Part shown: positions 1 to 37,562 of the stretch, one piece after another
Layout: every line of letters begins with the position of its first letter
Position numbering within the stretch: the first letter of the stretch is position 1
NCBI GenBank assembly: GCA_024680795.1
Contig: JAILBR010000023.1
Location: 1-37,562, forward strand
Reading direction: 5' to 3'
DNA length: 37,562 nt
Source of the DNA: Bacilli bacterium
GTDB taxonomy: Bacteria; Bacillota_I; Bacilli_A; RFN20; CAG-826
Position numbers and translations under genes: made by a program
Notes under the pieces: model-generated
Database searches by the model: none
The model's input: the letters and a program-made list of their open reading frames with translations, nothing else
What the model was told of the DNA's origin: nothing

Positions 1-178
1 AACAGACTATAACTCTAATAGTAACACTTATTCACTCAGGTCATATTGGAATGCTCCAGATGATATTGATGGTAAAATCTCCTTTGTTTCTAAACAAAAG
101 TTAAATATCGGTGACATCGTTAAAGTTAAAATTACCAGCGCTTTCGTCTATGACCTATTTGGAGAATATGTAGATTAG
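1..178 (+). CDS. rimO: RimO C-terminal end (partial), TRAM domain
   Basis: The gene enters from the left, with the first whole codon at position 2, and reads 58 residues before TAG at 176-178. The residues RSYWNAPDDIDGKI, then LNIGDIVKVKITSAFVYDL and GEYVD, match the TRAM domain that ends RimO, the radical-SAM methylthiotransferase that modifies an Asp of ribosomal protein S12. The RSY-x-x-APDDIDG start is typical of RimO; the related tRNA enzyme MiaB is the alternative but usually lacks it. The radical-SAM domain lies outside the window and cannot be checked. Confidence 0.8.
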   Translation, partial: TDYNSNSNTYSLRSYWNAPDDIDGKISFVSKQKLNIGDIVKVKITSAFVYDLFGEYVD

Positions 179-181
179 TTA

Positions 182-210
182 TTGAATTAGTTAATTTATA
201 AATATATAAT
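182..210 (+). promoter_or_regulatory. Promoter of tRNA-Thr
   Basis: TTGAAT at 182-187 and a perfect TATAAT at 205-210 are 17 bases apart. Transcription would begin a few bases before the tRNA at 222. Confidence 0.7.
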
Positions 211-221
211 TTATCTCACTT

Positions 222-295
222 GCCTCCATAGTTAAGTGGTATAACGGATCCATGGTAAGGATGAATCGGTGGTCCGATTCCGCCAGGGGGCACCA
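222..295 (+). tRNA. tRNA-Thr (anticodon GGT)
   Basis: A cloverleaf folds from 222 to 295. The acceptor is GCCTCCA against AGGGGGC, with an A-A at the inner pair and one T-G. The D stem is GTTA/TAAC and the anticodon loop ATGGTAA. The T arm is GGTGG/CCGCC with loop TCCGATT. A73 and an encoded CCA follow. The GGT anticodon in a CCATGGTAAGG context resembles Bacillus tRNA-Thr(GGT). The first anticodon-stem pair is G-G, a small imperfection. Confidence 0.88.
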
Positions 296-305
296 TCTGT
301 AAATT

Positions 306-335
306 ACAGCGATGATAAAAAGTCGCTGTTTTTTC
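306..335 (+). terminator. Intrinsic terminator after tRNA-Thr
   Basis: ACAGCGA (306-312) and TCGCTGT (323-329) form a 7-bp stem followed at once by a T-run. Confidence 0.8.
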
Positions 336-360
336 TTTATTGTAATGCTATCATAAACGC

Positions 361-699
361 ATGAAACCAACCCTAATTGCCTATTGTGGTCTTAACTGTG
401 AAGAATGCGAAGCTTATATAGCCACGATTAATAACGACGATGAGTTAAGAGAAAAAGTCGCTAAAGAGTGGTCTATCTTAAACAAAGTTGAAATAACCAA
501 AGAAATGATTAACTGTGAAGGGTGCCGTGTTAACGGAAAAAAGACACCGTTTTGCGATAAACTATGCCCAATCAGAATGTGCGCTAAAACAAAAGCACTA
601 GAAACATGTGGCGATTGTGAAAACTTAAAAACATGTCAAAAAATCAAAATGATTATTGATCACAACGATAAAGCCCTTGATAATTTGTTAAAAAAATAA
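361..699 (+). CDS. Small Cys-rich DUF3795 family protein
   Basis: This 112-residue protein has a Cys-dense layout: YCGLNCEEC near the N-terminus (Cys 9, 13, 16), then CEGC, FCDKLCPIRMC and TCGDCENLKTC. This fits DUF3795, small proteins thought to bind zinc or another metal, function unknown. There is no signal peptide or membrane segment, so it is probably cytosolic. It lies about 25 bases beyond the tRNA-Thr terminator and no good Shine-Dalgarno sequence is visible before the ATG, so the start is the least certain part. A hairpin-rich stretch follows. Confidence 0.75.
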   Translation: MKPTLIAYCGLNCEECEAYIATINNDDELREKVAKEWSILNKVEITKEMINCEGCRVNGKKTPFCDKLCPIRMCAKTKALETCGDCENLKTCQKIKMIIDHNDKALDNLLKK

Positions 700-700
700 T

Positions 701-769
701 CTCAGACTTATTCTGAGGGTGGAAAATATAGATACTAGGGTGGAAATTGTATTATTTCCTTGTCCCTAG
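701..769 (+). other. Two adjacent hairpins, the second T-box-antiterminator-like
   Basis: Hairpin one is CTCAGA (701-706) with TCTGAG (712-717). Hairpin two is CTAGGG (735-740) with CCCTAG (764-769), and inside it GGAAA (742-746) with TTTCC (755-759). The strand AGGGTGGAAA followed later by GTCCCT resembles the AGGGTGGNA...TCCCT antiterminator bulge of T-box leaders. No T-box stem I or specifier loop fits in the short space after the DUF3795 stop, so a T-box is not called. Confidence 0.35.
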
Positions 770-812
770 CCAAACAAGACACTAACCACTCTAATGAGTG
801 GTTTTTGTTTGG
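770..812 (+). terminator. Two-part intrinsic terminator
   Basis: AACCACTC (784-791) and GAGTGGTT (796-803) form an 8-bp stem with loop TAAT and a following T-run. An outer stem, CCAAACAA (770-777) with TTGTTTGG (805-812), can extend it. It ends transcripts from the DUF3795 side. 813-933 shows nothing further that I can name besides an AAGAGGA ribosome site before 934. Confidence 0.7.
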
Positions 813-933
813 TTAACCCTTCGAGACGAATCAAACATCCTGGCCTACTTTCTCCATTCTCAAACATAATTTAAATCATCAAAAAATAAGAGTATGATGA
901 TATCTAGACTATTAGAAAAGAGGAAAATAAATT

Positions 934-1263
934 ATGAGCCCAATTGAAATTGCTGTTTTGGTTTTATCGAGTGTTGACGCATTTTGTTGTGTCGTTTGTC
1001 GTGTGCCTCAGGTTGTGAGATTAATACGATTAAAAGAATCGCAAGCGATTTCTATTCCTTACTGGGCATGTAATATTTTGTCTTGTTTTATGTGCATTAC
1101 TGCTTATTCTTTGCAGTTATCGATTGGCAATATTTCAATGGTTATCTTCTTGTGCTCAGCGACATTTAATCTTGTTCTAAATACTTTGATTTTGTTTTTG
1201 GTTCGTAAATACCGTAAAAATAATGTTAGTTTAAATCAAAATGATTTAAAAGTTGAGCAATAA
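934..1263 (+). CDS. SemiSWEET/PQ-loop membrane transporter-like protein
   Basis: This 109-residue protein has three hydrophobic helices, near residues 5-22, 45-65 and 70-92. A Pro-Gln pair lies at residues 25-26 in RVPQVVRLIRLKES, followed by the QAIS-x-PYW segment. This is the PQ-loop layout of bacterial SemiSWEETs, three-helix sugar transporters that work as homodimers. The length is close to the family's usual ~90-100, with a charged tail. The substrate cannot be told from sequence. An AAGAGGA ribosome site precedes the ATG. The 3' end overlaps the convergent nucleosidase-like gene by 38 bases, so the two transcripts are antisense there. Confidence 0.72.
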   Translation: MSPIEIAVLVLSSVDAFCCVVCRVPQVVRLIRLKESQAISIPYWACNILSCFMCITAYSLQLSIGNISMVIFLCSATFNLVLNTLILFLVRKYRKNNVSLNQNDLKVEQ

Positions 1264-1900
1264 TTGTCTGTAATTTTTCATTCATTTGATATACATTATC
1301 TTGATATAAGGTCCCTCTTAGTTCGTTATTTGAAATGATACGGAAAGCGATGGCGGGGATCTTATTTTCTTCGCACGCCTTATATATAGCGATAGTTTCC
1401 ATATCTTCGCATAAGTGTTGATGTTTATTGTTTAAGGCGTTAATAATTTCTTTGTCTCTAGTGAAGAAATCTCCTGATAGAGTTTTTCCATGACGTATGG
1501 TAGCGTCAATCTTCATATTATCTAATAATTTAGATAACTTCTCATCGCCTTTGATTATTAATTCAGTTTCTTCTATCACATTCCAACTAGAAGGAGGAGT
1601 GTCATTCATAATATAACCACCATGATAGATGGCTTCATCACAAACGATGATGTCGCCATCATCAACGTTTAAAGTATGTCCTCCAGCAGTTCCTATATTA
1701 ATAACAACGTCTGGATAAATTTTATTGATTAGAGAATAGGTCGATGAAAGTGCATTCAATATACCAACACCTATGATACCTGTATATATTTCATTATTCT
1801 TTATTTTAGCGTAATAAAAGTTATCTATATGTTCAGCGTCAATCAGCTTATTTAATATAGATATTTCTTTATTCATCGCGGCAAGAATTAGTATTTTCAT
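1226..1900 (-). CDS. MTA/SAH nucleosidase-like protein with Asn at the catalytic Asp
   Basis: This 224-residue protein belongs to the PNP/UDP nucleosidase superfamily. MTA/SAH nucleosidase splits adenine from methylthioadenosine and S-adenosylhomocysteine. Visible motifs are MKILILAAMNKE at the start (E12 as in E. coli MtnN), NIGTAGG, the SGDFF stretch and EDMETIAI, holding the ribose-contacting Glu. The motif usually written RAISD reads FRIISNN, so the proton-donating Asp is Asn. Futalosine hydrolases (MqnB) also carry an ISN-type motif, so the substrate may differ. I start at the ATG at 1900 because it gives the usual MKI opening; an in-frame TTG lies 15 bases upstream at 1915. Confidence 0.72.
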   Translation of the reverse strand: MKILILAAMNKEISILNKLIDAEHIDNFYYAKIKNNEIYTGIIGVGILNALSSTYSLINKIYPDVVINIGTAGGHTLNVDDGDIIVCDEAIYHGGYIMNDTPPSSWNVIEETELIIKGDEKLSKLLDNMKIDATIRHGKTLSGDFFTRDKEIINALNNKHQHLCEDMETIAIYKACEENKIPAIAFRIISNNELRGTLYQDNVYQMNEKLQTIIAQLLNHFDLN

Positions 1901-2047
1901 ATTTACAATTATCAAATATTTCTTTTATAAAGTCCATGTTTAAAAACATGTGTTAAATCTTAAGCGCATGTTTGATAGTGTGCTTTTATAGTATGGTATT
2001 ATTTTGATAAAATATGTAAAATCAATTCATTACATAGGGAAAAGATT

Positions 2048-3382
2048 ATGACAAAACTAGATATTGAAAAGAAATTATTTGTCCGAAAAGGGAAAAAAGT
2101 AAATCCTTTTATTTATAAATGCTTAATGAATTTAGTGGCGAGACCATTTTTATTAAGACCGATGAATGTCCATGTTAATAAAAAAGTGGATGTTAAAAAA
2201 ATAAAAGGACCATTTATCGTTATTTCAAACCATACTTCTAGATGTGACTGGATGTATGTTTCTAAAGCTTTATATCCACAAAACCTCAACTATATGGTGT
2301 CATATACAGAATTCTTTAGAGGACATATGCATTTTGCCTTTGACCTTTGCCATATGATTCCGAAAAAAAACTTTACTCCTGATCAACACTCGATCAAAGA
2401 GATGATGCAAGTGTTGAAAGATGGGGGTAATGTCGTCTTGTTTCCTGAAGGAAAATCTTCTATATCAGGCACCAATCAGCCAATCATGAATGGGACAGGA
2501 AGACTATTTAGATACACTAAAGTACCGATTTATTATACGAAGATTTCGGGTGGATATATGTCTAATACCCAATGGAACATCGCTAATAGGCCTGGGAAAG
2601 TGGTCGTGGAAGTGGGAAAATTATTCGACTATGAAGATTTAAAGAAATATACCGACCAAGAATTAGATGATATCATCAACGATACTTTATATAACGATGA
2701 CTTTATTTGGAACAAAACCGAAAGAGTCAAATATAAAGGAAACGATACAGTGGCAGTGAAGTTAGAAGAGCATTTATTCTACTGTCCAAAATGTCAAAAA
2801 GAACTGACAATGTTAGGCGAGAAAAATGTTATCAAATGTCTTAACTGCGGTAATGGGGCAACCATCAACGAATACTATGATTTAATCCCATTAAATAAAG
2901 ATTGTAAAATCCCTAAAAACCTAACGATTTGGTACGAACTACAAAGAAGACACATCTATCAACAAATCAAAAATAATGTAGACTACAAAATTGAAGAAAA
3001 TGTCATCTTAGGGATGCAACCAAATGATCGATATGTTAAAGGTAAGAAGATTACTTCTTATCCAGTGGGAAAAGGTAAACTCACCATGACTAGAGAAACT
3101 TTCTCTTTTGAAGGAGAAAAAGATGGGAAACCTTATAGTTTTTCTTTCCCAACTAACACAGTTCCGACCTTGTTATTAGAGACTGACTCTTCCTATTTTG
3201 GAACATTCTTTGAAGGCAAATATCATGAATTTATTCCTGAAAGAAAAGTCGCGACTAAGTGGGTGATTTCCGAAGAAGAATGTCACCGTATCACTGGTGG
3301 ACCATGGCAAAACCGTTTAAAACATCAGCAGTGGATTTATCAAGACATGACTGATGAAGAACTAGATAAATACTTTCAATAG
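2048..3382 (+). CDS. PlsC-type 1-acyl-glycerol-3-phosphate acyltransferase with zinc ribbon
   Basis: The 444-residue protein carries the acyltransferase HX4D motif as NHTSRCD (H62, D67) and the glycerophosphate-binding FPEG at 132-135. This places it in the LPLAT/PlsC family that makes phosphatidic acid in membrane lipid synthesis. Ordinary PlsC is ~200-250 residues. Here the domain is followed by a four-Cys zinc ribbon (CPKC at 246-249, CLNC at 264-267) and ~170 residues of unknown function, so specificity may differ. AGGGA sits 7 bases before the ATG. A good terminator follows. Confidence 0.82.
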   Translation: MTKLDIEKKLFVRKGKKVNPFIYKCLMNLVARPFLLRPMNVHVNKKVDVKKIKGPFIVISNHTSRCDWMYVSKALYPQNLNYMVSYTEFFRGHMHFAFDLCHMIPKKNFTPDQHSIKEMMQVLKDGGNVVLFPEGKSSISGTNQPIMNGTGRLFRYTKVPIYYTKISGGYMSNTQWNIANRPGKVVVEVGKLFDYEDLKKYTDQELDDIINDTLYNDDFIWNKTERVKYKGNDTVAVKLEEHLFYCPKCQKELTMLGEKNVIKCLNCGNGATINEYYDLIPLNKDCKIPKNLTIWYELQRRHIYQQIKNNVDYKIEENVILGMQPNDRYVKGKKITSYPVGKGKLTMTRETFSFEGEKDGKPYSFSFPTNTVPTLLLETDSSYFGTFFEGKYHEFIPERKVATKWVISEEECHRITGGPWQNRLKHQQWIYQDMTDEELDKYFQ

Positions 3383-3390
3383 AAGAAATG

Positions 3391-3416
3391 CGCTTATAGT
3401 TATGTAGGCGTTTTTT
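3391..3416 (+). terminator. Intrinsic terminator after the acyltransferase
   Basis: CGCTTATA (3391-3398) pairs with TGTAGGCG (3403-3410), two pairs being G-T, followed by six T. Confidence 0.8.
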
Positions 3417-3480
3417 GTACGACCAGCCATGCTTTTTGTAGTCATAAAAATATGTTAAAATTATATTTTGAGGTAAATAA

Positions 3481-5589
3481 ATGAAAAGATTAAGTACTCT
3501 ATTTCTAAGCATATTATCCCTAGCGTGTCTATCTGCCTGTTCAGTAAATAATTCTGGCTACATTGATTCAGGTGAAATACAACCAATTACTCCTGGAGGC
3601 GAAGGAGATGACACTTCAAGTGGTGGCGACAACAATCCTGATGGTGGTGATGATGGTTCAGAAGGCGGGGATGACATCGAAGTCATAACCGTTAATAATT
3701 TTACCGGTATTACTTTTAGTAATGGCACCTTTACTTATGATGGCACCCCTAAAAATATCTATGTCAGTGGTGCGCCAGATTTCGCTACTGTTACATATGA
3801 AGGAAATGGTAAAACTGACGCTGGCACATATACGGTTAATGCCCATGTTTCAGCAGAAAACTACAATACTCTAGATTTAAGTGCTAGGTTAACCATTTCA
3901 AAAGCGACATTAACCGGCATTACTTTTGAAAATCAAACTATCAATTATGATGGTCAAGCTCATAGCATCTATGTAAGTGGTGCGCCTGAAAACGCTACAG
4001 TTACATACTCAAATAATGGAAAAACTAATGTTGGCACTTATACAGTTACCGCAACCATAAAAGTACCAAATTACAATACTTTAACTAAGACAGCAACTTT
4101 AAGAATTTTAGGAAAAGAAATCACAGGTGTCACTTTTAGTGACAAAACAGTGGAATATAATGGCAAGAGTCAATCCATCGCGGTAAGCGGTGAACTTCCT
4201 ACTGGAGTATCTGTTAGCTACACTAATAATGGCGAAACTAACGCTGGAACTTATACAGTTATCGCTAAACTTACTGGTACAGGATATGAACCATTAGAGT
4301 TAAAAGCAAAGTTGATTATCACACCTATTGAGTTAGATAAACCTGGCAGTTTCTATGACCAATGCTTTGCTTATGATGGCCAAAACCATTCTCTAACTGT
4401 GAAAGATGCTCCATCTTCTGCTACCGTTAGCTATAAATGTTTAAATGCTAGTGGTAACAACACCTTTAAAAATCCTGGTCAATATGATATCGAAGCAACC
4501 GTAAAAGAAAGCACTAACTACATGAGTGTTTTAAAGGCCACCCTATTTATTATTGAAGAGGGCTCTATCGGTGTAGATACTTCAAAAAATGCTTTAGAAA
4601 TTGACGATAATCTAAAATGGGATGATTTATATAATACATTAGATAAGGATAATTTCTCCTATACTTATTTATCTGGTTCCTTTGATGTAGAAAATATCGA
4701 CGATCCATATCCTAGTGATTTACTTGAAGAATCATGTTCTAGCCATGACTTTACAATGCATTTTGGCACAGATGGTAAAGAAGCATATTCCAAGAGTTAT
4801 TCAACTTATTCCGATCCTTATCATGGCTATAACTACTATAAAGAAGTAGGGGATGACATTTCCTATATACATTTCAATGATGATAATAACAATTATACCG
4901 AACTTGAAAAATTCCCTAAGGCTGCCTTTAAGGAAACCGTTTGTAAAGCAGAAGCTGCAAATGCATTTGTGGCTTTAACTAAAGGGGAAGAAGGGGAATT
5001 CCTCGTCGGAATGGACAGAGATGATTATTATAAAGACGATGGCTTTCCATTCATCCAAGATAACAAGTTTATCGTTTTAATGATTCATCCAAGAACTCTT
5101 AGTGATGGCTATCGTTATTTCTATGAAATATATGAGTTCTACAATATCGGTAACACCAAAGTAACTCTCCCATCTAGCAGCGCTCCTTCAGCGGATTATA
5201 TGAAAAATAGCTCAGGCCTCAAAGACTATCGTTTAGGTGGAGTAAAATATTGCTACGCCAGCTATGGCACTTATAGCAATTTAAAGTATTATCATACTGC
5301 GGAGATTTATGTTTCATATCATACTGTGGTATTCTTAAAACCAGGTACATATACTGTTTTACCATATATCTACGATAAACCAGTCAAAGCTATCGTCCAT
5401 TCTTCACCATATAAACAGTATTATAATTATAACCAAAGTGGTTATACCTATAATCTATATGTCAATAATGAAGGTGAATATCAAGGCGAATACGCTGAAC
5501 TTGGTAGTGTAGCAAAACTAACGCTTAGCGATTTCCTTTCTGATGATGGAGAGATAAATTACTACGCGGATTGGCATAGCGAATCATAA
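3481..5589 (+). CDS. Surface lipoprotein with tandem MBG/Ig-like repeats
   Basis: The 702-residue protein starts with a lipoprotein signal whose lipobox LSAC places the lipidated Cys at 20. A Gly/Asp-rich linker (~32-68) follows. Then come about four ~70-residue repeats (roughly 71-140, 143-210, 213-281, 284-357) with the pattern GITF...YDG...I-x-VSG-APxxATVTY-x-NxGKTxxGTYTV. This is the MBG-type beta domain found in adhesins and cell-surface proteins. Residues ~360-702 are rich in Tyr and Asp and unrecognised. GAGG lies 8 bases before the ATG. It stands alone, convergent with the TetR gene. A role at the cell surface is clear; the ligand is not. Confidence 0.8.
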   Translation: MKRLSTLFLSILSLACLSACSVNNSGYIDSGEIQPITPGGEGDDTSSGGDNNPDGGDDGSEGGDDIEVITVNNFTGITFSNGTFTYDGTPKNIYVSGAPDFATVTYEGNGKTDAGTYTVNAHVSAENYNTLDLSARLTISKATLTGITFENQTINYDGQAHSIYVSGAPENATVTYSNNGKTNVGTYTVTATIKVPNYNTLTKTATLRILGKEITGVTFSDKTVEYNGKSQSIAVSGELPTGVSVSYTNNGETNAGTYTVIAKLTGTGYEPLELKAKLIITPIELDKPGSFYDQCFAYDGQNHSLTVKDAPSSATVSYKCLNASGNNTFKNPGQYDIEATVKESTNYMSVLKATLFIIEEGSIGVDTSKNALEIDDNLKWDDLYNTLDKDNFSYTYLSGSFDVENIDDPYPSDLLEESCSSHDFTMHFGTDGKEAYSKSYSTYSDPYHGYNYYKEVGDDISYIHFNDDNNNYTELEKFPKAAFKETVCKAEAANAFVALTKGEEGEFLVGMDRDDYYKDDGFPFIQDNKFIVLMIHPRTLSDGYRYFYEIYEFYNIGNTKVTLPSSSAPSADYMKNSSGLKDYRLGGVKYCYASYGTYSNLKYYHTAEIYVSYHTVVFLKPGTYTVLPYIYDKPVKAIVHSSPYKQYYNYNQSGYTYNLYVNNEGEYQGEYAELGSVAKLTLSDFLSDDGEINYYADWHSES

Positions 5590-5617
5590 TAAATGCTCAT
5601 ACAAATGAACGCTTTTG

Positions 5618-6184
5618 TTACTTAGATAAGTGAATAAATTCAGAATAAGTGAATCTAGTTAATAAGTCAGCGACTTCATCTAATTCGCCAGTCGCATAAA
5701 TTATCCATCTAGATATCATACCAAAAGAGCCGTTAACGATATATTCGACACCTAGGCGGTTCTTTTTTGTTGGTTTTAACATCTTGTACATCTCGTTTTT
5801 TATTCTATCCAAACTGGTGGAAAGATATCCTCTTAAGTTTGTATCCATTAAGACGATACGATATAAATCGATATTATCGCTGATGATGGTTAGCATCTTT
5901 GTATACATCTTTTTTAAAGATGGACGGGTGATAAATCTCGTGAATAATTTCTCAGCTTCTAATTCAGAGAAGTTTTCACTAAATTGACGATTAATGATTG
6001 ACATAACAATCGCTTCTTTGCTCTCATAATGTAGGTAAATCGTGTTTCTATTAACCATTGCTTTTTCGGCAATATTGATAATTCTTACTTTATTAAAGGG
6101 CATAACTTCGAGTAGTGATAATAAAGCGGACTCGATTGCTCTTTCGGTTTTAATTGTGCGTAAATCTGTTTCCATAATAGGCAT
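5618..6184 (-). CDS. TetR/AcrR family transcriptional regulator
   Basis: The 188-residue protein has a TetR helix-turn-helix at about residues 12-60 (TERAIESALLSLL, INIAEKAMVNRNTIYLHYESKEAI) and a helical, variable C-terminal ligand domain. It resembles the TetR_C-type regulators of Firmicutes. It is divergent from fakB, with 114 bases between them, and such regulators often control the divergent neighbour. A 6-bp inverted repeat lies in that gap. No clear ribosome site precedes either ATG (6184 or 6175), so the start is uncertain by three codons. Confidence 0.8.
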   Translation of the reverse strand: MPIMETDLRTIKTERAIESALLSLLEVMPFNKVRIINIAEKAMVNRNTIYLHYESKEAIVMSIINRQFSENFSELEAEKLFTRFITRPSLKKMYTKMLTIISDNIDLYRIVLMDTNLRGYLSTSLDRIKNEMYKMLKPTKKNRLGVEYIVNGSFGMISRWIIYATGELDEVADLLTRFTYSEFIHLSK

Positions 6185-6206
6185 TTTATCATAAATGTCG
6201 CTTAAT

Positions 6207-6235
6207 AGGCAAATGCTAATAAATACCTATTGCCT
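6207..6235. promoter_or_regulatory. Possible operator between the TetR gene and fakB
   Basis: AGGCAA (6207-6212) and TTGCCT (6230-6235) are a perfect 6-bp inverted repeat in the divergent gap, the place where a TetR operator would be expected. It is a weak case: the arms are short and 17 bases apart. A second hairpin, TGGTG/CACCA (6268-6272/6277-6281), lies just before the fakB ribosome site AAAGGA and may affect translation. Confidence 0.3.
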
Positions 6236-6298
6236 TTCTTTAATTATTAAATTAAGGTTAATAAAGTTGGTGGTAACACCACGAAAGGAAAAAAGTTA

Positions 6299-7204
6299 AT
6301 GAGTAAATTTGCAATTATCGGTGATTCCACATGTGACTTAACTGATGAATTAAGAAAAGAATATGATATCGACTATTGTCGTATGATGGTCTCCTGGACC
6401 AATAAAGAAGGAGTGAATAAAGAAATCTATGCCTCCTTATCTTGGGAAGAAATCTCCCATAAAGACTATTTTGATTTAGTGGCTTCTGGCATCCGTGTCT
6501 TTACTACCCAAGTCACTGAACAAGAATTTGATAAAGTCTTTGAAAAGCATTTAAAAGCCGGTGAAGACCTCTTATATATCGGCTGTTCATCCGCTTTAAG
6601 CGCTTCTGTTTTATTAGGACAAAAACTCCAAAAGAAATATCAAGATAAATATCCAGATAGAAAAATCTACATTCTTGATCCATTAAATTCATGTATGGGA
6701 CAAGGATCTATGCTTCTTTTAGCTAGTGAGATGAGAAAAGATGGCAAGTCTATCGAAGAAATTTATAACTACATCGATGAACATAAATTAGAATGGCATC
6801 AACTCGCTACCGTGGAAAATCTTGATACTCTTAAAAGAGCAGGTAGAGTAAAAGCATCTAAAGCCTTCTTTGGCAACTTATTTGGTGTTAAGCCGATCTT
6901 AATCAGCGACGCAAAAGGCAATAACTACGCGATTGAAAAACAAAAAGGTAGAAGGAACGCTTTATTAAGAATGGTGGAAATGGCCAAAGCTGAAGCAGTC
7001 AACCCTGAAAATCAAATCTGCTGGATTAGTGACGCAGAATGTAAGAAAGAAGATTTAGAACTCCTTGTTGATAATCTCAAATCAGTGGTCAAATTTAAAG
7101 ATGTCAAAGTTGTCCCTATGGGACCAATCATTGGTGCTACCACAGGTAAAGGCACAATCGGAGTATTTTTCCGTGGAGAAAAAGTCACTATTATAGGTGA
7201 ATAA
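6299..7204 (+). CDS. fakB: DegV family fatty-acid-binding protein (FakB)
   Basis: The 301-residue protein opens with FAIIGDSTCDL, the DegV signature, and has the two-domain DegV length (~280-300). Motifs include VTEQEF, YIGCSSALSAS and the LKRAGRVKA stretch typical of DegV. DegV proteins are FakB subunits that hold a fatty acid for FakA, which phosphorylates it to acyl phosphate for phospholipid synthesis. The next gene is the FakA partner, and its ribosome site lies inside the end of this gene, so they are cotranslated. An AAAGGA ribosome site precedes the ATG. The acyltransferase at 2048-3382 fits the same lipid supply route, although it is not in this operon. Confidence 0.88.
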   Translation: MSKFAIIGDSTCDLTDELRKEYDIDYCRMMVSWTNKEGVNKEIYASLSWEEISHKDYFDLVASGIRVFTTQVTEQEFDKVFEKHLKAGEDLLYIGCSSALSASVLLGQKLQKKYQDKYPDRKIYILDPLNSCMGQGSMLLLASEMRKDGKSIEEIYNYIDEHKLEWHQLATVENLDTLKRAGRVKASKAFFGNLFGVKPILISDAKGNNYAIEKQKGRRNALLRMVEMAKAEAVNPENQICWISDAECKKEDLELLVDNLKSVVKFKDVKVVPMGPIIGATTGKGTIGVFFRGEKVTIIGE

Positions 7205-7205
7205 A

Positions 7206-8894
7206 ATGGTTTTAAATAAAATTAACGGCCAAGATTTTAAAAACCTGATAACTTTTGGGGCAAAGAATCTTCGACTTAACTTTAAGGAAGTCGATGATTT
7301 AAACGTTTTCCCAGTTCCTGATGGCGATACTGGCACAAATATGTGCCATACGATTGAAGGTGGAGTGGATAATATTAGAGGGATTGAAAGTAATAATCTC
7401 TCTGATATCGCAAAACCTCTTTCTAGTGGAGCTTTATTAGGAGCAAGAGGAAATTCAGGCGTAATTTTATCCCAAATCATCAGAGGAATTTGTAAAGGCC
7501 TATCAAATAAAAAAGAAGTGACCGCTCTTGAATTAGTGGAAGCTTATAAACTCGGGGTTAAGCAAGCTTATGGAGCGGTTGTTACCCCAGTTGAAGGTAC
7601 AATTTTAACCGTCTTTAGAGAAGCGACTGAACACGTTAGTAAGATGGTCAAAAAATCTAGCAGCATTAATGATTTCTATCAATATCATTTTGAAGAAGCA
7701 AAAAGATCTTTAGCGAGAACCATCGATATCCTTCCGGTTTTAAAAGAAGCTGGAGTTATCGATTCTGGTGGAGCAGGATATGTCTATATTGTCGAAGGAA
7801 TGCTTAAATACCTCAATGAAGAAGAAATCAAGGTCGATGAATCTTCATTAACTCAAAGAGTTAATTCTGGTGAGCAAGAAACAAAACAAATCGACTTCTC
7901 CGCTTTTGGACCAGATGATGTCTTACAATTTGGCTACTGTACCGAATTTATCTTAAGACTTCAAAACTCGAAAGTTGATATTGAGCATTTTGATATTGAT
8001 AATGTGATCAATATCCTTAATGGGGATGATATTAAAGGAGATTCAATCGTTGCTTTAGTCGATGATAGTGTTCTTAAAGTTCATGTCCATACAATGAATC
8101 CTGGTATCGTCTTAGATAAGATGAGACAGTTTGGTGAATTCCTCACCATCAAGATTGAGAATATGGCTCTTCAACATAATGAAAATATTGGTGATAGCCA
8201 GTTAGAAGAAAACCGTCGTAAAGAACATAAAAAATACACTGTGGTGGCGGTTGGCCAAGGTGAAGGTATTGTCAATGCCTTTAAAGAACTTGGAGTTGAT
8301 GTCGTCATTAGTGGTGGCCAAACGATGAATCCATCTACCGAAAACTTCATCAACGCTTTTAAGAGCTTAGATGCGGAAAATATCATCGTCTTCCCAAATA
8401 ATAGCAATATCTTTATGGCGGCCTCTCAAGCTGCAAAACTCTATAAAGGGGCAAATGTCGAAATCGTTAAAACTAAATCAATCGCTGAATGTTATTCAGC
8501 CTTAACGATGCTAGATTTCTCCAGTGATGATTTAACAATCATCCTTGGTAACTTTAGAGAAGTGATTGATAATGTGACTTCTGGTGAAGTGACAACAGCG
8601 ACAAGAGACACAAATATCAACGGCATTGATATCAAAAAAGGTGACTATATCACCTTGATTGATGGAGATTTAGTCTCTGCTAATAAAGATCGAGACCAAT
8701 CAATCTTAAAAGCATTAGAGAATAATAAAGATATCGAAGATAAACAAGTTCTCTTACTAATTTATGGAGAAAATGTTAATGAAGGAGAAGTGGAAGAACT
8801 TATCACTAAGATTAATGACTTATTCCCTTATCTAGAAGTGGGTGCTATCCCAGGTAATCAAGCGATATACGATTATTATTTCTCACTTGAGTAA
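7206..8894 (+). CDS. fakA: Fatty acid kinase FakA (DAK domain)
   Basis: This 562-residue protein carries the DAK-type nucleotide site VFPVPDGDTGTNM (DGDTGTNM at ~39-46), then GARGNSGVILSQ, and a C-terminal DegV-like region. These are the features of FakA/YloV, which phosphorylates the fatty acid bound to FakB. The length is usual for the family (~550). I start at the ATG at 7206, five bases after AGGTGA, rather than the in-frame GTG at 7197. That AGGTGA lies in the last codons of fakB, showing tight coupling. A strong terminator follows. Confidence 0.9.
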   Translation: MVLNKINGQDFKNLITFGAKNLRLNFKEVDDLNVFPVPDGDTGTNMCHTIEGGVDNIRGIESNNLSDIAKPLSSGALLGARGNSGVILSQIIRGICKGLSNKKEVTALELVEAYKLGVKQAYGAVVTPVEGTILTVFREATEHVSKMVKKSSSINDFYQYHFEEAKRSLARTIDILPVLKEAGVIDSGGAGYVYIVEGMLKYLNEEEIKVDESSLTQRVNSGEQETKQIDFSAFGPDDVLQFGYCTEFILRLQNSKVDIEHFDIDNVINILNGDDIKGDSIVALVDDSVLKVHVHTMNPGIVLDKMRQFGEFLTIKIENMALQHNENIGDSQLEENRRKEHKKYTVVAVGQGEGIVNAFKELGVDVVISGGQTMNPSTENFINAFKSLDAENIIVFPNNSNIFMAASQAAKLYKGANVEIVKTKSIAECYSALTMLDFSSDDLTIILGNFREVIDNVTSGEVTTATRDTNINGIDIKKGDYITLIDGDLVSANKDRDQSILKALENNKDIEDKQVLLLIYGENVNEGEVEELITKINDLFPYLEVGAIPGNQAIYDYYFSLE

Positions 8895-8902
8895 AATTAA
8901 TG

Positions 8903-8928
8903 AGCATCATCTTAAGATGGTGCTTTTT
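8903..8928 (+). terminator. Intrinsic terminator after fakA
   Basis: AGCATCATC (8903-8911) and GATGGTGCT (8916-8924) form a 9-bp stem, one pair being G-T, with loop TTAA and a T-run. Confidence 0.85.
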
Positions 8929-8982
8929 AAATAGAAAAATAAGTATTATTATATTTATCAAATATATTAGGGAGTGATTATT

Positions 8983-9843
8983 ATGTTTGATGTAGTTAAA
9001 GAAGTATCAAGTCAATTAGTGACAATGGAACAATATATCAATAATCGTGACCAACAACTTTTACTACGTATCAGCGTTGATATGGAAGTAATCAAAAGAG
9101 TAAAAGATGTGGACTTTACTCACTTCTTATTCACAACAATTAACTCTAATATCCGTAATTATCTAACTGACCAAGCTCTTTCTTTAGAACTTAAATATAC
9201 TTCAGGAAACTATATCATGCTTTCCTCCGTTTTAGCGTTTCTCCAAAACCTAGAAGAATTTGATGATGAAGATTTATCCATTATCAGTAACAATATCGAA
9301 CAAGAAAATATGGAAGAGACATTAACTAATCACTTCCAAAATAAGTATCCCGATAAAGATAGTAAGGCACTTTGTGACAAGGCTAACGAACTAGTGTTAC
9401 CGATTAAATATGCGTTTAGTATTTATACTACATATCGTAACGCAATCGCTGAAGTCACTATCACCCTCAATCATATGAATACTTTTAAAATGATGATGGG
9501 AAAAGAGTTTGTGATGTCGCTTAAAGAAAAGAACGCCTCTAATGGTCCAGAAGATAATAAAGTCACTTCTAGTAGCAAAAGTGGAGGATGTTATATCGCA
9601 ACCGCTATCTATCATTCTTATGACTGTAAAGAAGTATATCTACTTAGAAGATATCGAGATTATTATCTAGCTAAAAGAAGAAGTGGAAGATTATTTATTA
9701 AAATCTACTATAAAGTTAGTCCTACATTAGTAAAACATTTTGGTAACACTAAAATATTTAGAAATATCTTTAAACCTTTCTTAGATAAAAAGGTTGATAA
9801 ACTTATTAAAGAAGGATATTCTTCTCTCCCTTATAACGATTAA
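8983..9843 (+). CDS. CFI-box (CYIATA motif) C-terminal domain protein
   Basis: The 286-residue protein has a helical N-terminal part of ~190 residues that I do not recognise. A C-terminal block begins GGCYIATAIYHSYDCKEVYLL and continues RRYRDYYL...YYKVSPTLVKHF. This is the CFI-box-type domain seen at the end of many unrelated bacterial proteins, function unknown. GGGAG lies 8-9 bases before the ATG at 8983; the in-frame GTG at 8974 overlaps that site and is rejected. The PHP phosphatase gene starts two bases after the stop, so the two form an operon. No signal peptide is present. Confidence 0.65.
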   Translation: MFDVVKEVSSQLVTMEQYINNRDQQLLLRISVDMEVIKRVKDVDFTHFLFTTINSNIRNYLTDQALSLELKYTSGNYIMLSSVLAFLQNLEEFDDEDLSIISNNIEQENMEETLTNHFQNKYPDKDSKALCDKANELVLPIKYAFSIYTTYRNAIAEVTITLNHMNTFKMMMGKEFVMSLKEKNASNGPEDNKVTSSSKSGGCYIATAIYHSYDCKEVYLLRRYRDYYLAKRRSGRLFIKIYYKVSPTLVKHFGNTKIFRNIFKPFLDKKVDKLIKEGYSSLPYND

Positions 9844-9845
9844 AT

Positions 9846-10634
9846 ATGACACCTATTTTAAAATATAACTATCACACCCATACATATCGATGTGGCCATG
9901 CGGTTGGTAAAGAAGAGGAATATATCTTATCCGCGATTAACATGGGCATCAAAAGACTTGGTATATCAGACCATATCTTTTTACCACACCATAGTCAATT
10001 AGGAATAAGAGGAGATATTGATGAATTAGATGGATATCTCTCTTCTCTTAAATATTTAAGAGAAAAATATAAAGATAAAATCGAAATCAAGATTGGCTTT
10101 GAAGCCGAATATCTTCCTAGCTATCTTTCTTATTATCAGTCTTTATTAGATAATCACGATATCGATTATTTGATCTTGGGTCAGCACTGCTATGAAGAAA
10201 ATGACGAACTCAAATATTATTTTAGAAAAGATCAACTTATCGATGGGTTCATTCGTTATGTCGATGATGTGATTAAGGGGATGGAAACTGGTCTATTTAA
10301 ATATGTCGCTCATCCTGATTTATTTTATAACTCTTGTAAAGATTTAGATTTTTATGAACTTGAAAAAGGAAGTAGAAGAATCATTGAAAAGGCTATTGAA
10401 CTTAATATTCCTTTAGAAATCAATATGTGTGGGATGAGAAAGAAAAACTATGACCCTAATACACATTATCCAAGTAACTTCTTCTTTATTTTAGCTAGAG
10501 AATATCAAGGAGTGAAATTTGTTTATGGGGTTGATGCCCATGACCCAGAATGGATCAATTATGATTATATAAAAAAGCTCATAGATTTCTCTAATGGGCT
10601 TGATCTTGATGTGATTGACGATTATTATATATAA
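9846..10634 (+). CDS. PHP-domain phosphatase, histidinol-phosphatase-like (HisK/HisJ type)
   Basis: The 262-residue protein has the PHP metal-site motifs in order: HTHTYRCGHA at the start, GISDH, GFEAEYLP, LGQHCYE, VAHPDLF and YGVDAHDP. These supply the His, Glu and Asp ligands of the trinuclear metal centre used by PHP phosphatases such as HisK, which removes phosphate from histidinol phosphate. No other his gene is in the window and the neighbour is a CFI-box protein, so the true substrate may be another small phosphate ester. It starts two bases after the upstream stop and is convergent with the Nudix gene. Confidence 0.8.
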   Translation: MTPILKYNYHTHTYRCGHAVGKEEEYILSAINMGIKRLGISDHIFLPHHSQLGIRGDIDELDGYLSSLKYLREKYKDKIEIKIGFEAEYLPSYLSYYQSLLDNHDIDYLILGQHCYEENDELKYYFRKDQLIDGFIRYVDDVIKGMETGLFKYVAHPDLFYNSCKDLDFYELEKGSRRIIEKAIELNIPLEINMCGMRKKNYDPNTHYPSNFFFILAREYQGVKFVYGVDAHDPEWINYDYIKKLIDFSNGLDLDVIDDYYI

Positions 10635-10635
10635 C

Positions 10636-11199
10636 CTACTTATATGTAACCCACTGCCATAAAAACATCTGGGTTCTCACTGACATATACGCTCCTTCAT
10701 CGAGGAGTTTTTTAATTTCTTCTTTTGTATACCAGGCCGCGTGTATCTCTTCATCTTCAAAGGTGGAGTCTTTAATTTCGCCTTCACATTTGCAGATAAC
10801 GATTTGCATTAATTCGTCGCTTGTTCCTTGACTGGCATAGCTAGGTGATAGTATTGCAATACATTCCACTAAATCAACGCCTGTCTCTTCTTTGATTTCT
10901 CTTTTTGCGGCTTCAAGAGCAGTTTCACCTTCATCGATAAGTCCGGCTGGGAAGTTATAAACGACATGATTGGTGGCTAGTCTAAATTCTTGTTGCAATA
11001 AGACTTTCTTTTCGTCCATGGAATAACAAACCATGCCAACTCCCGCTGGTTTATTTTTACCGAAGTTATTTATATCTAGATTCTTATCTCTAGAGATAAA
11101 TTCATATTTCTTGATATGACCTAGTTTAGTTTCAAAATCTGCAATATAGTAGGTGAGGAATTTACCTTCATATATCTTTTCTAATTTCTTTAATTTCAT
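10636..11199 (-). CDS. Nudix hydrolase, ADP-ribose pyrophosphatase type
   Basis: This 187-residue protein has an intact Nudix box, GLIDEGETALEAAKREIKEETG (GX5EX7REUXEEXGU). The NFPAGLIDEGE context and length are typical of ADP-ribose pyrophosphatases (NudF type), which split ADP-ribose to AMP and ribose 5-phosphate. The N-terminal beta-rich part, including KKYEFISR, also fits. AAAGGAAA lies about 8 bases before the ATG on the minus strand. It is divergent from the structured region at 11200-11672 and convergent with the PHP gene, ending two bases beyond its stop. Confidence 0.85.
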   Translation of the reverse strand: MKLKKLEKIYEGKFLTYYIADFETKLGHIKKYEFISRDKNLDINNFGKNKPAGVGMVCYSMDEKKVLLQQEFRLATNHVVYNFPAGLIDEGETALEAAKREIKEETGVDLVECIAILSPSYASQGTSDELMQIVICKCEGEIKDSTFEDEEIHAAWYTKEEIKKLLDEGAYMSVRTQMFLWQWVTYK

Positions 11200-11278
11200 A
11201 GTAATTATTTCCTTTGTTTATTATATAACTTTTATCAAAAAGTGTTGTATAGTTATTGACTTTTTGTTTAATAACAAC

Positions 11279-11555
11279 AGATGATTTGTGTGAGCTAGTT
11301 CTCCGTGCTAATAAGTCAACTTTATGTTAGATAGGCAGAATCATCTTTTTCTTTACTTTAATTGCCTCAAATGATATAAATAATTCACAAGTTGGTGATT
11401 TGCTGAAATAGAGCTACGACCCAACTTTTTTAATACGCTTTTCTTGTAATTAATCAAAGATTTTGATTTAATAATTAAGTCACGCCGAAGGATAGCAAAT
11501 ATCACTTCACCGACTAGCGGTTATACCGTGAGGGCTAATTGCCCATTTTTTTTAC
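11279..11555 (+). other. Structured gene-free region: three hairpins each followed by a T-run
   Basis: The 473 bases between the Nudix gene and the gene at 11673 hold no convincing ORF but strong plus-strand structure. (A) AGATGATT (11279-11286) closes on AATCATCT (11339-11346), with an inner CTAATAA/TTATGTTAG hairpin, then a T-run. (B) AAGTTGG (11389-11395) pairs with CCAACTT (11421-11427), then a T-run. (C) An AT-rich hairpin at ~11444-11479, then CGGT/ACCG (11518-11528) and GGGC/GCCC (11532-11544), then eight T. TTGACT at 11256-11261 could be a -35 box. It could be small RNAs or a leader for 11673. I compared it from memory with tmRNA, RNase P, SRP, lysine and M-box elements and none fits. 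Confidence 0.4.
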
Positions 11556-11672
11556 AAAAAATTATTTAATGAAAACAGTTAATCAATAAATTGATTAAAA
11601 ACTTTTATGATTTTCATATAAAAATATGAAGACTACAATAGAGTCACTATAGGGAGTTAATAAATATTAAAT

Positions 11673-12047
11673 ATGAAAAAAGAAATTACATATGATAAAC
11701 CAAGAATTGTATCTACAGTTATATTAGGTATTGTTTTAGTAGTGGCATTAATATTCGCTATATTGATAGCTCCTTTTACTTGGACCTCAATAAAAGAAGC
11801 GGAGAGTAGTGGATCTGTCGCTGGAGATATTACAGTTGCCTTTGTATTAGGCATTGGTATCGTATTTGTTATATTCTTATATATTCTGATCACTGTTGCA
11901 TCAGCAGTATCGTTGATATTCACATTCAAAAATAGACATAGTACTCTTAAACCAGTGCGCATTATTAACTATGTTTATGATGGCTTATTTATCGCTATTA
12001 TCTTATTAGCCATAGTGAAGCTCATCATGTTTGGTGTTGGTATTTAG
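11673..12047 (+). CDS. Small hypothetical membrane protein, three helices
   Basis: This 124-residue protein is not recognised. It has three hydrophobic segments, about residues 15-36, 53-81 and 100-121, separated by short polar stretches. The middle loop EAESSGSVAG resembles those of small Firmicutes membrane proteins of unknown role. It lies just upstream of the first riboswitch module but ends at its own terminator, so it is a separate unit. AGGGAG lies 16 bases before the ATG, longer than usual, so the start is uncertain. A 101-residue minus-strand reading of the same bases is a shadow. Confidence 0.65.
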   Translation: MKKEITYDKPRIVSTVILGIVLVVALIFAILIAPFTWTSIKEAESSGSVAGDITVAFVLGIGIVFVIFLYILITVASAVSLIFTFKNRHSTLKPVRIINYVYDGLFIAIILLAIVKLIMFGVGI

Positions 12048-12073
12048 AATTAAAAATCTATAAAAAATAAAAA

Positions 12074-12108
12074 AGTCAAGATTGCATAAGAACATTTTGG
12101 CTTTTTTT
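12074..12108 (+). terminator. Intrinsic terminator after the small membrane protein
   Basis: AGTCAAGAT (12074-12082) pairs with ATTTTGGCT (12094-12102), two pairs being G-T, followed by a T-run. Confidence 0.7.
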
Positions 12109-12135
12109 ATTTTTGGAACATCTAAAAATAATTTC

Positions 12136-12205
12136 ATTGGTATTTTATACCAATAATTTGTATTTTTGTGTTTTTTTGATCAACAATAATGATGTCAAAA
12201 CATCA
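12136..12205. repeat. Two inverted repeats upstream of riboswitch promoter 1
   Basis: ATTGGTAT (12136-12143) and ATACCAAT (12147-12154) form an 8-bp inverted repeat; TGATGT (12190-12195) and ACATCA (12200-12205) form a 6-bp one. They lie 40-110 bases before the promoter at 12247 in otherwise featureless AT-rich sequence. They may be protein-binding sites; nothing shows which protein. Confidence 0.3.
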
Positions 12206-12246
12206 AATAAATATCGACCAAATCAAAATTTTCTCATTAAAAAACA

Positions 12247-12276
12247 TTGACACACGCACATACACGAATGTATATT
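12247..12276 (+). promoter_or_regulatory. Promoter of module 1
   Basis: A perfect TTGACA (12247-12252) and TATATT (12271-12276) with an 18-base spacer. Transcription should start near 12283, just before the aptamer. Confidence 0.8.
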
Positions 12277-12285
12277 ACAAATGTC

Positions 12286-12356
12286 AAAAGCAAAATCACA
12301 GTGATGTGGTGACGCAAAGCTATAGGGTCTTATACGTAGAGATAGCCAGTTGCCGG
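12286..12356 (+). promoter_or_regulatory. GEMM-I (cyclic-di-GMP-I type) riboswitch aptamer, copy 1, with A20
   Basis: The core is near consensus: GC at 12290-12291, then P1b ATCACA/TGTGGT (12295-12300/12305-12310) closed by the GNRA tetraloop GTGA. The invariant GACGCAAAGC follows (12311-12320), then P2 GCTAT/ATAGC (12319-12323/12342-12346) containing AGGGTCT, then CAGTTGCCGG. The base just 5' of the G21-C22 pair partners, position 20 in Vc2 numbering, is A (12289) where c-di-GMP aptamers have G. G20 contacts the ligand; G20A is the hallmark change of GEMM-Ib cGAMP sensors, and in Vc2 it gives dual c-di-GMP/cGAMP binding. The family call is firm; the ligand is not. Confidence 0.9.
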
Positions 12357-12389
12357 AAAAAATAAAAACGGTTAACTGGGTTTATTTTT
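12346..12389 (+). terminator. Riboswitch-controlled terminator, copy 1
   Basis: CCAGTT (12346-12351) pairs with AACTGG (12374-12379) and CCG (12353-12355) with CGG (12369-12371), followed by GTTTATTTTT ending at the start codon. The 5' arm is the 3' part of the aptamer, so aptamer and terminator exclude each other. Ligand binding should therefore prevent termination and switch the genes on. Confidence 0.75.
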
Positions 12390-13301
12390 ATGGGAAAGAA
12401 TTTGACGAAAGACAAGAAAAGCTTACTTAAAATTGTAGCGGCAACTTCGGTTGCCATTTTCTCGTTATTGTCCGTGTGCACAGGTGCGTTCGCGTGGTTT
12501 TTAAGTGTGAGAGATCAAAGTGCTGCGTCTAGTTCTTTCTCTGTTAAATCTTATGGAAAGTTTTCTTCGCTAAAATTTCATACATTTGAAGATTCTAGAA
12601 CTGTTTCATCTATCAAATATTTAGACTTCAATGGTGGAACCCCAACCGGCAGTATTACATATGATTGGGAAAGAAATGCATGTAATAATCCTGTTGGCAA
12701 CACAAATATCGTTTTGGATCAGTATGATCCACTAAATCAAAGCCAACCATTATTAGCTATTTTTGAATTGGATAGAGAATACAATACTTCTCTTGATGGA
12801 AGTGTGATGATAAACGCTATTGCATCTAAGAATGATTTTTTAGGAAAAACTAAAAATGATGGAACAACCACATATCGCTTAGGTGTTTTAAATGACCCAA
12901 TGCTTATGCATTATGATAATGGGGTTTATTATTATCCACTTAGCTCTGCTGCCACATTTAAATGTAGAGGATTCTCTGAAGATGAATACGAAGAATGGAT
13001 TTCATCTTGGACATATAGTGATGATGATTATGTTTCCGGATTCTATTCTCTTGCAGATAATTCTTTGACTAATTCTAGAGAAAAGTTTGTTCAAATCACA
13101 AATGAGGTTCCTTCTTTCCACCAAAACATAAATATTTATAACAGTGGTGAAGGACACAATATCAAATATATTGCAGTTGTTATCGACTACGATGCTGATG
13201 CAGTCGAATACATATATTCATCTTTCCTCGGTAATCATTATTTAGAATCAACTGGGTATCATTTGAGTTTTGTGTGTGACTGGGATTGGGAGATAATCTA
13301 A
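12390..13301 (+). CDS. TasA/SipW-type secreted protein, copy 1
   Basis: This 303-residue protein has a basic start, a hydrophobic segment (~12-34) and the motif TGAFAWFLSVRDQSAASSSFSVKSYG. That F/Y-A-W/Y-F-S/T arrangement is the SipW-dependent signal region of TasA/camelysin-family proteins, which form extracellular fibres in Bacillus biofilms. The rest is beta-rich and unrecognised. The C-terminus IYNSGEG...IDYDADA..FVCDWDWEII is strongly conserved in the copy at 18113. It lies directly under a GEMM riboswitch and one base before the giant-protein gene. No good ribosome site precedes the ATG at 12390, because terminator T-run abuts it; a TTG at 12402 after GGGAAAG is an alternative. Fibre formation is inference. 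Confidence 0.72.
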   Translation: MGKNLTKDKKSLLKIVAATSVAIFSLLSVCTGAFAWFLSVRDQSAASSSFSVKSYGKFSSLKFHTFEDSRTVSSIKYLDFNGGTPTGSITYDWERNACNNPVGNTNIVLDQYDPLNQSQPLLAIFELDREYNTSLDGSVMINAIASKNDFLGKTKNDGTTTYRLGVLNDPMLMHYDNGVYYYPLSSAATFKCRGFSEDEYEEWISSWTYSDDDYVSGFYSLADNSLTNSREKFVQITNEVPSFHQNINIYNSGEGHNIKYIAVVIDYDADAVEYIYSSFLGNHYLESTGYHLSFVCDWDWEII

Positions 13302-13302
13302 T

Positions 13303-16300
13303 ATGAAAAAAGTTGGATTATTCAAAGCTATTCTCTTAGCGGTCACCGTCTTAAGTGGTGCGGCTACTGTTGCCGCTACTGCATCATGGTTTATGCCTAA
13401 AGCACAAGTTGAATCCGATAAAGATAGACTTGGTGGATCAACCATGGGTGCTTATTTTGCTTATGGGCAAGGAACAATTAGCCAACCTTATGGAATTACA
13501 AAACCACGTCATTTATACAATTTAGCGTGGTTGCAGTATCTAGGTTTCTTTAAAACACAAACATATTTTGAACTTTCTGATAACATCGATATGTCAGGTT
13601 GGACTCTTCCTCCAATTGGCACTCCTAAAAACCCATTCGTTGGGAACTTTAATGGTCAGGGGTATGTCGTTACCGGCTTAACTGTATCTAATGATTTTAG
13701 TGAATACGGCAATCAACACCCAGCTTCAGTTGACGCTTCAGTATTTAATTCTGGCGATAATCCTGCAACATCAGAAACAACAGAAACCAACAATTATCCA
13801 AACATAGTCGGCTTCTTTGGTGTTGTTGGCAATTATAATAATGCATTTACTGGCACATATAATTCATCAATTAATGAGATGAAAAATATTGGTCTTTCAG
13901 ATATTACCGTTCATACCGAAGCATCGAACTCTTTAATCGGTGCTGCTGCTGGATATGTCGATGCGAAAATGGAAAATGTTGCTGTTGATACTGCAACTTT
14001 ATCAATCGATAGTGGCGCTAATGCATTAACAAGTGGGCCAACAACAAAATTATCTGACTTTTCTATTGTCGGATATACGACTAGAACTAAAAAAATAAGA
14101 AAAGCATCTGAAACCATTTATGACGTTAGTATCGATCATGAAAGCGAATTTAATGTCCCTAGTGGCGGTGATGGAGTTGGTTGGGGTGGATCTATAAATA
14201 TGTATGATCTTCACCAGAGACTTGTTTCTGTAAAAAATAACACCAGAACAGGATCTAACGGGTTTACGAATAGAAAACAAAACTATAATTATAGGACTTA
14301 TTGGACCAGCACACCATCTTTAGATGAAAGCACTCCAGCAACTTTAAGCCAATATGATTCTGATGAAGTAGAAGGCGCGAACGATTATCTATCTTTCTAT
14401 AAGGCAAATGAAAGTGAGAGAGAATTCGGAACATATGCTCTTTATAATAGAATTGATAATGGTACTGTTAATAATCAATATGTATATTTGATGGGTGGTC
14501 AGAACCAGGTCACAACTTTCACGGAATACTATTTAAGTACGCAAATTACTGATGGAAGTGGACATTTTATGTATGTTGCGACACCTAACAATAATGCATC
14601 TGTTACAAATACAAATAATCAAAACATTGCTACTGGTTGGGTAGTACCTTCTAAATCAACTGGCAAGATATACACTGTAAGAAATAATACAAAGTATTAT
14701 TTATCATTTAGTGATGCTAATATGAGTCTTATTTTAAGAACTGGAGAAGCCAATGGAAAAGACTGGACTAGAGACGATTTAAAAAACGACCAAGGCGATG
14801 TCTTAATGACCAGATTTACTACCACAAACGTTAATGATCAAGGTAAAACTATAACTTATTATCTCGAATATGATGATGGCTGGAAACTGACTAAAATGCC
14901 AAGCCCTCCAGACAACATTGGTGTTGAACCACCTAATCCAAGTAGTCCAGATGAATTATTATGGGCAGGAAAAGATAAATATAGGGAACATGGCTATCAA
15001 ATTAGTTATGACAGAAGTACTCAAGATAACACTTTAATATCTTACATGAATGACAACTTTGAGACAGGTGACGTTGGTGGAGTATGGGGTATTGGTGGCG
15101 ACGAGCCATTTTTCACTTCAATTGATAATGAATATACATATGGGTGGCAAATAACTAATTTAACCAATAACGGCACAACAAATATTAAATTTGGAAGCAA
15201 TTATGTGCAAATCAAAGAAACTGATGTTAGTTTGACTGGCTGGATTAAAAACTGGAAAAACCAGATATCTTTTACAAGCAATTCTAGCTCTCCGTATTAT
15301 TGTAACTGGACTGCGAACAAAAGTAATACAGTAGAAGTTGGAGAAGATGGATTAACAATTGAATATTGGTCTTTTAAACTTACTAAAAGATCTGGATACA
15401 GGGGTAACACCACTTATTATCTAGCACCTAGCGTTGGCTCTAGTGGTTGTGCTTTTACGCTTAGTACCACTCAAACTTATTTAAGGATAGTCTCAAACGA
15501 TCAAATCATTTCAATTCATGATGCACCAATTCAAACTACCTATAATCAGCTTCATGGTAAACATGAAGAATGGGTTACCAATACTCAAACCTATGAGCAA
15601 GAATATAATGGCTATCTTGATGATTTAGAAAATACATATGCTATAAATCCAAATGTCGATGGTGTTGTTAGAGGCCCAGATACATACACTGATAGAAATA
15701 ATCCAAACAACGATAGAATGAAGTATTCTTCTGACGATACATCATATATTCCTTTAAATGTTGTTAAGGATGGGACATACTCGAGCATGGCTAATTATGA
15801 GCCGCAGAAGTCCAATACCGGATATATTGTTGGTGGTTCAAAACTGAACGCCAATACAAATGTATTCAATAGTAACGTAGCAGGCATTCGTGTTGCTTAT
15901 TATGATAAATCAACCTATCTCGATGAAAATAGTTATTTTTATGATGATAATTTAATTGCAAACGTTTACACAATTAAGGACAAAGAAGCATCAGCTTATT
16001 CAAATGAACTATTGACTAATCCATCAGCAAAAAGAAGCATGGTATCTGCAATACAAGAGAATCCGAACACTAATAATCCAACCGAGGATAGATCTGCATA
16101 TAAAAAATATTATCGTTCATTTAAAGATTTCCAAACAAAATTAGCTGATAGTGGCAACAATATTTATGGGCTCCATTTTGATGATGCCCAAATTTCTATG
16201 GACAATATAGTCGTTGCGGACAAAGTTCAAATATCAAACTTCTATAACGCAAACAGTTCTGACAAAACATATACAAATTATGAACTTCCTGTTAATTCTA

Positions 16301-17865
16301 TCGATTTTAACTTGAATGATAGAGGATATATTAACTTCTTTGCTGGTACATATTTCGCTGGTGGTGCTGAAGATATTGTTAATTCTTTCTTCTCAATTCA
16401 CCAAGTTATTAGGGATCCAAACAATGGAATGAAGATTAAAGAAATAAAAGAAATTCAAGCCGTTTATTCCGATGGCATAGAAGGGCACTCTTATATTCTT
16501 CAATATAAAGGTTCTCCAATTCAATTATCTATTCCTTATTTGTATAAGGATGGAACTAGATATAACCTCAATCCAAATGGTGAGGCTTCACAAACATATT
16601 TGCCTAAAGATGTACATATTGAAGGGTCAACGATGTATTCTTCTAAATATAGTGATTATGTCAATAATTATGGCTATAAAATGGTTTTCAATACTGATTG
16701 GATTACTAATTTTACAGATGATCCAAGTACCGGAGCTCATGAAATGAATCTTGATATATCAAACAGCAAAAACCGTCTATTCTATTTTGAAATTCCTGTC
16801 AATGAAGGTGAATATTGTTTAGGATCTGTTCCTGGTGGATTGGGTGCTTATTTGCTTTATTTAGACATTGGTGCTAACGCATCAAAAACACAAAGAACTA
16901 CCACAGTCGAACATTTCAATCACGAAGAATTTGTTTACGTTTATCCAGCAGGGGTGGCCTATATTGATATGTCTTCTTCTGCTAGCGATTATACTTCTGG
17001 TGTTAAATACATATCGGAATATGACTACACAAACCAAGCATTTACAACGGATAGAGATATCGATGTAATCGATTCAAACTCTGTTTGTATTGAAATCAAT
17101 GTGGGTTATACTGGCGACTTTGTTGTTGAGAGAACTAGCAATCAAGTTGCTCTTACAAAAGCTGTAACTGGTTCAGATGCTATATATCAAGGCGATGAAG
17201 TCACTTCGTTTATCAATAAATCTGACTCTTCTCCAATTAGTGTCACTCCATTGTCAAGTGAAACTAAGGAAACAGTTAAGATGTGTTATTATGATTTTAG
17301 TGCCTATTTGGAAGATTGGACAATGACCGAAATCATTGATACCAGCACTAATGGTGGTGCTTATTCTAGACAAGTAATTCAACATTTGTATTACGGAACA
17401 GATAAGCAAAAGAATCTGAGATCAACAGAAGCTTCTGAAATAGAATTGATTAATGTTTATGATGTTATCAAAAACAATCAAGGAGAGATAACAGGAGTTA
17501 AGAAATATACTTCTTCTGAATTCATGGATAGATCAGTGCTTGTCATTAATAACAATGACATCAGTTCAACAAAACTTATTGAATTAGAGATTAGGCAAGA
17601 TGCAACGCCTAACACAAGTGGATATATCATAACTCCAACATTTAATTACACGGTGGTAGTTGATCCAAATACATCTGCAAATATTATAGAATTCGATAAT
17701 TACATGCTCGAGTTCCTCGTTGCTGGTAATCAATTGAAAGTTAAAGTTATTGAGGTTGCAAACCAAGCTAATTATAAAGAAGTCTATGTTGGAACAGTTT
17801 CGGCCGGTAATCTTATACTTACAACAGATGCCGGAAGAACAATAACTATCAACGTTAACACATAA
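13303..17865 (+). CDS. Giant secreted surface/matrix protein, copy 1
   Basis: This 1,520-residue protein has an N-terminal hydrophobic segment (~6-28) ending ATASWFMPKA, again like a SipW-type signal. The conserved GSTMGAYFAYG follows (~45-55), then PYGITKPRHLYNLAWLQYLG and a segment DNIDMSGW..PIGTPKNPFVGNFNGQGY (~93-121) like GLUG-type surface domains. A ~500-residue middle differs most from copy 2. A conserved C-terminal third includes IDFNLNDRGYINFFAGTYF and GEYCLGSVPGG..GAYLLYLDIGANA. No LPXTG motif or C-terminal membrane helix is visible, so it is either held by its N-terminal helix or released. GGGAG lies 17-20 bases before the ATG. Adhesin or matrix role is inferred. Confidence 0.72.
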   Translation: MKKVGLFKAILLAVTVLSGAATVAATASWFMPKAQVESDKDRLGGSTMGAYFAYGQGTISQPYGITKPRHLYNLAWLQYLGFFKTQTYFELSDNIDMSGWTLPPIGTPKNPFVGNFNGQGYVVTGLTVSNDFSEYGNQHPASVDASVFNSGDNPATSETTETNNYPNIVGFFGVVGNYNNAFTGTYNSSINEMKNIGLSDITVHTEASNSLIGAAAGYVDAKMENVAVDTATLSIDSGANALTSGPTTKLSDFSIVGYTTRTKKIRKASETIYDVSIDHESEFNVPSGGDGVGWGGSINMYDLHQRLVSVKNNTRTGSNGFTNRKQNYNYRTYWTSTPSLDESTPATLSQYDSDEVEGANDYLSFYKANESEREFGTYALYNRIDNGTVNNQYVYLMGGQNQVTTFTEYYLSTQITDGSGHFMYVATPNNNASVTNTNNQNIATGWVVPSKSTGKIYTVRNNTKYYLSFSDANMSLILRTGEANGKDWTRDDLKNDQGDVLMTRFTTTNVNDQGKTITYYLEYDDGWKLTKMPSPPDNIGVEPPNPSSPDELLWAGKDKYREHGYQISYDRSTQDNTLISYMNDNFETGDVGGVWGIGGDEPFFTSIDNEYTYGWQITNLTNNGTTNIKFGSNYVQIKETDVSLTGWIKNWKNQISFTSNSSSPYYCNWTANKSNTVEVGEDGLTIEYWSFKLTKRSGYRGNTTYYLAPSVGSSGCAFTLSTTQTYLRIVSNDQIISIHDAPIQTTYNQLHGKHEEWVTNTQTYEQEYNGYLDDLENTYAINPNVDGVVRGPDTYTDRNNPNNDRMKYSSDDTSYIPLNVVKDGTYSSMANYEPQKSNTGYIVGGSKLNANTNVFNSNVAGIRVAYYDKSTYLDENSYFYDDNLIANVYTIKDKEASAYSNELLTNPSAKRSMVSAIQENPNTNNPTEDRSAYKKYYRSFKDFQTKLADSGNNIYGLHFDDAQISMDNIVVADKVQISNFYNANSSDKTYTNYELPVNSIDFNLNDRGYINFFAGTYFAGGAEDIVNSFFSIHQVIRDPNNGMKIKEIKEIQAVYSDGIEGHSYILQYKGSPIQLSIPYLYKDGTRYNLNPNGEASQTYLPKDVHIEGSTMYSSKYSDYVNNYGYKMVFNTDWITNFTDDPSTGAHEMNLDISNSKNRLFYFEIPVNEGEYCLGSVPGGLGAYLLYLDIGANASKTQRTTTVEHFNHEEFVYVYPAGVAYIDMSSSASDYTSGVKYISEYDYTNQAFTTDRDIDVIDSNSVCIEINVGYTGDFVVERTSNQVALTKAVTGSDAIYQGDEVTSFINKSDSSPISVTPLSSETKETVKMCYYDFSAYLEDWTMTEIIDTSTNGGAYSRQVIQHLYYGTDKQKNLRSTEASEIELINVYDVIKNNQGEITGVKKYTSSEFMDRSVLVINNNDISSTKLIELEIRQDATPNTSGYIITPTFNYTVVVDPNTSANIIEFDNYMLEFLVAGNQLKVKVIEVANQANYKEVYVGTVSAGNLILTTDAGRTITINVNT

Positions 17866-17879
17866 TTCAATTGACCAAG

Positions 17880-17917
17880 AGTGGTATATCAAAAAAGATA
17901 TATCACTTTTATTTTTA
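17880..17917 (+). terminator. Intrinsic terminator ending module 1
   Basis: AGTGGTATATC (17880-17890) pairs with GATATATCACT (17897-17907) in an 11-bp stem with loop AAAAAA and a T-run. Confidence 0.85.
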
Positions 17918-17957
17918 GACCTTATCGAGATATTTTTATTTAGCAATTTTTTAGGTA

Positions 17958-17986
17958 TTGACTAAGTTATATCAAAGATATATATT
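17958..17986 (+). promoter_or_regulatory. Promoter of module 2
   Basis: TTGACT (17958-17963) and TATATT (17981-17986) with a 17-base spacer, in the same position relative to the aptamer as in module 1. Confidence 0.8.
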
Positions 17987-17991
17987 ACAGG

Positions 17992-18063
17992 TGTCAAAAG
18001 CAAAGCCACAGTGATGTGGTGACGCAAAACTATAGGGTCTTAGTAAAGATAGCCAGTTGCCGG
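17992..18063 (+). promoter_or_regulatory. GEMM-I (cyclic-di-GMP-I type) riboswitch aptamer, copy 2, with A20
   Basis: This is nearly the same RNA as copy 1: G21-C22 (18000-18001), P1b GCCACA/TGTGGT with GTGA tetraloop, GACGCAAAAC, AGGGTCT, then ATAGCCAGTTGCCGG. Position 20 is again A (17999). It differs from copy 1 at the base of P2, where AACTAT replaces AGCTAT, so the closing pair with C18053 becomes A-C. The P2 apical loop is shorter. P1b starts with a G-T instead of an A-T pair. These changes could alter affinity or switching relative to copy 1. Confidence 0.9.
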
Positions 18064-18092
18064 AATAAAATTGGGCAACTGGTTTTGTTTTA
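18053..18092 (+). terminator. Riboswitch-controlled terminator, copy 2
   Basis: A perfect 9-bp stem, CCAGTTGCC (18053-18061) with GGCAACTGG (18074-18082), is followed by TTTTGTTTTATT. The 5' arm again belongs to the aptamer, predicting an ON switch. Unlike copy 1, about 20 bases and a strong ribosome site separate it from the start codon. Confidence 0.85.
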
Positions 18093-18112
18093 TTGGGAGA
18101 CTTAGGGAGAAA

Positions 18113-19030
18113 ATGGGAGACAAACTAGGGAGAAAAAAATCTTTAATTAAGATTGTTGCGGCAACTTCGGTTGTCATTTTCTCTTTACTATCCGTGTGTG
18201 CTGGTGCATTCGCGTGGTTCTTATCCGAAAGAGACCAAAGTGCTGCATCTAGTTCCTTCTCTGTTAAGTCTTATGGAAAGTTTGAATCCATCTCCTTCCA
18301 TAGATTGACCAGCAAAAACGTTAATGTTGCTAATGATAGTACAAGCACTTTTAGTTTTGAAAAGACTGCTTACGGTGCTATTACTTATAATTGGGACACT
18401 GGTAAATATATTCCATCAGGAACAAGCACTAGCCTAACACTTCCTCAATACGATCCTCTTGATCAACATCAACCAGTATTAGCTGTCATTAAGCTAAATA
18501 GAGAATATGACACTGATGGTGGAAGTGTCGTTATTAAAACTACAACTACAGTGGATGGTTTCTTAGGCAAACAAAACGAAACCACTCACGTTAATATTTA
18601 TAAACTTGGAAATCCTTCTGACCCAACTGAAGCTGCTAAGCCAACTTTAAAAATGACAAACGATTACGATGATGGTGTACATGATCGTTATCCTCTTAGC
18701 TCTGTAGCAAATATGAGATGTCAGAATTTCTCTACTACAGAGTACACAACATGGGCTAATGGCTCTACTTTAGATTTAACACTTGGTAACTTAACCGGAA
18801 AGAAATCATTTGTTACTGTTGATAATGCTTTAGGAACATCATCGTTTACCAAGAGCATTGAAGTCTATAATAGTGGCGAAGGTAAAGATATCCAATATAT
18901 TGCTGTCATGATTGACTATGATCCTGACGCAATTGAATATACTTATTCAACATATCTTGGTAATGATATCATGGAATCATATAACTATATTTTGTATTTC
19001 CTCTGTGACTGGGAATGGGAGATTTTCTAA
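18113..19030 (+). CDS. TasA/SipW-type secreted protein, copy 2
   Basis: This 305-residue paralogue of 12390-13301 is almost identical through the export region (KKSLIKIVAATSV, then GAFAWFLSERDQSAASSSF, then VKSYGKF). It diverges in the centre, then is again conserved at IEVYNSGEG...IDYDPDAIEY...CDWEWEIF. The export motif fits the SipW-dependent TasA/camelysin type. I start at the ATG at 18113, three bases after AGGGAGA, and not the in-frame TTG at 18071, which lies inside the terminator loop. The strongest selection seems to act on the two ends, as expected for a subunit whose signal and assembly contacts are fixed while the exposed core varies. That reading is inference. Confidence 0.74.
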   Translation: MGDKLGRKKSLIKIVAATSVVIFSLLSVCAGAFAWFLSERDQSAASSSFSVKSYGKFESISFHRLTSKNVNVANDSTSTFSFEKTAYGAITYNWDTGKYIPSGTSTSLTLPQYDPLDQHQPVLAVIKLNREYDTDGGSVVIKTTTTVDGFLGKQNETTHVNIYKLGNPSDPTEAAKPTLKMTNDYDDGVHDRYPLSSVANMRCQNFSTTEYTTWANGSTLDLTLGNLTGKKSFVTVDNALGTSSFTKSIEVYNSGEGKDIQYIAVMIDYDPDAIEYTYSTYLGNDIMESYNYILYFLCDWEWEIF

Positions 19031-19032
19031 TT

Positions 19033-22000
19033 ATGAAAAAAGTTAATCTCTTCAAACTCGTTATCATGGCCTTGATTGGAATTTCTTCAGCTTCTGTTGT
19101 GGCTGCAACTTTATCTTGGTTTATGCCTAAAGCAACTATTACTAGAACACAAGATAAGTTAAATGGCTCTACAATGGGCGCTTACTTTGCTTATGGTAAT
19201 GGTATTCCAAAACAAAGCGAACAAGATGTTGTTAATAGAGTTTATGGTATCACCAAACCTCGTCACTTATACAACTTAGCGTGGTTACAATATCTTGGTT
19301 ATTTTGAAGAACAAAGTGGCTACCAATATTATTTTGAAATTGGTGATATGGTGGATGAAAATGGTAATCCAACCGATGTTCTTGATATGGAAGGTTGGGT
19401 TATTCCTGCTATCGGAACTGAGGAACATCCATTTATTGGTAACTTCAATGGTAACGGAAAAATAATTGCTAACTTAACTGTTTCAAATGATTTTGGCGAT
19501 TTTTCTAACCACCCTGCCACAATTACTGAAGCAAACTATACTCAAGCTCATATCTTGGGTCTTTTTGGTGTTGTTGGTAATTACGCTCACCAAGTTACTC
19601 CTACTGAAGGAACTAGCTTAACTTATGGTTATTATACAGATAGAGCGTGTACTATTCAGGCAATTGGTACTGCGAATGGTTCTATTTCATATTGGAGAAA
19701 ATACGATGAGGCAAATGAAACTGGCCCAAGATCATATAGTTCTTCGATTAATGAATTAACAAATACCGGCATAACAAATATTACAATTACAACAGCTTTA
19801 GATGATACATTGATTGGCATGGCAGCAGGATATATTAACGGTAATATGTCTAACATCGCTGTCGATGCTGGTACTTTTAATGTAACTACAACAAGCAATG
19901 AAAACGCCACGACTTCTTATGGTGGTTTTACAAGCAATATTTCTGACCATAGTGTTGTTGGATATACTACTAACAAAAAGAATATTAAGAAAGTCACACA
20001 CGACTTATATGATGTTAATGTTTCTGCCAACCATGAATTTAACGCTTCTGATAGCGGTGATGCTCAAGGTTGGGGTGGCTCTATTAATATGAAAACAATT
20101 TATGAGAGACTATATGCGATTAAAGCTAAGGGGTTGGTCTCTACGGAAAATTCTTTTGGATATAAAAGAGTGACTACATATTATGATGGGGTTAAGGATG
20201 ATTCAAGTGAAACCGATACCTACACTTCAAATTATATGCAATCTTATCATGGATATAATGTCAGTGGTCATGAATATATTGGAAATTATTTTTACATGAA
20301 TAGAGGTTCAAGTTCTGACCAATGGATGTATTTGTCTGGTGGTCATTATGAAAATAGTACGTACAACAAATACTACGAACATGAAGGATATCACATTACA
20401 GATGGAACCAATTATTTAGATTATCGTGGAAGTGATTTAGAAAATTATAATGGCGATAGTCCAAATACAATGGCGTTACCATGGGATTTTGTTTCTGCCG
20501 GAGGTTCAAGTTATTATATTAGAACCAATTACAACAACGCTACCAACAACCGTTATTTGTATAACAGCAATGGCGAATTAAAGATTGCTAGTGGAACCAC
20601 AACAAACTCAAATGCAATATGGGAATTTACTGAATCAGGCGAAGATGACTTAATTATTTCGAATGGCAATAAGAAAATCTATTATTATAATGGTTCATGG
20701 CAATTGATTCCAACAACCGACCAGACGGACAATTATTACATTATTAAAAGTGGTAGCAATTATATAAGTAAAAATAGCTCAAATAATAGTAATGTTTCAA
20801 ACACAACAAGCGAGTCTGATGCCGCACGTTTTTACATTGAACCAAGTACAAATAATCTCTATTTTATGAATGGAGGCACAAAGCAATATTTGGCCATCTA
20901 CTACACTTATACAACAAACTGGCGTAATAGGGTAGAAAGTGATTCATATGCTATTTGCACAACAAACAATTATAATCAGTCTGTTGATCAAGGTGGATAT
21001 TATTGCTTCTCGGTTGATGTAAACAATAAGATAAAATCTACTGTTCATGTTGCTGATAATGGCAGTGGTGGGTGGTTTGGATCAATCACATTTACGGATA
21101 CTGTTAACTATTTGTATTACAGTGGAGGATGGTCGCGAACAACTACAAGCGGCAGTTCTTTAACGCCAACATCAAAAAGCGAAACCGTTCAATATTCTAA
21201 TTACAAATTAGTAAATACTTTCAATGATGACAAAGTTAAAGTACTTGGGCCTGATTATTATCCAGATTCTCCATCATCAGTAAATAAAATGTATTTTGAT
21301 TATGATGATACTACTTATTTTCCTCTTAATGTTGAACATGATGGTAAAAGTTCTTACGTAGAAAATGGTGTAACGATAACCCCTAATTTAGAGAACAAAG
21401 AAGGAGTGGAAAGCGCTATTGCCAATGGCAACTTTGATCCTAAGGATAGTAATACTGGATATATAGTTGCTGGGTCAGATTATAGTAGTATCACCGGCAA
21501 TAATCCTTCTATGTCTGGAAGCTCAAGCTCAGATACAAATAATAGAAATAACATCAGTAAAATGCGTATTTCATCATACGCAATATCAAATGTCAGCGGA
21601 TCATTCAATCCTGCCAATGCTTCTGTTGTTCTTGATACGGATTTTCCTCATTCTAACATATTAACAATTCTTCCTAATGGAACATTGACAAATATTGGTC
21701 AGGTGTATGGGAATGACAGCACGACCATCTACTCTAGGTACAAAAAATCAAGAGAGTCATTCTTTGAGAATGCGCTAACAACAAATACTGTTAATGGTGG
21801 AACAAAAACTTATTCGAAAGCCAGTAATATTTATGGTTTGCACTTTATGGATACGTCCATAAACATTAATAGCGTTGTCAATGCTTCAAAAGTTAGTGTT
21901 TTAGGAAATAAATGCGATAATTATCAAATGCCGGTGCATAGTATCGATTTTAATCTAAAGCAAAAGGGTGTTATTAACTTCTTTGCTGGAACGTATTTCA

Positions 22001-23505
22001 CAGATAACAATTCTTTCTTCTCTTTACATGAAATTATTAGAAATAATGATGCTGTTCAAAAGAAAGATGGCAGTGGAAACGTAATTGAAGGACAATACAC
22101 AAGTTACAATACCATCAAGGAAATTAAAGAAATTGAAGAAATATTCATTACAAGTGAAGAAGTTGGTGATAAAACATCAAAATACTCTGTTATATATAAA
22201 TACAAAGGTAAAACTGGTAATGAAATGTATTCAGTTCCATTCAGAATTGATGGAAATCAAAATAAGTTTGTGATGAATATGAGTAACACTAATGACAACA
22301 TTACGCCTTATACTTATTCAACAATGGGGACTGATGATTTTAATAGTTATGTCACTACTTATGGATATGTTTCTAGATTTAAAACAAGTCAAATTGGAGT
22401 TAATTCAGGCATTTCGAGCAATTCAAACAAGATATTCTATTATGAATTCCCAATGAATCCAGGTGAATACTGTTTAGGATCTGTTTCTGGTGGTACTGGT
22501 GCTTATCTCCTCTATCTTGATATTGGTGCTAACGCAGCGAAAACTCAAAGAACTATTTTCTATGAGCACTTCAAATATACTGATTTGACATTTGATTATC
22601 CTGTTGGTGTTGCTATCGTTGCAACTTCAACTGTTGCGGATAATGTTGAAAATGGTACAGCTCTAGATGAAACAAATACAGCTAATACTGTCGTGAAAGC
22701 TGGTTATAAAGGTGCGTTTAGTATCACAAGGAGTGGTAATAGTGTTTCGATATCTAGAGAATCTAGTTTTACCGCTAATGCGAAACCAACACTGGTTGGA
22801 GAACTGATGTGGGACAATTCACATCAGATGTATAATATACATATTCCACTGAGTGACGGAGACACGGGCTTCGAGAGCAACAAGAACCTGACTAGCGAGA
22901 TAACTGCTAAAGAGACACATATAACTGATACAAGAAGAGTTTATTATGTTGACTATAACGTCAACCTTGATGAATACACAAAAACTCAAATTATTGATAC
23001 AAAAGTTGATAATGGTGCGGTTAATAGAACATATTATCAAGAGTATTCAGACGGTACTTCATCAACTAATGTTGATAATATTAAGGTATATAACACAAAT
23101 GGTGGTACAAGATATACTTCATCAGAATTAGCATATTCAGAATCTGCCGGAGTTGATAATTCCAATGTTAAGACATATGATACAACTCTTGGCATTAACA
23201 ATACCATGATTCTCAAATTCAAATATGAAGAACCATCAGGTGCTGAGGTTACAGCGGAACTTGTTCTATCGTATGAGGCCGATGGAACATATTCACCAAA
23301 GGTATATCAGAAATTTAAAGAGTATGAATATACAGTATCATGTACCGGAAGTGATATTGTAATTACTATTATTGATAGGAGCAGTGGAGAAGGTGCTAAA
23401 GTCATTAAAATTAACACCGAATCAATTACAAAGACTGGGGCCGGGACTCAACAAAGTCCTTATGTGATAACTCCAACAACAATTTCGGTAACAAAAACTT
23501 CTTAA
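19033..23505 (+). CDS. Giant secreted surface/matrix protein, copy 2
   Basis: This 1,490-residue paralogue of 13303-17865 has the same order: hydrophobic N-terminus ending AATLSWFMPKA, GSTMGAYFAYG, YGITKPRHLYNLAWLQYLG, a GLUG-like PAIGTEEHPFIGNFNGNGK segment, a long Asn/Ser/Tyr-rich middle and the conserved C-terminal IDFNLKQKGVINFFAGTYF and GEYCLGSVSGGTGAYLLYL blocks. The middle (~480-720) has runs like YYIRTNYNNATNNRYLYNSNG and YYIIKSGSNYISKNSS that suggest lectin-like beta-trefoil repeats, a weak call. There is no LPXTG and no C-terminal helix. I start at the ATG at 19033 to match copy 1; the in-frame ATG at 19015 overlaps the upstream gene. GGGAG at 19017-19021 is the likely ribosome site. 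Confidence 0.73.
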   Translation: MKKVNLFKLVIMALIGISSASVVAATLSWFMPKATITRTQDKLNGSTMGAYFAYGNGIPKQSEQDVVNRVYGITKPRHLYNLAWLQYLGYFEEQSGYQYYFEIGDMVDENGNPTDVLDMEGWVIPAIGTEEHPFIGNFNGNGKIIANLTVSNDFGDFSNHPATITEANYTQAHILGLFGVVGNYAHQVTPTEGTSLTYGYYTDRACTIQAIGTANGSISYWRKYDEANETGPRSYSSSINELTNTGITNITITTALDDTLIGMAAGYINGNMSNIAVDAGTFNVTTTSNENATTSYGGFTSNISDHSVVGYTTNKKNIKKVTHDLYDVNVSANHEFNASDSGDAQGWGGSINMKTIYERLYAIKAKGLVSTENSFGYKRVTTYYDGVKDDSSETDTYTSNYMQSYHGYNVSGHEYIGNYFYMNRGSSSDQWMYLSGGHYENSTYNKYYEHEGYHITDGTNYLDYRGSDLENYNGDSPNTMALPWDFVSAGGSSYYIRTNYNNATNNRYLYNSNGELKIASGTTTNSNAIWEFTESGEDDLIISNGNKKIYYYNGSWQLIPTTDQTDNYYIIKSGSNYISKNSSNNSNVSNTTSESDAARFYIEPSTNNLYFMNGGTKQYLAIYYTYTTNWRNRVESDSYAICTTNNYNQSVDQGGYYCFSVDVNNKIKSTVHVADNGSGGWFGSITFTDTVNYLYYSGGWSRTTTSGSSLTPTSKSETVQYSNYKLVNTFNDDKVKVLGPDYYPDSPSSVNKMYFDYDDTTYFPLNVEHDGKSSYVENGVTITPNLENKEGVESAIANGNFDPKDSNTGYIVAGSDYSSITGNNPSMSGSSSSDTNNRNNISKMRISSYAISNVSGSFNPANASVVLDTDFPHSNILTILPNGTLTNIGQVYGNDSTTIYSRYKKSRESFFENALTTNTVNGGTKTYSKASNIYGLHFMDTSININSVVNASKVSVLGNKCDNYQMPVHSIDFNLKQKGVINFFAGTYFTDNNSFFSLHEIIRNNDAVQKKDGSGNVIEGQYTSYNTIKEIKEIEEIFITSEEVGDKTSKYSVIYKYKGKTGNEMYSVPFRIDGNQNKFVMNMSNTNDNITPYTYSTMGTDDFNSYVTTYGYVSRFKTSQIGVNSGISSNSNKIFYYEFPMNPGEYCLGSVSGGTGAYLLYLDIGANAAKTQRTIFYEHFKYTDLTFDYPVGVAIVATSTVADNVENGTALDETNTANTVVKAGYKGAFSITRSGNSVSISRESSFTANAKPTLVGELMWDNSHQMYNIHIPLSDGDTGFESNKNLTSEITAKETHITDTRRVYYVDYNVNLDEYTKTQIIDTKVDNGAVNRTYYQEYSDGTSSTNVDNIKVYNTNGGTRYTSSELAYSESAGVDNSNVKTYDTTLGINNTMILKFKYEEPSGAEVTAELVLSYEADGTYSPKVYQKFKEYEYTVSCTGSDIVITIIDRSSGEGAKVIKINTESITKTGAGTQQSPYVITPTTISVTKTS

Positions 23506-23511
23506 GCCTTT

Positions 23512-23550
23512 AAAGGATCGCGTCCACTTAATGGATTGTGGTCCTTTTAT
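23512..23550 (+). terminator. Terminator ending module 2
   Basis: AAAGGA near 23512 pairs with TCCTTT near 23542, with an inner TCCA/TGGA hairpin, followed by TTTTATTAT. A close relative of its 3' half recurs after the toxin gene at 24138. Confidence 0.6.
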
Positions 23551-23562
23551 TATGGCTGATTA

Positions 23563-23605
23563 TTAACGTACGAAATAACGTACGATATACTATATCCGAA
23601 AGGAG
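23563..23605 (+). promoter_or_regulatory. Toxin-antitoxin promoter and YefM-type operator
   Basis: Two CGTACG palindromes, at 23567-23572 and 23579-23584, have centres exactly 12 bases apart. E. coli YefM uses two palindromes with TGTACA cores at the same 12-base spacing. They overlap the promoter: TTAACG (23563-23568) and TATACT (23586-23591), 17 bases apart. AAAGGAG at 23599-23605 is the ribosome site. The layout predicts autorepression by the antitoxin. Confidence 0.65.
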
Positions 23606-23617
23606 AAACAATAAAAT

Positions 23618-23863
23618 ATGGTTACACTTAATATCAGCAATGCTAGAGATAAACTATATCAGCTAGCGGCTTCTCGCATTAAGTATAGTGATGTTATAAA
23701 CATCAGCACTAAAGATGGAAACGTGATAATGATAAGTGAAGAAGACTACAATAGTTTAATTGAGTCTCTTTATTTGGCTGGTATCAAAAACGTTTATGAG
23801 GATATTGAAGAAGCAGTAAATACTCCTACTAGTGATCTCAACAAAGGAGATCCATGGAAGTAG
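23618..23863 (+). CDS. yefM: YefM/Phd family antitoxin
   Basis: The 81-residue protein matches the YefM/Axe fold. It begins MVTLNISNARDKLYQLAASRI, continues VINISTKDGNVIMISEEDYNSLIESLYLAG and ends in a short acidic tail that would wrap the toxin. The N-terminal part binds DNA and the C-terminal part neutralises YoeB. The length is normal (~80-90). The toxin gene begins 10 bases before this stop, so the two are translationally coupled. The paired CGTACG sites upstream are the expected operator. Confidence 0.88.
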   Translation: MVTLNISNARDKLYQLAASRIKYSDVINISTKDGNVIMISEEDYNSLIESLYLAGIKNVYEDIEEAVNTPTSDLNKGDPWK

Positions 23864-24096
23864 TCTACACCAAACAAGCTTATAAAGACTTTGATAAAAT
23901 TAAACAATATCCAAGCCTAATGAAGAAGGTTCAATCACTAGTAGAATTACTTAAAGAAAACCCGTTTACCAACCCACCATCTTATGAAAAACTAATCGGT
24001 TTCAAAAATGTTTATTCAAGGCGAATAAATGTTGAATATCGATTAGTGTATGAAGTAAGAGAACAAGAAAAAGTAGTGGTCATCATCAGAATGTAG
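23854..24096 (+). CDS. yoeB: Txe/YoeB toxin, truncated by a nonsense codon
   Basis: The 80-residue protein is a Txe/YoeB endoribonuclease, which cuts mRNA at the ribosome A site: MEVVYTKQAYKDFDKI, NPFTNPPSYEKLIGF, YSRRINVEYRLVYEV. The Glu and Arg positions of the active site are present. It stops at TAG (24094-24096) after IIRM. The same frame continues ACA CAC TAC GAA TAA (Thr-His-Tyr-Glu-stop, 24097-24111). Firmicutes relatives commonly end RMWTHYE, so a TGG-to-TAG change has removed WTHYE. The lost His-Tyr are the catalytic C-terminal pair of YoeB. The product should be inactive or weak but may still bind its antitoxin. Confidence 0.85.
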   Translation: MEVVYTKQAYKDFDKIKQYPSLMKKVQSLVELLKENPFTNPPSYEKLIGFKNVYSRRINVEYRLVYEVREQEKVVVIIRM

Positions 24097-24121
24097 ACAC
24101 ACTACGAATAAAATTACATCA

Positions 24122-24158
24122 ATAAAGACCATGCCTATTAAGGGATGTGGCCCTTTTA
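24122..24158 (+). terminator. Terminator after the toxin-antitoxin module
   Basis: An imperfect hairpin, AAAGACCATGCC with GGGATGTGGCCCTTT and loop TATTAA, runs into TTTTATTATG. Its 3' half (24138-24163) closely matches 23528-23554 before the module. Confidence 0.55.
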
Positions 24159-24204
24159 TTATGAAGGTAAAAATGTTGTAAAATGTTGTAAAAAACTCGA
24201 GTTG

Positions 24205-24231
24205 GAAAAATAAAGGATAGCATTGCTATCC
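24205..24231 (-). terminator. Minus-strand terminator of the GATase-like gene
   Basis: GGATAGC (24215-24221) and GCTATCC (24225-24231) form a perfect 7-bp stem with loop ATT; read on the minus strand a TTTATTTTT tract follows. The stop codon lies inside the stem. Two copies of AAATGTTGTA nearby (24171-24190) look like a chance short direct repeat. Confidence 0.75.
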
Positions 24232-25101
24232 TATTCTTTTCTTTAGTTCATCGACATCAAAGCCAATGTCTTTACCAGCTTGACGCATTGAAGTGTTATT
24301 TTTAGCCGCTAGTTGTTTTAAGACAAGAAGTTGCAATAGGGCTTTTTCTTTTTCGTTTGCTTGGGCGTAGTTATGGAAAGAAGTATAAAACACTGTTCCT
24401 TTTCCATATTTGAATTTTATCATGACAGGCAGTGGCCTCATTATTGAGCTATTTTCCATTAAAATGACTTCGCCATCGTGATTTATTATTTGCTTCCAGT
24501 AGCCTAAATCAAACTCGATATCAATGGTGTCACCAATTATTTCCCTGACTTCGTCATCTAAAACAATTGCGGACATCACTCTTTCTTCTGTATTTCCATC
24601 AACAGATAGTTTGTTTGGGAATGCATCTTCAATAAATTTACTGGCCCAGTCAGAAGCATAAACACAGCCACCGTTTTCTACAAAGCTTATTAAATCGTTA
24701 CGAGAAATCTCGTCGGAAGTGCCACAATTGATAAAAAGTAGATCGTAACCTTTTAAACTATTTGAATCCGTATAATTATCATATTTGATTTCCATGGATT
24801 TTAATATTTTTCCAATGTTATCAAAACTAGGTGTGGAAACCGCGATTTTTAGTTCTTTTTTTTCAACTGGCTTAGTTAACTCATATAAGTCTTCAAATTG
24901 ATGACAATACGGGCAGCCTTCATATTCATATAGATATTTAAGTCTTCTTGGGAATCTAGTGTAGGCAAATTTCTTTTCATCGTTAATGATAAAAGAATTT
25001 GTCGCTACTAAAGAAGTGCGACTCGCGTTTAAAACTACTCCATATGGTTTATTTGTTTTTGGGCAGTGTACCGCTCCAACAATGAATGTCTTTTTTGCCA
25101 T
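24226..25101 (-). CDS. Hypothetical protein with glutamine-amidotransferase-like (ThuA-type) fold
   Basis: This 291-residue protein has no close match I can name. It begins with ~60 residues of beta-rich sequence and a CPYC pair (EGCPYCHQF). A Rossmann-like part follows: LKIAVSTPSFDNIGKILKSM, GYDLLFINCGTSDEISRNDLISFVENGGCVYASDWA, then GKGTVFYTSFHNYAQANEKEKALLQLLVL. That order (bedrock LFINCG, a GG turn, a late GxG-FYTSFHN) resembles ThuA/class-I GATase-like domains of unknown activity, without an obvious catalytic triad. No clear ribosome site precedes the ATG. It is divergent from the GNAT gene. Confidence 0.6.
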   Translation of the reverse strand: MAKKTFIVGAVHCPKTNKPYGVVLNASRTSLVATNSFIINDEKKFAYTRFPRRLKYLYEYEGCPYCHQFEDLYELTKPVEKKELKIAVSTPSFDNIGKILKSMEIKYDNYTDSNSLKGYDLLFINCGTSDEISRNDLISFVENGGCVYASDWASKFIEDAFPNKLSVDGNTEERVMSAIVLDDEVREIIGDTIDIEFDLGYWKQIINHDGEVILMENSSIMRPLPVMIKFKYGKGTVFYTSFHNYAQANEKEKALLQLLVLKQLAAKNNTSMRQAGKDIGFDVDELKKRIG

Positions 25102-25212
25102 AACTTAAGTTTATTTATCTATCGTTCACATGTCTAGATTTGATTTATATATTTATTATCTTCTTTAATTAATAATATTAGGATATAATCATTCTCTAAG
25201 AGTAAAAAATAA

Positions 25213-26334
25213 ATGAAAAAGATTATCGAAGTTAAAACTAATAAAGATATAAAAAGATTTATCAACTTTCCATTAGAGTTATATAAAGACTCTCCATATT
25301 ATGTCCCAATGCTATATGGGGATGAAAAGAAAATATTTAAAAAAGATTATGTCTATAACAATACATGTAAGACTATCTTTTATTTATGTGTTGATGAAAA
25401 AGATAAAGTATTAGGAAGAATAGAAGGTATTATCCAAATCGCTGCCAATGAGAAGTGGAATCAAAAAAGAGTGAGATTCACTAGGTTCGATTCTATCAAC
25501 GACCAAGAAGTCGCAAACTTACTTTTTGATGCGGTATCTAATTGGGCTAAAGAGTATGTCATCGAAGAAATAGTGGGACCTCTCGGCTATAGCGATCTAG
25601 AAAGAGAAGGACTATTAATCGATGGGTTTGATAAACTTCAAACTTATGAAGAACAATATAACTATGACTATTATCAATCTTTGATTGAAAATTATGGATT
25701 TAGTAAAGATGTCGATTGGATTGAATATAAATTATTCCAACCTAAAGAAGCTGATCCAAGAATTGAAACTTTAGCCAAAAAGTTAGAAGAAAGACATCGA
25801 ATTAGAATCTATCAACCAAAAAGCATGGGCAAATTTATCAAAGAATATGGTGATCAATTCTTTGAAATGATTGATACCACATATGGAAAACTATATGGCA
25901 CAGTCCCATTTACTAAAAAGATGATGGAGTCATCAATCTCTAACTTTAAGTTACTTTTACGTCCTCAAGATGTCGCCGTTGCCTTAGATAAAGATAATAA
26001 AGTTTTAGGCTTTGCATTAATGTTCCCATCAATATCAGAAGTAGTGACTAAATATAAAGGAAAGATTGGCTTAAGATTCATCATTGATTTCTTTAGAAAT
26101 AAAAAGCACCCTAAAGTCGTTGATTTAGGTTTAATTGGTATTCTTCCAGAATATAGTGGATACGGAATCGCTACCATGCTAGTGGATGTCTTTGTTAGAC
26201 AATTTATCGCTCATCCAGTCGAACATTTAGAGACTAACTTAATGCTTGAAAATAACTTAAATATCTTGGGCTTTATGAAAAACTTTACTAGAGAATATAC
26301 AAAGCGTAGAAGATGCTTTGTTAAGAATATATAG
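25213..26334 (+). CDS. GNAT-fold acetyltransferase family protein
   Basis: The 373-residue protein begins KKIIEVKTNKDIKRFINFPLELYKDSPYYVPML, the usual opening of a Firmicutes/Bacteroidetes family of long GNAT-like proteins. Its acetyl-CoA-binding region is LGLIGILPEYSGYGIATMLV near residues 300-320 (GxGxA). The length suggests two tandem GNAT-like folds with only the second keeping a full cofactor loop. The substrate is unknown. TATAAT at 25194-25199 is a probable -10 box and AAGAG a weak ribosome site before the ATG. It stands alone on the plus strand. Confidence 0.72.
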   Translation: MKKIIEVKTNKDIKRFINFPLELYKDSPYYVPMLYGDEKKIFKKDYVYNNTCKTIFYLCVDEKDKVLGRIEGIIQIAANEKWNQKRVRFTRFDSINDQEVANLLFDAVSNWAKEYVIEEIVGPLGYSDLEREGLLIDGFDKLQTYEEQYNYDYYQSLIENYGFSKDVDWIEYKLFQPKEADPRIETLAKKLEERHRIRIYQPKSMGKFIKEYGDQFFEMIDTTYGKLYGTVPFTKKMMESSISNFKLLLRPQDVAVALDKDNKVLGFALMFPSISEVVTKYKGKIGLRFIIDFFRNKKHPKVVDLGLIGILPEYSGYGIATMLVDVFVRQFIAHPVEHLETNLMLENNLNILGFMKNFTREYTKRRRCFVKNI

Positions 26335-26436
26335 AATAGATTATTTCAATATTTCTAGATTTTATATTTTAATCTTTGATTTACCCTTCCTTTCATCTAT
26401 CATAAATAAGAAGGGAGTTACATATATAAATATAAT

Positions 26437-27429
26437 ATGAAAAAGAGATTATTCTTATTTACACCTGTTTTAGCGTTATCTCTTTCCTCATGTGGTATCG
26501 GCAATCATCACGATATCAGTGAATATATTGCAAAAGAAATTAACTACAAATCTAATTTCCGTATTTTGCAATTAACCGATGTCCACCTCGCGGATAAAGA
26601 TGACCAAAACTTACAATTCAAATTCATGGATTTAACGATTAATGACGCTCATCCAGATATGATTATTGTCACTGGTGACTTATTTACCATCGCAAGTAAA
26701 TCCACCGCAAAGAGATTATTTAGTTATCTCGATAGCAAGAACGTTCCTTGGACAGTTACCTTTGGTAACCATGATGAACAATGCTTCTTCTCTGTTGACT
26801 GGATGACTAGTTATCTTAATAATTACGGTTCAAACTGTGTCTTTAAAGATATCCAAGATGATGATGTTCATGGAAACGCCAACTTCGCAATCAACTTAAA
26901 GAAAGATGGCAAGACTTTTGAACAATTAATCATCATGGACACCAATAGATATGACTTCGGTCATGGCTTCGGATATGACCATGTTAAAGATAATCAAATC
27001 AAGTGGTATGAAAGCTTAGTAGATTACACTACAACTGCTAATGGTGGTCTTACCGAAAGTTTGATGTTCTATCACATCCCTCTCCCAGAAATTGATAATG
27101 CTTGGGATGAAGCTCATAACGCAGACGGCACAACAAACGTTCATTATCAATATGGCGAAAAGAGAGAAAAGACCTGCCCACCAGATTATAATTCTGGATT
27201 CTTTGATAAAATCGTTGCTAAAGGAAGCACAAAAGCGATGTTCTTTGGTCACGATCACATCAACGACTTTAGAGTTGAATATAAAGGCGTTGTCTTCTCA
27301 TATGGTATCAAAGCTACTGATAGGCTTTATAACGATAAAGATATGATTGGTGGACAAGTGATTATCTTGCATGATGACCATTCATTATCTTACGAACAAA
27401 TTCGTCATAACTATAAGGAGGTATTATAA
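26437..27429 (+). CDS. Calcineurin-like metallophosphoesterase lipoprotein
   Basis: This 330-residue protein has a lipoprotein signal with LSSC and lipidated Cys 19, so it acts outside the membrane. The phosphoesterase motifs follow in order: QLTDVHLA (D48, H50), VTGDLF (GD 80-81), FGNHDE (110-114), a later YHIPLPE and FFGHDHIND. These are the metal ligands of calcineurin-like phosphatases (icc/PhoD-like purple phosphatase branch). A likely role is release of phosphate from extracellular phosphoesters. AAGGGAG lies ~18 bases before the ATG, which is far. The membrane-protein gene begins two bases after its stop and uses an AAGGAGG inside this gene. Confidence 0.85.
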   Translation: MKKRLFLFTPVLALSLSSCGIGNHHDISEYIAKEINYKSNFRILQLTDVHLADKDDQNLQFKFMDLTINDAHPDMIIVTGDLFTIASKSTAKRLFSYLDSKNVPWTVTFGNHDEQCFFSVDWMTSYLNNYGSNCVFKDIQDDDVHGNANFAINLKKDGKTFEQLIIMDTNRYDFGHGFGYDHVKDNQIKWYESLVDYTTTANGGLTESLMFYHIPLPEIDNAWDEAHNADGTTNVHYQYGEKREKTCPPDYNSGFFDKIVAKGSTKAMFFGHDHINDFRVEYKGVVFSYGIKATDRLYNDKDMIGGQVIILHDDHSLSYEQIRHNYKEVL

Positions 27430-27431
27430 TC

Positions 27432-28331
27432 ATGGAAAACAAGATTAGTAAACGTTTCTACCTCGGAACATTAATCGTCTTTGCCATTATTGGCTCCTTA
27501 TTAACAGTTTTTGCTACTAACTTATTAGCGGGTGACATTGCCACTGTTGGCTATTGGGGTAAAACTATTGTCGCTGACTTACCAGCAGTGATGATGGCGG
27601 CTATCTTTGTTTTTATAACTTTATATTTAATTAAGTTATATCGCCATCCAAAAACTTTCAAGAGAATGACTAAACTTTATCTAATTTTATTAGTCGTTTT
27701 CTCTGGACTTGGTGTAGTTGGTTGTATTCTCACCGGTACTGTGGCTTATGGTGACTTCTTAGCGCCATATCCATTCACTGGATACCCAATTATCTTCTTA
27801 ATTTTACATTTAATGTTCTTAGGATTTGGCATCTCTCAACTCCTCAAACTTAGAAGAGTTAAAGATGATTTAGAAGTGAGAAAACTTAACTTCTTACAAG
27901 TACTTAAGAACATTGGCTATGTTTTATTTATCGGCTTAGTCTTCAATAGATTTGGCTATTTCTTAGGTATGCCTCTATATGTTTATTGGCGTTATTTCTA
28001 CGCGACATTCCCATTCTATTTATACTTATTAATGCCTGTTGCCATTGGCGTATTTATGACCATGCGTAAGCTTGATATGCTTCCAAAAGGCAAGGGAAGT
28101 TTAATCTTCTTATGCATCGTAGCAGGCCTACATGTTGTCTTAGCGGCTTATATCATTATCATGGGCGCTAACGACACATTATTCGTTTCTAGTGTCTCAG
28201 CTTGTATGCCATTAGAAAGATTTGCTAGTATGCCAGTTGAGTTAATAATTCATGTCGTTGCGTATACTGCATTACTAACCTACTACATCGTTAAAGTGGT
28301 TAAAGAGAAAAAGGCAGAACAACAACAATAA
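27432..28331 (+). CDS. Hypothetical multipass membrane protein, about eight helices
   Basis: This 299-residue protein is not recognised. Hydrophobic segments are near residues 11-31, 45-67, 79-102, 115-137, 158-182, 193-213, 224-249 and 268-290, with a short basic C-terminal tail. There is a MENKISKRFY start and no signal peptide beyond the first helix. AAGGAGG (27415-27421), lying in the end of the phosphoesterase gene, drives its translation, so the two are cotranslated and may work together at the membrane. A strong terminator follows. Confidence 0.75.
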   Translation: MENKISKRFYLGTLIVFAIIGSLLTVFATNLLAGDIATVGYWGKTIVADLPAVMMAAIFVFITLYLIKLYRHPKTFKRMTKLYLILLVVFSGLGVVGCILTGTVAYGDFLAPYPFTGYPIIFLILHLMFLGFGISQLLKLRRVKDDLEVRKLNFLQVLKNIGYVLFIGLVFNRFGYFLGMPLYVYWRYFYATFPFYLYLLMPVAIGVFMTMRKLDMLPKGKGSLIFLCIVAGLHVVLAAYIIIMGANDTLFVSSVSACMPLERFASMPVELIIHVVAYTALLTYYIVKVVKEKKAEQQQ

Positions 28332-28339
28332 AATATAGG

Positions 28340-28367
28340 ACCCTTGGAGAAATCTGAGGGTCTTTTA
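28340..28367 (+). terminator. Intrinsic terminator
   Basis: GACCCTTGGA (28340-28349) and TCTGAGGGTC (28354-28363) form a 10-bp stem with loop GAAA, two pairs G-T, then TTTT. Confidence 0.85.
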
Positions 28368-28507
28368 TTATGCTTATAAAGTTAGAAACTATCAGGATAA
28401 CAAATTAAAGGTGTATAATAACTATATCGAAACTTATCAAATTATAAATTGATAAATGAAGATATCTATATGTATAATTATGAACATTTAAGGAGGCTAT
28501 CCTCATT

Positions 28508-30403
28508 ATGAAACTAAAAAAGAAAATATTGACTCCTATATTAATCGTTATATCATCTATCGCCTTATCAGGTTGTAGTTTCTTTCAAGACGCAATGGAT
28601 TCTTTGAAAGATAAAACTAATCCAACTGAAACATGTGAACACGAATTTGATGAAGGTGTAGTACCCGCTGATAGTGAAGCGACTTGTCAAAAGAAGGGCA
28701 AAGTTGTTTATACATGTATTTTATGCGGACATAAGGAAAATCGTTTTGCCTACGCTCCTCATAAATCTAATGGCATTTATCAACATAGTGAAACTGAACA
28801 TTACACAAACTGTGTGTGGTGTAATCAGATAATCGATAAAGAAAACCATAACTTTAGAGAAGAATTAATCACTCAATATGACTGCACACACGACGGATTA
28901 TCTAGATATACATGTGATAAATGTGGTTATGTGAAGGAAGATATCCATCCAGCCGAACATTATCATAAGGAAAAAGACCATGTTGAACCAACTTGTCAAT
29001 CTGCCGGTTATATCTCTTATGAAGATTGCCCAGGATGTGGTGAGCATAAAGATAACACCATTTTAGCCAAAGTTGATCATCATTATAACGGCAGAACTTG
29101 TGATTATTGTGGAAGGGATGAACTTTTAGAATATATCGATGATTTCAAATCTAAAGGCACTTCCCTAAATCCAATAATTATCGAAAGTGAAACTGAACTT
29201 ATTAGTTTATTTGACTATGTCAACGTTAACCATATCACTGAGAGCAAATTCGTTAAAATCACTTATCCATACGAAGGAACAATCCAAAAAGAAATGAGTC
29301 GAGTAGGTGGCTTATGTACCGCTGCTAACTGGACAATTAGATATGGATTTACCGGTGGTGGTTTAGGCTCAGTTTCTTTCTCTACAGATCATTATGACGC
29401 TATGTATACTCTTAAATCTGGTGTCGATTATGAAGAAAAGAAATTTGCTCAACTATATAATCCTCTTGATGATTTATTAGCAAAGACACCTACTCGAAGT
29501 GCTTCTTTTGATAATTTCAAGATTAATAATAGAACCAATGTATTTAATAACATTGAAGATACTAATCAACTATATTATGCCGCTAGCCATGGCTATAAAC
29601 CAGTTTGTAAAACTGGTTCTAAAGCCGAACACGTTTATAACGAGATGAAAAAGATCAACCGCCAAATTATTAATGATGATATGACTGATGCTTATAAGTT
29701 ATTAATGATTTATAACTGGTTAATTGAAAATATCCAATATGACCATGGTGCAGTTTCGGCAGCTGATCGCGGCATGAATAATAATGAAATTATTGCGTGG
29801 GGTGTTGAAGGTGTTGTTGACGAAAAGCTTGCGATTTGTGATGCATTCAGTAAATCATTCTGTATCTTTGCCGCTATTGAAGATATTAAATGTATCCAAG
29901 CTAGTGGAAATTCTCATGCATGGAATAAAGTTTATGTAGATCCAGATGGTGATGGAGTCAAAGACTGGTATGTTATCGATGCAACATTCGCTAATTCAAG
30001 CACAACCACCTTCGAACTTTCTAACCATGATGAATTCTTATATTCCGATAGTGAAAAAACAAAAGCTGGTTATACTTCATCTTGCTATTTAGATGTTACA
30101 GCCACTAAGACATATAACTTTGCTAAAAACTTCTCCTATAACGGAGTTAATAAAATCTACTTAAATAATATGGATGAAGTTAACGCCTATCTCGATGCAA
30201 TTATTCCTTTAGTGAAAACTGCTCATGCTGCAGGCAAAAATGTACAAATGGAATTCTTCTTTAAAGCCGGCCTCGAAAATCAATTTAAAGCTGGCAGTAC
30301 ATTCCATACACGATTAGGAACCGATTATGAAAGAAGTTGGAAGTTATCGATGTATGAATATTACGATGCGGTCGTGGAGTCATATTTCTACGAAGCTGAA
30401 TAA
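28508..30403 (+). CDS. Transglutaminase-like lipoprotein with Cys-rich N-terminal repeats
   Basis: The 631-residue protein has a lipobox LSGC with Cys 23. Residues ~35-210 hold several CxxC-containing repeats (for example ATCQKKGKVVYTCILCGHKE, YTCDKCGYVKED, CPGCGEHKD), probably small zinc ribbons common in gut Firmicutes surface proteins. A transglutaminase-like core follows, with all three catalytic residues: Cys 444 in AICDAFSK, His 470 in SHAWNKV, Asp 491 in VIDATF. Such extracellular domains act as proteases or cross-linking enzymes. AAGGAGG lies ~12 bases before the ATG. It is a single gene, convergent with deoD. Confidence 0.82.
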   Translation: MKLKKKILTPILIVISSIALSGCSFFQDAMDSLKDKTNPTETCEHEFDEGVVPADSEATCQKKGKVVYTCILCGHKENRFAYAPHKSNGIYQHSETEHYTNCVWCNQIIDKENHNFREELITQYDCTHDGLSRYTCDKCGYVKEDIHPAEHYHKEKDHVEPTCQSAGYISYEDCPGCGEHKDNTILAKVDHHYNGRTCDYCGRDELLEYIDDFKSKGTSLNPIIIESETELISLFDYVNVNHITESKFVKITYPYEGTIQKEMSRVGGLCTAANWTIRYGFTGGGLGSVSFSTDHYDAMYTLKSGVDYEEKKFAQLYNPLDDLLAKTPTRSASFDNFKINNRTNVFNNIEDTNQLYYAASHGYKPVCKTGSKAEHVYNEMKKINRQIINDDMTDAYKLLMIYNWLIENIQYDHGAVSAADRGMNNNEIIAWGVEGVVDEKLAICDAFSKSFCIFAAIEDIKCIQASGNSHAWNKVYVDPDGDGVKDWYVIDATFANSSTTTFELSNHDEFLYSDSEKTKAGYTSSCYLDVTATKTYNFAKNFSYNGVNKIYLNNMDEVNAYLDAIIPLVKTAHAAGKNVQMEFFFKAGLENQFKAGSTFHTRLGTDYERSWKLSMYEYYDAVVESYFYEAE

Positions 30404-30424
30404 CTTATATACAAAGTATATAAA

Positions 30425-30450
30425 AAAGGAGCAATTCAACTTGCTCCTTT
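30425..30450. terminator. Bidirectional terminator between the transglutaminase gene and deoD
   Basis: AAAGGAGCAA (30425-30434) and TTGCTCCTTT (30441-30450) form a perfect 10-bp stem with loop TTCAAC, A-rich on one side and T-rich on the other. It can serve both convergent genes. Confidence 0.8.
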
Positions 30451-30465
30451 AATTTGCTATTTTTC

Positions 30466-31185
30466 TTAGTCACAGAATCTTTCAGCAGTGGCGATACCAA
30501 GTTCAACCATTCTTGAAAGGCCAAACGCTCTTTCTTCGGAGGTTAATTTATCTGGAAGAATAAAGCTATCAGTTACTGTTAATAAGCATAAAGCTTTTTT
30601 ATTAAGTCTAGCGGCATTGGTGTATAAAGAGAATGCTTCCATTTCCACACCAAGAACCCCTAAACTTGCCCATTTCTTCCATGAATCTGGATCTGGATCA
30701 TAGAACACATCAGCGGATAAGATATTGCCCCCATGATAAGGGATGTTATTTTTCTTTGCTTCATCACATGCGGCCATAAGTAGGTCAAAATCTGCAGTGG
30801 CGGAATATGTACCGGCGAGATGGAATTGAGCCACCCAGTTGCTATCGGTACTAGCAGCGGCGCAGATAATTACATCTTTAAGTTTAACTTTTGGCTGATA
30901 TGCTCCACAGGTACCGACTCTGATAATTGCTTCGACTCCATAACCAGTAAATAATTCATAAGAATAAATACCGATTGATGGCATGCCCATACCAGAGGCC
31001 ATAACTGTTAATCTTTTACCATTTTTGGTAAAACCAGTAAATCCTAAGATACCTCTAACATCGGTAACTTGTTTATAATCGTGTAAATATGTATCGGCAA
31101 TCCACTTAGCTCTGACTGGATCTCCAGGCATGAGAACAACTTTAGCGAAATCGCCATCTTTTGCATTTATATGCGGTGTAGCCAT
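30466..31185 (-). CDS. deoD: Purine nucleoside phosphorylase DeoD
   Basis: This 239-residue protein begins MATPHINAKDGDFAKVVLMPGDPVRAKWIA, the DeoD signature; it later has RVGTCGAYQP and LGVEMEAF. TVTDSF keeps the catalytic Asp, unlike the nucleosidase-like protein at 1226-1900. DeoD splits purine nucleosides with phosphate in nucleoside salvage. The length equals the family norm (~235). GAGGAAG lies ~7 bases before the ATG on the minus strand. Confidence 0.95.
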   Translation of the reverse strand: MATPHINAKDGDFAKVVLMPGDPVRAKWIADTYLHDYKQVTDVRGILGFTGFTKNGKRLTVMASGMGMPSIGIYSYELFTGYGVEAIIRVGTCGAYQPKVKLKDVIICAAASTDSNWVAQFHLAGTYSATADFDLLMAACDEAKKNNIPYHGGNILSADVFYDPDPDSWKKWASLGVLGVEMEAFSLYTNAARLNKKALCLLTVTDSFILPDKLTSEERAFGLSRMVELGIATAERFCD

Positions 31186-31277
31186 TATTATGCTTCCTCA
31201 CTTTCAACATGTCTATTGTATAACAAAATAGTCAAAGAAAGATAGATTTTTACTAAGTAAATTGCTAAAGTTATTCC

Positions 31278-31670
31278 ATGGGAAGAATAAAGAAAGATTA
31301 TATACCTTCAACAAGTGAGATAAAAATCCTTGATACAGTGGATATTCTAAACTCCAAAAATCTATATCCGTTACCTCAAGGTGTATATAAAATTCTTTCT
31401 GGTAGTAGTGAGCCTGAATTTATCATTTATCATGATATGCCGACTTATCGAACCCTTACTTCTTTTGGCAGTAAACATATCTCTAGACTGATTATGATGC
31501 TACTTAGAAATGACTATTTAGGGAAAATATATGACCAAAATAGTGACGAGTTATATCTAAAAATAACTGATAAAGGAAAGGTATTTCTTTATCACTACCA
31601 TAAGAAGCATAAATACTCTTTCCAAAAGAAAAACGTATCTAAAAAACCACTTATCGTGGAAATTAAATAG
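31278..31670 (+). CDS. Small RQC-like winged-helix protein
   Basis: The 130-residue protein resembles the RQC domain of RecQ helicases standing alone: LDTVDILNSKNLYPLPQGVYKILSGSSEPEFIIY, then LTSFGSKHISRLIMMLLRNDYL and LYLKITDKGKVFL. These match the RQC pattern of G-x-LL-x-EIL-x-GS, yG-x-gk-x-s-x-x-w-x-x-lI-x-x-L-x-x-x-gyl and L-x-l-T-x-x-G. A winged helix binding DNA or RNA is likely. The C-terminal tail is basic. No helicase domain is nearby and no clear ribosome site precedes the ATG. It is upstream of cdaA with 75 bases between. Confidence 0.6.
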   Translation: MGRIKKDYIPSTSEIKILDTVDILNSKNLYPLPQGVYKILSGSSEPEFIIYHDMPTYRTLTSFGSKHISRLIMMLLRNDYLGKIYDQNSDELYLKITDKGKVFLYHYHKKHKYSFQKKNVSKKPLIVEIK

Positions 31671-31745
31671 AATATACGGGGTTTTCATTGAATATATTTA
31701 TTATTCAATTATAATTAGTATATCTGAGTGATCGGAGGAATTTTT

Positions 31746-32531
31746 ATGGTAGTTTCATTCGTATGGGAAAATGTGCCAACCCTTAACTGGATTCTCTCAC
31801 TAGTTCTCATCGTCGCAATATATGGTCTCTTATTCTATATGTTCGCTAAAATAATTAAGCGAACCACAGGTTATATCATGCTAGCGGTTTCCGCTACAGC
31901 AGGATTATTAACATTTATCTTTTATCTCCAATATATCTTTGCTTTTGTCGAAGTATTAACTGGAGTTGGTATCACCATCTCCCTATTCTCAAACTTAGGA
32001 GATTTAAGACAGTTCTTAGCTAACCCATTTAAGACAAGCCGTATCAAAGCTTCGAAAGTGGCAGTGGAAAAGATTTATAATCGAGAAGAACTTTATAAGA
32101 TTATCGAAACCACAGTTATTAACCTTTCTAAAACTAGAACTGGGGCAATCATGACATTTGAAAAGAATACTTCTTTAGCGGATGTTATGAAGAATGGTGT
32201 ATTCGTAAACGCACCTGTTACTAGCGAACTTTTAACCACAATTTTCTATCCAGGTACCAGACTTCATGATGGCGCAGTCATTATCAAAGATAATGTGATT
32301 GTCGCTGCTGCAGTTTTCTATACCCCAACCACTAAACCGTTTGCTGGTAAATATGGTTCTCGTCATAGAGCAGCGATTGGTATTTCTGAAATCAGTGATG
32401 CAGTCACTATCGTTGTTAGTGAAGAAACTGGACGTATCTCCTTTGCGGTCAATGGACAACTCGATACAGTTACCCAAGAAACCTTCTTAAGAGCGTTTGA
32501 AAACTACATGGATGGAGTTACTGGTGAATAA
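31746..32531 (+). CDS. cdaA: Diadenylate cyclase CdaA (c-di-AMP synthase)
   Basis: This 261-residue protein has three N-terminal membrane helices (to ~residue 85) and a DAC domain. The catalytic DGA motif is at 175-177 (TRLHDGAVIIKD) and the RHR motif at 206-208 (GSRHRAAIGISE). It condenses two ATP to c-di-AMP, which controls potassium and osmotic balance in Firmicutes. I start at the ATG at 31746, six bases after GGAGGA; the in-frame GTG at 31728 is upstream of that site. The next gene overlaps by one base (TAATG). The usual partners cdaR and glmM are absent. Confidence 0.93.
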   Translation: MVVSFVWENVPTLNWILSLVLIVAIYGLLFYMFAKIIKRTTGYIMLAVSATAGLLTFIFYLQYIFAFVEVLTGVGITISLFSNLGDLRQFLANPFKTSRIKASKVAVEKIYNREELYKIIETTVINLSKTRTGAIMTFEKNTSLADVMKNGVFVNAPVTSELLTTIFYPGTRLHDGAVIIKDNVIVAAAVFYTPTTKPFAGKYGSRHRAAIGISEISDAVTIVVSEETGRISFAVNGQLDTVTQETFLRAFENYMDGVTGE

Positions 32532-33139
32532 TGGATAGCAAAAATATCTATGATTACATCATCAAAATCCAATCCATCGCTAAAATTGGATTAGTCTATT
32601 CTAAAGATCCTTATGCGATAACTAACTATGAGGAAATCAATGAACTTTCTAGAAAATTTCTAGAGGAGTTTATGGAAGTCAATTTAGAAAGACCAAACTA
32701 TTTTGAAAAACATATCTACCCAACCCCAAATATCTCGGTCAGGGTAGTGATATTAAATGAAGATAAAACCAAAATCTTGATGGTTAGAGAAGCTAAAACT
32801 CAAACCTATTCTATCCCTGGTGGGTGGTGTGATTTATATGATTCACCAAGCACTGCGGCGAGAAATGAATGTCTTCAAGAAGCGGGAGCAACCATCAAAG
32901 ATTTAAGACTTATCGGTATAACCGATAGAACTCCACTTAGAAGTGAAGTATCTATTCCTAACTACGTTATCTCTTTTTACGCAAAGATCGATAAGCTATC
33001 TAGCGAACATGAATATGAAACCGATGATGTCAATTGGTTTGATATTAATGATTTGCCACCTCTATCTCGAAAGAGTGAAAAAGGAGAACTATTACGCTTT
33101 ATCAAAGCGGCTATTAATGGAGAAACAATATTTGATTGA
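32531..33139 (+). CDS. Nudix hydrolase with an altered Nudix box
   Basis: The 202-residue protein has an N-terminal helical extension (residues 1-70) typical of the Nudix_hydro_N group (YjhB-like, ADP-ribose or related substrates) and a Nudix fold beginning ISVRVVILNEDKTKILMV. The box is PGGWCDLYDSPSTAARNECLQEAG. Compared with GX5EX7REUXEEXGU, the first Glu is Asp and REUXEE reads NECLQE, so the first of the two metal-binding Glu is Gln. Activity may be reduced or altered. Its start overlaps the cdaA stop, so expression is coupled to c-di-AMP synthesis. It ends TGA overlapping the next ATG. Confidence 0.78.
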   Translation: MDSKNIYDYIIKIQSIAKIGLVYSKDPYAITNYEEINELSRKFLEEFMEVNLERPNYFEKHIYPTPNISVRVVILNEDKTKILMVREAKTQTYSIPGGWCDLYDSPSTAARNECLQEAGATIKDLRLIGITDRTPLRSEVSIPNYVISFYAKIDKLSSEHEYETDDVNWFDINDLPPLSRKSEKGELLRFIKAAINGETIFD

Positions 33140-33774
33140 TGATTTACTTAACTAACGCACAAGCTACTTATATTATCGTCTCTGTTATCGCTATATTAAT
33201 AGCGATAATTTTAATCATATTTTTCGTCTATAAATTTTTCTACGCTAAGAAGCATTATAAGGATGCGGTCTATCTCAAATTAGCGAACCTTGCTAAGATC
33301 AATGATTTCTTACTATTAAATAATTATGCGATTGATTTTGATGACACCCATGTCGGAATTATCGACCATATTTTAATCAGCAAAAAATATATCTTTGTCA
33401 TCAATGATTTTGCTCTTTCTGGTGTAGTTTCTGGCGACCTTAAAGATCGTTCTTTAAGAGTGATAACTAGCCAAAATAGTGCCAGATATATCTCCAATCC
33501 TTTAAACTACAATATCAATCTCATTAAGAGATTAAATCTCTATAATCATTTAGATCAAACTTTTGTTAAAGGTATCGTTACAGTCAATAATGATTGCCAT
33601 GTTAATATCTCTAGCAGAAACGATCAATTTACGATGTTAAGAAGAAAAGATTTAAGGCGCTTCATCCTTAAATGCGATAAAGATAATGTCAAACCTTTAA
33701 AGGAAAACGAGATTGTTAATTTTATCAATAAACTCGATAAACAAAATCGTAATAGGAGAATCAATGACCAATAA
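33139..33774 (+). CDS. Membrane-anchored NERD-like domain protein
   Basis: The 211-residue protein has one N-terminal membrane helix (~10-32) and a cytoplasmic region with the pattern LLNNYAIDFDDTHVGIIDHILISKKYIFVINDF, which looks like the core of NERD (nuclease-related) domains; the usual Lys of the ExK triad is not obvious. A role in nucleic-acid processing is possible but weakly supported. The ATG at 33139 overlaps the Nudix stop (ATGA). It shares 11 bases with the next gene. It is the third gene of the cdaA operon. Confidence 0.6.
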   Translation: MIYLTNAQATYIIVSVIAILIAIILIIFFVYKFFYAKKHYKDAVYLKLANLAKINDFLLLNNYAIDFDDTHVGIIDHILISKKYIFVINDFALSGVVSGDLKDRSLRVITSQNSARYISNPLNYNINLIKRLNLYNHLDQTFVKGIVTVNNDCHVNISSRNDQFTMLRRKDLRRFILKCDKDNVKPLKENEIVNFINKLDKQNRNRRINDQ

Positions 33775-34783
33775 AGAGTTAAGAAAAAGTAGTTGGGATG
33801 TCGTAAAAAAGAACGGTTATTTCTCAATAATTGTCTTTTTCTTTATGGCTATCATCATTGCCAGCTTAGTTTTTGTTAATCTTTTATTCGATGACTTATT
33901 TCTGATCGTTGTCCCACTTGTCGTTTTACCAATTTGTTTTGCTTTCCAAAGAGCGATTATTATTTTAAGAGAAAATGACACATTATCTTTCTCTTTGATT
34001 TTTAGTGGTTTTAGCCAGTATTTCTCAGAGAGATTTTCAAGCACATATTCATTCTTTAATAGCCTTTGGAAATTAATTCTTATCTATCTCGGAGTAGGGT
34101 TTATCACCTTCATCACCGTTAACCTATCTTTTTATAATACGAACTTTTTAGGAATGAAAGATATTATTGATGAAATATCTTCTACTCAACTAACGATCGA
34201 AGCCTTAGATTCTCTATATGAGCAACACCTAGATTTCTTTGTTAGTTATCGTATGGCGTTATCTCTTCCTTGCTTATTTGCTTTATCTATTAGTGCCTTA
34301 TTTTTCTTTTCTAAGAATTCGATCTCTTTCTTTTTAAGAGCGACGCCAATCAAATTAAGTGGTAGGGATATCTCTTATCTTCATTTACAGATGATTAAAT
34401 ATCATAAAGGTTTATTTTATAAACGATATTTCGCTTTAAACTGGCCTTTATTCATCTTATTTATCGGTGGCTTTGCTCTCGGGGGATATGTTGGTAGTTT
34501 ATATTATTATAATTCCAATTCTATTTTCACTTTTGGCTTAGCTTTTGCTTTAGTCATCTCTTTTGCAATATTTGGTTTTAAATACTTCGCTAATAAGGAA
34601 GCTATCTATCTCTCCTTAGTGGAGCAATATAAGTTTACCGAAGAATTATTAAATAAAAAAAGACAACAAGAGTTAGAAAGAATTAAACGTCAACAAGAAC
34701 AATATCAAAAGATGCTTGACGAATTAAATCGTCAAAGAAGAGAAAAATATGGTGACGATTATGAAGACACCAATGACTTATAA
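33764..34783 (+). CDS. Hypothetical multipass membrane protein with coiled-coil tail
   Basis: This 339-residue protein is not firmly recognised. Its N-terminus MTNKELRKSSWDVVKKNGYF resembles the start of small Firmicutes DUF975-like membrane proteins. About six hydrophobic segments lie near 18-40, 42-60, 108-131, 165-185, 226-246 and 250-270. A highly charged coiled coil of Gln, Glu, Arg and Lys fills ~290-330 (KKRQQELERIKRQQEQYQK). AGGAGA at 33754-33759 lies four bases before the ATG, so this start is preferred to any upstream one. It overlaps the previous gene by 11 bases and is the last gene of the cdaA operon. Confidence 0.7.
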   Translation: MTNKELRKSSWDVVKKNGYFSIIVFFFMAIIIASLVFVNLLFDDLFLIVVPLVVLPICFAFQRAIIILRENDTLSFSLIFSGFSQYFSERFSSTYSFFNSLWKLILIYLGVGFITFITVNLSFYNTNFLGMKDIIDEISSTQLTIEALDSLYEQHLDFFVSYRMALSLPCLFALSISALFFFSKNSISFFLRATPIKLSGRDISYLHLQMIKYHKGLFYKRYFALNWPLFILFIGGFALGGYVGSLYYYNSNSIFTFGLAFALVISFAIFGFKYFANKEAIYLSLVEQYKFTEELLNKKRQQELERIKRQQEQYQKMLDELNRQRREKYGDDYEDTNDL

Positions 34784-34810
34784 AATAAAAAAACCTAGAA
34801 CGAATCTAGG
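34784..34810 (-). terminator. Minus-strand terminator of tRNA-Gly
   Basis: CCTAGA (34794-34799) and TCTAGG (34805-34810) form the stem; on the minus strand it is followed by a run of seven T. It also abuts the end of the cdaA operon. Confidence 0.8.
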
Positions 34811-34821
34811 ATATTGTCTAC

Positions 34822-34895
34822 TGGAGCAGGCGACGAGAATCGGACTCGCATAGCTACCTTGGCAAGGTAGTGTTCTACCACTGAACTACGCCTGC
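34822..34895 (-). tRNA. tRNA-Gly (anticodon GCC)
   Basis: On the minus strand the 74 bases fold perfectly: acceptor GCAGGCG/CGCCTGC, D arm GTTC...GAAC, anticodon stem CTACC/GGTAG with loop TTGCCAA (GCC), T arm GCGAG/CTCGT with loop TCCGATT, T73 and encoded CCA. It lies head to head with gltX. Confidence 0.97.
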
Positions 34896-34914
34896 ATTTC
34901 CAAAGCGCTTAAAT

Positions 34915-34942
34915 ATTATAGCAAAAAATATTTGATATGCAA
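34915..34942 (-). promoter_or_regulatory. Promoter of tRNA-Gly
   Basis: On the minus strand TTGCAT (34942-34937) and TATAAT (34920-34915) are 16 bases apart. On the plus strand TTGATA (34932-34937) and GATAAT (34956-34961), 18 bases apart, may serve gltX, so two promoters overlap back to back. Confidence 0.6.
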
Positions 34943-34993
34943 TATAATTTCTAAAGATAATTTTGTAGAAGTAAATATAGGAGATATAAATAT

Positions 34994-36661
34994 ATGGTTA
35001 CAAGTAAAGAAATCGCTGATCTCATATTCCCTGATATCGATTCTGACTTAGTTAAGTTAGAAGCTAGATATCCAAATAGAAATTTACCTGAAGGAGCGGA
35101 AGTGACAAGATTTGCTCCTTCGCCAACTGGTTTTTTACATACCGGTAGTTTATTTACTTCTTTAATCTGCTATCGTGTCGCTAAACAAACAGGTGGTGTT
35201 TTCTATGTGAGATTAGAAGACACTGACACCAAAAGAGAAGTGCAAGGTAGTGGATTAGAACTCCTTAACCAACTCAGATTATTTGGTATCGTTCCTGATG
35301 AAGGATATTTAGGCGACCATGAAAGTGGTAATTATGGACCATATGTTCAATCCAAAAGAGCGGATATCTACAAAGTAGTAATTAAACATTTATTAGAAAA
35401 TGATAAAGCCTATCCATGTTTTTGCTCTCCTGAAGAACTTGAAGATATCAGAAAAGAACAAGAAAAAGTTAAAGATAACCCTGGATACTATGGCAAATAT
35501 GCGAAATGTAGAAATCTTTCTAATGAAGAAAGAAAAGCTAAGATTTTAGCGGGTGATCCATATGTAATTAGATTTAAATCTAATGGTGACCACCTTAACA
35601 AGATTCAAGTTACTGATTTAATCCATGGTGATTTTGAAATTGCCCAAAATGATTTAGATATCGTTATTTATAAGAGTGATGGTTTACCAACTTATCACTT
35701 CGCTCATGCGGTCGATGATCATTTTATGAGAACAACCACCGTCATTAGAGGGGCAGAATGGATCGCTTCTTTACCAATCCACGTCGAACTTTTTGAAGCT
35801 TTAGGATGGCAAAAACCTAGATACGCACATCTACCTGTCATTATGAAAGTAGGGGAAAATGGAAATAAGAGAAAACTATCTAAAAGATTAGATAATGAAG
35901 CAGCGGTCTCATATTTCTTAAAAGATGGCTATCCAACCGAAGCCTTAATCATGTATTTAATGACGATCGCTAATAGTAATTTTGAAGAATGGATTTTTGA
36001 ACATCACTTTGAACATATGGAAGATTTTATCTTCTCCTTTGATAAGATGTCTTTAGATGGAGCCTTATTTGATATGGGTAAGATGAGCTTCTTCTCTAAA
36101 GAAATATTAGGCAAGATGACAAAAAAACAAATCCTCGATATGACTATTAAATATTCTAAAGAATATAATAAGGATTTATATGACCTAGTAAATAGGGATC
36201 AGAAGTATTACATGGAAATCATGAATATCGAAAGAGAAAAAGAAAATCCAAGAAAAGATTATGAAAAACTTGGTAATGTCTATGAACTCATCGCTTTCTT
36301 CTATCCTGATTTATATGACCAAATGGTCAAAGAAAACCCAATTCAATTCAATGAAAAGTTCACTAAAGAAGATATTACTGAAGCCTTACTTATCATCTCT
36401 AAAGAATTATCTTTAGATCAAGATGAACAAAGCTGGTTCGCTAACATGAAAGAAATCGGAGAAAAACTTGGCTTTGCTCCAAATGGTAAGACCTTTAAAC
36501 AAAACCCAGATATGTATAAAGGCACCGTTGGTGATATCGCTGAATTTATCAGATTATCCTTAACCTTAAGAAAGAATTCACCTAACTTATATTACGTGAT
36601 GAAAATCTTAGGAAGAGAAGAATGTGATAGAAGATTTCATCAAGTTATAGCAAATCTATAA
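34994..36661 (+). CDS. gltX: Glutamyl-tRNA synthetase
   Basis: This 555-residue class I synthetase charges tRNA-Glu (and possibly tRNA-Gln). The ATP site FAPSPTGFLHTGS lies at 40-52 (HIGH variant HTGS) and the second signature KLSKR near 294-298. EDTDTKREV and IRGAEWIASLPIHVELF are typical of GluRS. It is longer than the usual ~480, with extra helical sequence in the C-terminal anticodon-binding part (~370-555). TAGGAGATA is a good ribosome site 8 bases before the ATG. A tRNA-Glu(CTC)-like gene follows within 30 bases. Confidence 0.95.
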   Translation: MVTSKEIADLIFPDIDSDLVKLEARYPNRNLPEGAEVTRFAPSPTGFLHTGSLFTSLICYRVAKQTGGVFYVRLEDTDTKREVQGSGLELLNQLRLFGIVPDEGYLGDHESGNYGPYVQSKRADIYKVVIKHLLENDKAYPCFCSPEELEDIRKEQEKVKDNPGYYGKYAKCRNLSNEERKAKILAGDPYVIRFKSNGDHLNKIQVTDLIHGDFEIAQNDLDIVIYKSDGLPTYHFAHAVDDHFMRTTTVIRGAEWIASLPIHVELFEALGWQKPRYAHLPVIMKVGENGNKRKLSKRLDNEAAVSYFLKDGYPTEALIMYLMTIANSNFEEWIFEHHFEHMEDFIFSFDKMSLDGALFDMGKMSFFSKEILGKMTKKQILDMTIKYSKEYNKDLYDLVNRDQKYYMEIMNIEREKENPRKDYEKLGNVYELIAFFYPDLYDQMVKENPIQFNEKFTKEDITEALLIISKELSLDQDEQSWFANMKEIGEKLGFAPNGKTFKQNPDMYKGTVGDIAEFIRLSLTLRKNSPNLYYVMKILGREECDRRFHQVIANL

Positions 36662-36666
36662 TTAGT

Positions 36667-36683
36667 GGTGGTATAATACCACC
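36667..36683. repeat. 17-bp palindrome containing TATAAT
   Basis: GGTGGTAT (36667-36674), A, ATACCACC (36676-36683) is a perfect inverted repeat between gltX and the tRNA-like gene. It contains TATAAT (36672-36677), a possible -10 box, and has no T-run, so it may be an operator or RNA hairpin and not a terminator. Confidence 0.5.
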
Positions 36684-36686
36684 TGC

Positions 36687-36764
36687 TGGCCTAATGGAGA
36701 AGTGGCTTAACTCAGTGCCCTCTCAAGGCACCATTCACGGGTTCGAATCCCGTTAGGATCACCA
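36687..36764 (+). tRNA. tRNA-Glu (anticodon CTC)-like, imperfect acceptor stem
   Basis: The anticodon arm GTGCC/GGCAC with loop CTCTCAA gives CTC (Glu, codon GAG). The T arm ACGGG/CCCGT with loop TTCGAAT is perfect, the D arm AGAAGTGGCTTAAC fits tRNA-Glu, and A73 and CCA are encoded. The acceptor is flawed: TGGCCTA against TAGGATC gives a T-C outer pair, a G-T and an internal G-A mismatch. The 5' boundary is therefore uncertain. It may be a working minor tRNA with an edited or variant acceptor, or a decaying gene. Confidence 0.6.
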
Positions 36765-36775
36765 CACTGAAAATT

Positions 36776-36830
36776 ACTCGCTACCAAATCGATAGAGATT
36801 CAATTCGATATCAAAAAAGCGAGTTTTTTA
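36776..36830 (+). terminator. Terminator after the tRNA-Glu-like gene
   Basis: ACTCGC (36776-36781) and GCGAGT (36819-36824) form the stem, with an inner ATCGA/TCGAT hairpin and six T following. Confidence 0.7.
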
Positions 36831-36900
36831 TTTGCTAGCTATGCTAGAATTTCAATATAAAATACGAATAGTATTATCGAATCAATACGAAACGGGTTGG

Positions 36901-36994
36901 AATCTTGACCATATTAAGTAGTGGGAACACGGAACACCGTGCGGGGGGAACTCGCTACTTTTGCTTAACGAGATTGAAGATGCTACTTAAGTAG
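36901..36994 (+). other. Structured leader upstream of the GIY-YIG gene
   Basis: An elongated hairpin is visible: outer stem AATCTTG (36901-36907)/CGAGATT (36969-36975), stem AAGTAGTG (36916-36923)/CGCTACTT (36953-36960), an asymmetric loop GGAA versus CGGGGGGAACT, and a tip CACGG/CCGTG (36928-36941). A palindrome CTACTTAAGTAG (36983-36994) follows, whose CTACTT could also pair with AAGTAG of the second stem, giving two exclusive folds. It ends ~18 bases before AAGG and 30 before the ATG. It does not match SRP or 6S RNA. 36831-36900 has three TACGAA/ATCGAA repeats and nothing else I can name. Confidence 0.45.
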
Positions 36995-37023
36995 ATTAGA
37001 ATAATATTAATCAAGGTTTGCAT

Positions 37024-37562
37024 ATGAAATACATAATGAATGTTGAAAATGGATTTATTGAATATTTAAATAGCGACTCAACTCTAGATTGCTATCTTTT
37101 AGAACGCGGAAAAATTTCTAGTTCTGTTTGCGCAACCATCGAAGAAAGAGCACACGGTAATAATGTTGTTTACTTTCTATTCGATTCTAGAGAGCCTCGC
37201 GTTACTGAGTCAAAACGAAAACTTTATATAGGTGAAACAACCAATGTCTATAATCGAATGATTGGTCATAATGGAACTAAAGATTGGTGGACTAATGCAA
37301 TTATTTTTACTGGAGATAAGAGAAAAATTAACGAAGTGTGTGTAATGGCACTTGAAAATTTGCTGATTGAAGCATATAAGAGCTGTGGTCTTTATGATTT
37401 AATGAATTCACAAAGCTCATGCAAAGACACTGATGGTGATGACTATGATACAAAAATGAACTATATCTTCGACCTCTTAGATGTTAACGGATATCCAATA
37501 CAAATTGAAAAAGTTGAAAATAAATCCCAAAAAGATATTGATAATATTTCAAAGACAGAGAA
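37024..37562 (+). CDS. GIY-YIG nuclease domain protein (partial, runs off the window)
   Basis: The frame is open from the ATG at 37024 to the end of the window (179 codons). A GIY-YIG pattern is seen: VYFLFDS...KLYIGETTNVYNRMIGHN (residues ~49-85), then KDWWTNAIIFTGD and ALENLLIEAYK, which holds the conserved Glu. GIY-YIG proteins of this layout, often joined to a DUF4357 domain, are seen in restriction and stress-related proteins of bacteria. The C-terminus is missing from the window. AAGG at 37012-37015 is the ribosome site. It is preceded by an unusual structured leader, so its expression may be controlled at the RNA level. Confidence 0.7.
   Translation, partial: MKYIMNVENGFIEYLNSDSTLDCYLLERGKISSSVCATIEERAHGNNVVYFLFDSREPRVTESKRKLYIGETTNVYNRMIGHNGTKDWWTNAIIFTGDKRKINEVCVMALENLLIEAYKSCGLYDLMNSQSSCKDTDGDDYDTKMNYIFDLLDVNGYPIQIEKVENKSQKDIDNISKTE

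Follow-up and report, generated by a model that had tools for sequence, protein, structure and literature searches.

Two kinds of described surface system lie closest to the locus reported here. The TapA-SipW-TasA system of Bacillus subtilis and the SipW-BsaA system of Clostridium perfringens are multi-protein surface operons that encode a small exported beta-sandwich protein, SipW-style signals and a dedicated SipW-type peptidase, and they are controlled by SinR or a two-component system. In C. difficile, c-di-GMP riboswitches lie directly over the surface attachment genes CD2831, CD3246 and PilA1; these are class II ON switches, and the products depend on sortase anchoring or type IV pili.

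The window, the whole 37,562-nucleotide stretch of DNA that was analysed, is positions 1-37,562 (forward strand) of contig JAILBR010000023.1 in assembly GCA_024680795.1, from a Bacilli bacterium (GTDB RFN20; CAG-826). The source organism is an uncultured, rumen-type bacterium. Two neighbouring operons at 12247-23505 each consist of a promoter, a GEMM-I aptamer, an overlapping terminator, a small gene and a giant gene. The features listed for the TasA and BsaA systems recur here and in associated genes. Differences are the giant beta-helix/trefoil partner, the AAA+ ATPase and the riboswitch control; in addition, the small protein could not be connected to TasA by sequence or, with confidence, by fold. 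The placing of a c-di-GMP riboswitch directly over putative attachment genes is shared with C. difficile, whereas the aptamers here are class I and no LPxTG motif or C-terminal membrane anchor was found in 94 complete giants. Our coverage of the literature was incomplete, and in it no link between c-di-GMP riboswitches and TasA/SipW systems like this was found. We consider it fairly likely that each unit is a surface adhesin operon switched on by c-di-GMP and served by dedicated export or assembly machinery.

Organization and relationship of the two units

In unit 1, a consensus-matching promoter at 12247..12276 (+), with a -35 box TTGACA at 12247, an 18-base spacer and a -10 box TATATT at 12271, precedes a GEMM-I (c-di-GMP-I) aptamer at 12279..12357 (+) that scored 59.8 bits to RF01051 (E 2e-9). 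The terminator at 12346..12389 (+) is a hairpin and U-run whose 5' arm is the aptamer 3' strand (duplex -14.9 kcal/mol, MFE fold). Open reading frames follow for a small exported protein of 303 aa at 12390..13301 (+) and a giant secreted protein of 1520 aa at 13303..17865 (+). Unit 2 repeats this arrangement: a consensus-matching promoter at 17958..17986 (+; -35 TTGACT at 17958, -10 TATATT at 17981), an aptamer at 17989..18064 (+; RF01051, 59.0 bits, E 3.1e-9) and a terminator hairpin and U-run at 18053..18094 (+) overlapping the aptamer 3' strand (duplex -21.4 kcal/mol, MFE fold). The second small protein (305 aa) is encoded at about 18113..19030 (+), with its start ATG at 18113 after AGGGAG; an alternative TTG start at 18071 lies within the terminator. 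Giant 2 (1490 aa) occupies 19033..23505 (+), and its alignment to giant 1 showed conserved flanks and a divergent middle. The original prediction of two riboswitch-led units with the same order of parts was thus borne out by RF01051, by the reading of promoters and terminators and by the open reading frames, and in the covariance-model search both leaders exceeded the RF01051 gathering score of 35 bits.

That prediction had also described a tandem duplication with nearly identical export and C-terminal blocks and diverging middles. Conserved flanks around a divergent middle were seen, but they were not nearly identical: identity between the giants was 66% within the N-terminal 80 residues, 54-63% in patches of the C-terminal part, 18-31% across the middle and 37% overall. 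The small proteins were 52% identical over 269 columns, and DNA identity between the units was patchy, at 74-91% in short islands. The small genes were sisters in a tree (support 100/99). In the full-length tree, giant 2 grouped with giants of another genus (L080/L078; support 100/100) and not with giant 1, while the N-terminal tree alone did not resolve the relationship of the giants. Duplication therefore holds for the leader and small gene, and a simple tandem duplication of whole units was set aside, the full-length tree not supporting it for the giants.

Aptamer class, ligand and switch direction

Covariation across 67 aptamers agreed with the GEMM-I helices: 97.6% of cells were paired, double changes numbered 163 compared to 43 in shuffles, and the covariation score was 0.527 compared to 0.185 when shuffled. 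The window aptamers have the RF01051 core, helices P1b, P2 and P3, the equivalent of the invariant A47 and the conserved CC at the 3' end. They differ in having A for G at Vc2-20 and a terminator formed from the aptamer's own 3' strand, the predicted ON arrangement. Two aptamer copies from relatives scored best to RF03167 (c-di-GMP-I-GGC).

The c-di-GMP-specific subtype would carry its contact base G where Vc2 has G20, and both window aptamers have A there. Among relatives, two overlapping sets gave 29 A/16 G and 38 A/28 G. In other GEMM-I RNAs, A at this position accompanies 3',3'-cGAMP recognition, and it is found within the Rfam family too. The base bears on ligand preference and not on GEMM-I membership.

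Of 98 leaders, 58 had a terminator that overlapped the aptamer, compared to 8.0 +/- 2.9 in shuffles. Both window MFE folds contained the hairpin and U-run, with the 5' arm supplied by the aptamer's own 3' end, so that a bound aptamer excludes the terminator. We infer from this geometry that both are ON switches; c-di-GMP is the probable ligand in vivo. RNA polymerase would start at the sigma-70-type promoter and transcribe the GEMM-I aptamer. When ligand is absent, the aptamer 3' strand would pair downstream into an intrinsic terminator; when ligand is bound, the strand would be kept in the aptamer, the terminator blocked and the operon read.

Two other readings of the leaders were weighed. 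The switches may be of the GEMM-Ib type and read 3',3'-cGAMP, the operon then answering a messenger other than c-di-GMP, as the A at Vc2-20 in both window aptamers and most relatives (29/45 and 38/67) would suggest. However, sister copies in one genome (L053) carry one A and one G, indicating that the position drifts within one regulon. All eight GGDEF domains of the source genome that were readable at the specificity site keep GHxxGD, lacking the Ser/Thr of hybrid cGAMP synthases, and EAL and HD-GYP genes are present. Given the GGDEF motifs and the mixing of A and G, a cGAMP ligand was judged less likely, and we regard it as improbable. Alternatively, the leaders could be OFF switches and the proteins made at low c-di-GMP, in a dispersal or motile state. 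This would follow C. difficile, in which all working class I riboswitches are OFF (PMC6200980). The predicted use of one strand as both terminator 5' arm and aptamer 3' strand, in both window leaders and throughout the 58 of 98, argues against OFF control, which appears quite unlikely here.

The small and giant proteins and their predicted export

Both proteins of each window pair begin with an export-type hydrophobic segment. The export motif [AGS]-W-[FYLM] after a hydrophobic stretch was present in both window pairs and in nearly all listed small proteins. The sequence pattern, a hydrophobic helix and then an A-x-A-[WF]-F type site, suggests SipW-dependent signals with predicted cleavage. 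Small and giant proteins would be exported through Sec on their A-x-A-W-F signals, with the genome's own SipW-type peptidase as the probable cleaving enzyme.

The AlphaFold2 model of small protein 1 showed a long N-terminal helix, containing the A-W-F motif, and a beta-sandwich (mean pLDDT 89). The small proteins had originally been called TasA-like. No TasA/camelysin (PF12389-type) match was found for any of 64 small proteins in Pfam and NCBIfam profile searches at E 0.01, nor any match to TasA chains in the PDB in a profile search at E 10, and Foldseek returned no match to the model at E < 0.001. The best structural matches were CBM32/discoidin-like at Z about 5 (VIA-align), too weak for assignment; TasA was absent among the matches shown, an absence that does not exclude it. 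The SipW-style A-x-A-W-F export motif and the beta-sandwich are shared with TasA, but the searches gave neither a family match nor a confident fold match. A fibre is therefore unproven. Of the second-messenger-controlled fibre/adhesin system that had been proposed, the riboswitches, linkage of the pair, export-type segments and variable exposed middles are supported, but the fibre is not yet.

The giants are unnamed in Pfam and NCBIfam, consistent with the earlier remark that the family had no recognised name. Single-protein searches of Pfam, NCBIfam and PDB sequences with the window proteins gave no useful match, and 40 members of the giant family had no common Pfam family. Giant 1, modelled with AlphaFold2 over residues 1-1200 (low confidence at 536-800; weak Foldseek E-values), comprises an export segment, a beta-helix at 46-273, a beta-trefoil at 411-533 and a conserved C-terminal block at 800-1200. 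The N-terminal beta-helix of the giants matched PDB 3n6z by profile (E 2.3e-10), and that of giant 1 superposed on it at Z 13.5 and rmsd 2.7 over 160 residues with 24% identity (VIA-align). Modelled fold and sequence together point to a GLUG-like beta-helix closest to 3n6z, with no Pfam model match in the 40 members. The 3n6z structure is a domain of a putative IgA1 protease of Bacteroides ovatus; the giants share its N-terminal beta-helix but have other middle and C-terminal parts and no detected protease domain. The trefoil is of lectin type (Z 10-12 to trefoils, VIA-align) and, in the model, probably binds carbohydrate. Its place in the divergent middle supports the earlier idea of variable exposed parts. 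The giant would display the GLUG-like beta-helix and the variable, probably carbohydrate-binding trefoil; the probable task of the small beta-sandwich protein is to retain the giant, act as its chaperone or polymerise with it.

These protein features also fit two other explanations. The small protein could be a true TasA/BsaA-type fibre subunit with the giant as a fibre-tip adhesin, in a SipW-TasA matrix operon under c-di-GMP. TasA is a SipW-processed jellyroll (PMC9674648). The SipW-type export motif carried by nearly all of the small proteins, the beta-sandwich with its long N-terminal helix and the SipW-type peptidase encoded nearby in relatives all suit such a role. The missing TasA/camelysin family and PDB TasA matches, and structural matches that favour CBM32/discoidin-like folds, count against it. 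TasA operons are also not known to contain an AAA+ ATPase, and overall we hold this explanation to be somewhat unlikely. Nor do we expect, except with low probability, that the giants are host-glycan enzymes or nutrient-binding proteins whose trefoil/CBM-like folds capture substrate. Beta-trefoil and CBM32-like folds are frequent in glycan-degrading enzymes and the hosts are rumen and gut bacteria, but no catalytic domain was found in Pfam, NCBIfam or Foldseek searches, and c-di-GMP control and exchanged middles suit attachment better.

Recurrence of the pair and the machinery operon

The linkage of GEMM-I to the same gene pair was observed repeatedly. GEMM-I preceded the pair in 30/36 loci from relatives and in 49 of 67 named loci found with a broad N-terminal giant profile, in genomes partly shared with the 36-locus set. 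The recurrence sought by the original prediction is consistent across many lineages. Carriers were Erysipelotrichaceae-type Bacilli, Acholeplasmatales, the cultured Anaeroplasma bactoclasticum and several Clostridia; no GEMM-I was seen at the giant in 18/67 named loci, mostly Clostridia. Across 144 genomes (Fisher tests, uncorrected for shared ancestry), GEMM-I was present in 32/33 giant-positive and 15/111 giant-negative genomes (p 2e-19), AAA+ in 30/33 and 17/111, and GGDEF in 33/33 and 29/111. AAA+ paralogues are present in giant-negative genomes too.

Elsewhere in the source genome, GEMM-I is found two more times, each time in front of a GGDEF gene, and a single operon brings together the genes for an AAA+ protein, a cytosolic protein and a SipW-type peptidase with EAL. 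This machinery operon also codes for A-W-Y/F-signal proteins, and its AAA+ protein is a membrane-anchored, McrB-like ATPase. In relatives it is under GEMM-I, and in several lineages it stands beside giants, which adjoin machinery in L085, L123, L134, L139 and L144; in L123, GEMM-I lies before the peptidase-AAA+ genes. The machinery and the riboswitch-led GGDEF genes outside the window are stronger evidence for a system.

Besides further A-W-Y/F-signal proteins, the second operon would supply the ATPase with its cytosolic partner, the peptidase and an EAL protein. A feedback loop would be closed by the GGDEF genes under riboswitch control. More tentatively, and with somewhat less than even confidence, we propose that gut Bacilli, wall-less Mollicutes and Clostridia have an undescribed surface export/assembly system licensed by c-di-GMP, with the pair as its output. 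The membrane-anchored McrB-like AAA+, cytosolic partner and SipW-type peptidase would export or polymerise A-W-F proteins and beta-helix/lectin giants, with middles swapped between loci and GGDEF/EAL genes in the regulon. Secretion of the proteins, their cleavage by SipW, their adhesive function and the part played by the ATPase are predictions. Such a system would connect class I riboswitches with a pair of exported proteins missing from the family databases, and would form a coherent c-di-GMP regulon in lineages, including wall-less Anaeroplasma, in which almost nothing is known of attachment. The proposal could be tested in a cultured carrier, A. bactoclasticum ATCC 27112.

The ATPase carries an AAA_5 domain (PF07728, E 5.3e-6, over cut-off) and resembles McrB chains (profile E 4.7e-5), which by sequence suggests a McrB-family protein. 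It shares with McrB (PDB 6hz4) the Walker A motif GISGTGKTS and the Walker B region LDEMNLAR...FAEFLS, but has N-terminal membrane segments in place of a DNA-binding domain, and its gene adjoins signal peptidase and exported-protein genes, not a nuclease. If it drives export or assembly, this would be an unexpected use of a McrB-type motor. The SipW-type peptidase of the source genome scored 21.1 bits to TIGR02228, below the cut-off of 51.85; that of a relative matched Pfam S26 at E 0.003, and the source peptidase was homologous to it by iterated profile.

Two GEMM-I units in the window

Searching with RF01051 bore out the original prediction of a GEMM-I aptamer in both leaders: unit 1 (12279-12357) scored 59.8 bits and unit 2 (17989-18064) 59.0 bits, each well over the gathering score. 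The proposed shared order of promoter, GEMM-I aptamer, terminator overlapping the aptamer, small gene and giant gene was also found in both units. Promoters matching the consensus lie just upstream of the aptamers (TTGACA/TATATT in unit 1, TTGACT/TATATT in unit 2), and the genes 3' of them encode a small, putatively exported protein and a giant, putatively secreted protein (303 and 1520 aa in unit 1, 305 and 1490 aa in unit 2). For small gene 2 the start as listed, TTG 18071, sits within the terminator; the gene's likely start is ATG 18113, preceded by AGGGAG, and for giant 2 ATG 19033 fits better than 19015. In unit 1, the small-gene ATG at 12390 is directly 3' of the terminator U-run, without a clear ribosome-binding site (12381-12404), and an in-frame TTG at 12402 comes after GGGAAAG.

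The units had been described as a tandem duplication with nearly identical export and C-terminal blocks and diverging middles. Duplication is favoured by the small genes, which are sisters in the tree (support 100/99) and whose products share 52% identity over 269 columns. Giant 2, however, groups with the giants of L078 and L080 (support 100/100; 48% identity to the latter), loci from Erysipelotrichaceae-type genomes outside the window's genus. The disagreement between the trees suggests either that the leader and small gene were duplicated and the giants behind them replaced by exchange, or that the small genes were homogenised. The two giants are 37% identical overall. Their middles do diverge (18-31% identity, residues 320 to 800), but the ends are less alike than described: 66% over the first 80 residues, about 50% up to residue 320, and patches of 54-63% near 960-1040 and 1121-1200. 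Tandem module copies recur in L053/L097, L116, L106 and L072, which shows that module doubling is common.

Distribution of the module

A profile of the two giants searched against 144 related genomes found giant relatives in 33. The relatives' loci run from GEMM-I to a small exported protein and then a 750-1620-aa giant; by manual count, GEMM-I was at the pair in 30/36 loci, part of the remainder being truncated at contig ends. In a public genome set, a wider profile yielded 67 named loci, with several genomes common to the first set. Hosts were Bacilli and Erysipelotrichaceae of rumen and gut, Acholeplasmatales, Anaeroplasma and Clostridia (among them Oscillospiraceae and Lachnospiraceae); within Anaeroplasma, L126 belongs to a cultured type strain, A. 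bactoclasticum ATCC 27112. A covariance model trained on 45 aptamers detected 67 GEMM-I within these loci, across which covariation was strong, and Rfam's own model confirmed 14 matches in 8 of 9 loci checked. GEMM-I was at the pair in 49 of the 67 loci (manual count), and the 18 without it were mostly Clostridia. The repeated linkage of aptamer and pair, proposed as a check, was recovered in both surveys.

Several loci showed further features. Tandem GEMM-I copies, ~40 to 400 bases apart, precede one operon in L049 (5008-5086 and 5499-5578) and L104 (5784-5859 and 5898-5973). Aptamers at L053:9845-9920 and L056:13584-13660 scored best as c-di-GMP-I-GGC (RF03167), just above the cut-off, with a similar operon downstream. 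Cow-rumen-1 RNAs (RF02946) occur just upstream of the GEMM-I/giant operon, three in a row at L064:9364-10034 (-) and one at L050:16177-16239 (-). In L060, L062, L064, L070, L071 and L072, a second secreted-looking protein of ~1,300-1,660 aa follows the giant in the same operon.

Proposed machinery operon and messenger genes

In the window's genome, which has 12 GGDEF domains, the two remaining GEMM-I copies precede GGDEF genes, one near an HD-GYP gene. Other copies in relatives head a recurrent operon, here termed the machinery, whose products are a membrane protein of ~270 aa, two to four A-W-Y/F-signal proteins of ~350 aa each, an ATPase of ~505 aa that has membrane segments at its N-terminus, a cytosolic protein of 490-890 aa and a SipW-type peptidase. 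The ATPase matched PF07728 (E 5.3e-6) and McrB chains (E 4.7e-5), and its 22 members average 57% identity per column; its sequence marks it as McrB-related among AAA+ proteins. The machinery of the window's genome (G000, contig C8, about 47652-59500; the contig ends just upstream) comprises four A-W-Y/F proteins, the ATPase, the cytosolic protein, the peptidase and an EAL protein, next to a nucleoside phosphorylase-family protein and a second EAL protein. Giants adjoin the machinery in L085, L123, L134, L139 and L144, and in L123 GEMM-I directly precedes the peptidase, ATPase and cytosolic gene. In L198 the SipW-type gene is followed by genes for an EAL protein (7653-9200, -), a nucleoside phosphorylase-family protein (6907-7653, -) and a second EAL protein (3867-6974, -); genes of like size and start also come after it in L085.

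Among the 144 genomes, GEMM-I was present in 32/33 giant-positive versus 15/111 giant-negative genomes (p 2e-19), a strong ATPase match in 30/33 versus 17/111 (1e-15), and GGDEF in 33/33 versus 29/111 (1e-15), by Fisher tests that ignore ancestry. At least two 'giant-negative' GEMM-I genomes encode giant-like proteins missed by the first profile (L166, L169). In the window's genus, GEMM-I and a strong ATPase match occur in exactly the same eight genomes, among them the window's own, and each of these carries the giant; in one incomplete genome the giant occurs without the other two.

Proteins, switch direction and ligand

Family-model searches found no fitting Pfam or NCBIfam family for the giants, in keeping with their description as a family without a known name. 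Their N-terminal profile matched 3n6z, the structure of a putative IgA1 protease from Bacteroides ovatus (E 2.3e-10). An AlphaFold2 model of residues 1-1200 (mean pLDDT 64; 80-90 across most of the N-terminal domain) aligned with 3n6z at Z 13.5 over 160 residues (VIA-align). In the same model, region 411-533 aligned with beta-trefoils, including ricin-type lectins (Z 10-12); this assignment rests on VIA-align because Foldseek E-values were weak. A search of 94 complete giants turned up neither a sortase motif nor a membrane segment at the C-terminus.

The small protein had been called TasA-like, which was not upheld: family-model searches gave no fitting Pfam or NCBIfam family, and its model (pLDDT 89), an N-terminal helix (8-43) spanning the A-W-F motif plus a beta-sandwich, had no confident PDB match, the weak rows being CBM32/discoidin-like. 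Membership aside, the modelled fold may resemble TasA in general plan.

In the minimum-energy fold of both window leaders, the aptamer's own 3' strand (CCAGUUGCC) pairs with an arm further downstream, after which comes a U-run. The same fold test found this arrangement in 58 of 98 distinct leaders, compared with 8.0 ± 2.9 (maximum 14) when the sequence 3' of the aptamer was dinucleotide-shuffled. ON logic is predicted because the bound aptamer and the terminator are mutually exclusive. The rival reading, an OFF switch, has a precedent: in C. difficile the class I switches that work are OFF and those of class II are ON (PMC6200980); the window's class I switches are predicted to differ in being ON.

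Both window aptamers carry A at the position of Vc2 G20. That base contacts the ligand in the reference aptamer, and A there accompanies 3',3'-cGAMP recognition in some GEMM-I RNAs, which speaks for cGAMP as the ligand. However, the position is mixed among relatives (29 A/16 G in one set, 38 A/28 G in another that overlaps it), even within one genome, and the specificity site readable in eight GGDEF domains of the window's genome is always GHxxGD, all eight lacking the Ser or Thr that marks hybrid synthases. We therefore consider c-di-GMP the better guess and cGAMP a less likely candidate. A CdaA-type diadenylate cyclase at 31728-32531 (+) places a second cyclic-dinucleotide system close by.

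In the reading we favour, high c-di-GMP would block termination, and the small protein and giant would be exported behind SipW-type signals. The machinery would process, export or assemble them, and the giant would bind glycan or surfaces; a glycan-processing role is the alternative. The messenger would be tuned by GGDEF genes that the same switch controls, together with the EAL genes of the machinery. True TasA-type fibres, a further alternative, can hold together with this reading. Adhesin genes under c-di-GMP riboswitches, export of SipW type and ATPases of the McrB family are individually known; within our incomplete coverage of the literature we found no paper combining them with this unnamed pair in Bacilli, Mollicutes and Clostridia, and the machinery could plausibly be an export or assembly system of a new kind.

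Elsewhere in the window, 6299-8894 (+) encodes a FakB-like DegV protein and a FakA-like kinase (a fatty acid kinase pair), and the pair is followed at 8974-9843 by a gene for a protein with a CFI-box C-terminus.

Follow-up and report, generated by a model that had tools for sequence, protein, structure and literature searches.

The window, a 37,562-nucleotide stretch (contig JAILBR010000023.1, assembly GCA_024680795.1) from a Bacilli bacterium, carries two GEMM-I (c-di-GMP-I) riboswitches, each placed between a promoter-like sequence and a pair of genes on the forward strand, as well as a gene for a diadenylate cyclase further downstream (Table 1). The 303-aa and 1520-aa products of the first gene pair are probably an exported protein and a surface protein, respectively, judging by their N termini, and both have paralogues in the second pair. 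For the 305-aa protein, ATG 18113 is a likelier start than TTG 18071, at which its frame opens as listed. The regulated proteins of the window, including the 303-aa protein, had no family match in Pfam or NCBIfam, and a profile built from 20 proteins of this type gave a single weak match to the SipW-signal family in NCBIfam (E 0.033) and none among PDB sequences. The 303-aa protein was also folded from its sequence alone, but the model was left unused (mean pLDDT 34.6).

Table 1. Riboswitch elements and genes of the window.
Feature	Position	Strand	Basis
Promoter-like TTGACA-18-TATATT before aptamer 1	12247..12276	+	11/12 consensus matches
GEMM-I aptamer 1 (RF01051)	12279..12357	+	covariance model, 59.8 bits
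A at the Vc2-20 position, aptamer 1	12289	+	alignment, RF01051 model column 11 (12279+10)
Terminator overlapping aptamer 1	12346..12389	+	aptamer 3' strand as 5' arm, CCAGUUG / UAACUGG, then U-rich tract
C92 equivalent, aptamer 1	12353	+	RF01051 alignment
303-aa protein	12390..13301	+	hydrophobic N terminus ending in AWF
1520-aa protein	13303..17865	+	signal-like N-terminal stretch
Promoter-like TTGACT-17-TATATT before aptamer 2	17958..17986	+	10/12 consensus matches
GEMM-I aptamer 2 (RF01051)	17989..18064	+	covariance model, 59.0 bits
A at the Vc2-20 position, aptamer 2	17999	+	alignment, RF01051 model column 11 (17989+10)
Terminator overlapping 3' strand of aptamer 2	18053..18094	+	CCAGUUGCC / GGCAACUGG, then U tract
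C92 equivalent, aptamer 2	18060	+	RF01051 alignment
305-aa paralogue of the 303-aa protein	18113..19030	+	51% identity in alignment
1490-aa paralogue of the 1520-aa protein	19033..23505	+	
CdaA-type diadenylate cyclase	31728..32531	+	PF02457, E 2.8e-37

Architecture of the two riboswitches

Both aptamers exceed the Rfam gathering score of RF01051 (35 bits) and span its covariance model in full (1-87 of 87). The GNRA loop (GTGA), the GACGCAAA core, and the C92 equivalent are intact in the RF01051 alignment; these elements, the whole fold, and the GC/GC lower P2 canonical for c-di-GMP aptamers are shared with Vc2 and Cd1, from which the window aptamers differ in having A, not G, at position 20. 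The consensus G20 is not demanded by RF01051. The substituted base occupies model column 11, which we take to be the position of G20 in Vc2 numbering and which directly precedes the lower P2 pairs G12-C13/G36-C37; the structural alignment thus confirms the preliminary description, which had placed an A at position 20 of both aptamers. G11 of Cd1 is reported to be equivalent to Vc2 G20 (PMC9262584). Minimum free energy folds of the bare aptamers did not contain the GEMM fold and did not beat shuffled sequences (z 0.56 and -0.53), as is expected for a ligand-stabilised RNA, so that they support no particular reading.

Each aptamer match has a sigma-70-like -10 hexamer in front of it, which ends 3 positions upstream; for aptamer 1, one promoter-like match was found, compared with a mean of 1.3 in shuffled sequences, and the argument for it is its position and not its count. 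Both terminator stretches are more stable than all 200 of 200 shuffles, with folding energies of -14.2 kcal/mol (12339-12391, z -3.08) and -21.1 kcal/mol (18046-18096, z -4.91). At both loci the 5' arm of the terminator is the 3' strand of the aptamer, which suggests an ON-switch architecture, the direction being read from the arrangement of the strands. Terminator control is common to the window RNAs and many members of the c-di-GMP-I class. A crude automatic ON/OFF scan, in which many OFF stems were weak, gave 71 ON, 36 OFF, 1 partial, and 19 unassigned loci among 127, the seven loci upstream of GGDEF genes being set aside.

Base 20 and cyclases in the family

A20 is the majority state among the GEMM-I loci read in the same family (75 of 134 loci in 73 genomes, with 58 G20 and 1 C20), and A and G occur together within 21 genomes. 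A scan of public genomes yielded at least 120 stretches with A20, mostly from Firmicutes among the 80 matches listed. A literature search for A20 in Firmicutes returned unrelated papers only. The earlier expectation that such variants would be notable outside Geobacter-like bacteria was therefore abandoned. One covariance model built for this family was kept out of the searches because P3 was absent from its predicted structure.

The two states are found in front of the same genes. Of 47 loci with the large surface partner protein, 28 have A20 in front of it and 19 have G20. On a tree of 49 rows of one regulated protein family, base 20 changes at least 17 times (mean for shuffled labels 16.4; 367 of 500 shuffles need no more changes). 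On a tree of 43 rows of a second family it changes at least 9 times (mean 9.8; 174 of 500). Both counts are close to what shuffled labels require. Near relatives differ in this base (L025 with A and L328 with G; L287 with A and L313 with G), and the paralogues L315 (A20) and L022 (G20) reside in one genome. Of the 42 other aptamer columns tested, none varied with base 20 more than chance would allow (lowest uncorrected p 0.0048). All seven riboswitches upstream of GGDEF genes carry G20 (chance 0.0024 by plain counting with kinship ignored); base 20 is thus not random at every locus, and A20 and G20 could be read differently.

The search for GGDEF proteins proposed in the preliminary description revealed 12 GGDEF domains in the window's own genome (74% complete), of which the nine with an intact motif all have Asp. 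The accompanying search for Hypr-type or DncV-like cyclases was negative in this assembly, where neither a Ser/Thr-type GGDEF protein nor a CD-NTase was found as a source of cGAMP. A GGDEF protein is present in all 50 genomes with a read A20. Two A20 genomes, G037 (94% complete) and G138 (99% complete), have exactly one GGDEF protein each, with Asp at the selectivity position. The SMODS (CD-NTase) domain was detected in 1 of the 25 genomes searched and in none of G037, G138, and the own genome; likewise, no source of cGAMP was found in several A20-only relatives. Other GGDEF proteins of the family have Ser (L057, L063/L205) or Cys (8 loci) as their selectivity residue, and the Ser-type protein L057 belongs to a genome (G116) of the same genus as that of the window. 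GGDEF is found in 87 of 92 genomes with GEMM-I vs. 15 of 104 without it, whereas the DAC (diadenylate cyclase) domain is encoded in 189 of 196 genomes with or without GEMM-I. The presence of GEMM-I tracks GGDEF and not the near-universal diadenylate cyclase.

Ligand of the A20 riboswitches

The lower P2 pair is probably a determinant of cGAMP riboswitches; in pilM, a G-U pair adjoining the pocket is reported (PMC9262584). The window aptamers share A20 with the Geobacter GEMM-Ib RNAs (Gs1761, pilM), and with pilM also the ON-switch arrangement with a terminator overlapping the aptamer 3' strand (PMC9262584). They differ in the lower P2, as the Geobacter-type CU/GG (C-G/U-G) arrangement is absent from both and occurs in two A20 loci, L234 and L237, of one Geobacteraceae genome. 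They differ further in that no Hypr cyclase was found here and in gene contexts held in common with G20 members. Another parallel comes from cluster 3 of Desulfobacca acetoxidans, where an A20 aptamer is likewise otherwise of the c-di-GMP type, lies beside highly similar G20 aptamers of its own genome, and in binding measurements takes c-AMP-GMP markedly better and c-di-GMP perhaps slightly more weakly (PMC9481103). Unlike the window aptamers, it stands in tandem with a cobalamin riboswitch.

We consider it quite probable that both window RNAs are c-di-GMP-I transcriptional ON switches in which A20 is an interchangeable base that tunes affinity or relaxes discrimination. In the cell they most probably respond to c-di-GMP, since A and G replace each other before the same genes and A20 also occurs in genomes whose sole GGDEF enzyme has the canonical Asp and resembles an ordinary c-di-GMP cyclase; both observations speak against the change of ligand implied earlier. 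Of that proposal, the placement of the A at the ligand-contacting position holds, and a relaxed c-di-GMP/cGAMP specificity is plausible, in line with PMC9481103. Binding of c-di-GMP is also retained by a Cd1 mutant with A at the corresponding position (PMC9262584). Several points count against the c-di-GMP reading: A20 provides cGAMP selectivity in Geobacter RNAs, and Gmet_0970 is switched to c-di-GMP by A20G (PMC6456294); the A20 aptamer of D. acetoxidans gained cGAMP binding (PMC9481103); Ser- and Cys-type GGDEF proteins exist in the family; the riboswitches before GGDEF genes are all G20; and a Hypr cyclase could be missing from the incomplete assembly.

Without ligand, the aptamer 3' strand (CCAGUUGCC in aptamer 2) would pair with its downstream complement to form the intrinsic terminator; with ligand, the aptamer would retain this strand and transcription would enter the two-gene operon for exported surface proteins. 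Ordinary Asp-type GGDEF cyclases would supply the c-di-GMP, and the ligand-bound switches would raise the output of tandemly duplicated exported proteins. A20 would be a naturally swappable state in the family, its presumed role in the window aptamers being affinity tuning or relaxed base discrimination. The own genome has four GEMM-I riboswitches in total; the other two carry G20 and precede GGDEF genes, and in both the terminator lies clear of the aptamer, an arrangement that would fit negative feedback on c-di-GMP synthesis.

Physiological sensing of both c-di-GMP and 3',3'-cGAMP, the latter made as a by-product or by the few non-Asp GGDEF enzymes, is unlikely: it agrees with the binding of both ligands by the D. 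acetoxidans aptamer (PMC9481103), with the canonical lower P2 of the window aptamers, and with Cys- and Ser-type enzymes in some relatives, but no cGAMP source was found in the own genome or in several A20-only relatives. Strict cGAMP (GEMM-Ib) riboswitches served by a Hypr-type or other cyclase missed in the own genome were rejected as very improbable. The Geobacter determinant, the incompleteness of the assembly, and the Ser-type GGDEF protein of the congener would suit them, but not the exchange of A and G before the same genes and among near relatives, the A20 genomes with a single Asp-type GGDEF protein and no SMODS, or the lower P2. Also very improbable is a cGAMP regulon of these Bacilli, beyond the Deltaproteobacteria, in which A20 switches would activate the operons for surface proteins when cGAMP is supplied, in some species by Ser- or Cys-type GGDEF enzymes and in others by an unrecognised cyclase, and in which G20 switches of the same cells would report c-di-GMP. 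The Vc2 aptamer engineered with both G20A and C92U (PDB 3MUV) reportedly binds c-di-AMP, and the preliminary description had pointed to the CdaA gene within the window; sensing of CdaA-made c-di-AMP was nevertheless dismissed as having next to no probability, because C92 is kept in both aptamers and the cyclase occurs regardless of GEMM-I, which follows GGDEF.

The base at position 20 serves to tell cGAMP from c-di-GMP riboswitches. A20 by itself is no mark of the cGAMP class, and if the base swaps freely before the same genes family-wide, it is unusable alone for annotating the ligand, and public GEMM-I sets would contain many riboswitches suspected in error of sensing cGAMP. The family itself is a natural experiment, providing closely matched A20/G20 pairs before the same operons, some of them in genomes with a single cyclase.

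Layout of the two switches

Both RNAs are covered over their full length by RF01051, and model column 11, equivalent to position 20 of Vc2, is A in each, as the preliminary description had read it. Each aptamer is preceded by a promoter-like -10 hexamer whose end lies 3 positions 5' of it. Because the aptamer 3' strand doubles as the terminator 5' arm, both switches have a predicted ON-switch layout, in which bound ligand would hold this strand within the aptamer so that the terminator could not form. Terminator folding of both stretches beats 200/200 shuffles. The entire unit (switch and two genes) is duplicated in tandem; the gene pairs are paralogous to each other, encode hydrophobic N termini, and their large products align with 34% identity over 611 columns and 30% over 730 columns. 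None of the four regulated proteins matched a known family.

Positions and components of the GEMM-I units in the window
Feature	Positions	Base 20	Terminator arms	Folding z	Gene pair (aa)
Aptamer 1	12279-12357	12289	CCAGUUG/UAACUGG	-3.08	303 + 1520
Aptamer 2	17989-18064	17999	AGCCAGUUGCC/GGCAACUGGUU	-4.91	305 + 1490
Duplicated unit	12279-23505				

Distribution of base 20

A20 is common outside Geobacter, contrary to the rarity implied in the preliminary description. Among matches to a strict pattern across 392 genomes of the phylum, counted by eye from the list, A is the base in 15/18 cases within the window's family and in 13/102 outside it. When 84,980 species genomes were scanned, the A20 form turned up in at least 120 stretches, and the 80 matches listed include many from Clostridia and Bacilli, together with some from Colwellia, Photorhabdus, and Desulfuromonas. 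Within the family, 92 of 196 genomes contain GEMM-I, and the 134 loci read (4 from the own genome, 30 returned, and 100 fetched from a list biased to high scores) have A in 75, G in 58, and C in one. A regular expression demanding C at position 92 read 128 of these loci, the other six, including a G20 locus with U at position 92 (L284), being read by eye. C at position 20 was seen in L325.

Two families of regulated proteins were delimited by profiles: the AWF exported proteins of the window type (27 A, 22 G) and basic membrane-anchored proteins (32 A, 11 G, 1 C). On quick maximum-likelihood trees of these proteins, base 20 changes at least 17 times in the first family (49 rows; shuffled labels average 16.4) and at least 9 times in the second (43 rows, without the C20 row; average 9.8), with 12 and 7 changes, respectively, forced by well-supported branches alone. 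Homologues of the window's large protein stand behind 28 A20 and 19 G20 switches (47/134 loci), and the 34 loci outside three protein families, the third being GGDEF, are divided into 16 A and 18 G. None of 42 aptamer columns covaried with base 20 after correction in 120 rows, comprising loci of one P2 length that matched the regular expression and lay elsewhere than upstream of GGDEF genes. A stable ligand class should follow genes and bring further aptamer changes; since base 20 does neither, it would not be expected to mark such a class.

The GGDEF-upstream loci (L001, L004, L327, L338, L342, L343, and L346) are all G20 (0 A, 7 G; hypergeometric 0.0024, kinship ignored). In all seven the terminator lacks aptamer overlap, as expected of an OFF switch, and the base 3' of C92 is A, not C. 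The 7/7 count suggests that G20 is favored where the switch feeds back on c-di-GMP synthesis.

Cyclases and the probable ligand

Of the four GEMM-I in the own genome (1.33 Mb, 72 contigs, 74% complete), two lie outside the window; both are G20 and directly 5' of a GGDEF gene. The search for GGDEF proteins and cGAMP cyclases proposed earlier yielded 12 GGDEF domains. The GG[DE]E[FI] motif is kept in nine, all with Asp at the selectivity position, which we take to lie within the GHxxG[D] motif; the other three are degenerate and, judged by eye, followed by apparent EAL domains. DNA patterns for Ser/Thr/Cys-type GGDEF match 16/196 genomes and, read as protein, comprise two Ser-type and eight Cys-type GGDEF, none in the own genome. 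The cGAMP cyclase GacA has Ser347/348 at the selectivity position, according to PMC6456294 and PMC8835794. A Cys-for-Asp subfamily (NDxYGHRYGC) with intact GGDEF motif was observed at L050, L052-L056, L058, and L059.

Across the family, 87 genomes have both GEMM-I and GGDEF, 5 GEMM-I only, 15 GGDEF only, and 89 neither (Fisher p 5e-33, kinship ignored); GGDEF is present in every one of the 50 genomes for which an A20 was read. One GEMM-I carrier (G013, 94% complete) has a G20 aptamer of 81.5 bits (L017) and no GGDEF match. The suggested c-di-AMP link is not borne out, since the diadenylate cyclase domain occurs in 189/196 genomes and GEMM-I presence does not track it.

We surveyed 143 GGDEF matches in 25 genomes, most picked for A20 (one duplicate removed; a few matches of G100, G162, G194, G074, and G107 were unfetched or missed by the local profile). 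Of the 105 intact ones, 96 have Asp; Asn and Cys account for three each and Ser and Ala for one each, with a gap in the last one, and 16/25 genomes are Asp-only. SMODS-type CD-NTases occur in 1/25 genomes searched. A single GGDEF protein, Asp-type, is found in G037 (94% complete; A20 in 2/2 GEMM-I read) and G138 (99%; 2/3), which, together with the behavior of base 20, speaks against the ligand switch implied earlier. The picture looks the same in G107, G144, G173, and G182, although these are just 69-81% complete; G120 (96%) has one intact GGDEF and degenerate copies.

Against a c-di-GMP reading, A20 is a real lever on ligand choice in published data: A20G turns a Geobacter cGAMP aptamer to c-di-GMP (PMC6456294), and an A20 aptamer of D. 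acetoxidans gains cGAMP binding, its c-di-GMP binding being perhaps only slightly weaker (PMC9481103). A study of Cd1 reports that the equivalent change to A does not abolish c-di-GMP binding (PMC9262584). Two Geobacteraceae loci (L234, L237) combine A20 with a CU/GG lower P2, whereas the window aptamers combine it with GC/GC, a combination also present in L223 and L228 of the same Geobacteraceae genome. On the comparative sequence evidence, the window RNAs are most likely c-di-GMP ON switches in which base 20 is evolutionarily interchangeable, and these A20 switches may also answer cGAMP.
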